From: a virus
Strand: one strand, 5' to 3'
Virus record (IMG/VR): IMGVR_UViG_3300049491_000490
Coordinates: 1-39,490 of that record
DNA length: 39,490 bases
Shown: one piece after another, positions 1-39,490 of the stretch
Layout of the letters: each line of letters opens with the position of its first letter
Position numbering within the stretch: the first letter of the stretch is position 1
Program-made: the position numbers and the translations under genes
Notes under the pieces: model-generated
Told to the model about the DNA's origin: nothing
Databases searched by the model: none
What the model saw: only the letters and a program-made list of their open reading frames with translations

Positions 1-127
1 AAGCGACTCGGGGAGAGGTTTCCCACTTGGGCAATAGATATCCGGCGCATACGCGAAGATGACGCCAGGGTTTGAAGCGAGCGGAAACACTTTGAGAATC
101 TCCGCGTAGTTTACTGGTCGGCCTTTA
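1..127. repeat. Terminal direct repeat, left copy (contig join)
   Basis: Bases 1-127 are identical to 39364-39490. The length of 127 equals a common maximum assembler k-mer, and a gene reads straight across the join, so the repeat most likely marks a circular contig with unit length 39,363 bp. A genuine 127-bp terminal repeat is the alternative. Confidence 0.95.
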
Positions 128-138
128 ATTACTTGCAT
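1..138 (-). CDS. Small HExxH metallopeptidase-like protein, N-terminal part (continues across the join)
   Basis: This is the 5' end of a leftward gene whose remainder is at 39055-39490. The start is the ATG at 138, preceded by a near-perfect site (AGGAGG-taaga-ATG), and it overlaps the last 14 bases of the cupin gene. On the circle the frame runs without break, giving 148 codons, with HEAVH at residues 49-53 (see the right-end entry). The reading across the join is the best internal evidence that the contig is circular. Confidence 0.8.
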   Translation of the reverse strand, partial: MQVIKGRPVNYAEILKVFPLASNPGVIFAYAPDIYCPSGKPLPESL

Positions 139-679
139 TCTTACCTCCTGTTAAAATTTCATATTCTCCGCACCCTTTGCCTACACGGCCGGAGTCGGTT
201 GGATCTGTGAACTCCTGCCACGGCACCCATCCCTTCGGACAGTGGAAGCCCCAATCCCTCACCCGTCGGCCGGTGATGAAAAGAGTCCAGGCCGGCATGC
301 GGGGAACACTCCAAACGCTTCCGCCTGTGGTGTGTCCAATCTGCGCATGATTCTCTACCCAATGCCCCTTGCTGTAATCGTTGCGGAGCTGGAGCCGGTG
401 GGATGCGGTTGCCTTCCGGAAACGAATCCAACCCATGCGACGAATGAACTGGCCCTTGGGCGTGTGTTCGATGTAGCCGCCCTTGAGGATGATTGAGCAA
501 CTCCACCAAGGATGATCGTGGAGCGCGCGGTCGTCATCATCGCGGAGGATGTTGTGGAGGTAGATGTTAAAGAAGCGATTGCGAGGGATGACCCACCACC
601 GCCGGAGATACGGGTCGTCCGGACCTCCGATAATAAAGTCGGGCTCTCGGGGTATTCTAAGCGTGCGGGGTAGTGACAT
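125..679 (-). CDS. Cupin-fold protein
   Basis: This 184-residue protein has a cupin-like core. HDHP at residues 54-57 is followed by a Gly-rich turn (KGGY) with Glu71, and His94 lies further on, matching the usual two-motif metal-binding layout. Cupins of this HDHPW type occur as uncharacterised proteins in phages; substrate and reaction are unknown. A longer in-frame reading exists, but the ATG at 679 follows GGAGGAGAAAA, a strong ribosome site, so I use it. It overlaps the upstream gene by 23 bases and the downstream metallopeptidase-like gene by 14, as expected within the leftward operon. The C-terminal third is rich in aromatic and Gly residues. Confidence 0.7.
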   Translation of the reverse strand: MSLPRTLRIPREPDFIIGGPDDPYLRRWWVIPRNRFFNIYLHNILRDDDDRALHDHPWWSCSIILKGGYIEHTPKGQFIRRMGWIRFRKATASHRLQLRNDYSKGHWVENHAQIGHTTGGSVWSVPRMPAWTLFITGRRVRDWGFHCPKGWVPWQEFTDPTDSGRVGKGCGEYEILTGGKNASN

Positions 680-866
680 TTTTCTCCTCCAGTTTGATGT
701 TATAGTAGTTAATGCCTTTGCTGGGGACCATGTCCAGCGTTCCGGTATAACCCGCTTCTGATGCTCGGATTGCAAGGTGCTGGGCAAACGCCACGCCGGC
801 CATCATTTGGGCCTCGAGGAGAACTCCTCCCTCCGGCCGCATGTCCTTCTTGTTGTCGTTATCCAT
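657..866 (-). CDS. Hypothetical protein, 69 aa
   Basis: No family is recognised. The start is the ATG at 866, which overlaps the TAA of the DUF4326 gene (AATGGATAA), so translation is probably coupled. The sequence is mostly soluble, with a short Ala-rich helix (residues 18-35). It ends 23 bases inside the cupin gene. Tight packing and a codon pattern like its neighbours support it as real. Confidence 0.55.
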   Translation of the reverse strand: MDNDNKKDMRPEGGVLLEAQMMAGVAFAQHLAIRASEAGYTGTLDMVPSKGINYYNIKLEEKNVTTPHA

Positions 867-1143
867 TGGCGAGCTCGAGCAAGACGTCGGCGTGGCATGG
901 CTGATCGAGAGCGCACCAGCAAGCAAGGTTCTTCCCGCGGAGATAATGCCGAAGGTTGGCGCGAAGCTGGAAGCGCCGCTCGTCCATCAACCACTCGCGG
1001 TAAACCTTCACGACGTCCTCCGCCGGCAATGCCTGGGTGACACGGAACGGGTTGCCCCACGGCGTTCCGCGGCCGACGTAAACCGTGTTCTCGGGCATGC
1101 GCCAGCCCTTGGTGCGTTTGCGCTGAACTCGGACGGGCGTCAT
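859..1143 (-). CDS. DUF4326 family protein
   Basis: The 94 residues carry the DUF4326 hallmarks: a VGRGTPWGNPF segment near residue 24, then a C-terminal CWC...QPCHADVLLELAN segment with four cysteine or histidine residues suggestive of a metal site. The family is common in phages and its biochemical role is unknown. The start at 1143 overlaps the upstream stop (ATGA) and has an AAGGTGAAGCC ribosome site. It sits among small accessory genes of the leftward operon. Confidence 0.85.
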   Translation of the reverse strand: MTPVRVQRKRTKGWRMPENTVYVGRGTPWGNPFRVTQALPAEDVVKVYREWLMDERRFQLRANLRHYLRGKNLACWCALDQPCHADVLLELANG

Positions 1144-1319
1144 GGCTTCACCTTTCCCTTGAGATAGAGGCCGTGGTCAAACAAGGCATAGCCCAGGGCA
1201 ACGGCTTCGTCCGGAGTGAGTGGCGGGAGTTGCATGATGCCGTTCTCGGTGCCGACCACCAGTCCGAGCGGTCCCGTCATGATCCACTTATGAGGGTTTG
1301 GTTTGCGGTCTTCGCTCAT
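1140..1319 (-). CDS. Hypothetical protein, 59 aa
   Basis: This is a short soluble protein of unknown family. The ATG at 1319 follows CCGGAGGATAGGACT, a good ribosome site. A longer open frame upstream is an out-of-frame shadow of the Ref-like gene. Both ends use ATGA-type overlaps with neighbours, so the gene is embedded in a translationally coupled chain. Confidence 0.6.
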   Translation of the reverse strand: MSEDRKPNPHKWIMTGPLGLVVGTENGIMQLPPLTPDEAVALGYALFDHGLYLKGKVKP

Positions 1320-1462
1320 AGTCCTATCCTCCGGAGGCGTTCGTTCATAATGCGCCATAGCAGCTTGGCCGCTTTCCATGCCGGCATGCTGTAGCGTTTG
1401 GCTTCGAGCCGTTCTTGCAATTCGTCGAGCTTGCGCTCCGAGAGCTTCTTGAGGGTTTTCAT
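1316..1462 (-). CDS. Hypothetical basic protein, 48 aa
   Basis: A small, very basic helical protein, rich in Lys, Arg and Leu. The start at 1462 has GGAGGCTATGCC directly before it and overlaps the Ref-like stop codon. The charge suggests nucleic acid or protein binding but no family is recognised. Confidence 0.55.
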   Translation of the reverse strand: MKTLKKLSERKLDELQERLEAKRYSMPAWKAAKLLWRIMNERLRRIGL

Positions 1463-1809
1463 GGCATAGCCTCCAGCTCCAGGGTTTTGTCGAGCATGGC
1501 TTGCTCCGTCGCATAGGCGTCCTGCCATGTCTGCTTGGAGTAGTTCTTCCTCCCATCGATCCCATCCGGACCGGTGTGCATCCACTCGCAAAGCGGGACC
1601 ACGAGGTCATGGTTCTTGCGCCCTCCCGCGCCGGTGAAACAATGCTGGATCGTGGTGCGCCCGCGGCACACATGCGGGACGCCCATGCGGGTGAGGATGC
1701 AACCGAACTCGCGGAGCTCCTCCCATCGCTTCCGCTGCGCCGGCGTCGCCGCCTTCGACTTCTTCTTCGCGCTGCCCTTTTGATAGGGCGGTCTCCCGCA
1801 TAAGCTCAT
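1459..1809 (-). CDS. Ref-like HNH nuclease (RecA-dependent nuclease family)
   Basis: The 116-residue protein resembles the C-terminal nuclease domain of phage P1 Ref. It has Cys37 and Cys48, His56 in the TIQH segment, then GRKNHDLVVPLC (residues 63-74) with His67 and Cys74, and His78 in the MHTG segment, in the order expected of the zinc-bound HNH core. Ref enhances recombination by cutting at RecA-bound displacement loops (known for P1). The Lys/Ala-rich first 28 residues resemble a basic DNA-binding leader. The start at 1809 follows GAGGAGAGCATC. Neighbours include an exonuclease and, further upstream, an ERF/nuclease pair, consistent with a recombination role. Other HNH families remain possible. 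Confidence 0.65.
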   Translation of the reverse strand: MSLCGRPPYQKGSAKKKSKAATPAQRKRWEELREFGCILTRMGVPHVCRGRTTIQHCFTGAGGRKNHDLVVPLCEWMHTGPDGIDGRKNYSKQTWQDAYATEQAMLDKTLELEAMP

Positions 1810-2384
1810 GATGCTCTCCTCGCCACCTCGACCAGCCATTCGGCCAGAGCGACGGGGGTGCGTTCCCGTTCAGCCTTTGAACATTCTTTTTTGGTGCCGT
1901 ATCTTTTGCCGTCGCTCCGCCGGCCGCTCGATGCGATGACGTGTGTGGGTTCGCCCATAACAAACGGCAACGGAGGAAGTTGCCGCGGCGAGAGGCCGAC
2001 AATGTAGAGGAGCGTTAGCTTCTCCGCTCGGTGCCCCCACCACATTTGCGGCACGAGTAGGGACCACCCCCCCCATTGATCTCGGGTTATGCCATCGGCC
2101 GGCGGCAAGGAGCAATGCTCCCACAGCTTCGACCGCTTGGGGTGCTCGAGAACGCCACCGTTTGCACGCACTTGATCGACCGCCCAGGGTGCCAGGTCCT
2201 TCTCGTCATGCCTTGGCTTTGCCATGTGGGCGAGTGTTCCCCAAGCACGGCAAGGGGGATGGGCGACGACGGGCATGCCGCCGGAGAAAGTGCGTGCGTC
2301 GCGGTCGATGTCATAAACCTCGCACCCCTCCAGCTTTTTATAGATGCTGTTCTTGCGGGCAAAGAGTACGGCAACGTCCTTCAT
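1806..2384 (-). CDS. PPC-motif, C5-methyltransferase-like phage protein
   Basis: This is a 192-residue protein. AHPPCRAWG at residues 41-49 resembles motif IV of cytosine-C5 methyltransferases (PPC, nucleophile Cys45), VYDIDRDA (23-30) resembles the acidic AdoMet-binding motif II, and VLEHP (78-82) falls where motif VI (ENV) would be. A classical glycine-rich motif I is absent and the length is about half that of a true C5 enzyme, so activity is doubtful. Similar unassigned proteins are known in phages. The start at 2384 follows GGGAGGACGC and overlaps the exonuclease stop (ATGA). Confidence 0.5.
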   Translation of the reverse strand: MKDVAVLFARKNSIYKKLEGCEVYDIDRDARTFSGGMPVVAHPPCRAWGTLAHMAKPRHDEKDLAPWAVDQVRANGGVLEHPKRSKLWEHCSLPPADGITRDQWGGWSLLVPQMWWGHRAEKLTLLYIVGLSPRQLPPLPFVMGEPTHVIASSGRRSDGKRYGTKKECSKAERERTPVALAEWLVEVARRAS

Positions 2385-2935
2385 GCGTCCTCCCGCGCCC
2401 GAGCGGCGAAGAAGATGTCGCGGCATGCGCGGACGTCGTGCATTGCATCATGCGCGTCGTCCCCCAGGATGCGGCCGGTGAAGAACTCAAGAGCCGCGGC
2501 GAGCTTCGGCCATTTGCCGGCGAAATGGTGAGAGTTGTTCCGCATGGTGCAGTGCCACGGCTCTCGAGGTAGGTCCCCGCCGTTGCTGGCATAGGCTTGC
2601 TCGATATCCATCATCTGGCGGTCGAACTGCTCCCCGTGCGCTATAACCTTGGTCGCCATCTTCTCGAAGTAGCGGAACAATGCCAGGGCTTGAGCGGATG
2701 GGATGCCGTGCGCATCGCACTCCTCCAGGGTGATGCCGTGAATCTTCTGGGCGTCCTCGCTGATTTCCCAGCCGTCTGGCTTGATGAGGGCGCAGAACTC
2801 GGCGAGCGTCTCGCCAGCGGCGTCCGCATAGATAAAGGCAAGTTGCACTACGCGAGCTTGTCCCTCGACCATACCGCCCTTTCGGGGGAAGCGGGTCGCC
2901 TCCGTGTCGGTGAATAGGTAGGTGTCCGGTTTCAT
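2381..2935 (-). CDS. DnaQ-like 3'-5' exonuclease (DEDDh)
   Basis: The 184 residues contain the full set of exonuclease motifs. DTE at 10-12 is Exo I, AHGEQFD (99-105, Asp105) is Exo II, and HDAMHD (162-167) gives the H-x4-D Exo III of the DEDDh subgroup. The family removes nucleotides from DNA or RNA 3' ends with two metal ions. With no phage polymerase present it may process recombination intermediates or assist the host replisome (inference). The start at 2935 has AAGGTGAGAAAAGC upstream and overlaps the preceding stop. Confidence 0.85.
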   Translation of the reverse strand: MKPDTYLFTDTEATRFPRKGGMVEGQARVVQLAFIYADAAGETLAEFCALIKPDGWEISEDAQKIHGITLEECDAHGIPSAQALALFRYFEKMATKVIAHGEQFDRQMMDIEQAYASNGGDLPREPWHCTMRNNSHHFAGKWPKLAAALEFFTGRILGDDAHDAMHDVRACRDIFFAARAREDA

Positions 2936-3114
2936 GCTTTTCTCACCTTCATTTTTCCGTTGATTTTAACCGACATATCCTCGCCCGCTATGCCTCCCTC
3001 GAGGTGGGAATAATCCCTAATATCATCGAGAACCATTTTGATTGCCGGCTTCCGCCACCCAGCGGTGTATTTGATTTGGACGGGAATCTCTAAAATGAGT
3101 TTTTCTCTCTTCAT
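2932..3114 (-). CDS. Hypothetical protein, 60 aa
   Basis: A small basic protein with alternating hydrophobic residues suggesting a beta-rich fold. The start at 3114 follows GCAGGAGAGCGCAGC. It overlaps both neighbours by ATGA junctions. No family is recognised. Confidence 0.55.
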   Translation of the reverse strand: MKREKLILEIPVQIKYTAGWRKPAIKMVLDDIRDYSHLEGGIAGEDMSVKINGKMKVRKA

Positions 3115-3326
3115 GCTGCGCTCTCCTGCAACTGATTGCGAAGCCATTCCTCATGTGATCGGCTCTTGACTTGGTGGGGTAGTACGGTGATGAAATGCCC
3201 GCCACGTTGGCCGTGCATCACCTCGACGATTGCCCTGCCGGCGACGGAGCTATGCAGGAAGCCGGGAGCATCGAGCTCGGGGGTCATTACTTGGACGGGG
3301 ATGGGCTGGGGTTTTTTGTAGGTCAT
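3111..3326 (-). CDS. Hypothetical protein, 71 aa
   Basis: No family is recognised. The N-terminus is Pro-rich and a central stretch alternates Val/Ile with charged residues. The start at 3326 has AAGGATTAAGCC before it, the same leader pattern as the next gene upstream. It overlaps the downstream start by four bases. Confidence 0.5.
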   Translation of the reverse strand: MTYKKPQPIPVQVMTPELDAPGFLHSSVAGRAIVEVMHGQRGGHFITVLPHQVKSRSHEEWLRNQLQESAA

Positions 3327-3329
3327 GGC

Positions 3330-3728
3330 TTAATCCTTATCTTTTGAGTGGGAACAATTCTTTTTGTGGCCGGTTGCTGGGTCGATGCCTGATTCTCGAA
3401 GTGTGGCCCAAGCCTCGGGGGCAAAGTATCCGGAGGGGGATGTCCAGCCGCGGACCTTCTGGTTGCACTCAGGGCATTTGCCCTTGCTCTCGAGGGAGAC
3501 CTTTAAGAGCTGCGCCTCGAGCACATCCTGCCGGACAATGGTGAGGGTGGTGGCGAAGTGATGCGCATCCCGCTCAAGCGTTTTTGAGAACTCGCCCAAA
3601 CGGTTCATGATGTATCCCACCATGATCGCCTTGTTCTCCTCGAGCCAATCCTCCACGGCCGACGTGATTATGCTGTCGACCGCATTAAAGATTTGCAGAG
3701 GGACGACACTTGCTACGGTACGGCTCAT
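3330..3728 (-). CDS. Hypothetical protein with a possible C-terminal zinc site
   Basis: The 132-residue protein is helical over residues 1-80. It then has CPEC (85-88) followed by His121, Cys125 and His127 near the end, a plausible single zinc-binding module. Function is unknown. The ribosome site is AAAGGATTTAACC before the ATG at 3728. It lies two bases downstream of the next gene in the leftward operon. Confidence 0.6.
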   Translation of the reverse strand: MSRTVASVVPLQIFNAVDSIITSAVEDWLEENKAIMVGYIMNRLGEFSKTLERDAHHFATTLTIVRQDVLEAQLLKVSLESKGKCPECNQKVRGWTSPSGYFAPEAWATLRESGIDPATGHKKNCSHSKDKD

Positions 3729-3730
3729 GG

Positions 3731-3940
3731 TTAAATCCTTTCTGCGATGATGGCGTGGATGTGCGGAGTCAGGTCCATCGGGCTCTTGAGGAGCTGGGCG
3801 ACGGTCATGTGAACGACGACATTGCGACCAGGCGCTTCGGCCAGGAGCTCGTTGATGTCGGCGATTCTGGCGCGGAGCTCCTTGGCATAGTCGGAGTTCT
3901 CGAGCTCGGGTTTCTTGAAGTGGCTAAAGTCGCGGGGCAT
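3731..3940 (-). CDS. Hypothetical helical protein, 69 aa
   Basis: A charged, predominantly helical protein of unknown family. The start at 3940 follows GGAGGACACCA. Its 5' end overlaps the 3' end of the ASCH gene by 17 bases. Confidence 0.55.
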   Translation of the reverse strand: MPRDFSHFKKPELENSDYAKELRARIADINELLAEAPGRNVVVHMTVAQLLKSPMDLTPHIHAIIAERI

Positions 3941-4313
3941 TGGTGTCCTCCATGTAGTCGATGTTGAAAAATCCTAGTTGGCCGGCATGCGGGAAGAACG
4001 GGAGCACTTGCGCCTCATCCATCACGAAGCCGTATTTACCGAAGAACCAGAGCGAGAGGTGCTTCTCGACGCAGTCGGTAATCTTGACCATGCCGACGAC
4101 GCCTCCGCGCTCGATCTTGTCGAGTGGCGGCATCATGGCATAGAGCTCGGGGAACTGGTCCTTGACGAACTCGTAGCCGGCTCTGTCGATCATCTTGCTG
4201 GCGTGAATGAGGCAGTGCCCGCGGTAGAGGGTTTTCCAATCCCGATTCTCGACGGGCTTGTAACCGTTCACGATGAGCCAGGCCCAAGGCTGTCGTATGC
4301 TAATCGCTCGCAT
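3924..4313 (-). CDS. ASCH domain protein
   Basis: The 129 residues open with ISIRQPWAWLIVNGYKPVEN and then RDWKTLYRG, the signature of the ASCH fold, related to PUA RNA-binding domains. A GGVVGMVKI strand follows in mid-protein. ASCH proteins bind RNA or modified nucleotides, and some have amidohydrolase or RNase activity; the substrate here is unknown. The start at 4313 has GGAGGCACAAA upstream, so a 15-codon upstream extension is rejected. It overlaps the preceding gene by 14 bases. Confidence 0.85.
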   Translation of the reverse strand: MRAISIRQPWAWLIVNGYKPVENRDWKTLYRGHCLIHASKMIDRAGYEFVKDQFPELYAMMPPLDKIERGGVVGMVKITDCVEKHLSLWFFGKYGFVMDEAQVLPFFPHAGQLGFFNIDYMEDTNAPRL

Positions 4314-4587
4314 TTTGTGCCTCCGCTGCGGCAGTGTATAGCTGCTCCCCAAGGTCATATTGTTCCGTCGCGGTGAGCTTGCCGTTGTCGACCTGGAGAT
4401 GCTCCGCGACTTCGAGGATTTGCTTGATGAGGGCCTCTTGCACTGTCCGGAGTTTTTGAACGGTTACGCCCAGCCGTGCCGGCCGAACAATAAAGCCCGC
4501 ACCATCCACTTGAAACTCGACGACCTTCCCGCCTTGCGCGCCGGCAATTTTTACGGCCGCTTCGTATGCTTCGTTGAACCGGCTCAT
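4300..4587 (-). CDS. Hypothetical protein, 95 aa
   Basis: No family is recognised. A short beta-rich N-terminal half (VVEFQVDGAGFIV) is followed by a long helix from about residue 42, possibly a dimerisation coil. The start at 4587 follows AAAGGATGAAAGC and overlaps the regulator stop codon, so the two are probably co-translated. Confidence 0.55.
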   Translation of the reverse strand: MSRFNEAYEAAVKIAGAQGGKVVEFQVDGAGFIVRPARLGVTVQKLRTVQEALIKQILEVAEHLQVDNGKLTATEQYDLGEQLYTAAAEAQNASD

Positions 4588-4982
4588 GCTTTCATCCTTT
4601 GCACTGTGTCACGGCATAGAGCCGAGACCATTGTCCTGACGAGCTTCTGGAGTTCGGGGTCCCGAATCTCGCGGTACTCGCGGAGCATACCGCCCTCGAC
4701 TCGGGTGACGCTTTCCTCGAACCCACCGGCCTCGGCTATGATTTCGGTGACTCCGACGTAGAGGGAAGCAACCGGCACGCGACAAGCTCGGGCAATGTCG
4801 GCCAAGGCAGAAGCGGAGACGCGGTTGAAGCCCTTCTCGAACTTCTGGATTTGCTGGTAGGAGACCGGCGGGATGATCGCCGCGCCGACCGCTTCTTGGG
4901 ATAGTCCGGCCATGTGACGAGCCTCTCGGATGTTCTTTCCGAGCTGCACGTCGGCCGCATGGAGTGGGGTGTCGTTAGTCAT
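4584..4982 (-). CDS. XRE-family HTH transcriptional regulator
   Basis: The 132 residues carry a Cro/C1-type helix-turn-helix at about 14-70: LGKNIREARHMAGLSQEAVG, then YQQIQKFEKG and ALADIARACRVP. The C-terminal half is a helical, probably dimerising tail without the peptidase residues of cleavable LexA/CI repressors. Such proteins are common in alphaproteobacteria and their phages. It is in the middle of the leftward operon, not at the divergent control region, so it may act later than the 74-aa HTH protein at 7483. The start at 4982 has AAGGAGACGCCA. Which protein binds the repeated palindromes cannot be told from sequence. Confidence 0.8.
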   Translation of the reverse strand: MTNDTPLHAADVQLGKNIREARHMAGLSQEAVGAAIIPPVSYQQIQKFEKGFNRVSASALADIARACRVPVASLYVGVTEIIAEAGGFEESVTRVEGGMLREYREIRDPELQKLVRTMVSALCRDTVQRMKA

Positions 4983-5889
4983 TGGCGTCTCCTTGTGGGT
5001 TGGTGCCGTCGATGATTTCGTGGAGGCGCTTCACGATGTCCTTCAAGCCCTTCTCGTCGAGCGCGCGCATGAGCGGGAGGTTGGCGGCGACGATGACGTC
5101 ACGCGCCGGCTTATCCTTTGCCGCCTTGAGCTGCCGGCGGAGGACGGTCGCGGCATCGCGCAATCCGGCCTCAGTCGTGGGGAGGGCTGCCGGCTTGTGG
5201 TTCTTCGCCTCGGCCTTCGCTTTATCCGCAAACTTGTCCGGCTTCTCGGCACCGTCACCATTGCCGTCGTTGTCCTCGTCCTTGAGTGTGACGTTGAAAA
5301 TCATGAGGGTGAGATAGCGGCGGAGGTATGAGACGCTCGAGCCCAAGCCCTGGATCGATGTCTTGGTTGCTTTACCCTGCGGCCCACTCATATCGAGGTC
5401 TCCCTCGAGCTCATAGTTCTCGGTCCAGCCGGCCTTGTGGAAGCATTTACACATCATTTTCACCGCGCCGCTCTCCATCTTCTGGGAGTTGAACGAGAGC
5501 GAGAATCCGGCCGCGGTGTAGATGGGGCGGATCTCATTGTCGATGCGCTCGAGCTTCGCGTACTTCTTGCGCTCTCCCGCATCAGCTCGAACGATGGGTT
5601 GCATTTTCTCCTGGGCCTCGGCCATTGCCACCATGAAAGCAAGGTGACGCTGGTCCCGTTCGTGCTCGCGCTGCATGTCCAGGAGGGCCCGCACCTTCTC
5701 GACGTTCACGCGAGGGTTCTCGAGCACGCCAGCGATGATGTTGTAGAGCTGGTTCTCTTGCCGCACGGGGGCGGGCAATGGGTCGGGTTTGATAGGGGCG
5801 AGGGGCAACGAGTTCGTCGCCTCCTCGATCACGGTTGCGCCCAGCTGGGTGCTCTTTGCCTTCATGGATTTCTTAGCGTTTGCGGTCAT
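4975..5889 (-). CDS. erf: ERF-superfamily single-strand annealing protein
   Basis: The 304-residue protein matches the ERF recombinase family. The core (about residues 50-195) has AFMVAMAEAQEKMQPIVR, then YAKLERIDNEIRPI, GFSLSF and a conserved end GLGSSVSYLRRYLTLMIFNV. An acidic linker (DEDNDGNGD) and a Lys/Ala-rich tail follow. ERF proteins anneal complementary single strands during phage recombination and circularisation (known for P22 Erf). The start at 5889 has AAGGAGGATAC; a much longer upstream frame only shadows the nuclease gene. It overlaps that nuclease by 17 bases, a typical annealase-exonuclease pair. Confidence 0.9.
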   Translation of the reverse strand: MTANAKKSMKAKSTQLGATVIEEATNSLPLAPIKPDPLPAPVRQENQLYNIIAGVLENPRVNVEKVRALLDMQREHERDQRHLAFMVAMAEAQEKMQPIVRADAGERKKYAKLERIDNEIRPIYTAAGFSLSFNSQKMESGAVKMMCKCFHKAGWTENYELEGDLDMSGPQGKATKTSIQGLGSSVSYLRRYLTLMIFNVTLKDEDNDGNGDGAEKPDKFADKAKAEAKNHKPAALPTTEAGLRDAATVLRRQLKAAKDKPARDVIVAANLPLMRALDEKGLKDIVKRLHEIIDGTNPQGDAND

Positions 5890-6763
5890 GTATCCTCCTT
5901 GGGGTTTCAAACAGTTCAAAAGTGCGGACTTTGCCAGTGCCGGCCGGCCATTGCGAGAGACCATGTGCTTCCACATTGGCCTTGTATTTGGCGCGCGCGG
6001 CACGCGCCCATTCTTCACCGCTCTCCTTGAGGTGCTGGTCAAGGTCGACGATTTCCCAAATGAAGGGCGGCGTGCTGCGCTGGAAGAAGAACCGGAAAAG
6101 CGTGTCCTCCTCATCCATGAATGCTTTGAGCCAATCCTCAGCAACGTCTCCCTGTGGCTTAATCTTGCCTTTGCGGAGGAGCTTGCGAATCTGGCGGATG
6201 CCGTCCGAGTAGTGCCAGTCCTGAATGTCCAGGCCGTGCGCGGCGATAGCGTTCCCAATGTCGGATGTCCCGATGCCTTTGAGGCGCTTGTAGTCGATGG
6301 CTCCGAATGTCCGGAGGTAATCGACTCGTGCCCGCTGCATCATGCCCGTCTCCTGGTCGCGCCAAAAGAGCGAGACTTCGGGATAGCCAAACTTGAAGTG
6401 CTCGTCGCCCTCCTTGATGCCGCGGATGCGCTGGATCGAGTCGTGGACTTTTATCCAGTTGTCGCGGCTAATCCATAGTTTCTTGTCGTCCGGCTTCATG
6501 CCGTGAACGTTGTATTGCTCGAAGAATGCCATGCCCTCGAGGAGGAATTTGTGGCACCACTTCCCGAAAAACATGGCATCCGTTGCCTTGAACTTCGGTT
6601 TGTCGGGGTTGAGGGCAGAGGATTCCATCCAGTGATCGAGCGGGCTCTCGAGGATATTAACCATGCCACTGTGCGAAAGGGCGGGGTCGTTGTGGTAAAC
6701 TTCCTCGGGGAGGTTGAAATAGATGCCCTCGGCGAGACCTGGGAGCTGTTTGTGCTTGGCCAT
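5873..6763 (-). CDS. PD-(D/E)XK exonuclease (RecE/DUF3799-like)
   Basis: The 296 residues resemble the PD-(D/E)XK nucleases paired with phage annealing proteins. The protein opens with GIYFNLPEEVYHNDPALSHS, which matches the entry motif of that group. Next come FFGKWCHKFLLEG (the conserved Gly/His segment) and RARVDYLRTFGAIDYKRLKG with the acidic residues and Lys of the active site. It probably resects double-stranded ends to give the single strands that the ERF protein anneals. The ATG at 6763 overlaps the upstream stop (TAATG) with AAGGCAGCAAACTA before it. Confidence 0.85.
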   Translation of the reverse strand: MAKHKQLPGLAEGIYFNLPEEVYHNDPALSHSGMVNILESPLDHWMESSALNPDKPKFKATDAMFFGKWCHKFLLEGMAFFEQYNVHGMKPDDKKLWISRDNWIKVHDSIQRIRGIKEGDEHFKFGYPEVSLFWRDQETGMMQRARVDYLRTFGAIDYKRLKGIGTSDIGNAIAAHGLDIQDWHYSDGIRQIRKLLRKGKIKPQGDVAEDWLKAFMDEEDTLFRFFFQRSTPPFIWEIVDLDQHLKESGEEWARAARAKYKANVEAHGLSQWPAGTGKVRTFELFETPRRIHDRKR

Positions 6764-6966
6764 TAGTTTGCTGCCTTTGCACTTGGGCAAAACTTCGCCC
6801 AAAGCTCCATGGTTTTTTTATCGAAGCTCAAGCATGCGGCTGCAACCACGGCCACAGCTTGGGCATCCTCCTGTGACGTAAAGAATCCCAGCTCGATTCG
6901 AGCATAGTGAACTCCTTTAGTTTCAGAGGTCGTTATCATTAAGGCGGGATGTTTTGGCCTTTTCAT
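6763..6966 (-). CDS. Hypothetical protein, 67 aa
   Basis: A small protein of unknown family with a central Ala/Val-rich stretch that looks like a buried helix rather than a clear membrane span. It starts at 6966 within a TAATG overlap and has GAGGTGAAGTA upstream. It is placed between a membrane mini-protein and the recombination nuclease. Confidence 0.55.
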   Translation of the reverse strand: MKRPKHPALMITTSETKGVHYARIELGFFTSQEDAQAVAVVAAACLSFDKKTMELWAKFCPSAKAAN

Positions 6967-7094
6967 TACTTCACCTCGATATAGATGGCGATGCCGCCCA
7001 AGATCGCTAAGATGACAACGGCGATGAGAAGGCAGAAGCCAATCGCCTCCATCCAGTCACGGCCACTTAGGGTGGTTCCTTTTGCTTTGGGCAT
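6966..7094 (-). CDS. Single-span membrane mini-protein, 42 aa
   Basis: This short gene starts at the ATG at 7094, after AAGGAGACGATT, and ends in a TAATG overlap. Residues 1-16 are polar (MPKAKGTTLSGRDWME). Residues 17-38 form one hydrophobic segment (AIGFCLLIAVVILAILGGIA) followed by a short polar tail, so it is very likely a single transmembrane helix. Early membrane mini-proteins of phages often interfere with host functions; the target is unknown. Confidence 0.7.
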   Translation of the reverse strand: MPKAKGTTLSGRDWMEAIGFCLLIAVVILAILGGIAIYIEVK

Positions 7095-7104
7095 AATCGT
7101 CTCC

Positions 7105-7248
7105 TTAGTGGGGCAGGGTTGCGTAAAGGCACGTTTCGCGACTGTGCCCCTTTTGACATTCGGCGAGCGCCTCGTCGGTGGTGGTGGTTGCCATGAATGC
7201 CAAGATGATGAGCGCGGCGAGGATCATGAGCATGCGGTCTTGTGTCAT
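7105..7248 (-). CDS. Small exported or membrane-anchored protein, 47 aa
   Basis: It starts at the ATG at 7248 with AGGAGAATAAT upstream. Residues 6-20 are hydrophobic (MLMILAALIILAFMA), followed by TTTTDEALAE, which resembles a signal peptide and cleavage region. The remaining tail has two cysteines (residues 31 and 40) that could form a disulfide outside the cytoplasm. No family is recognised. Confidence 0.6.
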   Translation of the reverse strand: MTQDRMLMILAALIILAFMATTTTDEALAECQKGHSRETCLYATLPH

Positions 7249-7249
7249 A

Positions 7250-7342
7250 TTATTCTCCTGAACGCTTGAGGGCTTTGCCAATCAGTACCGCGAGCGCGAA
7301 GCTCACGACGAGATAGGCAAGGATGCCGAGGGTGGTGTACAA
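7250..7342 (-). CDS. First gene of the leftward operon: 30-aa membrane peptide, TTG start
   Basis: A TTG at 7342 preceded by AGGAGAAACCCCC opens a 30-codon frame. Nearly all of it is one hydrophobic helix (TLGILAYLVVSFALAVLIG) ending in a basic cap (KALKRSGE). The stop is one base before the next start. The site is about 56 bases downstream of the predicted leftward promoter start. Shortness and the TTG start lower certainty, but ribosome site, topology and packing agree. Confidence 0.6.
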   Translation of the reverse strand: MYTTLGILAYLVVSFALAVLIGKALKRSGE

Positions 7343-7404
7343 GGGGGTTTCTCCTGGTCGTTTGGTTAAGTGGCATTGTTTCCAGCAACACCACTATGGG
7401 ATGT

Positions 7405-7433
7405 GTTATTGCAGAATAGATTTTGTGCGTCAA
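7405..7433 (-). promoter_or_regulatory. Leftward early promoter with operator O1 in the spacer
   Basis: On the minus strand a TTGACG -35 (7428-7433) and an AATAAC -10 (7405-7410) are 17 bases apart. The spacer is occupied by GCAGAATAGATTTTGT (7411-7426), one of five near-identical palindromes in the genome. A repressor bound here would block RNA polymerase. It would drive the whole leftward operon starting at 7342. Confidence 0.7.
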
Positions 7434-7447
7434 ATTAAAAATGCACA

Positions 7448-7476
7448 TTTACAGAATTTATTTTGTAAGGTACATT
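7448..7476 (+). promoter_or_regulatory. Rightward promoter with operator O2; predicted leaderless start
   Basis: TTTACA (7448-7453) and TACATT (7471-7476) are separated by 17 bases. The palindrome ACAGAATTTATTTTGT (7451-7466) overlaps the -35 and spacer. The next gene's ATG is at 7483, about seven bases past the -10, so the transcript probably begins at or next to the start codon, as for lambda cI from its maintenance promoter. O1 and O2 centres are 40 bp apart, close to four helical turns. Confidence 0.6.
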
Positions 7477-7482
7477 CCGCCC

Positions 7483-7707
7483 ATGGCTAAGATGAAAGAG
7501 AAAAAATACAGTTCAACCCGCGAGTGGCTTCTGGCGAAAGTGGAGGAGTTCCTCGTGAACAATCCCCATCTTGATCCTGAGTCGTTCGGCTGGAAATCTG
7601 TACGCGACACCTCTATCGTCTCACGCCTCCGTGTCGGCAAGGATGTCACCACGCGCAAGCTCGACATGCTGATCGCCTACATGGCAAACCCCAACCAACC
7701 ACGATAA
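7483..7707 (+). CDS. Small HTH DNA-binding protein, candidate repressor
   Basis: The 74-residue protein has SFGWKSVRDTSIVSRLRVGK at about 34-53 followed by VTTRKLDMLIAYM. This matches the pattern of small alphaproteobacterial and phage HTH proteins (F-G-x3-x-x-D-x-x-V-x-x-L-R-x-G ... T-x-x-K). It is the first gene rightward of the divergent control region, its promoter carries operator O2, and its mRNA appears leaderless. It is therefore the best candidate to bind the repeated palindromes and repress its own and other promoters (inference). An AAGG lies 11 bases before the ATG, but would probably not be transcribed. Confidence 0.65.
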   Translation: MAKMKEKKYSSTREWLLAKVEEFLVNNPHLDPESFGWKSVRDTSIVSRLRVGKDVTTRKLDMLIAYMANPNQPR

Positions 7708-7716
7708 GGAGTTCCT

Positions 7717-7905
7717 ATGACTATCCACGTTAAGTTTGAGAACCTGTCCGCGCCTGTGCAAATCGTTCAGAGCGAAGAAGTCATCACCACGCTCGAGGAA
7801 GGACAATCACACACCATCAGCACCGACGACGAGCATACGCTCACCGTGCGCAAGGTGCCGGCGGTAGAAGAAACCGTTGCCGGCGGCGAACCCGCGGCCG
7901 CGTAA
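7717..7905 (+). CDS. Hypothetical protein, 62 aa
   Basis: A small acidic protein, probably beta-rich in its first 45 residues, with a low-complexity Ala/Gly/Glu end. AAGGAGTTCCT precedes the ATG at 7717. No family is recognised. Confidence 0.6.
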   Translation: MTIHVKFENLSAPVQIVQSEEVITTLEEGQSHTISTDDEHTLTVRKVPAVEETVAGGEPAAA

Positions 7906-7912
7906 CCACCTC

Positions 7913-7937
7913 GCCCCTGGGGATGGTCTCCAGGGGC
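7913..7937 (+). other. Stable hairpin between early genes
   Basis: GCCCCTGGGGA and TCTCCAGGGGC form an 11-bp stem with one G-U pair and a three-base loop. No T-run follows, so it is not a standard intrinsic terminator. It may be an RNA processing or stability element in the early rightward transcript. Confidence 0.5.
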
Positions 7938-7961
7938 ACCTAACCAAGTAAGGAGAGCCAA

Positions 7962-8399
7962 ATGGCAAAAGCAAAACAAGCCGAATCCCACGACGAGAGC
8001 ATCGGCGCAAAGCCGAAGGTGACAAAGGGCAAGAAGCCCCAAGTCGCCATCGCCGCGGGGCACAATAGCGGCGTGAATCCCCAGCTCGTGGAAATCTTCA
8101 CGCTCGATGCTGAGTACCAAGACAAAATCAAGGAGCTCAACAAAGCGCGCCGCGATCTTCGCAACCGTGCCAAGACTGAGTTCAACGTCCTGAGCTCGGT
8201 GTATCAGCACCAGGTGAAGCTCCGCAAGATGGACCGCGACGTTCGCATCCAGTTCGAGAGCGGCACGCACGACCTCCAGAATATGCTTGGCTATCAGGCA
8301 AGCCTCGACTTGGCTCCTGGCACGGTTCCGCGCACCGAGGAGGAGTATTTGGACCCGTCGGCTGTTGCTGCCGGCAAACTCATCAACAAGCACCACTAG
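7962..8399 (+). CDS. AGHNS-motif helical protein, DUF2312/GapR-like
   Basis: The 145 residues begin with a Lys/Ala-rich leader, then AGHNSG (32-37), a motif common at the start of alphaproteobacterial DUF2312/GapR-like proteins. A long charged coiled-coil region (about 45-90) follows. GapR-type proteins bind AT-rich or overtwisted DNA; the match here is partial, so function is uncertain. AAGGAGAGCCAA precedes the ATG. It lies just upstream of the resolvase gene in the early rightward operon. Confidence 0.5.
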   Translation: MAKAKQAESHDESIGAKPKVTKGKKPQVAIAAGHNSGVNPQLVEIFTLDAEYQDKIKELNKARRDLRNRAKTEFNVLSSVYQHQVKLRKMDRDVRIQFESGTHDLQNMLGYQASLDLAPGTVPRTEEEYLDPSAVAAGKLINKHH

Positions 8400-8408
8400 G
8401 GGCTTAAT

Positions 8409-8972
8409 ATGGTTGGCGACCGTACCGTTCTTGCACTCGATTTAGGCCAAGATTGCGGATGGGCATTCGGTAAGAATGGCATCATCGAGGCAAGCGGTAC
8501 GGAAACCTTCAAGAAGGCGAACACCCATCCGGGTTATGAGTTCGTCAAATTCCGCGAATTTCTTCACGACTTCCGCTCGGTCGATATGATCCTCTACGAG
8601 CGCGTGTCCGGCTTCAAGGGTGCCGGCGCTGCCATGAACTACGGCGCATATAAATCGCATCTCATGGTTTTTTCTCACGTTCACAAAATCAAGATGCAGA
8701 ACATGAAGCCGGGAGACATCAAGCGTCTATTTACCGGCAACGGCAACGCGCCGAAAGAGGATATGTGTGCCGTCGCGCACAAGCTCGGCTGGCAAGGCGG
8801 TATGCCTGGGACCAGAATCGACCATGATGAATGTGATGCCATCGCGTTGCTCTGGTGCGTTTATCACGAGCACGGCATCAAGCCCATGCTCAAGGTGAGA
8901 GGGCGCGAAACACGAATTATTCCGACTGTTGCAAATTTGCATGTTGCCAATGAGACCAGTTCAGGCGCATAA
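8409..8972 (+). CDS. RuvC-like Holliday junction resolvase (RNase H fold)
   Basis: The 187 residues show the RuvC-type acidic tetrad: Asp11 in VLALDLGQDCGWA, Glu64 in MILYERV, and Asp140/Asp143 in IDHDECDAIALLW. The segment IKRLFTGNGNAPKEDM is also typical of phage RuvC-like nucleases. It would cut branched DNA during recombination or before packaging. A GGGG element precedes the ATG at 8409. Its stop codon abuts the T-rich tail of an oppositely directed small RNA gene. Confidence 0.8.
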   Translation: MVGDRTVLALDLGQDCGWAFGKNGIIEASGTETFKKANTHPGYEFVKFREFLHDFRSVDMILYERVSGFKGAGAAMNYGAYKSHLMVFSHVHKIKMQNMKPGDIKRLFTGNGNAPKEDMCAVAHKLGWQGGMPGTRIDHDECDAIALLWCVYHEHGIKPMLKVRGRETRIIPTVANLHVANETSSGA

Positions 8973-9043
8973 AAAGAAACGGCCAGGCGAATCGTCAAAT
9001 CCCCTGGCCTGATAAAGTCTCTGGCACGAGCCCTTTATCCCTT
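8971..9043 (-). ncRNA. Candidate small RNA, about 73 nt, antisense to the early operon
   Basis: On the minus strand, a predicted start near 9043 is followed by hairpin 1 and hairpin 2. Hairpin 1 pairs GATAAAG with CTTTATC (9033-9039 with 9011-9017) and has an inner GGC-tcgt-GCC. Hairpin 2 pairs GGCCAGG with CCTGGCC (9003-9009 with 8981-8987) and runs straight into GTTTCTTTTT (8971-8980), an intrinsic terminator in this direction only. The arrangement (promoter, hairpin, terminator, no start codon) is that of a free-standing sRNA. It sits near the replication genes, as lambda oop does, but no sequence similarity is claimed. Confidence 0.65.
8981..9009 (-). terminator. Intrinsic terminator of the small RNA
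   Basis: A 7-bp GC-rich stem (GGCCAGG/CCTGGCC) has a 15-base loop. On the minus strand it is followed by GTTTCTTTTT. On the plus strand there is no T-run, so it terminates leftward transcription. Confidence 0.7.
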
Positions 9044-9049
9044 CCTCAA

Positions 9050-9077
9050 AATCTACCACTTTTGCCGATTTTGTCAA
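9050..9077 (-). promoter_or_regulatory. Minus-strand promoter of the small RNA
   Basis: TTGACA (9072-9077), a 16-base spacer and TAGATT (9050-9055) form a near-consensus sigma-70 promoter pointing away from the replication genes. No operator palindrome overlaps it, so the RNA could be made while the repressor-controlled promoters are off. Confidence 0.65.
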
Positions 9078-9089
9078 GTCCACTAATGT

Positions 9090-9432
9090 CGTGCCCACGG
9101 TTATCGCTTCCCGAATCAAAAAGCGATGATGACTCCCGCGCGTCTACCCCCGCGCGCTCGACTGGCTAGGGATAGCTTGAGAGATACGACCGCATAACGT
9201 ACCGCACATTCCCAACTTTGGGGCGGGGCCTGGTGGCTCAGGATAAAAAGCAGCGGCTCGAATACGGGAGAGGCAGACGTCCTACCAAAGGCCGAGGCGC
9301 AGGATTATCTCCTGCGGGGTTGCTCGGGGGTATTGGCTATGCTAAAACGGAACTGTATGCTTCCGTGGTCTCCTACGGTTAAGCCTGTGGGGTGGAGAGG
9401 TTTCCAGACCGTTTGCATCCACCCCACAATTG
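9090..9432. other. Hairpin-dense region without a gene; candidate origin or structured RNA
   Basis: No convincing coding frame is seen in either direction. Self-complementary pairs include ATCGCTT/AAGCGAT, CGCGCG/CGCGCG, GCTA/TAGC, CCTG/CAGG, CGCAGGA/TCCTGCG (about 9298-9316), ACGGAA/TTCCGT, and a 10-bp TGTGGGGTGG/CCACCCCACA pair at about 9387-9428. No tRNA, tmRNA, RNase P or 6S consensus is recognised. It lies directly upstream of the helicase-loader candidate, so it may contain the replication origin, or encode a second structured RNA. Confidence 0.45.
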
Positions 9433-9440
9433 AATTTCGT

Positions 9441-9469
9441 TTGCTACAAAATATATTTTGTGATTATAT
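9441..9469 (+). promoter_or_regulatory. Rightward replication promoter with perfect operator O3
   Basis: TTGCTA (9441-9446) and TTATAT (9464-9469) are 17 bases apart. The perfect palindrome ACAAAATATATTTTGT (9446-9461) fills the spacer. It would drive the replication genes from 9513. It has the same architecture as the sites at 7411 and 12576. Confidence 0.7.
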
Positions 9470-9512
9470 CAACTCGTCGATCTGGAAGTCGACACAACAA
9501 AAGGAGACAATC

Positions 9513-9983
9513 ATGAGTAAAGAGCCGCCCGTATCTGTGCGCGAATTGATTAAAGAGCTCAACGAAGGCGTTGGGTTGAAATTAGCCGAAAAGAATCGAG
9601 ATTACGTCCTGCGGGTGATTGAACACCTCCAAGATAACATCCGCCAAAGGAAAGCATCAAAGCCCAAGGTGGTGAGAAATACACGCGCACCATCCCTAGT
9701 TGCATTGCCTGAGTGGGAAGAAAGTCGCGGCCATTGGCTTTGTTACGATGACATAAAGCAATGGGCAAAAGAGAAGCAGTTGAGCGAAGTGACCTTAACG
9801 GAATTGATTAAAGAGTTCCGCTTCGAGATGATTGGCAAGAACAAGCATTACGCCGATTTCCGCTATGCCTTCATGACGTACCTCACCAAAGGCTTCCTCT
9901 CAAAAACACTCGAGCAAGTAAAGGGCAACAATGCCAAGGTTGGCTTGGTAGCGCGTACCACCACGAGAGGGGTTTCGATATGA
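9513..9983 (+). CDS. Putative helicase loader or replication initiator
   Basis: The 156-residue protein has a helical N-terminal half and a conserved-looking C-terminal domain: HWLCYDDIKQWAKE (74-87), then LTELIKEFRFEMIGKNKHY and ADFRYAFMTYLTKGFLS. This W-x-x-Y / FR / YADFR / F-x-TYL pattern recalls DnaT-like helicase-loading domains, but I cannot assign it firmly. Position supports the idea: it follows O3 and the candidate origin and precedes the primase-helicase. AAAAGGAGACAATC precedes the ATG at 9513. An in-frame extension upstream would cross the promoter and is rejected. Confidence 0.5.
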   Translation: MSKEPPVSVRELIKELNEGVGLKLAEKNRDYVLRVIEHLQDNIRQRKASKPKVVRNTRAPSLVALPEWEESRGHWLCYDDIKQWAKEKQLSEVTLTELIKEFRFEMIGKNKHYADFRYAFMTYLTKGFLSKTLEQVKGNNAKVGLVARTTTRGVSI

Positions 9984-10150
9984 GCGAAGAAAAATTTGTA
10001 AGTGTGCTTGATTTCATGGCGAAGCATTTTGTCGATGAGCTTTCCGAGCCCGTGCCGCCGTTCATTGAAAAATTCATGGGAGAGATGGAAAAAAAACCAA
10101 AAAAAATAATCATCATCACGAATCCTAAGCGTTCAGGGGGGATTTTATGA
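9980..10150 (+). CDS. Hypothetical protein, 56 aa
   Basis: A short acidic then basic protein: residues 1-37 form charged helices, and the end contains EKKPKKIIIITNPKRSG, a basic and hydrophobic tail. It starts in an ATGA overlap with the loader candidate, with GAGAGGGG upstream, and ends in another ATGA overlap. No family is recognised. Confidence 0.6.
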   Translation: MSEEKFVSVLDFMAKHFVDELSEPVPPFIEKFMGEMEKKPKKIIIITNPKRSGGIL

Positions 10151-10350
10151 GCGAACAAACCGCCGACCTCAACCTCCACGGCACGGGAGCGAAAGCACGC
10201 CGGAGCATGGTGTTCTACCGCGGGACCGATAGAGTCGGGCAAATCTTCGGAGAACATGCCCAGCTTCAAACGCTCCGCGCCTTGTGGCTTTCGGGTGCGA
10301 ACTTCGCCGCGGTAATTGCTCAGGCTGAGAAGATGGGGATCGAACTTTGA
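10147..10350 (+). CDS. Hypothetical protein, 67 aa
   Basis: No family is recognised. The sequence is mixed alpha/beta with a helical end (LRALWLSGANFAAVIAQAEK). AGGGGGGATTTT precedes the ATG at 10147. It overlaps the primase-helicase start by four bases (TTGA). Confidence 0.6.
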   Translation: MSEQTADLNLHGTGAKARRSMVFYRGTDRVGQIFGEHAQLQTLRALWLSGANFAAVIAQAEKMGIEL

Positions 10351-12161
10351 GCCTCGCCAAGCAGCTCAAGGAGCAAGGCATCATCCTCGTGGGTAAGCCC
10401 ATCGAAGGACGTCACGAAACGGATTGCCCGCGGGACTACTGCCAAATCGACCGCGCCGGCATGGACACGGATTGCTTGAAGGTCGACATCCTCGGCAAGG
10501 ACTTCGCCGAGTGGAAGTGTGCAAATTGCCTATGGTCGGGTAAGGTGGGCACGGATCCACGGGTTGAAGTGGAAGAACCCCCCGTTGCCCCCCAGGTCCC
10601 CGCCCTAGCCGCAAATCGTCCGCCTCAATCCGCGGATGGTCTGCCGATGGAAATCATCCAATACTTCGAGGACCGAAAAATTGCGCTCGATGTGGTGCAA
10701 AAATGCAAGATACGCTGGAATGAGGAACAACAGGCGATTGGCTTCCCGTACCTCGACACTGCCGGCGTGCCCTCGAACATGATGTATCTCCAGATTCCCG
10801 AGCAAACGACCAGACTGGCATCCGCGAAGCGCATCCAGTTTTACGGCATCAACGAGATCGACTTCAACCAGGACGTCATCATCGTCCAGACGGAGATGGA
10901 TCGCTTGGCGCTCCTCACCTCGGGGCTCTCGAATGTCATCTCACTCCCCAATGGTGGCAATCTGCCGCGGCGCGTGACGGATTCGTATGAGCAAGCTCCG
11001 GACGAGTTCGAATATTTTGCCCAGCATGCGGAGGCGTTCGTGAAGATGCACCGCATCATCATCGCCATGGACAACACTCCCGAAGGCGACGTGTTCCGCC
11101 ACGAGATAGCGCGGCGCGTGGGTGCGGCGAAGTGCTTCAACGTGAAGTTCTCCCGCCGGACGCTGGGCAAAACCTTCAAGGACATGGGCATCGACGAGAT
11201 TTGTGCCGACATCCACGAAGCGAAACCTCACCCCATCCGCGGGCTTTATGAGGTGATGGACTTCGAGAGCCAGCTCATGACGTACTTCGACGGGGGCATG
11301 GCCTCGGGTGTTTCCACTGGATGGGAGAACGTCGACCGCCTCTACACCATCGTCGGCGGCCAACTCACCACCGTCACCGGCATCCCAAACTCGGGCAAAT
11401 CTGAATGGGTGGATGCGCTCACGCTGAACCTGGCGCTCTCGTATGGCTGGCGCTTCGGCGTGTTCTCTCCGGAGAACGGGAAGGAGGTCCACGTCACCAA
11501 GCTCGTCGAGAAGCGGGTGGAGATTACGGCCGACCCTCGATCGAGCTCACGCATGAGCCGCGAGACGTTCCTCTCGGGTGCAAGCTGGGTGAACGAGCAT
11601 TACTTTTTCATCGTCTCCGACATCATGGAGAGCATGCCAACCCTCGAGTGGATTCTCGAGCGCGCGGCGGATGCGGTGCTCCGGTATGGCATCAAGGGCC
11701 TCATCATCGATCCATGGAACCGAATCGACAAGAAGCTGGGCGCTCAAAGCGAGACTGACTACACGGCGGGAGCCTTGGCGCAAATCCTCCGCTTTGCTCA
11801 GAATCACGACGTCCACGTATGGCTCGTTGCTCACCCTGCCAAGCAACAGGCGGATAAAAAGACGGGCATCATCCCGCCTCCGAGCCTGTACGACATCGCC
11901 GGCTCGGCGCATTTCGTGAACATGACCGACAACGGCATCGTCATCCATCGCTCGGCGTCCATCGACGACTCGACCGAGGTGTGGGTGAAGAAGGTCCGCT
12001 TCAAGCACGTCGGCACCACGGGCGACACGCTGCTCATGTACAACAAGGAGACTGGCCGCTTCACGAGTGACACTCCGGACGCCATCTACTCGATGACGAC
12101 CGAGGAGGAGAAGAAACGGTACAAGAAGCCGGCAAAACTCATAGAAACGATCGAGGCATAG
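10347..12161 (+). CDS. Primase-helicase, T7 gp4/Twinkle type, with degenerate TOPRIM
   Basis: The 604-residue protein has three parts. A zinc finger has Cys27, Cys32, Cys58 and Cys61. A TOPRIM-like region spans about 120-290. A RecA-fold helicase follows, with Walker A GIPNSGKS (345-352) and Walker B GLIIDPWNR (451-459). In the TOPRIM the usual EGE-x-D is QTEMD (181-185), so the catalytic Glu is Gln, and the D-x-D is D-N-T (242-244). Primer synthesis may therefore be weak or lost while 5'-3' unwinding is kept. The start is TTG at 10347, overlapping the preceding stop, with GGGGAT upstream. With no phage polymerase, it presumably recruits the host replisome. Confidence 0.88.
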   Translation: MSLAKQLKEQGIILVGKPIEGRHETDCPRDYCQIDRAGMDTDCLKVDILGKDFAEWKCANCLWSGKVGTDPRVEVEEPPVAPQVPALAANRPPQSADGLPMEIIQYFEDRKIALDVVQKCKIRWNEEQQAIGFPYLDTAGVPSNMMYLQIPEQTTRLASAKRIQFYGINEIDFNQDVIIVQTEMDRLALLTSGLSNVISLPNGGNLPRRVTDSYEQAPDEFEYFAQHAEAFVKMHRIIIAMDNTPEGDVFRHEIARRVGAAKCFNVKFSRRTLGKTFKDMGIDEICADIHEAKPHPIRGLYEVMDFESQLMTYFDGGMASGVSTGWENVDRLYTIVGGQLTTVTGIPNSGKSEWVDALTLNLALSYGWRFGVFSPENGKEVHVTKLVEKRVEITADPRSSSRMSRETFLSGASWVNEHYFFIVSDIMESMPTLEWILERAADAVLRYGIKGLIIDPWNRIDKKLGAQSETDYTAGALAQILRFAQNHDVHVWLVAHPAKQQADKKTGIIPPPSLYDIAGSAHFVNMTDNGIVIHRSASIDDSTEVWVKKVRFKHVGTTGDTLLMYNKETGRFTSDTPDAIYSMTTEEEKKRYKKPAKLIETIEA

Positions 12162-12162
12162 C

Positions 12163-12573
12163 ATGAGCAAGAAGGAAGAATTTATTCCAATCCCCGAGAC
12201 CTTTGAGGATTACAGCCCTAACGACGAGCGTATGCTGCAATCGCGGTATGGCGACCGTGAGCGCTTGGGCGAGGAATTGTCCCAGGCCCGCGAACTGTTG
12301 AAGAAAAACTCCTTATTGGCGGACGGCTCACCAAACCCGAATCGCATCCGCTTCGAGATGCAGGAGGCAATCGCCCGCATGAACTTCGACATGGGCTTCC
12401 TGCTTGCCCGCAATAGGCTCCAGGCCGAGCAAATCGAGATGCTGAACACCATGTACCAGCGCATGGGCATCCTCGAGGGTGCATACTCGCACCTCATGGC
12501 AATGACTCAGGGTGTTAAGCTCGAGTATTATGCGAAGCTCAAAAAGTTCGTCGATAAGAAGCCGGACGCTTGA
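12163..12573 (+). CDS. Hypothetical helical protein, 136 aa
   Basis: Almost entirely helical and charged from residue 20 on, with probable coiled-coil segments (about 28-50 and 62-100). It follows the primase-helicase by one base and ends within the next promoter (TTGACC overlaps its stop). It may be an accessory replication protein by position; no family is recognised. Confidence 0.6.
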   Translation: MSKKEEFIPIPETFEDYSPNDERMLQSRYGDRERLGEELSQARELLKKNSLLADGSPNPNRIRFEMQEAIARMNFDMGFLLARNRLQAEQIEMLNTMYQRMGILEGAYSHLMAMTQGVKLEYYAKLKKFVDKKPDA

Positions 12574-12598
12574 CCGCAAAATATATTCTGCGTAAATT
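12570..12598 (+). promoter_or_regulatory. Rightward promoter with operator O4 before the terminase region
   Basis: TTGACC (12570-12575), a 17-base spacer and TAAATT (12593-12598) make a strong promoter. The palindrome GCAAAATATATTCTGC (12576-12591) occupies the spacer. The -35 overlaps the TGA stop of the gene before it, a compact arrangement. It would drive genes from 12630. Confidence 0.75.
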
Positions 12599-12629
12599 CA
12601 TTTTCACCACCAACCAACAGGAGAACTTA

Positions 12630-13049
12630 ATGGCATTCGACGCATATCTACCAGGGACCGAGGTCTCATACGTGAAGATGACGCCAATCGGCGAAATCAA
12701 AGAGGGCACGGCTCTCATTCGTGGCTCGGGCCTGGATCATACCCTTCGTCCGGTTTACACCCTGCAATTGCCTGACGGCAAATGCTTCAACGTCGCAACG
12801 ATCGCGGTGAATTTGAAGGACGAGGACAAACAGGCGTACATCGACGGCATCCATGCTGTGCGTAATCGTGCGACTGAGGCTCAAGACTTTATCAACGAGC
12901 ACACCATCATCGCCAACAAGGACATCAAAGAACTGACGACCAAGGTGTTCGGCGGTCCGCTCGAGCAAATGCTTCCGAGCAAGGAGACCCACTCGGATGA
13001 TGTGCCGGCTGTTTCAAAAGAGGGGACGACCAACCTGGATGTCGCTTAG
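12630..13049 (+). CDS. Hypothetical protein, 139 aa
   Basis: The first gene behind promoter O4. Residues 1-75 look beta-rich (VSYVKMTPIGEIKEGTALI; LRPVYTLQLPDGKCF), the rest helical. No family is recognised. CAGGAGAACTTA precedes the ATG at 12630. Its 3' end overlaps the small terminase by 11 bases. Confidence 0.65.
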   Translation: MAFDAYLPGTEVSYVKMTPIGEIKEGTALIRGSGLDHTLRPVYTLQLPDGKCFNVATIAVNLKDEDKQAYIDGIHAVRNRATEAQDFINEHTIIANKDIKELTTKVFGGPLEQMLPSKETHSDDVPAVSKEGTTNLDVA

Positions 13050-13620
13050 TCCGAAACAGAAAAAGTTTTGTCGAGAGTACCTCGTCGACCATAACGGCTC
13101 ACAGGCCGCTATTCGTGCGGGGTACTCTCCAAAAGCAGCAAAAGAACAAGCCTCCAGGCTGCTAACAAATGCTAACATCAAAGACTTCATCGCAAAACTC
13201 TCGAAACCGATGGAGATGGACCTGGCCGTAACTGCCCATAAAGTCCTCAATCAAATGGCGCGCCGCGCTTATGTGGACCCGCTCTCGTTTTTCAAGGAGA
13301 TCGAGGTAAATGGCGTTCTCCGCATCGTCACCAAATTCCCCAGCGAACTCACCGAGGACCAGCGCATGGCCGTCGATGACATGAAGATAGGCGAGGACGA
13401 GCGTCCCATCTATCGCCTCGCAAACAAGGACGTCTCGCTCGATAAGCTGGGCAAGCACCTCAAGCTATTCACCGACATGGATCCGCTCGTGCAATCCTTC
13501 ACCGTCATGGGCCAGGTGCTCGTGGATGGGAAGCCGCTCGTGTTCAACGTGGGCCAGCCCGCGCCTCAATTTGACATCAAGAACGCACCCAAGCCAAAGG
13601 ACACCCCTAATGGACACTAA
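13039..13620 (+). CDS. terS: Terminase small subunit (Terminase_2 family)
   Basis: The 193 residues open with LSPKQKKFCREYLVDHNGSQ, then AAIRAGYSPKAAKEQASRLL, the standard helix-turn-helix of Terminase_2 small subunits. These recognise packaging sites and deliver DNA to the large subunit. The C-terminal region (about 150-193) is Pro-rich and probably binds the large subunit. The large subunit lies 2.8 kb downstream, an unusual separation filled with the acyl carrier protein and fibre-like genes. The start is the ATG at 13039 inside the preceding gene. Confidence 0.85.
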   Translation: MSLSPKQKKFCREYLVDHNGSQAAIRAGYSPKAAKEQASRLLTNANIKDFIAKLSKPMEMDLAVTAHKVLNQMARRAYVDPLSFFKEIEVNGVLRIVTKFPSELTEDQRMAVDDMKIGEDERPIYRLANKDVSLDKLGKHLKLFTDMDPLVQSFTVMGQVLVDGKPLVFNVGQPAPQFDIKNAPKPKDTPNGH

Positions 13621-13807
13621 CCAAAAGAGTGAGGTAGTGCCGCTTGGCAAGGAGTTTGCCCCACCGCCACGTCGATTCCTTGGCCTCACATTTTGCCAGC
13701 ATGTTTGGAAGAAATATTGGCACTCGATAGATGAATCAAATCAGGTCGAGTTAGAGCGTTGCGCACGTTGTCAGAAAGATAAAAGCAAATGGAAGGGCCA
13801 GCTATGA
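13610..13807 (+). CDS. Hypothetical protein with a CxxC site, 65 aa
   Basis: A small basic protein with Cys/His residues (FCQHVWKKYWH ... CARCQKDK) that could bind one metal ion. It starts at 13610 within the 3' end of the small terminase; AAAGGA lies upstream. No family is recognised. Confidence 0.55.
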   Translation: MDTNQKSEVVPLGKEFAPPPRRFLGLTFCQHVWKKYWHSIDESNQVELERCARCQKDKSKWKGQL

Positions 13808-13844
13808 CCAGTGATAACCAAAAGAGTACGAGCGGGAGGATGTG

Positions 13845-14021
13845 ATGATGCTAATCCGTAAAACTAAAGAGCGTGGATGGTACAAGCCTCGACAGGAGGT
13901 AGATTTGCCCATGTTCCAGCACTGTTGCGAGGGTTTCATCGAGGTGCGGAGCCTTGCAGACTACTTGCCCGTATTCGCTGCGCACGGCATTCAATTAATG
14001 ATTCAGGATGAAACGTTATGA
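13845..14021 (+). CDS. Hypothetical protein, 57-58 aa
   Basis: A short frame starts with two adjacent ATGs (13845, 13848) after GGGAGGA; the second is better spaced. It has no recognised family. Notable residues are a CC pair ([10 protein letters not shown]) and a hydrophobic end. It ends in an ATGA overlap with the next small gene, so the chain 13845-14373 is probably translated in a coupled way. Confidence 0.55.
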
Positions 14022-14140
14022 ACACCAACAAGAAAGAATGCCGGGAGGCGTTACCCCCTTGCCAATACTGCGGCGAAACGGAAGGCAAGCGAAGCCATCG
14101 ACGAAGCCTTCACCCAACACACAGGAGACAAAGCCAATGA
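14018..14140 (+). CDS. Hypothetical basic mini-protein with C-x2-C, 40 aa
   Basis: Starts in an ATGA overlap at 14018 and ends in an ATGA overlap with the acyl carrier protein gene. It contains [13 protein letters not shown] and a very Arg/His-rich tail. A metal site is possible. It may mainly serve to couple translation of the next gene. Confidence 0.45.
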
Positions 14141-14373
14141 TTAATACATTCGAGACCATGACGCCAATCATCATCGAGCACCTAGGCGTAGAGAAGGAAA
14201 TCACCCGCGCCACTGACTTCCTCGAGGACCTTGGCGCTGATAGCCTGGACATGGTCGAGCTCGTCATGGCATTCGAGGAGGAGTTCAAGCTCGAGACCAT
14301 CGAGGACCATGAGGTCGAGAAGGTCCGCACCGTCCAGGACGCCATCGATCTGATTGAGAAGAAGCGCAAATAA
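14137..14373 (+). CDS. acpP: Acyl carrier protein
   Basis: A 78-residue acidic protein with the acyl carrier signature [20 protein letters not shown] (residues 29-48). Ser36 in the DSL motif is the expected 4'-phosphopantetheine site. Length, helix pattern and charge match bacterial AcpP. In cells it carries growing acyl chains for fatty acid synthesis and donates them to acyltransferases. AGGAGACAAAGCC precedes the ATG. It is unusual in a phage and lies between the two terminase subunits, just ahead of the structural promoter. It may divert acyl groups to a phage acyltransferase, or act on host lipid metabolism (both inference). All core residues look intact. Confidence 0.93.
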
Positions 14374-14381
14374 TCCGCGCG

Positions 14382-14410
14382 TTGACATTCTCGCCTCCTT
14401 CACGCATTAT
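14382..14410 (+). promoter_or_regulatory. Promoter for structural genes, without operator
   Basis: A perfect TTGACA (14382-14387), a 17-base spacer and CATTAT (14405-14410) lie in the only gap between the acyl carrier gene and the first head-related gene. No copy of the RCARAATWKATTYTGY palindrome overlaps it, unlike the early promoters. Confidence 0.65.
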
Positions 14411-14433
14411 CATCCCATAAATTAGGGGGTGAT

Positions 14434-14808
14434 ATGGCAGTAGTTCAACCGGTCTACACACGCACGGGTAAGGCCAAGACGCGCAAGGTCTCGTGGACGC
14501 TTGCAAACGGTGATGTTGGCGCTCGTGTCGATATGTCCCAGTACAGCGACAAGACAGTGGATATTGGTGGCACATTCGGCGCTGCCGGCTCTGTCACCCT
14601 ACGAGGCTCCAACCAAATCCTCCCCGATCCTACCGATGTGAGCGCGACGGGCGCATGGGCTGCGGTCACTGACCCGCAAGCCAACGCAATCACCAAGACC
14701 GCCAAGGCGCTCGAGGCAATCCTCGAGAATCCGACATGGATGAGCCCGCAATGCACCGCCGGCGACGGCACGACCGCAATCACCGTTACCATCCAGGGGA
14801 GAAAGTAA
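14434..14808 (+). CDS. Putative virion protein, 124 aa
   Basis: First gene behind the 14382 promoter. The protein is beta-rich, full of Thr, Gly and Val, with VDIGGTFGAAGSVTLRGS in the middle, and looks like a small head decoration or structural protein. No family is firmly recognised. GGGGGTGAT precedes the ATG. Confidence 0.55.
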   Translation: MAVVQPVYTRTGKAKTRKVSWTLANGDVGARVDMSQYSDKTVDIGGTFGAAGSVTLRGSNQILPDPTDVSATGAWAAVTDPQANAITKTAKALEAILENPTWMSPQCTAGDGTTAITVTIQGRK

Positions 14809-15305
14809 TGGGCATCTTCACGAAAGACGAAGCACCGGCAGCACTTGACGTGCAAGGCATCTCGAATCTGCTCTCGGCCGGCATGAATCAGTACAGCGCC
14901 TTCAAGGACGCTGCTGCTGTCATCGACTCACTCAAGGGCAAGGACAACTACATCGCGGAGCAAGAAGCCCGTGTTGCCGCCCTGGACAAGTCCATCCTCA
15001 ACCGCAAGGACCAGCTCGAGCAAGCGAACATCGCACTCGGTCAGGCAACCAAGCAAGCCGAGGGCATCATCGCCGACGCACAGACACGCGCCACCTCGAT
15101 CCTGGACCTCGCCAATGAGAACGCTCTCGCTCTCGCGGCCGACATCACTGGCCCAGCCTATGACGAGGAGAAGCGCCTCATCGCATCCAACGCGGACCTG
15201 GCTGAGCAAGAGAAAGCGCTCAAGGCCGAAGTCGAAGCTCTCACCGTCCAGAAGTCCACCCTCGACGGCCTCGTAACAAAGGCGCGTGCTGCATTGGGGG
15301 CCTAA
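14808..15305 (+). CDS. Coiled-coil protein, putative head fibre subunit
   Basis: The 165 residues are almost wholly coiled coil from about 45 on, with heptad-like Leu/Ala spacing in two blocks (53-95 and 125-160). It starts in a TAATG overlap with the preceding gene (GGGGAGAAAGTA upstream) and is followed directly by two fibre-like genes, so a stalk role in a head appendage is plausible. Not proven. Confidence 0.55.
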   Translation: MGIFTKDEAPAALDVQGISNLLSAGMNQYSAFKDAAAVIDSLKGKDNYIAEQEARVAALDKSILNRKDQLEQANIALGQATKQAEGIIADAQTRATSILDLANENALALAADITGPAYDEEKRLIASNADLAEQEKALKAEVEALTVQKSTLDGLVTKARAALGA

Positions 15306-15476
15306 GTGCCGGCCGCGACTCCTCCGGCGTGCGGTAACTGGGAGGACCTAACCGGGGCCAACTGGGATGCGCTCACTACGTACAACTGGGAAGATATGGA
15401 CGTTTGTCCGCTTCCGCCGGCCGATGGTGGCGACTATTACATCCCACGTTGCAGAAGGATTGCGCGGCGACTATGA
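15306..15476 (+). CDS. Small Trp-repeat protein, GTG start, 56 aa
   Basis: A GTG at 15306, directly after the preceding stop, opens a 56-codon frame that ends in an ATGA overlap with the fibre-like gene. It contains three repeats of the form N-W-(E/D)-x-(L/M): NWEDL, NWDAL and NWEDM, spaced eight to nine residues apart. The tail is basic and carries a Cys. It may be an adaptor for the fibre made from the coupled next gene (inference). The start is uncertain. Confidence 0.55.
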   Translation: MPAATPPACGNWEDLTGANWDALTTYNWEDMDVCPLPPADGGDYYIPRCRRIARRL

Positions 15477-16135
15477 GCACTCTCCAAGGTAAAACCCCGG
15501 CCGCGACCTTCAAGGATTTGCTTCAAATCTCGAACGGCAACGTCGGCATTGATACGACGATGCGCTACATCGAGGACGGCGAGGGCACTGCCTCGATCAT
15601 GTCCTTGTCGACGACGCAAGTGGCGCTCGGCACCACCTCACCCGCCGCGGGCACCCTTCTCGATATGGTGAGCACGACAAAAGCATTTGGGTTGATGTCG
15701 ATGACCAACAGCCAGCGCGACGCAATCACGGGCGTCCGCGAAGGCATCATGATTTACGACAACGTGTTCCACTCCCCGGCATTCTATTACCTGGGTTGGA
15801 GGACGCTCTCGGTGCCATTCACCCTCGCCAACTTCTTCGGCGCCGCACAACTGGAGTTTGCCGAAGCCAGTACGAACGGATCCCAAAAAATAATCCTCGC
15901 AGCTCCTGCGTCAGTTGCCACCACGGACAAGAACGTGACCTTCAAGGATCAAGAGGGCGTTCTCTCCATTGAGCAAGCCTCAGTGACAGTAGCGGGACTT
16001 CCTTCCGCCGCAACGCCGTATCAGAGTTATTTCGTGAGTGATGCCCTAGCCCCCGTATGGGGAGCAACGGTTGTGGGTGGTGGCGCTGTAAAATGTCGTG
16101 TAATGTCCGATGGGGCAAACTGGGTAGTGGGGTAG
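15473..16135 (+). CDS. Putative head or tail fibre protein, 220 aa
   Basis: A beta-rich, Gly/Ser/Thr-rich protein with the segment MTNSQRDAITGVREGIMIYD (about residues 81-100), a motif frequent in phage and bacterial fibre proteins. The end (GGGAVKCRVMSDGANWVVG) is typical of compact fibre tips. The start at 15473 is set by the ATGA overlap. It is far from the main tail fibres, so a capsid fibre is the better guess. Confidence 0.6.
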   Translation: MSTLQGKTPAATFKDLLQISNGNVGIDTTMRYIEDGEGTASIMSLSTTQVALGTTSPAAGTLLDMVSTTKAFGLMSMTNSQRDAITGVREGIMIYDNVFHSPAFYYLGWRTLSVPFTLANFFGAAQLEFAEASTNGSQKIILAAPASVATTDKNVTFKDQEGVLSIEQASVTVAGLPSAATPYQSYFVSDALAPVWGATVVGGGAVKCRVMSDGANWVVG

Positions 16136-16138
16136 GCT

Positions 16139-16408
16139 ATGGCGATCAGGATTGATATAGAAGATGTGAATGGGCAAACCTATGGCTATTGGGTCATCCC
16201 CATCGCTACGCAATACTATGAGACCAAGCGGCTCATCGTCGACGTCGTAGGCTATAAGAACAAGGCAACGAAGGATGCGGGCAAGCAGGGCTGGGCCCGC
16301 AAGTTCGTCATCGAGGGCGATGCATGGAATAAGAACATGACCGTCAACGCCATCGAAGCGGCGGTGATGGCCTTGCCTGAGTTCAACGGGGCAGTGACAA
16401 CCACATGA
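16139..16408 (+). CDS. Hypothetical protein, 89 aa
   Basis: A small alpha/beta protein of unknown family. It overlaps the large terminase start (ATGA), so translation is probably coupled. Its place between fibre-like genes and terminase suggests a virion or packaging accessory. Confidence 0.6.
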   Translation: MAIRIDIEDVNGQTYGYWVIPIATQYYETKRLIVDVVGYKNKATKDAGKQGWARKFVIEGDAWNKNMTVNAIEAAVMALPEFNGAVTTT

Positions 16409-17775
16409 CCTCACAAATCAGCTTACCGGAGATTCTCCTCATCCCGCCGAAGCTCATGCCGCTCATCACGGACTTCAATCACTACAAGTATTTCCTCATC
16501 GAGGGAGGCCGTGGCTCTGCTAAGACGCAATCGGTCGGCCGCGTGCTGCTCTACATCGCCGAGCAAGTAAAGGCGCGTATCTTCTGTGGCCGTGAGCTGC
16601 AAGATAGCATTGAGGAGTCGGTCTTCTCGGTGCTGAATGACCACATCACCAACCACAACCTGGCCTTCCGAGTTCGCCTCAACGGCATCCGCCACCTCAT
16701 GACGGGCTCGACCTTCAAGTTCAAGGGCTTCCGTGAGCAAGGCTCCGTGAAGATTAAAGGGATCGAGGGCGTCGATATTATTTGGGTCGACGAGGCGGAG
16801 GCCATCACCAAGCCCGTCCTGGACAAGATCATCCCGACCGTGCGTAAGAACAACGCGCGCCTCATCTTCACCATGAACCGCTTCCTCCGCTCCGACGCCG
16901 TCATCAAGGAGCTGGCCGGCCGCCCTGATTGCCTCCACATCCGGATCAACTACTTCGAGAATCCATATTGCCCTCTCACCCTCAAGCACGAGGCCGAGCT
17001 GCTCAAGAACAAGGACCGCAAGTCGTACAATCACATCTGGCTCGGGCAACCTCTCGAGACCTTCGGCGACTACCTGTTCAACTTCGAGAAGATCGAGAAG
17101 GCCAAGAGCATCGCCCCCTTCGGTGAACTGTTCACGCGCCAGCGCATCCTCGCTATCGACTTCGCTGCCCAGGGTGCGGATTTGTCCGTCGCCACCATCC
17201 TCGACCGCGTGAGCCCTCAGCATTGGAAGATTACCGAGCAAATCGCATGGGGTGAGCCGGACCCAATGGTCACGGTCGGCAAGATTGTCCAGCTCATCGG
17301 TGAGCACAAGCCGACCATCTCGATCCTGGACGTGGGCGGTGGTGGTCATGTGGTATGGTCGCGCCTCAACGAAGTCCTCGCCGGCACGAAGAAGGTGGTC
17401 CAGCGCTTCGACGGCGGCGGAACCAAGTCCATGAACGTCGACACCAAGCTCTATGTGAACGCTCGAGCCGAGGGGTATTATGAGTTCAAGGAGTGGGTCG
17501 ACCAGGGCTATTTAATCATCGACGGCAAGCATGACGACCTTCTCGTGCAAATGGAGACAATCCGCACCAAGCCCCGCTCTAACGGCGTGCGCGGCATCCG
17601 GAGCAAGGACGAGATGCGAAACGACAAGCCTCCCGTGCCATCCCCGGACCATGCCGACTCCGTGATGATGGGCATCTGGGCGGCGAAGAAGTTCTTGGGT
17701 AAGACCGCGAACACAGAAGCGGCCGAGGCGAATGTCGTCGTCAGGCGCAACATCTCCAAACGCAAGAGGGGCTAG
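16405..17775 (+). CDS. terL: Terminase large subunit
   Basis: The 456 residues contain both motor and nuclease domains. Walker A GGRGSAKT is at 34-41, Walker B IIWVDEAE at 125-132 with catalytic Glu130, and a coupling segment IFTMN at 154-158. The RNase H-type nuclease has Asp252 (LAIDFA), Asp309 (ILDVGG) and Asp418 (HADSVM). This is the PBSX/Terminase_3-like group that packages DNA into the procapsid and cuts concatemers. The ATG at 16405 overlaps the preceding stop. It is followed by the GNAT gene in a TAGTG overlap. Confidence 0.95.
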   Translation: MTSQISLPEILLIPPKLMPLITDFNHYKYFLIEGGRGSAKTQSVGRVLLYIAEQVKARIFCGRELQDSIEESVFSVLNDHITNHNLAFRVRLNGIRHLMTGSTFKFKGFREQGSVKIKGIEGVDIIWVDEAEAITKPVLDKIIPTVRKNNARLIFTMNRFLRSDAVIKELAGRPDCLHIRINYFENPYCPLTLKHEAELLKNKDRKSYNHIWLGQPLETFGDYLFNFEKIEKAKSIAPFGELFTRQRILAIDFAAQGADLSVATILDRVSPQHWKITEQIAWGEPDPMVTVGKIVQLIGEHKPTISILDVGGGGHVVWSRLNEVLAGTKKVVQRFDGGGTKSMNVDTKLYVNARAEGYYEFKEWVDQGYLIIDGKHDDLLVQMETIRTKPRSNGVRGIRSKDEMRNDKPPVPSPDHADSVMMGIWAAKKFLGKTANTEAAEANVVVRRNISKRKRG

Positions 17776-18236
17776 TGGACATCCGCTCATTCATTCCGAC
17801 CGACATCCACGAGTTCATGGACGCGGCCGAGAACTTCTTCCGCGAAAGCCGCAACCGCGACTACTCGGTGAACCTAGAGCGCTATCGCAGCTTGATCCTG
17901 GCCTCGGTAGGGGTGAACACGGTCTCGGTGCTTGTGGCCGTCGAGGATGGGATTGTTGCCGGTTATGCCATCCTCACCGTCATGAGAGACTTCACAGACG
18001 AGCCGATTGGTGATATGTATCAATTCTACGTCCGGCCAGAATATCGAGGCTCGGGTGCAGCGCGGGGGTTAAGGGATGCGGTGGTGAAGCGTTTCGACGA
18101 GTGGGGATGTCCTTTAAGCCATGTATCGGCTGACGCGGGCATCGACGAGGACGGAACGGCAACTCTCCTATTTCGGAACCTTTGGGCAAAGGTAGGCTAC
18201 GACGTAACCGGCGTTGTCATGACGCGCAAGAAATAG
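17775..18236 (+). CDS. GNAT-family acyltransferase
   Basis: The 153-residue protein has a GNAT fold, with GIVAGYAIL and MYQFYVRPEYRGSGAARGLR (about 81-100) giving the acyl-CoA/pantetheine-binding R-x-x-G-x-G/A loop. The substrate is unknown. It starts with GTG at 17775 in the terminase stop codon (GAGGGG upstream). GNATs are found near terminase genes in other podoviruses. Because this genome also encodes an acyl carrier protein, an acyl-ACP donor is conceivable, as for HlyC or LuxI type enzymes of similar fold, but nothing in the sequence proves it. Confidence 0.85.
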   Translation: MDIRSFIPTDIHEFMDAAENFFRESRNRDYSVNLERYRSLILASVGVNTVSVLVAVEDGIVAGYAILTVMRDFTDEPIGDMYQFYVRPEYRGSGAARGLRDAVVKRFDEWGCPLSHVSADAGIDEDGTATLLFRNLWAKVGYDVTGVVMTRKK

Positions 18237-18244
18237 GGGGATTT

Positions 18245-18460
18245 ATGGCTGGTGGACTCATTGGAGGACTGCTTGGTGCAATCGTTGGTGGGGGTAGCAC
18301 TCCCAAGGTGGACACGGCCGGCGCTCTCGCCCCGGTGGTCGAGGATCAGAACTTGGCGAAGAAAGCCCGCCAAGCGCTTCTTGAGACCACGGGAGGCATC
18401 CAGGGCGCGGAGCTCACACCCAGCCAGGTAAAGCAGCGCGACACCTTGTTCGGTAACTAG
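18245..18460 (+). CDS. Small Gly-rich protein before the portal, 71 aa
   Basis: The first 18 residues are Gly-rich and hydrophobic (MAGGLIGGLLGAIVGGGS) and could insert in a membrane or pack in the virion; the rest is helical and polar. Small proteins like this sit just upstream of the portal gene in related podoviruses. The start at 18245 follows a GGGGG element. Confidence 0.6.
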   Translation: MAGGLIGGLLGAIVGGGSTPKVDTAGALAPVVEDQNLAKKARQALLETTGGIQGAELTPSQVKQRDTLFGN

Positions 18461-18462
18461 CC

Positions 18463-20277
18463 ATGACCGCGGGCAAATCGGACAAGAACCTGTGGCAGTT
18501 ATATCAAAGCTGCCGCCAAACCCGCGACAAGTACATGCCGCTATGGCGTGACATCTCGAAGTACACGGGCATCGGCGTCGACATGGACTCGACCTATAAC
18601 ACGGTCCCGGACAATACGGCCGCGAACCAAATGGACACCTATGTCGATGACCCGACGTCCGCAATCTGCACGAACCAGGTCGGCGACTCGATCATCGGCA
18701 TCATGTGGGGCACGGGCGACAAGGTGTTCGACATCATCCCGAGCCGCTACGTCGAGGAGCTCGTCGATCCCAAGACCGTGAGCGAATACTTCGCCTTCGC
18801 CACCTCGCAAGCCCTCTATCACATGAATCACCCGGACGCTGGGTACATCACCGCTCTCCGTCCATATGCGTACGACCAGGTAAGCTTTGGCACCTCGGGC
18901 ATCGGCACCTTCCCCAACCAAGCGTTCAAGACGCGAGTCGAGGAGAACGCCCTCATCTTCCAGAGTTACGGCGTGGACAACATCGTCATCGACGAGGGCA
19001 AGTCCGGCCAGGTCGACATCGTGTTCGCCTCCTTCAACTGGAAAGCCAACCGCATCGTCGGCGAGTTTGCCATGCAGGGCGGTCAAATTATGCCCAAGCT
19101 GTACAACAAGCTCCCCGCACCCATCCGCAAGGCATTCGATGCCGGCGACTTCAACACACCATTCAAGATCGTCCTGGGCATGATGCCCCGCGGCGATTAC
19201 GATCCGAAGCTCAAGGGCGCGCGCGGCATGCGTTACAAGGGCTGCTGGTTTATGGACGAGGAGCCCAATTGCAAGCCGTTCTTCGAGGAGACCTTCTCCG
19301 AGCGTCCTCTCAACGTGTGCCGTCAAATCAAGGTACGCAATGAAGTCTGGGGCCGCTCCTCGATGACCATGCTGATGAGCTCGATCCGTGGCGTGAACTT
19401 CGCAGTCGGCTCAGTGTTCGACATCCTCGAGAAAATGGCAAACCCATCCTTGGGCATCACCAGCAACGCCATCTTCGGCGACGGCGTGCTCGACACCAGC
19501 GCCAACGGCCTCACGGTATTCAACACCATGATGAGCGACGGCAAGAACCCCGTCTTCCCCATCCATGACGTGGGAGACCCGAGCGGCATCATCGAGTTCA
19601 TGTTGCCTTACCTCAACGAGAAGATTGCCACCGCGGCCAAGTCCGACATCTTCCTCGACTTCTCCTCCGCAAAGGAAATGACTGCGGCCGAGGCCCTCAA
19701 GCGCTACGCCATCCGCGGCAAGTCGCTCTCGGGCATCCTGTCCCAGCAAAAGAACGAGCGCCTTGTTCCTGACGTGAAGCGCTCGATTGGCATCCTCAAG
19801 GAGATGGGTGAACTCGGCGTCGATCCTGCTGTGGATGAGGCTCTCGCCAAGAAGTACAAGGCCAGCAAGCGCACCGCGTCGCGCGTCATTCCGGATGCCG
19901 TTCTCCAGGTCATGAAGTCCGGCCGGCCATGGTACGAGCTGCGCTTCAACAACGAGCTCGAGAAGCTCACACGCACCGAGGCCGTCCAGAACCTCATCCA
20001 AATCCTCAACGCAATCACTGCCATCGCCGCGGTCTATCCGGACATCATCAACGCGGTCGACTGGTACAAGCTGCTCAAGGACATCAATGACAACCTGGAC
20101 TACAACAACCAAATCCTTTGCTCGGCCGACGAGTTCAAGGAGAGGATTGCCGCCATCGCCAAGCAGCGCAATGCTGCGATGATGATGCAAGCGGCTCAAG
20201 CAAACTCCGAGGTAAACAAGAACGCCGCGGAGACTGGCAAAACCCAAGCAGAGGCACAAAATGCAGCGAGACCCTAG
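18463..20277 (+). CDS. Portal (head-tail connector) protein
   Basis: The 604 residues match the podovirus head-to-tail connecting family: an N-terminal WQLYQSCRQTRDKYMPLWRD helix, a conserved GDKVFDIIPSR segment, and a helical C-terminal half with a long coiled region ending in an Ala/Gln/Asn-rich tail. It forms the dodecameric DNA channel at the vertex that binds terminase and tail. A Gln/Ala/Met-rich barrel-like segment lies at about 565-604. It overlaps the next gene by 17 bases. Confidence 0.92.
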   Translation: MTAGKSDKNLWQLYQSCRQTRDKYMPLWRDISKYTGIGVDMDSTYNTVPDNTAANQMDTYVDDPTSAICTNQVGDSIIGIMWGTGDKVFDIIPSRYVEELVDPKTVSEYFAFATSQALYHMNHPDAGYITALRPYAYDQVSFGTSGIGTFPNQAFKTRVEENALIFQSYGVDNIVIDEGKSGQVDIVFASFNWKANRIVGEFAMQGGQIMPKLYNKLPAPIRKAFDAGDFNTPFKIVLGMMPRGDYDPKLKGARGMRYKGCWFMDEEPNCKPFFEETFSERPLNVCRQIKVRNEVWGRSSMTMLMSSIRGVNFAVGSVFDILEKMANPSLGITSNAIFGDGVLDTSANGLTVFNTMMSDGKNPVFPIHDVGDPSGIIEFMLPYLNEKIATAAKSDIFLDFSSAKEMTAAEALKRYAIRGKSLSGILSQQKNERLVPDVKRSIGILKEMGELGVDPAVDEALAKKYKASKRTASRVIPDAVLQVMKSGRPWYELRFNNELEKLTRTEAVQNLIQILNAITAIAAVYPDIINAVDWYKLLKDINDNLDYNNQILCSADEFKERIAAIAKQRNAAMMMQAAQANSEVNKNAAETGKTQAEAQNAARP

Positions 20278-20566
20278 CCCACCCAAGTCCACCGTCGAAC
20301 GCATCCTCGAGCAATCTCTCAAGGCGAAGGAAGTGGACGAGAAGGTCGTCGATAACGAGCGGGAGTACAAGGCCGCACTCAACGCTCTCGCCAAGACCAA
20401 GAACGGCCGCATCGTTCTCAAGTACCTGTTGAAAGCATGCAAAATATATTCTGTCTCTCCGGGGAATGATGTGATAAGAATCACGGAGGAGCGGGCCCTC
20501 AAGAATTTGTGGGTTTCCCTGTTCCACCGTTACCTTGATAAATCAAACCGCATGGAGATTGAATGA
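20261..20566 (+). CDS. Hypothetical protein, 101 aa
   Basis: A charged helical protein with a basic end. It starts inside the 3' end of the portal gene (GAGGCACAAA upstream) and overlaps the scaffold start by ATGA. The segment LAKTKNGRIVLKYLLKACKIY recalls small Bbp19-like phage proteins found next to portal genes; this match is tentative. The operator-like palindrome O5 lies within the coding sequence. Confidence 0.6.
   Translation: MQRDPSPPKSTVERILEQSLKAKEVDEKVVDNEREYKAALNALAKTKNGRIVLKYLLKACKIYSVSPGNDVIRITEERALKNLWVSLFHRYLDKSNRMEIE
20439..20454 (+). promoter_or_regulatory. Intragenic operator-like palindrome O5
   Basis: GCAAAATATATTCTGT differs by one base from O4. It lies within the 101-aa gene and has no good -35/-10 pair around it in either direction. 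It might act as a repressor roadblock or decoy, or be chance. Confidence 0.4.
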
Positions 20567-21441
20567 CCGAACCAGCACCAGCGTCAGAGCCGGCACCAGC
20601 GCCCGCTCCTGCACCCGCACCGAGCCCAGCCCCAGCTCCTGCACCATCCGCATCACCCGAGCCGGCACCCGCTCCTTCCCCGTCGCCATCGCCGTCTCCT
20701 TCCGGTGACTTCGTTCTTCCGGACGCTTACAAAGCCCAGCCTTGGGCCGAGAAGATCAAGTCCTCCGAGGACCTATGGAAGGCGCTCGAGGGTGCTCAAA
20801 CCCTCATCGGCAAAAAGAGCATCGCCACCGTGCCGGACTTCGAGAAGTCGACACCCCAGCAAATCCAAGAGTATTACGCACAAACTCGCCCCGCCACGAA
20901 AGAGGCGTACAAAGTCGGCGAGGATGTTCCGGAGGCTGACCGTGCCGCCGTTGCCGACATGCTCTACGACACGGGCATCACTGCCTTCCAGGGCAACCAG
21001 TTCATCGAGAAGTACAAAGCGTATGAGGCCAAGCAACACGAGGCTATGACCAGCGCCGAGGGTTTCGATTCTGAGCTCGAGAAGTCGTTCGGCACCTCAT
21101 GGAAGCAAGTCGGCGGGGAGACTGCAAAGTTCCTCAAGGACAACATGACGGCCGAGGACAATGAGATTTTCAACAAGCTCCCGAACTCAGTGCTCGGGCT
21201 TGTTTACCGGACCATGAACAACATCGTCGAGGGGTATGGCATCAAGCACGGCGAGACCGGTGCCCCTGCCGGCGGTGGTCAAGGACCAGGCGCTCCGGAG
21301 GATTTGGATAAACAGGCGACCGACCTGTTCAATCAGATCCAGAAGCTCAAGCAAGGACCGCATGAGCAAGCAGACCTGGACAAGCTGATTGCGGCGCGCC
21401 AGGCCATTTTTGAAAAGAAAACACGTTTAGCTAAGAAGTAG
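20563..21441 (+). CDS. Scaffolding protein
   Basis: The 292 residues begin with about 45 residues of Pro-Ala and Pro-Ser repeats, then an acidic helical body and a charged Lys-rich C-terminus (last 30 residues), the usual capsid-binding end of a scaffold. Position between portal and capsid supports the call. The body segment FVLPDAYKAQPWAEKIKSSE is seen in phage scaffolds of this type. The Pro-rich leader may be flexible and vary in length. Confidence 0.75.
   Translation: MTEPAPASEPAPAPAPAPAPSPAPAPAPSASPEPAPAPSPSPSPSPSGDFVLPDAYKAQPWAEKIKSSEDLWKALEGAQTLIGKKSIATVPDFEKSTPQQIQEYYAQTRPATKEAYKVGEDVPEADRAAVADMLYDTGITAFQGNQFIEKYKAYEAKQHEAMTSAEGFDSELEKSFGTSWKQVGGETAKFLKDNMTAEDNEIFNKLPNSVLGLVYRTMNNIVEGYGIKHGETGAPAGGGQGPGAPEDLDKQATDLFNQIQKLKQGPHEQADLDKLIAARQAIFEKKTRLAKK
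20569..20703 (+). repeat. Low-complexity Pro-Ala/Pro-Ser coding repeat
   Basis: Short tandem codons for Pro, Ala and Ser repeat through the 5' end of the scaffold gene. Such tracts change length by slippage and are also difficult to assemble, so the exact copy number is uncertain. Confidence 0.75.
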
Positions 21442-21450
21442 GAGAGAATC

Positions 21451-22170
21451 ATGACCGCTAAGAAAAAACCCGCACCCGCGGCTATCTTGGGCACCAAGGC
21501 CCTCAAGATCACCATCTCGGGCTCATACCGCTCGGCCGATCAAGAGGTGTTCGACTTCAACAAGGTCACGGGTTACATTCCGTACCAGGACGAGGACATC
21601 GCCTTCATGCACGTCAAGGACCGCTATGCCGCGATGTGGATCACGGGCGACGAGCGCTTCAAGAACCGCGTGTACAGCCTCCGCGAGGTGTTCATCGACT
21701 CGATGGAAGAAGTCGAGCACGAGTTCTCGTACATCGGCAAGGACATCCGCGAGATGTCGATCGAGGATCTCCAGGATGTCGCTACCGCTTACGACCTCCG
21801 CGAGGTGCCGCTGTGGCGCAAGGGCTCGGTACGCCAAGCCCAGAACGTGGCTTATGCCGAGTACGGCACCAAGGTCCAAGGCCGCAAGGGTCTTGACCAC
21901 CGCAAAGGCTTGAACGTCTCCAAGCTGCCTCCGATTGTCATCGACGCCGGCGTGCGCCGCGACAATACGAAGAAGTTCACCAACGAGCAAATCATCGCCG
22001 CGGCTCAAGGGACTGAGGACGCCGGCAAAGAAGAAGGAGTTGAGGGTGCGGAGGAAACGCTGACGCTCGACGACTTGAAAAAAATCGCGGACAACCAGGG
22101 CATTAAATACCATCCTGGCATTGGCTTCGACGCCTTGTACAAAAAGGTGTACCCCGCCACCGCTGCATAG
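21451..22170 (+). CDS. Hypothetical head-associated protein, 239 aa
   Basis: No firm family. Residues 1-150 look like a compact alpha/beta domain; an acidic linker (GTEDAGKEEGVEGAEE) leads to a C-terminal helix-extended-helix-like segment (LTLDDLKKIADNQGIKYHPG, about 205-224). It sits between scaffold and capsid and is followed by a strong terminator, so it closes this transcript segment. GTAGGAGAGAATC precedes the ATG. Confidence 0.6.
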   Translation: MTAKKKPAPAAILGTKALKITISGSYRSADQEVFDFNKVTGYIPYQDEDIAFMHVKDRYAAMWITGDERFKNRVYSLREVFIDSMEEVEHEFSYIGKDIREMSIEDLQDVATAYDLREVPLWRKGSVRQAQNVAYAEYGTKVQGRKGLDHRKGLNVSKLPPIVIDAGVRRDNTKKFTNEQIIAAAQGTEDAGKEEGVEGAEETLTLDDLKKIADNQGIKYHPGIGFDALYKKVYPATAA

Positions 22171-22191
22171 TTGCTTGCCGAGCGACTTGAG

Positions 22192-22226
22192 GCCCTCGCA
22201 TGCTGTATCATGCGAGGGCTTTTTTT
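22192..22226 (+). terminator. Intrinsic terminator before the capsid gene
   Basis: A perfect 11-bp stem, GCCCTCGCATG (22192-22202) and CATGCGAGGGC (22209-22219), has a six-base loop and is followed by seven T residues. This is a textbook rho-independent terminator and implies that the capsid gene has its own promoter or is reached by read-through. Confidence 0.92.
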
Positions 22227-22233
22227 ATGCCGC

Positions 22234-22260
22234 TTGCGTGTTGCGTAAAAATTGTATAAA
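22234..22260 (+). promoter_or_regulatory. Candidate capsid promoter
   Basis: TTGCGT occurs at 22234 and again at 22241, and TATAAA at 22255-22260. The first pair has a 15-base spacer, a little short. Placement right after the terminator and before the capsid gene favours a promoter. Confidence 0.45.
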
Positions 22261-22266
22261 TTCCTC

Positions 22267-22358
22267 GTAAGGATACCGGGGGATGTCCTTACCTTTCCCC
22301 GCCCTTCTGAGGTGTAAGCTACCCGAACAAGCTAGAAGCCGCGGATTCCGCGACACCT
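22267..22358 (+). other. Structured leader of the capsid mRNA
   Basis: The 5' region holds a GTAAGGA/TCCTTAC hairpin (22267-22273 with 22286-22292). It is followed by an AGGTGT/ACACCT pair (22310-22315 with 22353-22358) enclosing a CGCGG-att-CCGCG hairpin (22340-22352). It may stabilise the highly expressed capsid message or control its translation. Confidence 0.5.
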
Positions 22359-22410
22359 TCACAAAACCCCTGATTATTTTCATTCAAATCAACCTTTTGT
22401 GGAGTGTTCC

Positions 22411-23340
22411 ATGACTTCTCTGACAACCAACCCGAGCATCGATCAAGCTGCTCTCCAGAACTTCCAGGATGGTTTCCACCAACTGGCCCAGCAATCCAAA
22501 TCCAAACTCGTACGCACCAGCGCGATCAAGTTCCTGTCCTCGAAGGGCAAGACGAACAACTACGCTCGTATCGGTCGCATCGAGCTCGTCGAGGTCGCAA
22601 CCCGCAACCCCGATAAGGAATACGGCGACTATGCACTGGATAACCGCCAGTTCACGAAGCGCCGCTTCACCCGTACGATCCAAATCGACGCCAAGTACGA
22701 CATCAACGAGCTCATCAAGGATCCGACCTCGGACATCCTGGTCCAGCTCAACAACGCAAAAGAGCGCGTTGTTGATCGTATCGGTGTTGCCGCCGCTGTG
22801 GGCCCTGTGCTCATCGGCCAGCCTGACCAAACCCCAACCAGCTTCACCGCTGCTCAGGATGGCGTGCTGACCATCGACGGCACCGCTGGCTTCACGTACG
22901 ACGTGGTGCAGCTCATCACCGAGAACTTCATCAACAACGAGCTCGAAGACGACATGATTAAGGGTACGACCCTTTGCGTGTCCGGCACCGAGCACACGGA
23001 CTTGATGGGCGAGGTTGAGTTCATCAACAACGACTACATGCCCGCTGGCACCGTAGGCGCTGGTCTCCTGGAACGTGCTGGTACTTTCCAAGTGGCGAAG
23101 TTCGCCGGCTCGAAAAACGGGGGTATCACGGTACTCTCGCCAATCCTGCCGGAAACCTCGACGCAACGTAGCTGTGTCGCTCTCGCTCCTGAGTCTATCG
23201 CAATGGCGATGGAACTGGCGCGCCTTGATGTCGAGAAATCGAACAACAAGGTGAACTCGATGGATATCACCATCGACTTCTGGATCAACGCAATGCGTAC
23301 CGAAGGCGCTCGCGTCCAGATCATCACGACCACCTTGTAG
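22411..23340 (+). CDS. Major capsid protein
   Basis: A 309-residue protein of the size and place of a podovirus major capsid protein, downstream of portal and scaffold. It has the even hydrophobic pattern of HK97-fold capsids, an N-terminal helix (ALQNFQDGFHQLAQQSKSKL), a middle segment RRFTRTIQIDAKYDINELI and a C-terminal ITIDFWINAMRTEGARVQII. No cleavage site is evident. GGAGTGTTCC precedes the ATG at 22411. It is placed behind its own terminator and promoter, consistent with high expression. I infer the fold; no capsid family was confirmed. Confidence 0.82.
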   Translation: MTSLTTNPSIDQAALQNFQDGFHQLAQQSKSKLVRTSAIKFLSSKGKTNNYARIGRIELVEVATRNPDKEYGDYALDNRQFTKRRFTRTIQIDAKYDINELIKDPTSDILVQLNNAKERVVDRIGVAAAVGPVLIGQPDQTPTSFTAAQDGVLTIDGTAGFTYDVVQLITENFINNELEDDMIKGTTLCVSGTEHTDLMGEVEFINNDYMPAGTVGAGLLERAGTFQVAKFAGSKNGGITVLSPILPETSTQRSCVALAPESIAMAMELARLDVEKSNNKVNSMDITIDFWINAMRTEGARVQIITTTL

Positions 23341-23349
23341 GAGGGTTTC

Positions 23350-23793
23350 ATGAGTAAACCAGTACAAGACCGGCTTACGTTCTTGGAGTCTCGTGTGGCG
23401 CTAGTTTCCGCCGCATCAGTCACCTTGAGCAAGCTCAGACAATCGCAGCGTATGCTTCGCTTGACGGTAGCAACCGCCCAATCTATCGCCTTGCCAAAGG
23501 CGACGGGTAAGGGCGGGAAATACTACATTATTAGTGGTATTACCGCATCGGGGAACAAAGTGATCCGGGCCAACTTAACCGACTTGATTCAGGGGCAAGC
23601 CATCGTTTCCGGCGGCACCTCGGGCTCATTCAGTTCAGCGGTCAACACAAACACCATCACAATGAACGGTACGACCCAAGGCGGTATTATCGGCTCACTG
23701 GTGGAATTGTGGGATTCCGCTCCTGGCGTATGGACGACTAAAGTCCACGCGGTAGGTTCCGGCGTCTGCGTCACGCCTTTCAGTAACACCTAA
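23350..23793 (+). CDS. Putative capsid decoration or head fibre protein, 147 aa
   Basis: Residues 1-40 form a helix that could trimerise; the rest is Gly/Thr/Ser-rich beta structure (VSGGTSGSFSSAVNTNTITM). It follows the capsid gene by nine bases. Its composition matches small head decoration proteins. Confidence 0.6.
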   Translation: MSKPVQDRLTFLESRVALVSAASVTLSKLRQSQRMLRLTVATAQSIALPKATGKGGKYYIISGITASGNKVIRANLTDLIQGQAIVSGGTSGSFSSAVNTNTITMNGTTQGGIIGSLVELWDSAPGVWTTKVHAVGSGVCVTPFSNT

Positions 23794-23816
23794 TTTAGAA
23801 TCAAGGAGATTTCATC

Positions 23817-24329
23817 ATGGCTGTAATCAACTCAATCGGTAAGACGGCGTTCCCTCGGAACTCCAGCTTCCAAGTCGGTAAAAAAGTCCGCAAAGTAGGC
23901 TACAAAGAGTCCGTAGTCACCGCGGGCGCTGTAATCGGGGACCAGCGTATTCTCGCCGGTCCTTTCAGCTCCGACTTCCGCATCTCCCGCATCCTGGCGA
24001 ACGCAATGCCAGCCCTGACGACGATGGCCGTCAACCTGGGCTTCGCAAAGATCGACCAGACGGGGGCATACGTTCAACTCCAGGCTGGCTCTCTGACCGC
24101 TCTATGGTCGGCTGTTTCCCTGGCGTCGGCCGTCACCACCTACTCGGACATCTTGACCGGTAAGAACGCCGCCTTGGATAACACCAAGACCATCGGCCAA
24201 TTACTGGGCATTGGTCCGGACGCCGAGCCTATCGGCGGTATCTATCTGGTGATGACCACGACCGCGGCGCAAACCGCGGCCGGTACGCTGGACCTGGACA
24301 TCGAAGTCGACGATCCGACCTCGAAGTAA
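23817..24329 (+). CDS. Putative virion protein, 170 aa
   Basis: A beta-rich protein with many Thr, Ala and Gly residues, located between the capsid genes and the tail genes. CAAGGAGATTTCATC precedes the ATG. It may be a decoration protein; no family is recognised. A hairpin follows its stop codon. Confidence 0.6.
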   Translation: MAVINSIGKTAFPRNSSFQVGKKVRKVGYKESVVTAGAVIGDQRILAGPFSSDFRISRILANAMPALTTMAVNLGFAKIDQTGAYVQLQAGSLTALWSAVSLASAVTTYSDILTGKNAALDNTKTIGQLLGIGPDAEPIGGIYLVMTTTAAQTAAGTLDLDIEVDDPTSK

Positions 24330-24341
24330 GTCAACAACCCT

Positions 24342-24373
24342 TGGGGGTGTGGGTAAAACTGCACCCCCATTGT
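24342..24373 (+). terminator. Probable terminator after the capsid cluster
   Basis: TGGGGGTG (24342-24349) and CACCCCCA (24362-24369) form an 8-bp GC-rich stem with a 12-base loop, followed by TTGTATT. The T-run is weak, so termination is likely partial. Confidence 0.55.
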
Positions 24374-24389
24374 ATTCACGGGGGCGAGC

Positions 24390-24854
24390 ATGGTCGTTGC
24401 ATATCAATTTCCTCAAATCGAAAAGAAATGCAGCGTTTGCCTAGTCACCAAACCCGTTGCCGAGTTCTATCGGCACTCTCAAAAGAAGCACCTTTTTCAT
24501 TCCGAGTGCATTGCGTGCAATAAGGCCGCAGCTCTTGCTCGGCAAAAAGATAATCCACGCACCAAGCAGAAAAACAAGATTCACGCGCTCAAGGCCTATT
24601 ACGGCCTGACGTGGGCGGCGTATAAGGAGATGATGGATTCCCAAGGAGGAAAATGCGCCATTTGCAGAACGGACTTTGATTTATCCGACGAGCATGGTCG
24701 CGTAGGCAAAAACAAGCCGTGCGTCGATCATTGTCATGAAACTCACAAAGTTCGTGGTATCCTTTGCGGTCAATGTAACCGCGGCCTTGGGTTCTTCTCT
24801 GACAATGCTGACGTTCTGCAATCAGCCATCTCGTATCTCGATGGAGGCAAATAG
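24390..24854 (+). CDS. Endonuclease VII-type HNH nuclease
   Basis: The 154 residues match the endonuclease VII fold. A first zinc module has CSVC (14-17) and CIAC (40-43). The catalytic module has GGKCAIC (86-92), CVDHCHETHKVRGILCGQCN (111-130) and GLGFFSDNADVLQSAISYL. D113-H114 and N130 are the expected active-site residues, and cysteines 89, 92, 126 and 129 the zinc ligands. It could act as a homing endonuclease or a branch resolvase. It lies directly after a terminator and between head and tail genes, and its codons are more AT-rich than those of neighbours, pointing to a later insertion. Confidence 0.88.
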   Translation: MVVAYQFPQIEKKCSVCLVTKPVAEFYRHSQKKHLFHSECIACNKAAALARQKDNPRTKQKNKIHALKAYYGLTWAAYKEMMDSQGGKCAICRTDFDLSDEHGRVGKNKPCVDHCHETHKVRGILCGQCNRGLGFFSDNADVLQSAISYLDGGK

Positions 24855-25480
24855 TGGCCGCGATTACATCAAAAGTGGATTTATGCAACATGGCTCTCGG
24901 GCACTTGGGCAACCTCGGCACTATCGAAAACATCGACACTCCGTCGAACGACAAAGAAGTGACCTTCGCGCTGTGGTACGACATCACGCGCCAAACCCTC
25001 CTCAAGAACATGGTGCCCAACTTCGCGCTCGACCGCGACATCGTGGCGCGCGACATGAACAACCCGCCGGCATTCGGCTATGCGTACGTTTACGCTTACC
25101 CCACCACGGCTCTCAAGGTGCTAGGCATCGGAAACCTCGACGAGAAGGGCGATGTGGACTTCTCTGTGGAAGGCAACCGCATTTACTCCGACACGCTATA
25201 CGATAGCGGCATGCCCGTCCGCTTCATCAAGGACGTGACGCTCGTGAATGACATGAGCCCCGAGTTCAAGATGCTCCTCGCTTTGTACCTGGCCGAGAAG
25301 GTCGCATTGCCGCTTACCCAGGACAAGACCAAGAAGAAGATGATCCAGGACATCCTCCCCAAGGAGATGACCTCCGCCTCGGGCATCAACGCGCAGGAGA
25401 ATCAACCGGTGCGCCGGAGCTACTCCCGCTTCCGCGCTGCCCGTTATTCAGATCCATCGCGTGACCCGAGCAAAAAATGA
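24854..25480 (+). CDS. Tail tube adaptor (T7 gp11-like, tail tubular protein A)
   Basis: The 208 residues open with ITSKVDLCNMALGHLGNLG, the hallmark of tail tubular protein A, with FALWYDITRQTLLKNMVPN after it. The family forms a ring between portal and nozzle in podoviruses. It starts with GTG at 24854 in the stop of the HNH gene (TAGTG). The C-terminus is basic. The HNH gene therefore sits directly in front of it without a gap. Confidence 0.85.
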   Translation: MAAITSKVDLCNMALGHLGNLGTIENIDTPSNDKEVTFALWYDITRQTLLKNMVPNFALDRDIVARDMNNPPAFGYAYVYAYPTTALKVLGIGNLDEKGDVDFSVEGNRIYSDTLYDSGMPVRFIKDVTLVNDMSPEFKMLLALYLAEKVALPLTQDKTKKKMIQDILPKEMTSASGINAQENQPVRRSYSRFRAARYSDPSRDPSKK

Positions 25481-27759
25481 AAGTAGCCAACTCATTCAAT
25501 AACTTTGCGCGCGGCAAAATCGACCATGATATGAATGGGCGTTTCGACTTGCCCATCTATCAATCCGGGACCGACCTGTTCCAGAACTTCATCTCGAACT
25601 TCAAGGGCAACGCAATCTTTCGCTCCGGACTCGAGTCCTACCTCCAGTTCCAGGATTGCGCCTTTACCGAGTTCCGCTTCTCAAATACGCAGAACTACAT
25701 CGTCGTCATGTACGCGAACAAGATGCGCTTCCTGTCCTATGACGTGAATGGGACCTTCGGGTGGGTGCTGGATGCGGGCCTCAACATCCTCGAGGTGGCG
25801 ACGCCTTACACCCTGGCCGAGAGCAAGTACATCTGCCGCGGCAAGCCGGCGCAGAATCAGGACGTGATGATCTTCACGCACTTCAACTATGAGCCTTACA
25901 AGCTCACCCGCGTCGCGGCGAACAACTTCACCTTCCAGACGTACGCCCGCAAGGATGACCCCTTCCCCAAGACCTTCACGGCACCCGTTGCCATCACTGC
26001 CATCACCCAAGCAGCGAACGCCGTGGTCACGGCCGCGGGGCATGGGTACACCACGGGCGACCGCATCCGCCTCAGTGGCATCGGCGGCATGACGCAAATG
26101 AATCTATGGTTCGCGCGTGTGACGGTCCTCAATGCCAACCAATACTCGATCGACGTGGACTCGACCACGTTCACCGCGTACACGGGAGGCGGCGCGGGCG
26201 AGAAGGTCCTCACGGGAGACTGGCCGGACAATGCCCTGTTCTACAAGGCGCGCCTCTGGTATTCCACGACCCCGCTCAAGACGACGACCATCTGGGGAAG
26301 CCAGTCGGCCAATTACTTCATCATGACCATCCCGACCGGCACCACGACGGCGACGGATGCGCTCCAGTTCACCATTGCGGACATCACCCAGCGGATCGAG
26401 TGGCTATTCGGCGGCGACAACTCGCTCATCGCCGGCTCGGCCGACGGCATGGTCGCGGTCAATGGCGGCGCAGTAAACGAGGCCATCACGGCGTCGACCG
26501 TCGAGGCATCCATCACCTCGGCCGACGGGTGCTCCCGGACCTATCCGTTCCGCAAGGACGGCCTCATCTTCTACGTGGGCCTCAACAACCGGAACGTCTA
26601 TTACTTCTCATATGACCTTCTCTCCGAGAGCTTCAAGGCCAAGGACGCCAACTTCATCTCGTACGACATCACGATTGGCGGCTTCTCGAAGCTGCGGTAC
26701 AAGAAGGACCGGAACGACCTCATCTACTCGCTGCGGAACAATACCGACCTTTGCACGCTAAACTTCAAGGAGTCCGAGAACATCATCGGGTGGCATGAGT
26801 TCATCTCCCAGGGCACCATCAGCGACATCGCTCAAATCACCGACAACACGGGCGCGCCTCAAATCTTCGCCCTGGTCCAGCGCAACGGGAACTTCTACAT
26901 CGAGCACCAGGCCGATTATGTCGAGTTCGCCCAGCGCGTGAGCTTCCTGTCCGCCTTCACCGAAGCGGCCAAGAAGGTCGACGACGAAGCATACAATCGC
27001 TACCTCGGCGAACAATTGCGCGATTGCGTGTACCTGGACGGGAGCCTATCGCTCACCAGTCTCAAGACCACCACCATCACCTATGACCCGAATGCCGGCA
27101 CCATCACCTCGACGGGCACCGAGTTCTCGCTCTCGAGCGTCGGCCGGCATATCGCGTACAAGAGCATCACGGGGTACGACTCCGGCCGCTTCCAGATTAC
27201 TGGCTATAATGGCCCGAATAGCGTGAACGTCTCGGTCCTCCAGACTCCGACGAGCAACACCTCCTCGATGTGGTACTTGTCATTCCGCTCGGTCTCGGGA
27301 CTTGGGCAGTTCGTCGGCAAGACGGTCGGCGTTGTTACCGACGGCGGGTACTTGGCAGACTTCTTCGTCTCGAGCTCGACCATGAACTTCGACCAGGAGG
27401 TGACGAGCCTGGTCATCGGTTATCGCTACCTCGGCATCATCAAGTCCTTCTGCCTGGGCTTCATGGGCAACGGCCTCAACACGCAAACGAATTATAAGAA
27501 CATCACGCAAGCCTCGATCCGCTGCGTGGCGTCCGCGGGGATTCAATTCGGCTCGAGCCTCTACCATCTCCAGGACTTGCAAGAGCTCTCGCAAAACGAC
27601 CTCAACTACTTGCCGCCGCTGCCCATCGACGGCACGAAGCCCGTCATCTATTCGGATGACTCGGAGATCGACAAATATTTCTACGTCGTCCAGCCATTCC
27701 CGCTGCCGGCGTGTGTCACAAGCGTCATGCTAGAAGCGGAGTATGCACAATCCTCATGA
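25477..27759 (+). CDS. Tail nozzle protein (T7 gp12-like, tail tubular protein B)
   Basis: The 760-residue protein starts with SFNNFARGKIDHDMNGRFDL, the usual opening of podovirus nozzle proteins, and FQNFISNFKGNAIFRSGLES. Residues about 170-240 resemble an E1-FCCH-like insert (AAGHGYTTGDRIRLSGIGGM ... NQYSIDV), a domain often found in these proteins. The remainder is beta-propeller-like. It forms the distal tail tube through which DNA passes. It overlaps both neighbours by ATGA. Confidence 0.85.
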   Translation: MKVANSFNNFARGKIDHDMNGRFDLPIYQSGTDLFQNFISNFKGNAIFRSGLESYLQFQDCAFTEFRFSNTQNYIVVMYANKMRFLSYDVNGTFGWVLDAGLNILEVATPYTLAESKYICRGKPAQNQDVMIFTHFNYEPYKLTRVAANNFTFQTYARKDDPFPKTFTAPVAITAITQAANAVVTAAGHGYTTGDRIRLSGIGGMTQMNLWFARVTVLNANQYSIDVDSTTFTAYTGGGAGEKVLTGDWPDNALFYKARLWYSTTPLKTTTIWGSQSANYFIMTIPTGTTTATDALQFTIADITQRIEWLFGGDNSLIAGSADGMVAVNGGAVNEAITASTVEASITSADGCSRTYPFRKDGLIFYVGLNNRNVYYFSYDLLSESFKAKDANFISYDITIGGFSKLRYKKDRNDLIYSLRNNTDLCTLNFKESENIIGWHEFISQGTISDIAQITDNTGAPQIFALVQRNGNFYIEHQADYVEFAQRVSFLSAFTEAAKKVDDEAYNRYLGEQLRDCVYLDGSLSLTSLKTTTITYDPNAGTITSTGTEFSLSSVGRHIAYKSITGYDSGRFQITGYNGPNSVNVSVLQTPTSNTSSMWYLSFRSVSGLGQFVGKTVGVVTDGGYLADFFVSSSTMNFDQEVTSLVIGYRYLGIIKSFCLGFMGNGLNTQTNYKNITQASIRCVASAGIQFGSSLYHLQDLQELSQNDLNYLPPLPIDGTKPVIYSDDSEIDKYFYVVQPFPLPACVTSVMLEAEYAQSS

Positions 27760-28163
27760 TCGAGCCATTCAACATTGAGCACTTTAGGGCTTTCCGCCCG
27801 AACGAATACAGCAACCCCGCGGGGCTCATGCCGTTGCTGAATAGCCGCACATGGCATAAATTCGCCCTTACGGACAAGGGAAGCACCCAAGCCATCCTCT
27901 GCATGCGGGAATATCACCCGCGTCACTACGAGGGCATCCTTCTCATTGCCTCGAACTTCCGGACAAGAAACGCCGGCGAGATTCGGGAGTTCATGCACAG
28001 CTTGCGCGATTCGCACGGCATGCTCCGCATCCAGACAGAAAGTGAAGACGTCGCCGTGCTGAATGAGTGGCACAAGTACATGGGTTTCGTGTATGAAGGA
28101 ACGAGGAAAAAGATGATCGACGGCAAGGACTTCAATTGCTGGGGATTGGTGTTTGGGGAGTAA
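27756..28163 (+). CDS. T7 gp13-like protein, GNAT-like fold
   Basis: The 135 residues resemble the phage family that includes T7 gp13, which has an acetyltransferase-like fold: GEIREFMHSLRDSHGMLRI, then LNEWHKYMGFVYEGTRKK and a C-terminal aromatic strand. The acyl-CoA loop is not well conserved, so catalysis is doubtful. It sits between nozzle and ejection proteins exactly as gp13 precedes gp14 in T7. It starts in an ATGA overlap. Confidence 0.65.
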   Translation: MIEPFNIEHFRAFRPNEYSNPAGLMPLLNSRTWHKFALTDKGSTQAILCMREYHPRHYEGILLIASNFRTRNAGEIREFMHSLRDSHGMLRIQTESEDVAVLNEWHKYMGFVYEGTRKKMIDGKDFNCWGLVFGE

Positions 28164-28166
28164 GAC

Positions 28167-28691
28167 ATGGGGATCGAGACCGCATTATTTGCCGCTGCCT
28201 CTATCGCGTCCGCGCGGGCGACGACCTCGGCCGCGAAGTCAGAAGCAAAGGCCGTTGTAAAACAGGGGACTCTCGCTGCGAAGAATAAGGCGACGGAGAC
28301 CATCGTCGGCGCTGCCAAGATTCGCTCCTCCTTCCTCAATTCCGGCCTCACGCTCGAGGGCACACCGAGCGCGGTGATTAGGGGCGCTTACACAACGGGC
28401 ATGGATGACGTCACGCAAATCGCGGAGAACGCCAACACCAAATCGAAGAACATCATGGGCGCGGCACGTACCAAGGCCATCACGAGCCTCATCTCCTCCG
28501 CTGCGGGAGCATGGGGGGGAAGCTCTTTAGGTTTTGGCGATGCACTGCAATCCGGAGTCTCGAGTGTTGCCTCCTACCTTCCGGAGAGCACCCTCGGGAG
28601 TTTGAACGAGTTCGGCTTCGGCGAGACGGCGTTTAGCGCCTTCATGAAAAAAGACGCCCGCGCGGATGCGGGAGATTGGGTGGGGCTCTAA
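28167..28691 (+). CDS. Internal virion (ejection) protein, T7 gp14-like
   Basis: A 174-residue Ala/Ser-rich helical protein with a Gly-rich hydrophobic stretch near 110-135, matching in size, composition and gene order the gp14 ejection protein that forms an outer-membrane channel. It overlaps the next gene by TAATG. Confidence 0.7.
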   Translation: MGIETALFAAASIASARATTSAAKSEAKAVVKQGTLAAKNKATETIVGAAKIRSSFLNSGLTLEGTPSAVIRGAYTTGMDDVTQIAENANTKSKNIMGAARTKAITSLISSAAGAWGGSSLGFGDALQSGVSSVASYLPESTLGSLNEFGFGETAFSAFMKKDARADAGDWVGL

Positions 28692-30319
28692 TGGCACAAC
28701 GGGACACAGTTTTCACGCGCGACGTCACTGAGGTCGCAGTTGATAAGACAAAGGGGCAGGAGCTCCAGTCGCTCGCGGACTTGGGCGAGGGCATTGTCAC
28801 GCGGAGCCAAGAGGCGAAGATCAACCAAAGCGTCTCTGCCATCCAGAACGACCTCGCCGGCCTCGAGGCGAAGTACAAGATTGATGCGCAAGGCGATCCG
28901 CTGGGCGGCATGGCGACGTATAAGGCGGAGCGGCAAAAGCTTTTCGACCAGTACGGCAAGAACATCGATCCGTTCTTCCAACGCCAATTCGAGGACGCAA
29001 CCTTCAAGATTGCTAAAACGAACGACGCGCAGACGACCGCCTGGGCCTATGAGCAAACCCACAAGAACACCGTCGCCAGCGTGAACGATACGATGACCAA
29101 TTACTTTAAGCTCGCCTCGACGGACGGCGATTCCTACGGCAAGGGCAAGACCAACCAGCTCGTCGCGATGACCAACTTCGAGCAAGCCCGCCAACAGCTC
29201 GAGCAATTCGGCACGCAGCACCTCGGGAGTGAGGTCACGAAGCAAATGATGGAGACCTTCTCCGACGATTACATGAAGTCCTTCATCTCGGGCACGGTCG
29301 AGAGCAACCCATCCAAAGCGCTCAAGCTCATGAATGATCCGGACGTAAAGAGCTCCTTCAAGGACCCTGAGCACTACTTCCAGTTCAAGAGCGCCATCGA
29401 GCACCGCGCGAAGCGCGTACAAAAGAACTTCGAGCAAGGCGGCGTCCTTGCCACCGTCCACAACGACAACGCTCCCTTGACGAAGAATGGGGGCTCGCTA
29501 ACCTATTCCCAAATCCAGCAAGGCGACTTCACGCCGGCCGCGAAAGAGTATTACGAGACTCTCAATGGCTTCAAGGGGAGCGGGAAGCGCGGAGGATTTA
29601 CGGCGGAGGACAAGGCCGGCTACCGCATGGAGATTTACGAGAGCGTCCAGAAGCTCGCCCAAGATAAGGAGATGGACGCCGGCTCCGTGCGGGTGTTGCA
29701 AGATTCCATCTATAGGGGGATGTCAAAACAGGCAATTAGCCAAAGCGAGGGCCTCGGGCTCATCCAGCAAATCACCACGCCACTCATCGAGAAGAAGCAA
29801 AAGGCGATGAGCCAGTTCTCAGAGGATTCATGGTTCTCCGACGACATCGGCTTCGGCGGCATCAACGACTATTATGACAAGAACGTCCAGCTCAAGGCCG
29901 ACAACATCCCCGCCTCGGCCAAGGCCCAGCGTGGAGCCATCGAGACGGCCAACTTGGTCAACAAGGACAAGCTCTATAATTATTACATGGGGGCAGTCGG
30001 TGCGCGTGCCGCGCGTGCTGGGGTTCCCATTGCCAGCGTGCCGGATCTTCCCGCGGCCGACCGCAAGAAGATTTACGCGGACTCTCAAACCGACGCGATC
30101 AAGCTTTTCCTCCAAGACAAGCACCCCGCTCTCCGGACTATGCCGGACGTGCCGAACCTGATTTACAACAAGAACGGCGAATTGATTCAGGGCATGGCTG
30201 GCCCGCGCAACCTCAAGGCAACGGGTGCCGCAAAGCAAAACTGGAAATACCAGAAGGATGATAAGACGGGGGAAATCTTCCGCGTGTATCCGGACGGCAA
30301 GAAGGAGAAGTTCAAATAA
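28691..30319 (+). CDS. Internal virion (ejection) protein, T7 gp15-like
   Basis: The 542-residue protein is mostly helical and charged, with several coiled-coil-like segments and no membrane span. It lies between the gp14-like and the giant gp16-like gene, so by order it is the periplasmic tube subunit gp15. The start at 28691 shares a base with the preceding stop codon. No enzymatic motif is seen. Confidence 0.7.
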   Translation: MAQRDTVFTRDVTEVAVDKTKGQELQSLADLGEGIVTRSQEAKINQSVSAIQNDLAGLEAKYKIDAQGDPLGGMATYKAERQKLFDQYGKNIDPFFQRQFEDATFKIAKTNDAQTTAWAYEQTHKNTVASVNDTMTNYFKLASTDGDSYGKGKTNQLVAMTNFEQARQQLEQFGTQHLGSEVTKQMMETFSDDYMKSFISGTVESNPSKALKLMNDPDVKSSFKDPEHYFQFKSAIEHRAKRVQKNFEQGGVLATVHNDNAPLTKNGGSLTYSQIQQGDFTPAAKEYYETLNGFKGSGKRGGFTAEDKAGYRMEIYESVQKLAQDKEMDAGSVRVLQDSIYRGMSKQAISQSEGLGLIQQITTPLIEKKQKAMSQFSEDSWFSDDIGFGGINDYYDKNVQLKADNIPASAKAQRGAIETANLVNKDKLYNYYMGAVGARAARAGVPIASVPDLPAADRKKIYADSQTDAIKLFLQDKHPALRTMPDVPNLIYNKNGELIQGMAGPRNLKATGAAKQNWKYQKDDKTGEIFRVYPDGKKEKFK

Positions 30320-33300
30320 TGGCGCTTCGTGACCTCACACCTGACGAGCTATCGTCCATTGCACACGAGAACGACTCGAGCCTCACCGACGTCCAGGCCG
30401 AACCGAACACGGTCTACCATGAGCCGAGCGACCGAGTATTGAGCGTCCCGCAAGGACTGGACGCCGGCGAGACGCAGTTCGTAATCGACAAGGACGTCGA
30501 CGGCAAGAAGCGATTTTTCGGGCAGCAACCCATGGATGGCCTCCCGCCGCTCCCGCCCATCGACCTCCCCGCTATTCCCGAGCCTGTCTCCATGAAGGAC
30601 ATCGGCGACACCTTCCGCGGTCTTGGCCGTGGCGGCATGGCATTCCTCGCCTCTGCCCCTGCCCAGCTCCGCGGCGGCATCATGATCGAGTCCAGTGAGC
30701 TTGCCACCGAGCTCAAGCAGGGCGGAAAATCAGTCAACGAGCTCCAGCGTGACGCGATGGTCGACCCCATCAAGGGCATTATGACCCAAGTCGGTCTCCT
30801 GTTCGACAAGGACGAATCCATGAAAATCGCCGGCGAGGAGATTATTGCCCGCAACAAGAGCTACCTCGCGCGGAATAACCTCATGCGTCCGGAGGAGGGC
30901 GGGGTGAAGGGCGTCATGTATGACCTCGGTAATGGCTTAGGCTCCGCACTCTCGAGCCTGGGCATTGCGGTCCTCACCAAGAGCCCATCCTCGGCCGCGC
31001 TCCTGTTCGGCTCTCTCCAGAAGTCGCAAATCTACCAAGAGGCGCGCGAAGCCGGCAAAACTCCAGGGCAAGCGTCGACCATCTCCACCGGCGCGGGGGC
31101 TATCGAGGGCGCGCTCGAGAAGATTGGCCTCGATCACTTCATTCCCGCCATGCAGGGCAACAGCGTCGTCAAGCGCTTCATCAACGGCGCAATCATCGAA
31201 GGCGTTCAAGAGGGAAGCCAGCAAACGGCCGAGGAGAGCATTACCTCCGCGACCGGCGTCCGCGACGAGGACCTCCAGACGGCGCTCAAGAGTATCGCGT
31301 ACAGCAGCTTCCTCGGGTTTGCCATCGGCGGCGGCACGGCGTCGGTCTTGGGTGGGCACGCCAAGAAACAAGCCAAGGATGCCGGCATGCCAGAGGACCA
31401 GGCCGAGCAATTCGGCAAGTACATCGAGGAGAACCTTCCGGCCGCGACGAGCGACATGGGTGAGTTCCTACGGCGCGAGATTGCGCCTATCGCCGCGGAT
31501 AACAAGTCGGCGGACGAGTTCATTACCCTCATGCAGAAATTCAACAACGATGCGGATGTGGTGAATCGCGAGGAGCTCTCCGAACGTGAGCGCGCCATCT
31601 TCGACGAGTACATCGACTACTTCAACAAGAGCACCACGGACTCCGCCGGCGTGGATGCGGTTGAGAAGTCGTTCTTCGATAAGGCGACTGCGGCCGGCGT
31701 GGACCAAGATCAAGCCGTCGCCGCTTCCAAGCTTCTCGGTGCCCGCGCAGACGCTGCCAGCCGTGCTTTGGGCGTTTCTCCGCTAGAGTGGTATAATCGC
31801 CACAATCTTGAGCTCGAGGTGCAGCGCGACAAGGAAGAAGCGGTTGCAGCTTATCAAGAGAATTTGGACAACTGGCGCGCTGGGCTTGATGTGGAGCCGA
31901 CTGGCATGCGCGAGGAGGATGTTGCCCCCGAGGAGCGTGAAGCCGCCATGCAGGGCATTGAGGAGCGCCTTGATGTCGAGCGCGGCGCGGTGAAGGACAC
32001 GAGCCTCAAGAAGCCCATCATCGCTTGGATGCGCAAGAAGGGCGGCGTACGTGCCGGCTCTATTTTCGCCGGCGAATTGAAGCACATCGGCATCGACCCC
32101 AAGCGCGCTCCTGGTCTTATCCGGAAAGCAGCGCCGCCTAATGATTACGACAACATCCCCGCGAATGAGTTCTTCGATGCGACCAACATCCGGCCGGACG
32201 AGGACGGCAATGGATACGTTGATCGCGATTGGCTGATTGAGGCGCTGCGCGATGAGCAATTCGGCAAGCGTGCGGGGCAAGAGCGGCCAGTGGTGGATGA
32301 GTCCTTCCAGCGCGCCCTCGATGAGGCGGGCCTTGATCCTATGACCGCCACGGCTGAGGAGATTTACGAGAAGCTGGGTCCGGATGCGGACATCGTCGCC
32401 GCCGGCAAAGCTCAGGGCGAGACTCTCTCCCCCAAAGCCATCCGTCAAATTCGCGGACTCATGAAGGATAACCCCGAGCTCGATGTGAATGATGCCGTCT
32501 CTGATTGGGCCGAGCGCGCATCGATCCAAGGCGACACATTGTTCCAGAAGTCCGACGACGGACAAACCGTTCTCCTTGGCGCGGAGAAGATTAGCGACAA
32601 GCAACTGGCCGAGCGCAAGTTCCAAGAGCGCCTCCAGCCGAAGAAAGCCCAGAAGGGCATGGACGAGGGTCTATTCGGTGACGAGCACAAGCAAACCACG
32701 CTTTTCCAAAGTCAGAAGGAGGAGCAAACCGACGGCATGGGTGGCGTGCGCGGATCCACCACGTTCTCCAAAGGCGGCACGGTCATCCGCCTGTTCAAGG
32801 ATGCCAACGCCTCGACCATCTTCCACGAGCTGGGGCATGTGTTCCTCCGCGATATGAAGCGCGTCGCTGCGGATACCAAGCGCCCTATGGTGCGCAATGA
32901 CTGGAAGATCGTGAAGGAGTGGCTCGGCGTCGACGGAAACAAGCTCACCGAGGAGCAAGAGGAGAAGTTTGCGCGCGGGTTCGAGGCGTACCTCCGCGAG
33001 GGCAAAGCCCCCAAGCCTGGATTGCAATCGGTGTTCGACCGCTTCAAGACCTGGCTCGAGTCCATCTATAAATCCGCGAAGGACCTCAAGGTCGACATCA
33101 ACGACGACATCCGTCGCGTATTCGACCGCATGCTCGGCGGTGACTTCGTGAAAGCCGAGAAGGAAGCCCAGAAAGAAATCGAGGATCGCCGCGAGGCAGA
33201 CTACGAGCTCGTCGCACAGGACAAGCCTTCGAGCTCCCTGATTGAGGACACTGCCCGCAACCTCCGCGACGTCTCCAACTTGGCGAGTGATGCCTTCGTT

Positions 33301-35127
33301 CCCGTTTCCACCCGCCTCGGCAACATCGATCGCCGGCTCAAGCATGCGGTGCGCCGCTTCATCTTCCGGACGGGCCTCTATTCCAACGAGGACCGCGCTG
33401 CCATCAAGGGCTTCATCGACAAGGTCTCCAAGAAATTCTCCGAGGCGGATTACCGCGTGCTCGACCTGGCCCTCAAGAACCGCGACACGAAGAAGGTCGA
33501 CGAGCTCATCAAGAAGTACGACGCGGTCGAGGACTGGAAGAAGGTCCGCGAGACGCTCGACGACATCTACAGCGAGGCCGAGGATGTTGGTCTCGATATG
33601 GGATACGTCGAGGACTACTTCCCCCGCAAGGTCAAATCGGACAAGGCTCTCGAGTTCCTGTCATTCCTCAAGGGGACGCCGCAATGGGGCGAGATTCAGG
33701 AGGCCATCCAGCAAGCGGATGTGTTCGGCAACATGACCCCCGAGGAGCGTGCTGAGGTGGCGAACAATTACCTCCGCGGCTTCACGCGAAACTCCATCGA
33801 CCTCGCTGAACCTGATGCAGCCAAGAGCCGGACGATCGACTACGTCACCCCGCAAATGAACGAGTTCTACGAGGACTCGACCCAAACCCTCATGAACTAC
33901 ATCACGGGTCTCCGCCATGGCATCGAATCGCGCAAGCTATTCGGGAAGTCTGAGAAGGAGACCGACAAGAACATCGGCGCTTATGTTGTCCAGCTCATCG
34001 AGGAAGGCGTCATCTCCCCGAAACAGGAGGCCGAGCTCAAGAAAATCCTCAAGGCCGTCGTCGAGCCGGTCGGTACGCGCGGCTTCGTGGGCTGGTCGAA
34101 GAACGCCTCGTACATCTACCTCATGGGCTCACCCATCTCGGCCATCACCCAGATCCAGGATTTAGCATTTTCGCTTGCTTTCAATGGGTATTACCGCACC
34201 GGCAAGTCGCTCTTGAAGTCCCTGCCCGCGCATATTCCTCTCGCCGGCCGCAAAATCGGCGACGCCATGGGACTCATCCGCAAGGAGGACATCGGCATCG
34301 ACAACATTCTCGAGGAATACTCGAGCAACTCCCGCGCCTCGAAAGCCGTGCGCGCCACCTTCAAAGCCGTCGGCCTCACGGGCATGGATGACATCGGCAA
34401 GGAGGTCTACATCAACGCAGCGCTAGAGCGTGTACAGAAAGCCAATAAGAAGGGCGGGCCGGCATGGGAGGCGCTGGTGAAGGACATCTTCGGCGTCGAG
34501 GGGGACCAGTTTAAGCAGGACCTCAAGGATGGGATTCTGAGCGAAAACGTGAAGTACATGCTGTTCTCGGAACTCTCGGACATCCAGCCCATCAGCCTCG
34601 CGGAGATGCCCCGCGGCTATCTGCGCGGCGGTAACGGGCGCATCTTCTACATGCTCAAGACCTACACCGTGAAGCAAATCGACATCTATCGCCGCACCAT
34701 TATCTCGGAGATTGCCTCCGGAGACCCCAAGCGCATGATCGTCGGCGTGCGCAACATGATCCACCTCGGCGCTGCGCTCATGCTCATGGGCATGGCAAGC
34801 GATGCGCTCAAGGACTTGCTCCTCGGCCGCAAGATCGATGTCGACCAGCTCGTCACCGACAACATCCTCAAGATCATGGGCTTCACGAAGTTCCAGATTT
34901 ACAAGGCACGTCAGGAGGGCATTGCGCAAACATTCTTCGAGACGCTATTCATCCCGCCGAACATCTCGCCGCTCACTGATTTGCAGCGCGACGTGCGCGA
35001 CATCGGCATCAAGGAGAAGAAGCCGCTCAAGGACGCCGAGATGCTCGGCCGCATTCCTCTCGTCGGGAAGTTCTATTATTGGTGGTGGGGCGGCGGACAC
35101 GCTAAAGAGGTAAAAAAAGGCGAGTAG
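30319..35127 (+). CDS. Giant ejection protein with zincin motif (T7 gp16-like, polyvalent type)
   Basis: The 1602-residue protein is the largest gene and follows the gp14/gp15-like genes. An early Gly/Ala-rich region (about residues 200-240) could interact with membrane. TIFHELGHVFL (HELGH at 836-840), followed by KFARGFEAYL (Glu889), gives an HExxH...E zinc peptidase signature like those in large polyvalent phage proteins. Hydrophobic stretches at about 1280-1320 and 1475-1500 may insert in the inner membrane. No lysozyme or transglycosylase motif is obvious, unlike T7 gp16. It is presumably injected ahead of DNA; the peptidase might open the cell wall or act on host proteins (inference). 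Confidence 0.8.
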   Translation: MALRDLTPDELSSIAHENDSSLTDVQAEPNTVYHEPSDRVLSVPQGLDAGETQFVIDKDVDGKKRFFGQQPMDGLPPLPPIDLPAIPEPVSMKDIGDTFRGLGRGGMAFLASAPAQLRGGIMIESSELATELKQGGKSVNELQRDAMVDPIKGIMTQVGLLFDKDESMKIAGEEIIARNKSYLARNNLMRPEEGGVKGVMYDLGNGLGSALSSLGIAVLTKSPSSAALLFGSLQKSQIYQEAREAGKTPGQASTISTGAGAIEGALEKIGLDHFIPAMQGNSVVKRFINGAIIEGVQEGSQQTAEESITSATGVRDEDLQTALKSIAYSSFLGFAIGGGTASVLGGHAKKQAKDAGMPEDQAEQFGKYIEENLPAATSDMGEFLRREIAPIAADNKSADEFITLMQKFNNDADVVNREELSERERAIFDEYIDYFNKSTTDSAGVDAVEKSFFDKATAAGVDQDQAVAASKLLGARADAASRALGVSPLEWYNRHNLELEVQRDKEEAVAAYQENLDNWRAGLDVEPTGMREEDVAPEEREAAMQGIEERLDVERGAVKDTSLKKPIIAWMRKKGGVRAGSIFAGELKHIGIDPKRAPGLIRKAAPPNDYDNIPANEFFDATNIRPDEDGNGYVDRDWLIEALRDEQFGKRAGQERPVVDESFQRALDEAGLDPMTATAEEIYEKLGPDADIVAAGKAQGETLSPKAIRQIRGLMKDNPELDVNDAVSDWAERASIQGDTLFQKSDDGQTVLLGAEKISDKQLAERKFQERLQPKKAQKGMDEGLFGDEHKQTTLFQSQKEEQTDGMGGVRGSTTFSKGGTVIRLFKDANASTIFHELGHVFLRDMKRVAADTKRPMVRNDWKIVKEWLGVDGNKLTEEQEEKFARGFEAYLREGKAPKPGLQSVFDRFKTWLESIYKSAKDLKVDINDDIRRVFDRMLGGDFVKAEKEAQKEIEDRREADYELVAQDKPSSSLIEDTARNLRDVSNLASDAFVPVSTRLGNIDRRLKHAVRRFIFRTGLYSNEDRAAIKGFIDKVSKKFSEADYRVLDLALKNRDTKKVDELIKKYDAVEDWKKVRETLDDIYSEAEDVGLDMGYVEDYFPRKVKSDKALEFLSFLKGTPQWGEIQEAIQQADVFGNMTPEERAEVANNYLRGFTRNSIDLAEPDAAKSRTIDYVTPQMNEFYEDSTQTLMNYITGLRHGIESRKLFGKSEKETDKNIGAYVVQLIEEGVISPKQEAELKKILKAVVEPVGTRGFVGWSKNASYIYLMGSPISAITQIQDLAFSLAFNGYYRTGKSLLKSLPAHIPLAGRKIGDAMGLIRKEDIGIDNILEEYSSNSRASKAVRATFKAVGLTGMDDIGKEVYINAALERVQKANKKGGPAWEALVKDIFGVEGDQFKQDLKDGILSENVKYMLFSELSDIQPISLAEMPRGYLRGGNGRIFYMLKTYTVKQIDIYRRTIISEIASGDPKRMIVGVRNMIHLGAALMLMGMASDALKDLLLGRKIDVDQLVTDNILKIMGFTKFQIYKARQEGIAQTFFETLFIPPNISPLTDLQRDVRDIGIKEKKPLKDAEMLGRIPLVGKFYYWWWGGGHAKEVKKGE

Positions 35128-35138
35128 CCCCGTATGGG

Positions 35139-35167
35139 TTGGTTAGCCGGTAGTTTTATGTTATAGA
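35139..35167 (+). promoter_or_regulatory. Candidate promoter for tail fibres
   Basis: TTGGTT (35139-35144), a 17-base spacer and TATAGA (35162-35167) lie in the 57-base gap before the fibre gene. The match is moderate and no operator palindrome is present. Confidence 0.4.
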
Positions 35168-35184
35168 AAGTTTAGGGGGTTATA

Positions 35185-36342
35185 ATGGCAATTTCAAACA
35201 ACTACGTCCCAGTCAAGCAGCTCGGTAACGGCGCGACGGTCAACTATGGCGCGGCGTGGCCTATCTTCGCCGCCGCGTACATCCGCGTCTATCTCGAGAG
35301 CGTCGCGACCGGCGTCCAGGTTCTCCAGGTGTTGGGGACGGATTACACCCTCACCTTCGATGACAATGGGTTCGTGGTCACGTTCCTCGTCGCTCCGACG
35401 GCTGCGAACTATATCGTCATTGGCCGCTCGATCGAACTCGACCAGACGAATCCATACAAAACCTCGAAGGGCTTCGATGGGAGCAAAATCGAGGGAAGCT
35501 ACGACAAACTCACGGGCATGGTGCAGGACCTCGACAACGCTCGACAACGCTCGCTCGTGTTCCCGCTGGGGGATACGACCTCAACCCAACTCCCGACCGC
35601 CGCCGCGCGGGCTCTCGGCTTCCTTGGCTTTGATGCTCTCGGTGTTCCTACGATTTACGCCGGCGTCGCTGGCATCGCCGTCTCGAGCGCCATGGTGCCC
35701 GTTGTCCAAGCGGTAACTCTCGCCCTAGCGCGCACCGCTCTCGGCTTGGGGACTGCGGCCGTGCAGAACATCGGGACCGCGGGCGCTAACGTGCCGCTCC
35801 TTAGCACCGCAAACACCTGGACCCTGCCTCAAATCATCGTCACTCAGGCCGAGGGCACCAACAACACCACCGAGGCATCCACTGCTTACGCTGACCGCGC
35901 TGCTGCAAGTGCTGCCTCAACAAAAATCAATACAACCGTTTTCAGCGTAGTTAACAGTGCGACCTTGGTGAACATCACCGGCCTCACATGGACTTTAGTC
36001 CCAGGCAGTTATGTCCTTGATTTTGGCGCGGTCATCTCTTGCTCATCCGCTGGGGGTTTTAAGTTTGGCTTATTGGCGACGGGCGCGGGTAGCGGTACGG
36101 GGAAATTATTCATGTTCCACGCCGTTGATGGCGCGGCGTTCGTGAATGCTCCGGCAAGCGCGAACCCATTCGTCCCTTACGGCACGACGGGCGTGACTGC
36201 CCCGCAACTTCTGGGGCGGATGGCTTTCGTCGTTACGGGCGGCAATATCACCCTTACAATGCAATTCGCGCAAGCTGCCAGTAATGCAACTCCATCCGCT
36301 ATTGGCGACGGGCAATTCACAGCGACGGTGCATAAGGTATAA
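35185..36342 (+). CDS. Tail fibre protein, T7 gp17 N-terminal type
   Basis: The 385 residues begin with a domain like the T7 fibre base (YVPVKQLGNGATVNYGAAWP; YTLTFDDNGFVVTF; TKGFDGSKIEGSYDKLTGMV), which docks to the tail. A linker with collagen-poor Ala/Thr repeats follows, and a beta-rich tip from about residue 250. Base composition changes near 35890, with more AT afterwards, as if the tip was exchanged. GGGGG lies upstream of the ATG. It is probably the receptor-binding or adaptor fibre. Confidence 0.75.
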   Translation: MAISNNYVPVKQLGNGATVNYGAAWPIFAAAYIRVYLESVATGVQVLQVLGTDYTLTFDDNGFVVTFLVAPTAANYIVIGRSIELDQTNPYKTSKGFDGSKIEGSYDKLTGMVQDLDNARQRSLVFPLGDTTSTQLPTAAARALGFLGFDALGVPTIYAGVAGIAVSSAMVPVVQAVTLALARTALGLGTAAVQNIGTAGANVPLLSTANTWTLPQIIVTQAEGTNNTTEASTAYADRAAASAASTKINTTVFSVVNSATLVNITGLTWTLVPGSYVLDFGAVISCSSAGGFKFGLLATGAGSGTGKLFMFHAVDGAAFVNAPASANPFVPYGTTGVTAPQLLGRMAFVVTGGNITLTMQFAQAASNATPSAIGDGQFTATVHKV

Positions 36343-36374
36343 TGACTTAACAATTTAACTAAAAGGACACGATT

Positions 36375-37154
36375 ATGACACGCACAGTTTTAACAGCACC
36401 ACACACCATTTATGTCGCCGCTGGTGGCAATGACGCTAACCCTGGCACTCTCGCTTTGCCGAAGCTAACCGTGCAAGCAGCGATTACCTCGGCATACAAT
36501 GATTACGATTGGCAGGGAATCGAACCCCACATCGACATCTCGAATAGTCAGGTAGGGCCGGCCTCGATGAGCGGCCCACTCGTTGGGCATAGCCAGATTG
36601 TATTCAATTTCTCCGCGCCAAATTTAACGTGGTTGTCCACTGACCATTGCTTGATTCTTGCAGAGAAGGCCATCGCGATCACCACGGGCTACCCTGTGAC
36701 ATGGGTGCCTGACTACCCAACCGCTGCTGGCGGAAAGTCAGCGTTCTACCTGCACAACGACTGCACTCTCGACGTTTTCAACGGTCAAAATATCGTATCC
36801 GGTCAGGCTCTCGGCGATACGGTAATCGAAGCAGACGGCCAAGCAATAATCACCGTATCGCACGGCTTCGAGTTGCAAGGTCTGTTGAAGCCAGCGTTCC
36901 TTGCGCGTCGTAATTCCGACTGGACTATCAGCGGGCAAATCAAACTCAACTCTTGCAATGTGAAGCTCTATGATTGGCGCTCATGCAGTACGCTTAATAT
37001 CAATGCCAGCTATGCCTCCACAGGGTCCCCCGTCCTTACCGGATCGACCGTAAGCGGAAACTCTGTCCTCAATACGAACGGTACAAAGACGAGTATCCCA
37101 GGGGGTATTGCATCAAGCACAGGCGGTCAGATTAACGATAGTGGAAGTATCTAA
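36375..37154 (+). CDS. Tail spike or secondary fibre, beta-helix type
   Basis: The 259-residue protein begins TIYVAAGGNDANPGTLALPK and LTVQAAI, the usual opening of right-handed beta-helix tailspikes. Repeated short strands with Asn/Thr/Gly turns continue to the end (SGNSVLNTNGTKTSIPGG). It is shorter than typical enzymatic spikes and no catalytic carboxylate pair is obvious. AAAAGGACACGATT precedes the ATG. It is AT-richer than the main structural block. Confidence 0.7.
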   Translation: MTRTVLTAPHTIYVAAGGNDANPGTLALPKLTVQAAITSAYNDYDWQGIEPHIDISNSQVGPASMSGPLVGHSQIVFNFSAPNLTWLSTDHCLILAEKAIAITTGYPVTWVPDYPTAAGGKSAFYLHNDCTLDVFNGQNIVSGQALGDTVIEADGQAIITVSHGFELQGLLKPAFLARRNSDWTISGQIKLNSCNVKLYDWRSCSTLNINASYASTGSPVLTGSTVSGNSVLNTNGTKTSIPGGIASSTGGQINDSGSI

Positions 37155-37213
37155 GCGATTCGCGGTTGGTTCTTTACCAGCCCGAGCGTATTATTGATGG
37201 GATGGGGGATGCA

Positions 37214-37528
37214 ATGTCAGAGGAGAACGAAGTGCGTTTTCAGAAGGTAGAATTGCAAATGGCGGATCATGCCAACATTCTGGCCGACCACGGACGACGC
37301 TTGGGCGATCACGACACGATTTTCCGTGTGCATCGTCGCCAGCTCAAGGCACAAGCCCGCTTCATCGGTGCCTTGCAAGAGAGCACCGCCACCCAGCAAC
37401 GCATGATCGAGGTAGGTGAAGCTCTCATTGAGGCGTTGGGATGGGTCGCAAGGGTTGCAAAGTGGATTGGCCTCGTCGCGGGGAGTGTGACGGCCGTCGC
37501 CGTTGCTTGCCGTAACATTAAGTTTTAA
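37214..37528 (+). CDS. XhlA-like coiled-coil membrane protein (lysis accessory)
   Basis: The 104 residues have an N-terminal coiled coil (about 5-60) and one C-terminal hydrophobic span (WIGLVAGSVTAVAVA), the architecture of XhlA/hemolysin-type lysis accessories. It is the first gene of the lysis cluster. The ATG at 37214 follows GGGGGATGCA; upstream ATG 37202 is possible. Confidence 0.65.
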   Translation: MSEENEVRFQKVELQMADHANILADHGRRLGDHDTIFRVHRRQLKAQARFIGALQESTATQQRMIEVGEALIEALGWVARVAKWIGLVAGSVTAVAVACRNIKF

Positions 37529-37541
37529 CAGGGGGGATGTG

Positions 37542-37766
37542 ATGGCTAAAAAGGAGAAGACGACCGAGGAGAAGATCAAGTGCTGGCTCTGCCACCGGTT
37601 CAAGGAGCCGTCGACCTGGGTCTCAATCGGGGCGACGCTGGGCATCCTCGCCGGCCAGCTCACCGGCCTCTCGGATGAGAGCCTCCGGAACGGGCTGTTC
37701 ACTGCCGCGGCGGTGTGCGGTATCATCGGGGTCATTTTATCGGATGGTAAAAATGCAGCTAAGTGA
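37542..37766 (+). CDS. Holin
   Basis: A 74-residue protein with two hydrophobic segments (WVSIGATLGILAGQLTGL and LFTAAAVCGIIGVIL) separated by a short polar turn, and charged ends. This fits a class II holin that opens the inner membrane for the endolysin. A GGGGGG run precedes the ATG. It overlaps the endolysin start by 14 bases. Confidence 0.75.
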   Translation: MAKKEKTTEEKIKCWLCHRFKEPSTWVSIGATLGILAGQLTGLSDESLRNGLFTAAAVCGIIGVILSDGKNAAK

Positions 37767-38202
37767 GCACTTCACCCTCGAGGAGATGACCGTCACAAAG
37801 TCGGGTCTCCCCAATATCCCGGACCACGCGCAAATCATCGCTCTCGAGGCGCTTTGCGATAACGTCCTCGAGAAGATTCGGGAGCACTATCGCCTCCCTG
37901 TCATCGTCACCTCGGCATTTCGCTCGAAAGCGGTGAACGACCGCGCCGGCGGAGCGGGCAACTCCCAGCACCTCAAGGGCGAAGCGGCCGACATCCATGT
38001 CCCCACGGTCCACAACGCCGACCTCTGGATGTTCATCACCCGCAACCTCGCCTTCGACCAGTGCATCGCCGAGCAGCTTTCCGAAACCAATGGCAAAGCC
38101 GGCTGGGTCCATGTATCCTACAGCCTGTACCAAACCCGCAAGGACGCTATCTCGTTCCTGGGCAAAGGGAAGTATGTGAAAGGATTGCATTACGCATCAT
38201 GA
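37753..38202 (+). CDS. Endolysin, M15 D-Ala-D-Ala carboxypeptidase type
   Basis: The 149 residues match Peptidase_M15_3 lysins: QLSEHFTLEEM at the start, VIVTSAFRSKAVN (50-62), SQHLKGEAADIHV (71-83) with zinc ligands His73 and Asp80, and GWVHVSY (118-124) with His120. The family cleaves peptidoglycan cross-links. No signal peptide is present, in agreement with release by the holin. I use the ATG at 37753; the one at 37744 is in frame. It overlaps the spanin gene by ATGA. Confidence 0.9.
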   Translation: MQLSEHFTLEEMTVTKSGLPNIPDHAQIIALEALCDNVLEKIREHYRLPVIVTSAFRSKAVNDRAGGAGNSQHLKGEAADIHVPTVHNADLWMFITRNLAFDQCIAEQLSETNGKAGWVHVSYSLYQTRKDAISFLGKGKYVKGLHYAS

Positions 38203-38675
38203 ACTGGTTCACCGCAATCAAGTATGGGACGCCGGCGGCAATCATGCTGGCCCTCTCAATCGTCGCGCACAACTGGCGAGTCGACAATCTCTCCGCCGCC
38301 TGGACCGTAAAGCGAGAAGCGGCCGTGAAAGAGGCAAAGGATGCCGTGCAAAAGCAATGCGACGAAAACGCCGCCATAACCAAGGAGACCTCCCATGCGC
38401 TACAAACTCGCCTTAATGCTCTCGATGCTAAGTTGCGCGGCATGCTCGCCAAGCGAGACACCCACGCCCAATGTTTGCCAGTTGCCAGTGCTGGCCGAGG
38501 GAGTGATGGAAACGCCGAAGCGTACCGACCTTTTGTCGGAGGTGGAGTCTCTGCTGAGTGGCTCACCATCGCCGGCTACGACAACGACCACCAAGCAGCC
38601 ACTCTAATCGCTTGCCAAGATACGCTTCGTCGAATTTACACGGTGAACGGGAAGACGTCGTTGCTCCCTCAATAG
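38199..38675 (+). CDS. Rz: Inner-membrane spanin (Rz-like)
   Basis: The 158-residue protein has a single N-terminal membrane anchor (AAIMLALSIVAHNW) followed by a long charged coiled coil (about 35-90), as expected for the i-spanin Rz. It starts in an ATGA overlap with the endolysin gene. A second frame inside it encodes the o-spanin. The C-terminal part (about 100-158) is longer than in many Rz proteins. Confidence 0.75.
   Translation: MNWFTAIKYGTPAAIMLALSIVAHNWRVDNLSAAWTVKREAAVKEAKDAVQKQCDENAAITKETSHALQTRLNALDAKLRGMLAKRDTHAQCLPVASAGRGSDGNAEAYRPFVGGGVSAEWLTIAGYDNDHQAATLIACQDTLRRIYTVNGKTSLLPQ
38395..38607 (+). CDS. Rz1: Outer-membrane lipoprotein spanin (Rz1-like), embedded in Rz
   Basis: A 70-residue frame lies wholly inside the Rz gene in another frame. 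It has a lipoprotein signal (MRYKLALMLSMLSCAACSPS) with a lipobox cysteine at 14 or 17 and then a Pro/Ser/Thr-rich mature chain. AAGGAGACCTCCC precedes its ATG. Rz and Rz1 link inner and outer membranes in the last lysis step. Confidence 0.8.
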   Translation: MRYKLALMLSMLSCAACSPSETPTPNVCQLPVLAEGVMETPKRTDLLSEVESLLSGSPSPATTTTTKQPL

Positions 38676-38687
38676 GTCCCAGAATAT

Positions 38688-38741
38688 ACTCTCCGGCCGG
38701 ATGGGTGTCCTGACGGGGGGATCGTCTTTAAGCCGGAGAGT
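38688..38741. other. Long hairpin in the convergent intergenic region
   Basis: ACTCTCCGGC (38688-38697) and GCCGGAGAGT (38732-38741) form a 10-bp stem around a 34-base loop that holds its own GACG/CGTC pair. It lies between the rightward lysis genes and the leftward methyltransferase remnant and may separate the converging transcripts. T-runs are not adjacent, so intrinsic termination is uncertain. The remaining gap to 38794 is AT-rich, with no gene seen. Confidence 0.5.
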
Positions 38742-38794
38742 CTTGGGGAAAAGGCGCATTAATTCGATTTATTTATACTGTGATAAAAAAACCA

Positions 38795-39232
38795 TTAGGT
38801 TCTCGGGGTGAGTATTCCGTAGGGGCAATCTGCCCCTCCGTTCCCCAGCTTTACTAGCCGCCCAGGTAGTCCACTCATGGCAATGCTCTCCGCATCGAGG
38901 TCGGAATAGGCCACGAGACACGACGGGGCGTTGGCTGTATCACCCCGTTCGCCGTTCACATGGTAGAAGCGGATGCGACCCTCGAAGAAGAACACCGCCC
39001 TCGCCTTGTTCCAAACCTCTCGGTGGAAGCCAATCGTCTCGGTCCGTGCGAATATCAATCCCAAGCCTTTCTTGTGCTCTGCGAGCTTTCCCATCCAAAT
39101 GAAGGTCTCGTCGCCGTAGGGAGGGTTGAGCCATACCCGACCATCCCAGGGCTCATGTAGCCCACAAAGCGCCTCCTCGTCCTCTGCTGGCGTGACCGGA
39201 CGTTCCTCGGTGCATTGGGCGAGCCGATGAGG
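38795..39232 (-). pseudogene. dam: Dam-type DNA adenine methyltransferase, N-terminus missing
   Basis: This minus-strand frame encodes WDGRVWLNPPYGDE, then WMGKLAEHKKGLGLIFARTE, KARAVFFFEGRIRFYH and NAPSCLVAY, matching the C-terminal two thirds of phage Dam methylases (PF05869). NPPY is the catalytic motif. The frame is closed upstream by TAA (39233-39235), and no ATG, GTG or TTG lies before NPPY; the first ATG (39094) falls after it. The normal N-terminus with its DPC region is absent. The 5' part overlaps the HExxH gene in the -1 frame. Deletion, sequencing indel or ribosomal frameshifting would each explain this. Confidence 0.7.
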
Positions 39233-39490
39233 TTATCGTACTCGGCACGGTGCGCCAGGAGCTCCTCGATGTAGCGGAATTGCAAGTCGGTGAGGTATTT
39301 GTCCCACCATGCCTCAACACCCATTGCCGTCTGCCGCTCGATGTGGACGGCCTCATGAACGAGAAGCGACTCGGGGAGAGGTTTCCCACTTGGGCAATAG
39401 ATATCCGGCGCATACGCGAAGATGACGCCAGGGTTTGAAGCGAGCGGAAACACTTTGAGAATCTCCGCGTAGTTTACTGGTCGGCCTTTA
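39055..39490 (-). CDS. Small HExxH metallopeptidase-like protein, main part (5' end at positions 1-138)
   Basis: On the circle this gene begins at the ATG at position 138 and gives 148 residues. VHEAVHIERQ (HEAVH at 49-53) with a downstream FRYIEELLAHRAEY, which supplies a Glu, resembles small phage zinc-peptidase-like proteins. After about residue 90 the frame reads SPNAPRN and then a basic stretch that is out of frame with a clear Dam methylase, so the true C-terminus is probably altered. Function is unknown. In the linear window the gene is cut at the right end. Confidence 0.65.
   Translation of the reverse strand, partial: KGRPVNYAEILKVFPLASNPGVIFAYAPDIYCPSGKPLPESLLVHEAVHIERQTAMGVEAWWDKYLTDLQFRYIEELLAHRAEYDNLIGSPNAPRNVRSRQQRTRRRFVGYMSPGMVGYGSTLPTATRPSFGWESSQSTRKAWD
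39364..39490. repeat. Terminal direct repeat, right copy (contig join)
   Basis: This is the second copy of bases 1-127, with no mismatch seen. One copy should be trimmed before the genome is treated as a circle. The repeat lies inside the coding frame of the small HExxH protein, as expected of an assembly overlap rather than of a packaging terminus. Confidence 0.95.

Follow-up and report, generated by a model that had tools for sequence, protein, structure and literature searches.

OOP is a classic phage antisense RNA, and its role is debated: it has been taken either to silence cII or to tune transcription into the origin. The OOP cases known to us are lambdoid. The locus described here raises the question of whether an RNA gene of this kind sits in the early operon of a phage outside that group, and what it could do there. 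The window, by which we mean the whole stretch of DNA analysed, is a 39,490-base IMG/VR virus record whose proteins mark it as a podovirus-like phage. A first-pass annotation, made from the letters alone, had placed a small RNA gene on its minus strand at an oop-like position. We consider it probable that the locus indeed encodes a non-coding RNA of ~74 nt, antisense in cis, which works in the manner of lambda OOP.

Early region of the window

By protein assignment, the leftward genes comprise an Erf/exonuclease VIII module together with an XRE-type regulator, while the rightward ones encode a RuvC-like resolvase, a primase/helicase and the structural proteins. The genes nearest the locus are as follows, with identities to the early-region relative L106, which is introduced below.

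7962-8399, plus strand: unnamed early protein with a GHNSG motif and no family match; its core is 59% identical in L106
8409-8972, plus strand: RuvC-like Holliday junction resolvase gene (phrog_159, E 1e-13), whose 3′ end faces the antisense RNA
8970-8972, plus strand: ruvC stop codon, reached by the U-rich tail of the antisense RNA
9513-9983, plus strand: gene of unnamed function, the first 3′ of the gap and 5′ of the primase/helicase; a 29% identical counterpart has the same place in L106
10347-12161, plus strand: primase/helicase (phrog_239, E 9e-57), 59% identical in L106

The locus had been described as lying between the resolvase and replication genes, and the phrog_159 and phrog_239 matches flank it accordingly, with the 9513-9983 gene also in between. 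The 7962-8399 protein is a good marker for relatives of this early module. The noncoding gap that follows ruvC (8973-9512) is unusually long at 540 nt, as are its counterparts of 660 nt in L106 and 440 nt in a second relative, G006.

The early (4000-13000) and structural (16400-36000) parts of the window form a mosaic: its structural genes are 40-69% identical to those of several environmental phages, while the early module has been exchanged and is common only to L106. Two probable auxiliary metabolic genes encode a cysteine dioxygenase-like protein (125-787, minus strand; phrog_4786, E 3e-59) and an acyl carrier protein-like protein (14008-14373, plus strand; phrog_5934, E 4e-19).

Promoter, hairpins and terminator of the predicted RNA

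The first-pass annotation had read a TTGACA-N16-TAGATT promoter followed by two hairpins and a T-rich end on the minus strand, and each of these elements was borne out at 9077-8970.

9050-9077, minus strand: sigma70-type promoter TTGACA-N16-TAGATT, matching at 10/12 positions; TG stands one base ahead of the -10, and there is no operator
9077-9072, minus strand: -35 of this promoter, TTGACA
9055-9050, minus strand: -10 of this promoter, TAGATT, after a 16-nt spacer
8970-9043, minus strand: predicted ~74-nt antisense RNA, its start estimated 7 nt past the -10 and its end in the T-run
9011-9039, minus strand: hairpin 1, 29 nt, a 7-bp outer stem GATAAAG/CTTTATC with a weak inner stem
8981-9009, minus strand: hairpin 2, the terminator, 29 nt, stem GGCCAGG/CCTGGCC, -16.9 kcal/mol
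8971-8980, minus strand: U-rich tail GTTTCTTTTT, following hairpin 2

The letters after the terminator stem are G TTTCTTTTT A. Folded from 9043 to 8970, the RNA reached -28.7 kcal/mol (z = -3.45), and none of 200 shuffles was as good. The terminator stem consists of 7 pairs plus 2 inner pairs around a loop of 9 nt, and was missed by a standard scanner because that scanner accepts loops of 3-8 nt. On both strands of the 39.5-kb window, this is the sole pair of a promoter (at least 10/12) and a terminator within 250 nt. When the gap was shuffled, an equally strong terminator arose no more than 60 nt from the ruvC stop in 0.4% of cases for the window and in 0.3% for L106. Searched against Rfam at gathering and E-value thresholds, the RNA had no credible match.

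The claim that no coding frame is present was essentially right: no frame starting with ATG or GTG was found in the predicted RNA, but a 52-codon TTG frame (8961-9119), itself without an ATG or GTG start, crosses both the promoter and the RNA. The claim that the terminator works in one direction stood, as the terminator has no T-run on the plus strand and we found no other terminator on that strand of the gap; a sense RNA reading through from ruvC is therefore possible. We also searched the gap for origin iterons and found none. We rejected the idea of a single long, structured plus-strand RNA with the hairpins as parts of it, since the gap fold reached only z -1.0 over 473 nt; a 489-nt stretch of the minus strand reached z -1.3, so that neither strand has a strong overall fold.

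Architecture conserved in two relatives

L106 (IMGVR_UViG_3300022917_000069, one contig) came from an alignment-based helicase scan. It is syntenic with the window gene by gene throughout the early region (Erf, exonuclease VIII, HTH, 7962 protein, RuvC, 9513 protein, helicase), with identities of 59% for the 7962 protein, 51% for RuvC, 29% for the 9513 protein and 59% for the helicase. Because L106 was picked by protein and not by RNA, its gap is an independent test. A third module was found in G006 (locus L086), a structural relative of the window, by a scan of structural relatives under the same rule.

L106, 3912-4568: gap, holding the minus-strand module directly 3′ of ruvC
L106, 4046-4018, minus strand: promoter TTGACT-N17-TATACA (or N19-TACAAT), then two hairpins and a T-tail
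G006, 14589-14483, minus strand: module of TTGACA-N17-CATAAT, two hairpins and TTCTTATTTA, fold z -3.74
G006, 14589-14561, minus strand: promoter TTGACA-N17-CATAAT, counterpart of the window promoter

Conservation of the stems in relatives had been set beforehand as the test that could sink the proposal, and the stems are kept both at the syntenic site of L106 and in an early-operon gap of G006. The L106 module is the only promoter-terminator pair of that contig; its RNA folds with z -4.66 and its second hairpin is followed by TTATTTTTA. In G006 the module is antisense in an early operon with different early genes, a Cro-like regulator among them; a RusA-type resolvase and small genes come ahead of it, and it lies directly 3′ of a small early gene, before the 440-nt gap. 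The predicted RNAs measure 74 (window), 75 (L106) and 74 nt (G006), with hairpins of 29 + 29, 30 + 29 and 29 + 30 nt, and from -35 to tail the window and L106 both span 98 nt. All three phages have a TTGACA or TTGACT promoter 97-98 nt from the tail. Promoter, hairpins, terminator and orientation form an architecture that is conserved across three phages.

The letters themselves have turned over. Compared pairwise without gaps, the three RNAs share 27 to 32 of 74 bases (36-43%), with window and L106 at ~43%, and at such low identity MAFFT did not bring the two stems into register. No loop sequence or unpaired motif is conserved among them, and hardly any stretch is unpaired. Between window and L106, 7/7 pairs of the terminator stem survive, through two double changes and one compatible change, and the pairing is lost when the stem partner is slid along; with two sequences only, however, 125 of 500 shuffles reached the observed values. 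Statistical significance was out of reach here because only one truly syntenic relative was found, and the case therefore rests on architecture and synteny.

Relatives were few. Ordinary searches with ruvC, the helicase or the proteins encoded at 7962 and 9513 gave no close relative, and the window plus L106 helicase alignment as query found only L106 and one distant fragment. Capsid relatives (61-69%) have structural genes in common with the window but not the early region. When 385 genomes, all from one class, were searched for a host with a 7962/L106 profile, there was one weak match, which lacked synteny. We also used the terminator half-stem as a DNA pattern to scan viral contigs and discarded the outcome: all 63 exact matches were chance, none having the second half of either hairpin.

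We then asked how specific the design is, using a descriptor that calls for a promoter scoring 9/12 or better, a pair of adjacent hairpins and a T-tail; the hairpins could lie up to 8 nt apart in the lambda and P22 scans, and up to 6 nt apart in the shuffle and helicase-locus scans. In the lambda stretch its only match was OOP, and in the whole of P22 its only match was the annotated oop, results that support the earlier assignment of a small RNA gene at an oop-like place. Shuffled sequence gave 2.7 matches/Mb, or about one expected in 0.43 Mb. The matches in the 0.43 Mb scanned were those in the window, L106 and G006, plus one sense-strand terminator that recurs 5′ of the capsid gene; the G006 copy thus comes from a scan in which about one chance match is expected, but its position is specific. 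Across 159 other primase/helicase loci (1.54 Mb) the descriptor matched 7 times, which is chance level, and none of the 7 lay in an antisense gap upstream of the helicase. In the window, a strong sense terminator (22190-22236, plus strand, -24 kcal/mol) occupies the gap ahead of the major capsid gene, and relatives have one at the same place with other stems.

These comparisons bear on the reading that the hairpin pair, T-run and promoter-like hexamers came together by chance. Some promoter-terminator pair does turn up in 5% of dinucleotide shuffles of the whole window, at a looser terminator cut-off of -9 kcal/mol (the antisense terminator itself has -16.9), but the same module recurs in L106, at the syntenic gap, and again in G006, and the descriptor found OOP in lambda and P22, leaving chance assembly very improbable.

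Operator-like sites and a model for early control

A 16-bp palindrome, ACAAAATNNATTTTGT, occurs in six copies in the window against 0.74 expected.

7411, 7451, 9446 (perfect), 12576, 13056 and 20439: operator-like palindrome copies
9446-9461, plus strand: perfect copy ACAAAATATATTTTGT, overlapping the -10 of the promoter-like site at 9430-9457, with a counterpart in L106 near 4512
9430-9457, plus strand: promoter-like site ahead of the 9513 gene and the helicase

Some copies are far from the early control region, like stoperators. Directly 5′ of the 9446 operator and the replication promoter is a perfect 11-bp hairpin (9386-9428) with a T-tail on neither strand; a comparable G+C-rich hairpin occupies this position in L106 (~4449-4492).

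As had been claimed, the RNA gene carries no operator: there is none within 8970-9080, the nearest 16-bp operator-like site being that at 9446-9461. The operator-like sites of L106 are likewise at 2340 and, with one mismatch, at ~4512, with none at its RNA. From this absence we infer that the RNA may be made during repression. Since the 9446 operator overlaps the -10 of the 9430-9457 promoter, the replication genes are probably served by a separate, repressible promoter that lies downstream of the antisense gene.

We propose that the RNA would be transcribed from its operator-free sigma70-type promoter, against the rightward early operon, and would act in cis through perfect pairing with the ruvC transcript at its 3′ end, a stretch that would also be the leader of any read-through transcript into the replication genes. 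RNase III would presumably cleave the duplex, and polymerases coming from the convergent promoter would also obstruct read-through. Its physiological role would be to turn down the first early (recombination) unit and set it apart from the replication unit, which would be run by its own operator-controlled promoter at ~9430-9461. Both actions, antisense and convergent transcription, would be expected because the module has the same layout as OOP/pO.

Convergent transcription could also be all that matters, the promoter hindering rightward read-through into the replication region and the RNA being a by-product. In lambda, pO reduces the pR transcription that enters the origin region, and its influence on replication does not depend on the level of OOP (PMC3985674); in our three phages the position of the promoter is kept while the RNA sequence is not. 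Pure interference needs no hairpins, however, and both are kept at 29-30 nt, hairpin 1 included, so that we regard this reading as unlikely.

Action in trans, in which the RNA is produced but targets some other mRNA of phage or host and its antisense position is incidental, has little probability in our estimate. A free-standing promoter and a U-rich 3′ end like that of Hfq-bound RNAs would suit such a role, and lambda has a trans-acting RNA, PreS, which acts on dnaN (PMC12197685). Against it, the three RNAs offer hardly any unpaired stretch and no common loop sequence. A scan of the RNA against candidate mRNAs gave no coherent trans target: its best duplexes were with doubtful ORFs, and those of the G006 RNA were no better than those of shuffled RNAs. 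That no unpaired motif is conserved is in keeping with a target in cis, which would change as the RNA changes, as in the model that we prefer.

A second minus-strand promoter-like site (TCGACT-18-TATAAT, 9492-9463, with TG before the -10) abuts the 9446 operator; a minus-strand transcript starting there would be ~480 nt long and would end at the terminator of the antisense RNA. The hairpins could thus be a leftward terminator or insulator only, halting minus-strand transcription such as that from 9492-9463 before ruvC, with the 9077 promoter there by chance. We find this quite improbable: the TTGACA/TTGACT promoter keeps its distance from the tail in all three phages, the minus strand of the gap has no gene in need of ending, and L106 has no 9/12 minus-strand promoter at its operator.

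Comparison with OOP, Sar and plasmid antisense RNAs

The layout of the locus, predicted from its letters, is that of OOP in lambda and P22: leftward, antisense to the rightward early operon and just 5′ of the replication genes, with its own promoter and an intrinsic terminator that is the second of two hairpins. At a predicted 74 nt it falls within the ~70-80 nt of a two-hairpin RNA, and lambda OOP has 77. With its own promoter and terminator and perfect complementarity to the overlapping sense transcript, it also has the sequence features of a cis-encoded antisense sRNA. OOP of lambda runs leftward from pO to its end at tO, sharing 52 bases with cII; RNase III has been proposed to cleave the hybrid of cII and OOP, and cleavage sites outside cII have been reported (PMC5869508).

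The differences lie in what the RNA faces. Whereas OOP faces cII, the window RNA faces a RuvC-like resolvase gene with no cII-like gene, and a cII-type activator overlap is absent from window, L106 and G006 alike. The window RNA reaches the stop codon only, and those of the relatives end ~28 nt (L106) and ~8 nt (G006) past the upstream stop codon, leaving the coding sequence uncovered. Sequence similarity to OOP was not detectable. For a LexA box, the window has no CTGT-N8-ACAG and has GTTC-N7-GTTC only at 8241, motifs that may not be those of the host. The window RNA is not an OOP homologue, there being no cII, an overlap of the stop codon at most, no LexA box and no Rfam match.

An OOP-design module beside a resolvase gene, with neither cII nor coding overlap, separates the two debated roles. 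If it is indeed conserved in these phages, its general purpose cannot be to silence cII, and a role in early and replication transcription is favoured. The OOP-like design persists in two related phages, with almost wholly changed sequence, and homology searches miss such RNAs because conservation is in structure only; the promoter/two-hairpin/T-tail descriptor is a simple route to more of them. More tentatively, it is possible that OOP-type antisense control is a general early-operon device beyond enterobacterial lambdoids, present in environmental podoviruses in a strict form, with two hairpins of 29-30 nt and a distance of 97-98 nt between -35 and tail, and keeping the recombination unit from the independently repressed replication unit while its sequence turns over and neighbour genes are exchanged.

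CopA/RNAI-type RNAs that set plasmid copy number are constitutive, have two hairpins and lie opposite the leader of replication functions. They resemble the window RNA in pairing fast-diverging sequence with stable structure, but the sense partner in the window has no sign of a replication primer or of a rep leader acting on translation. Sar of P22, an antisense RNA of ~70 nt with two hairpins (28 and 32 nt) in the gap between two sense genes, is closer in form; it differs in covering the ant start and blocking translation, whereas the next start in the window (9513) is ~470 nt away. As predicted from its architecture, the window RNA is a new member of the phage two-hairpin cis-antisense RNAs typified by OOP and Sar, and lies outside the lambdoids.
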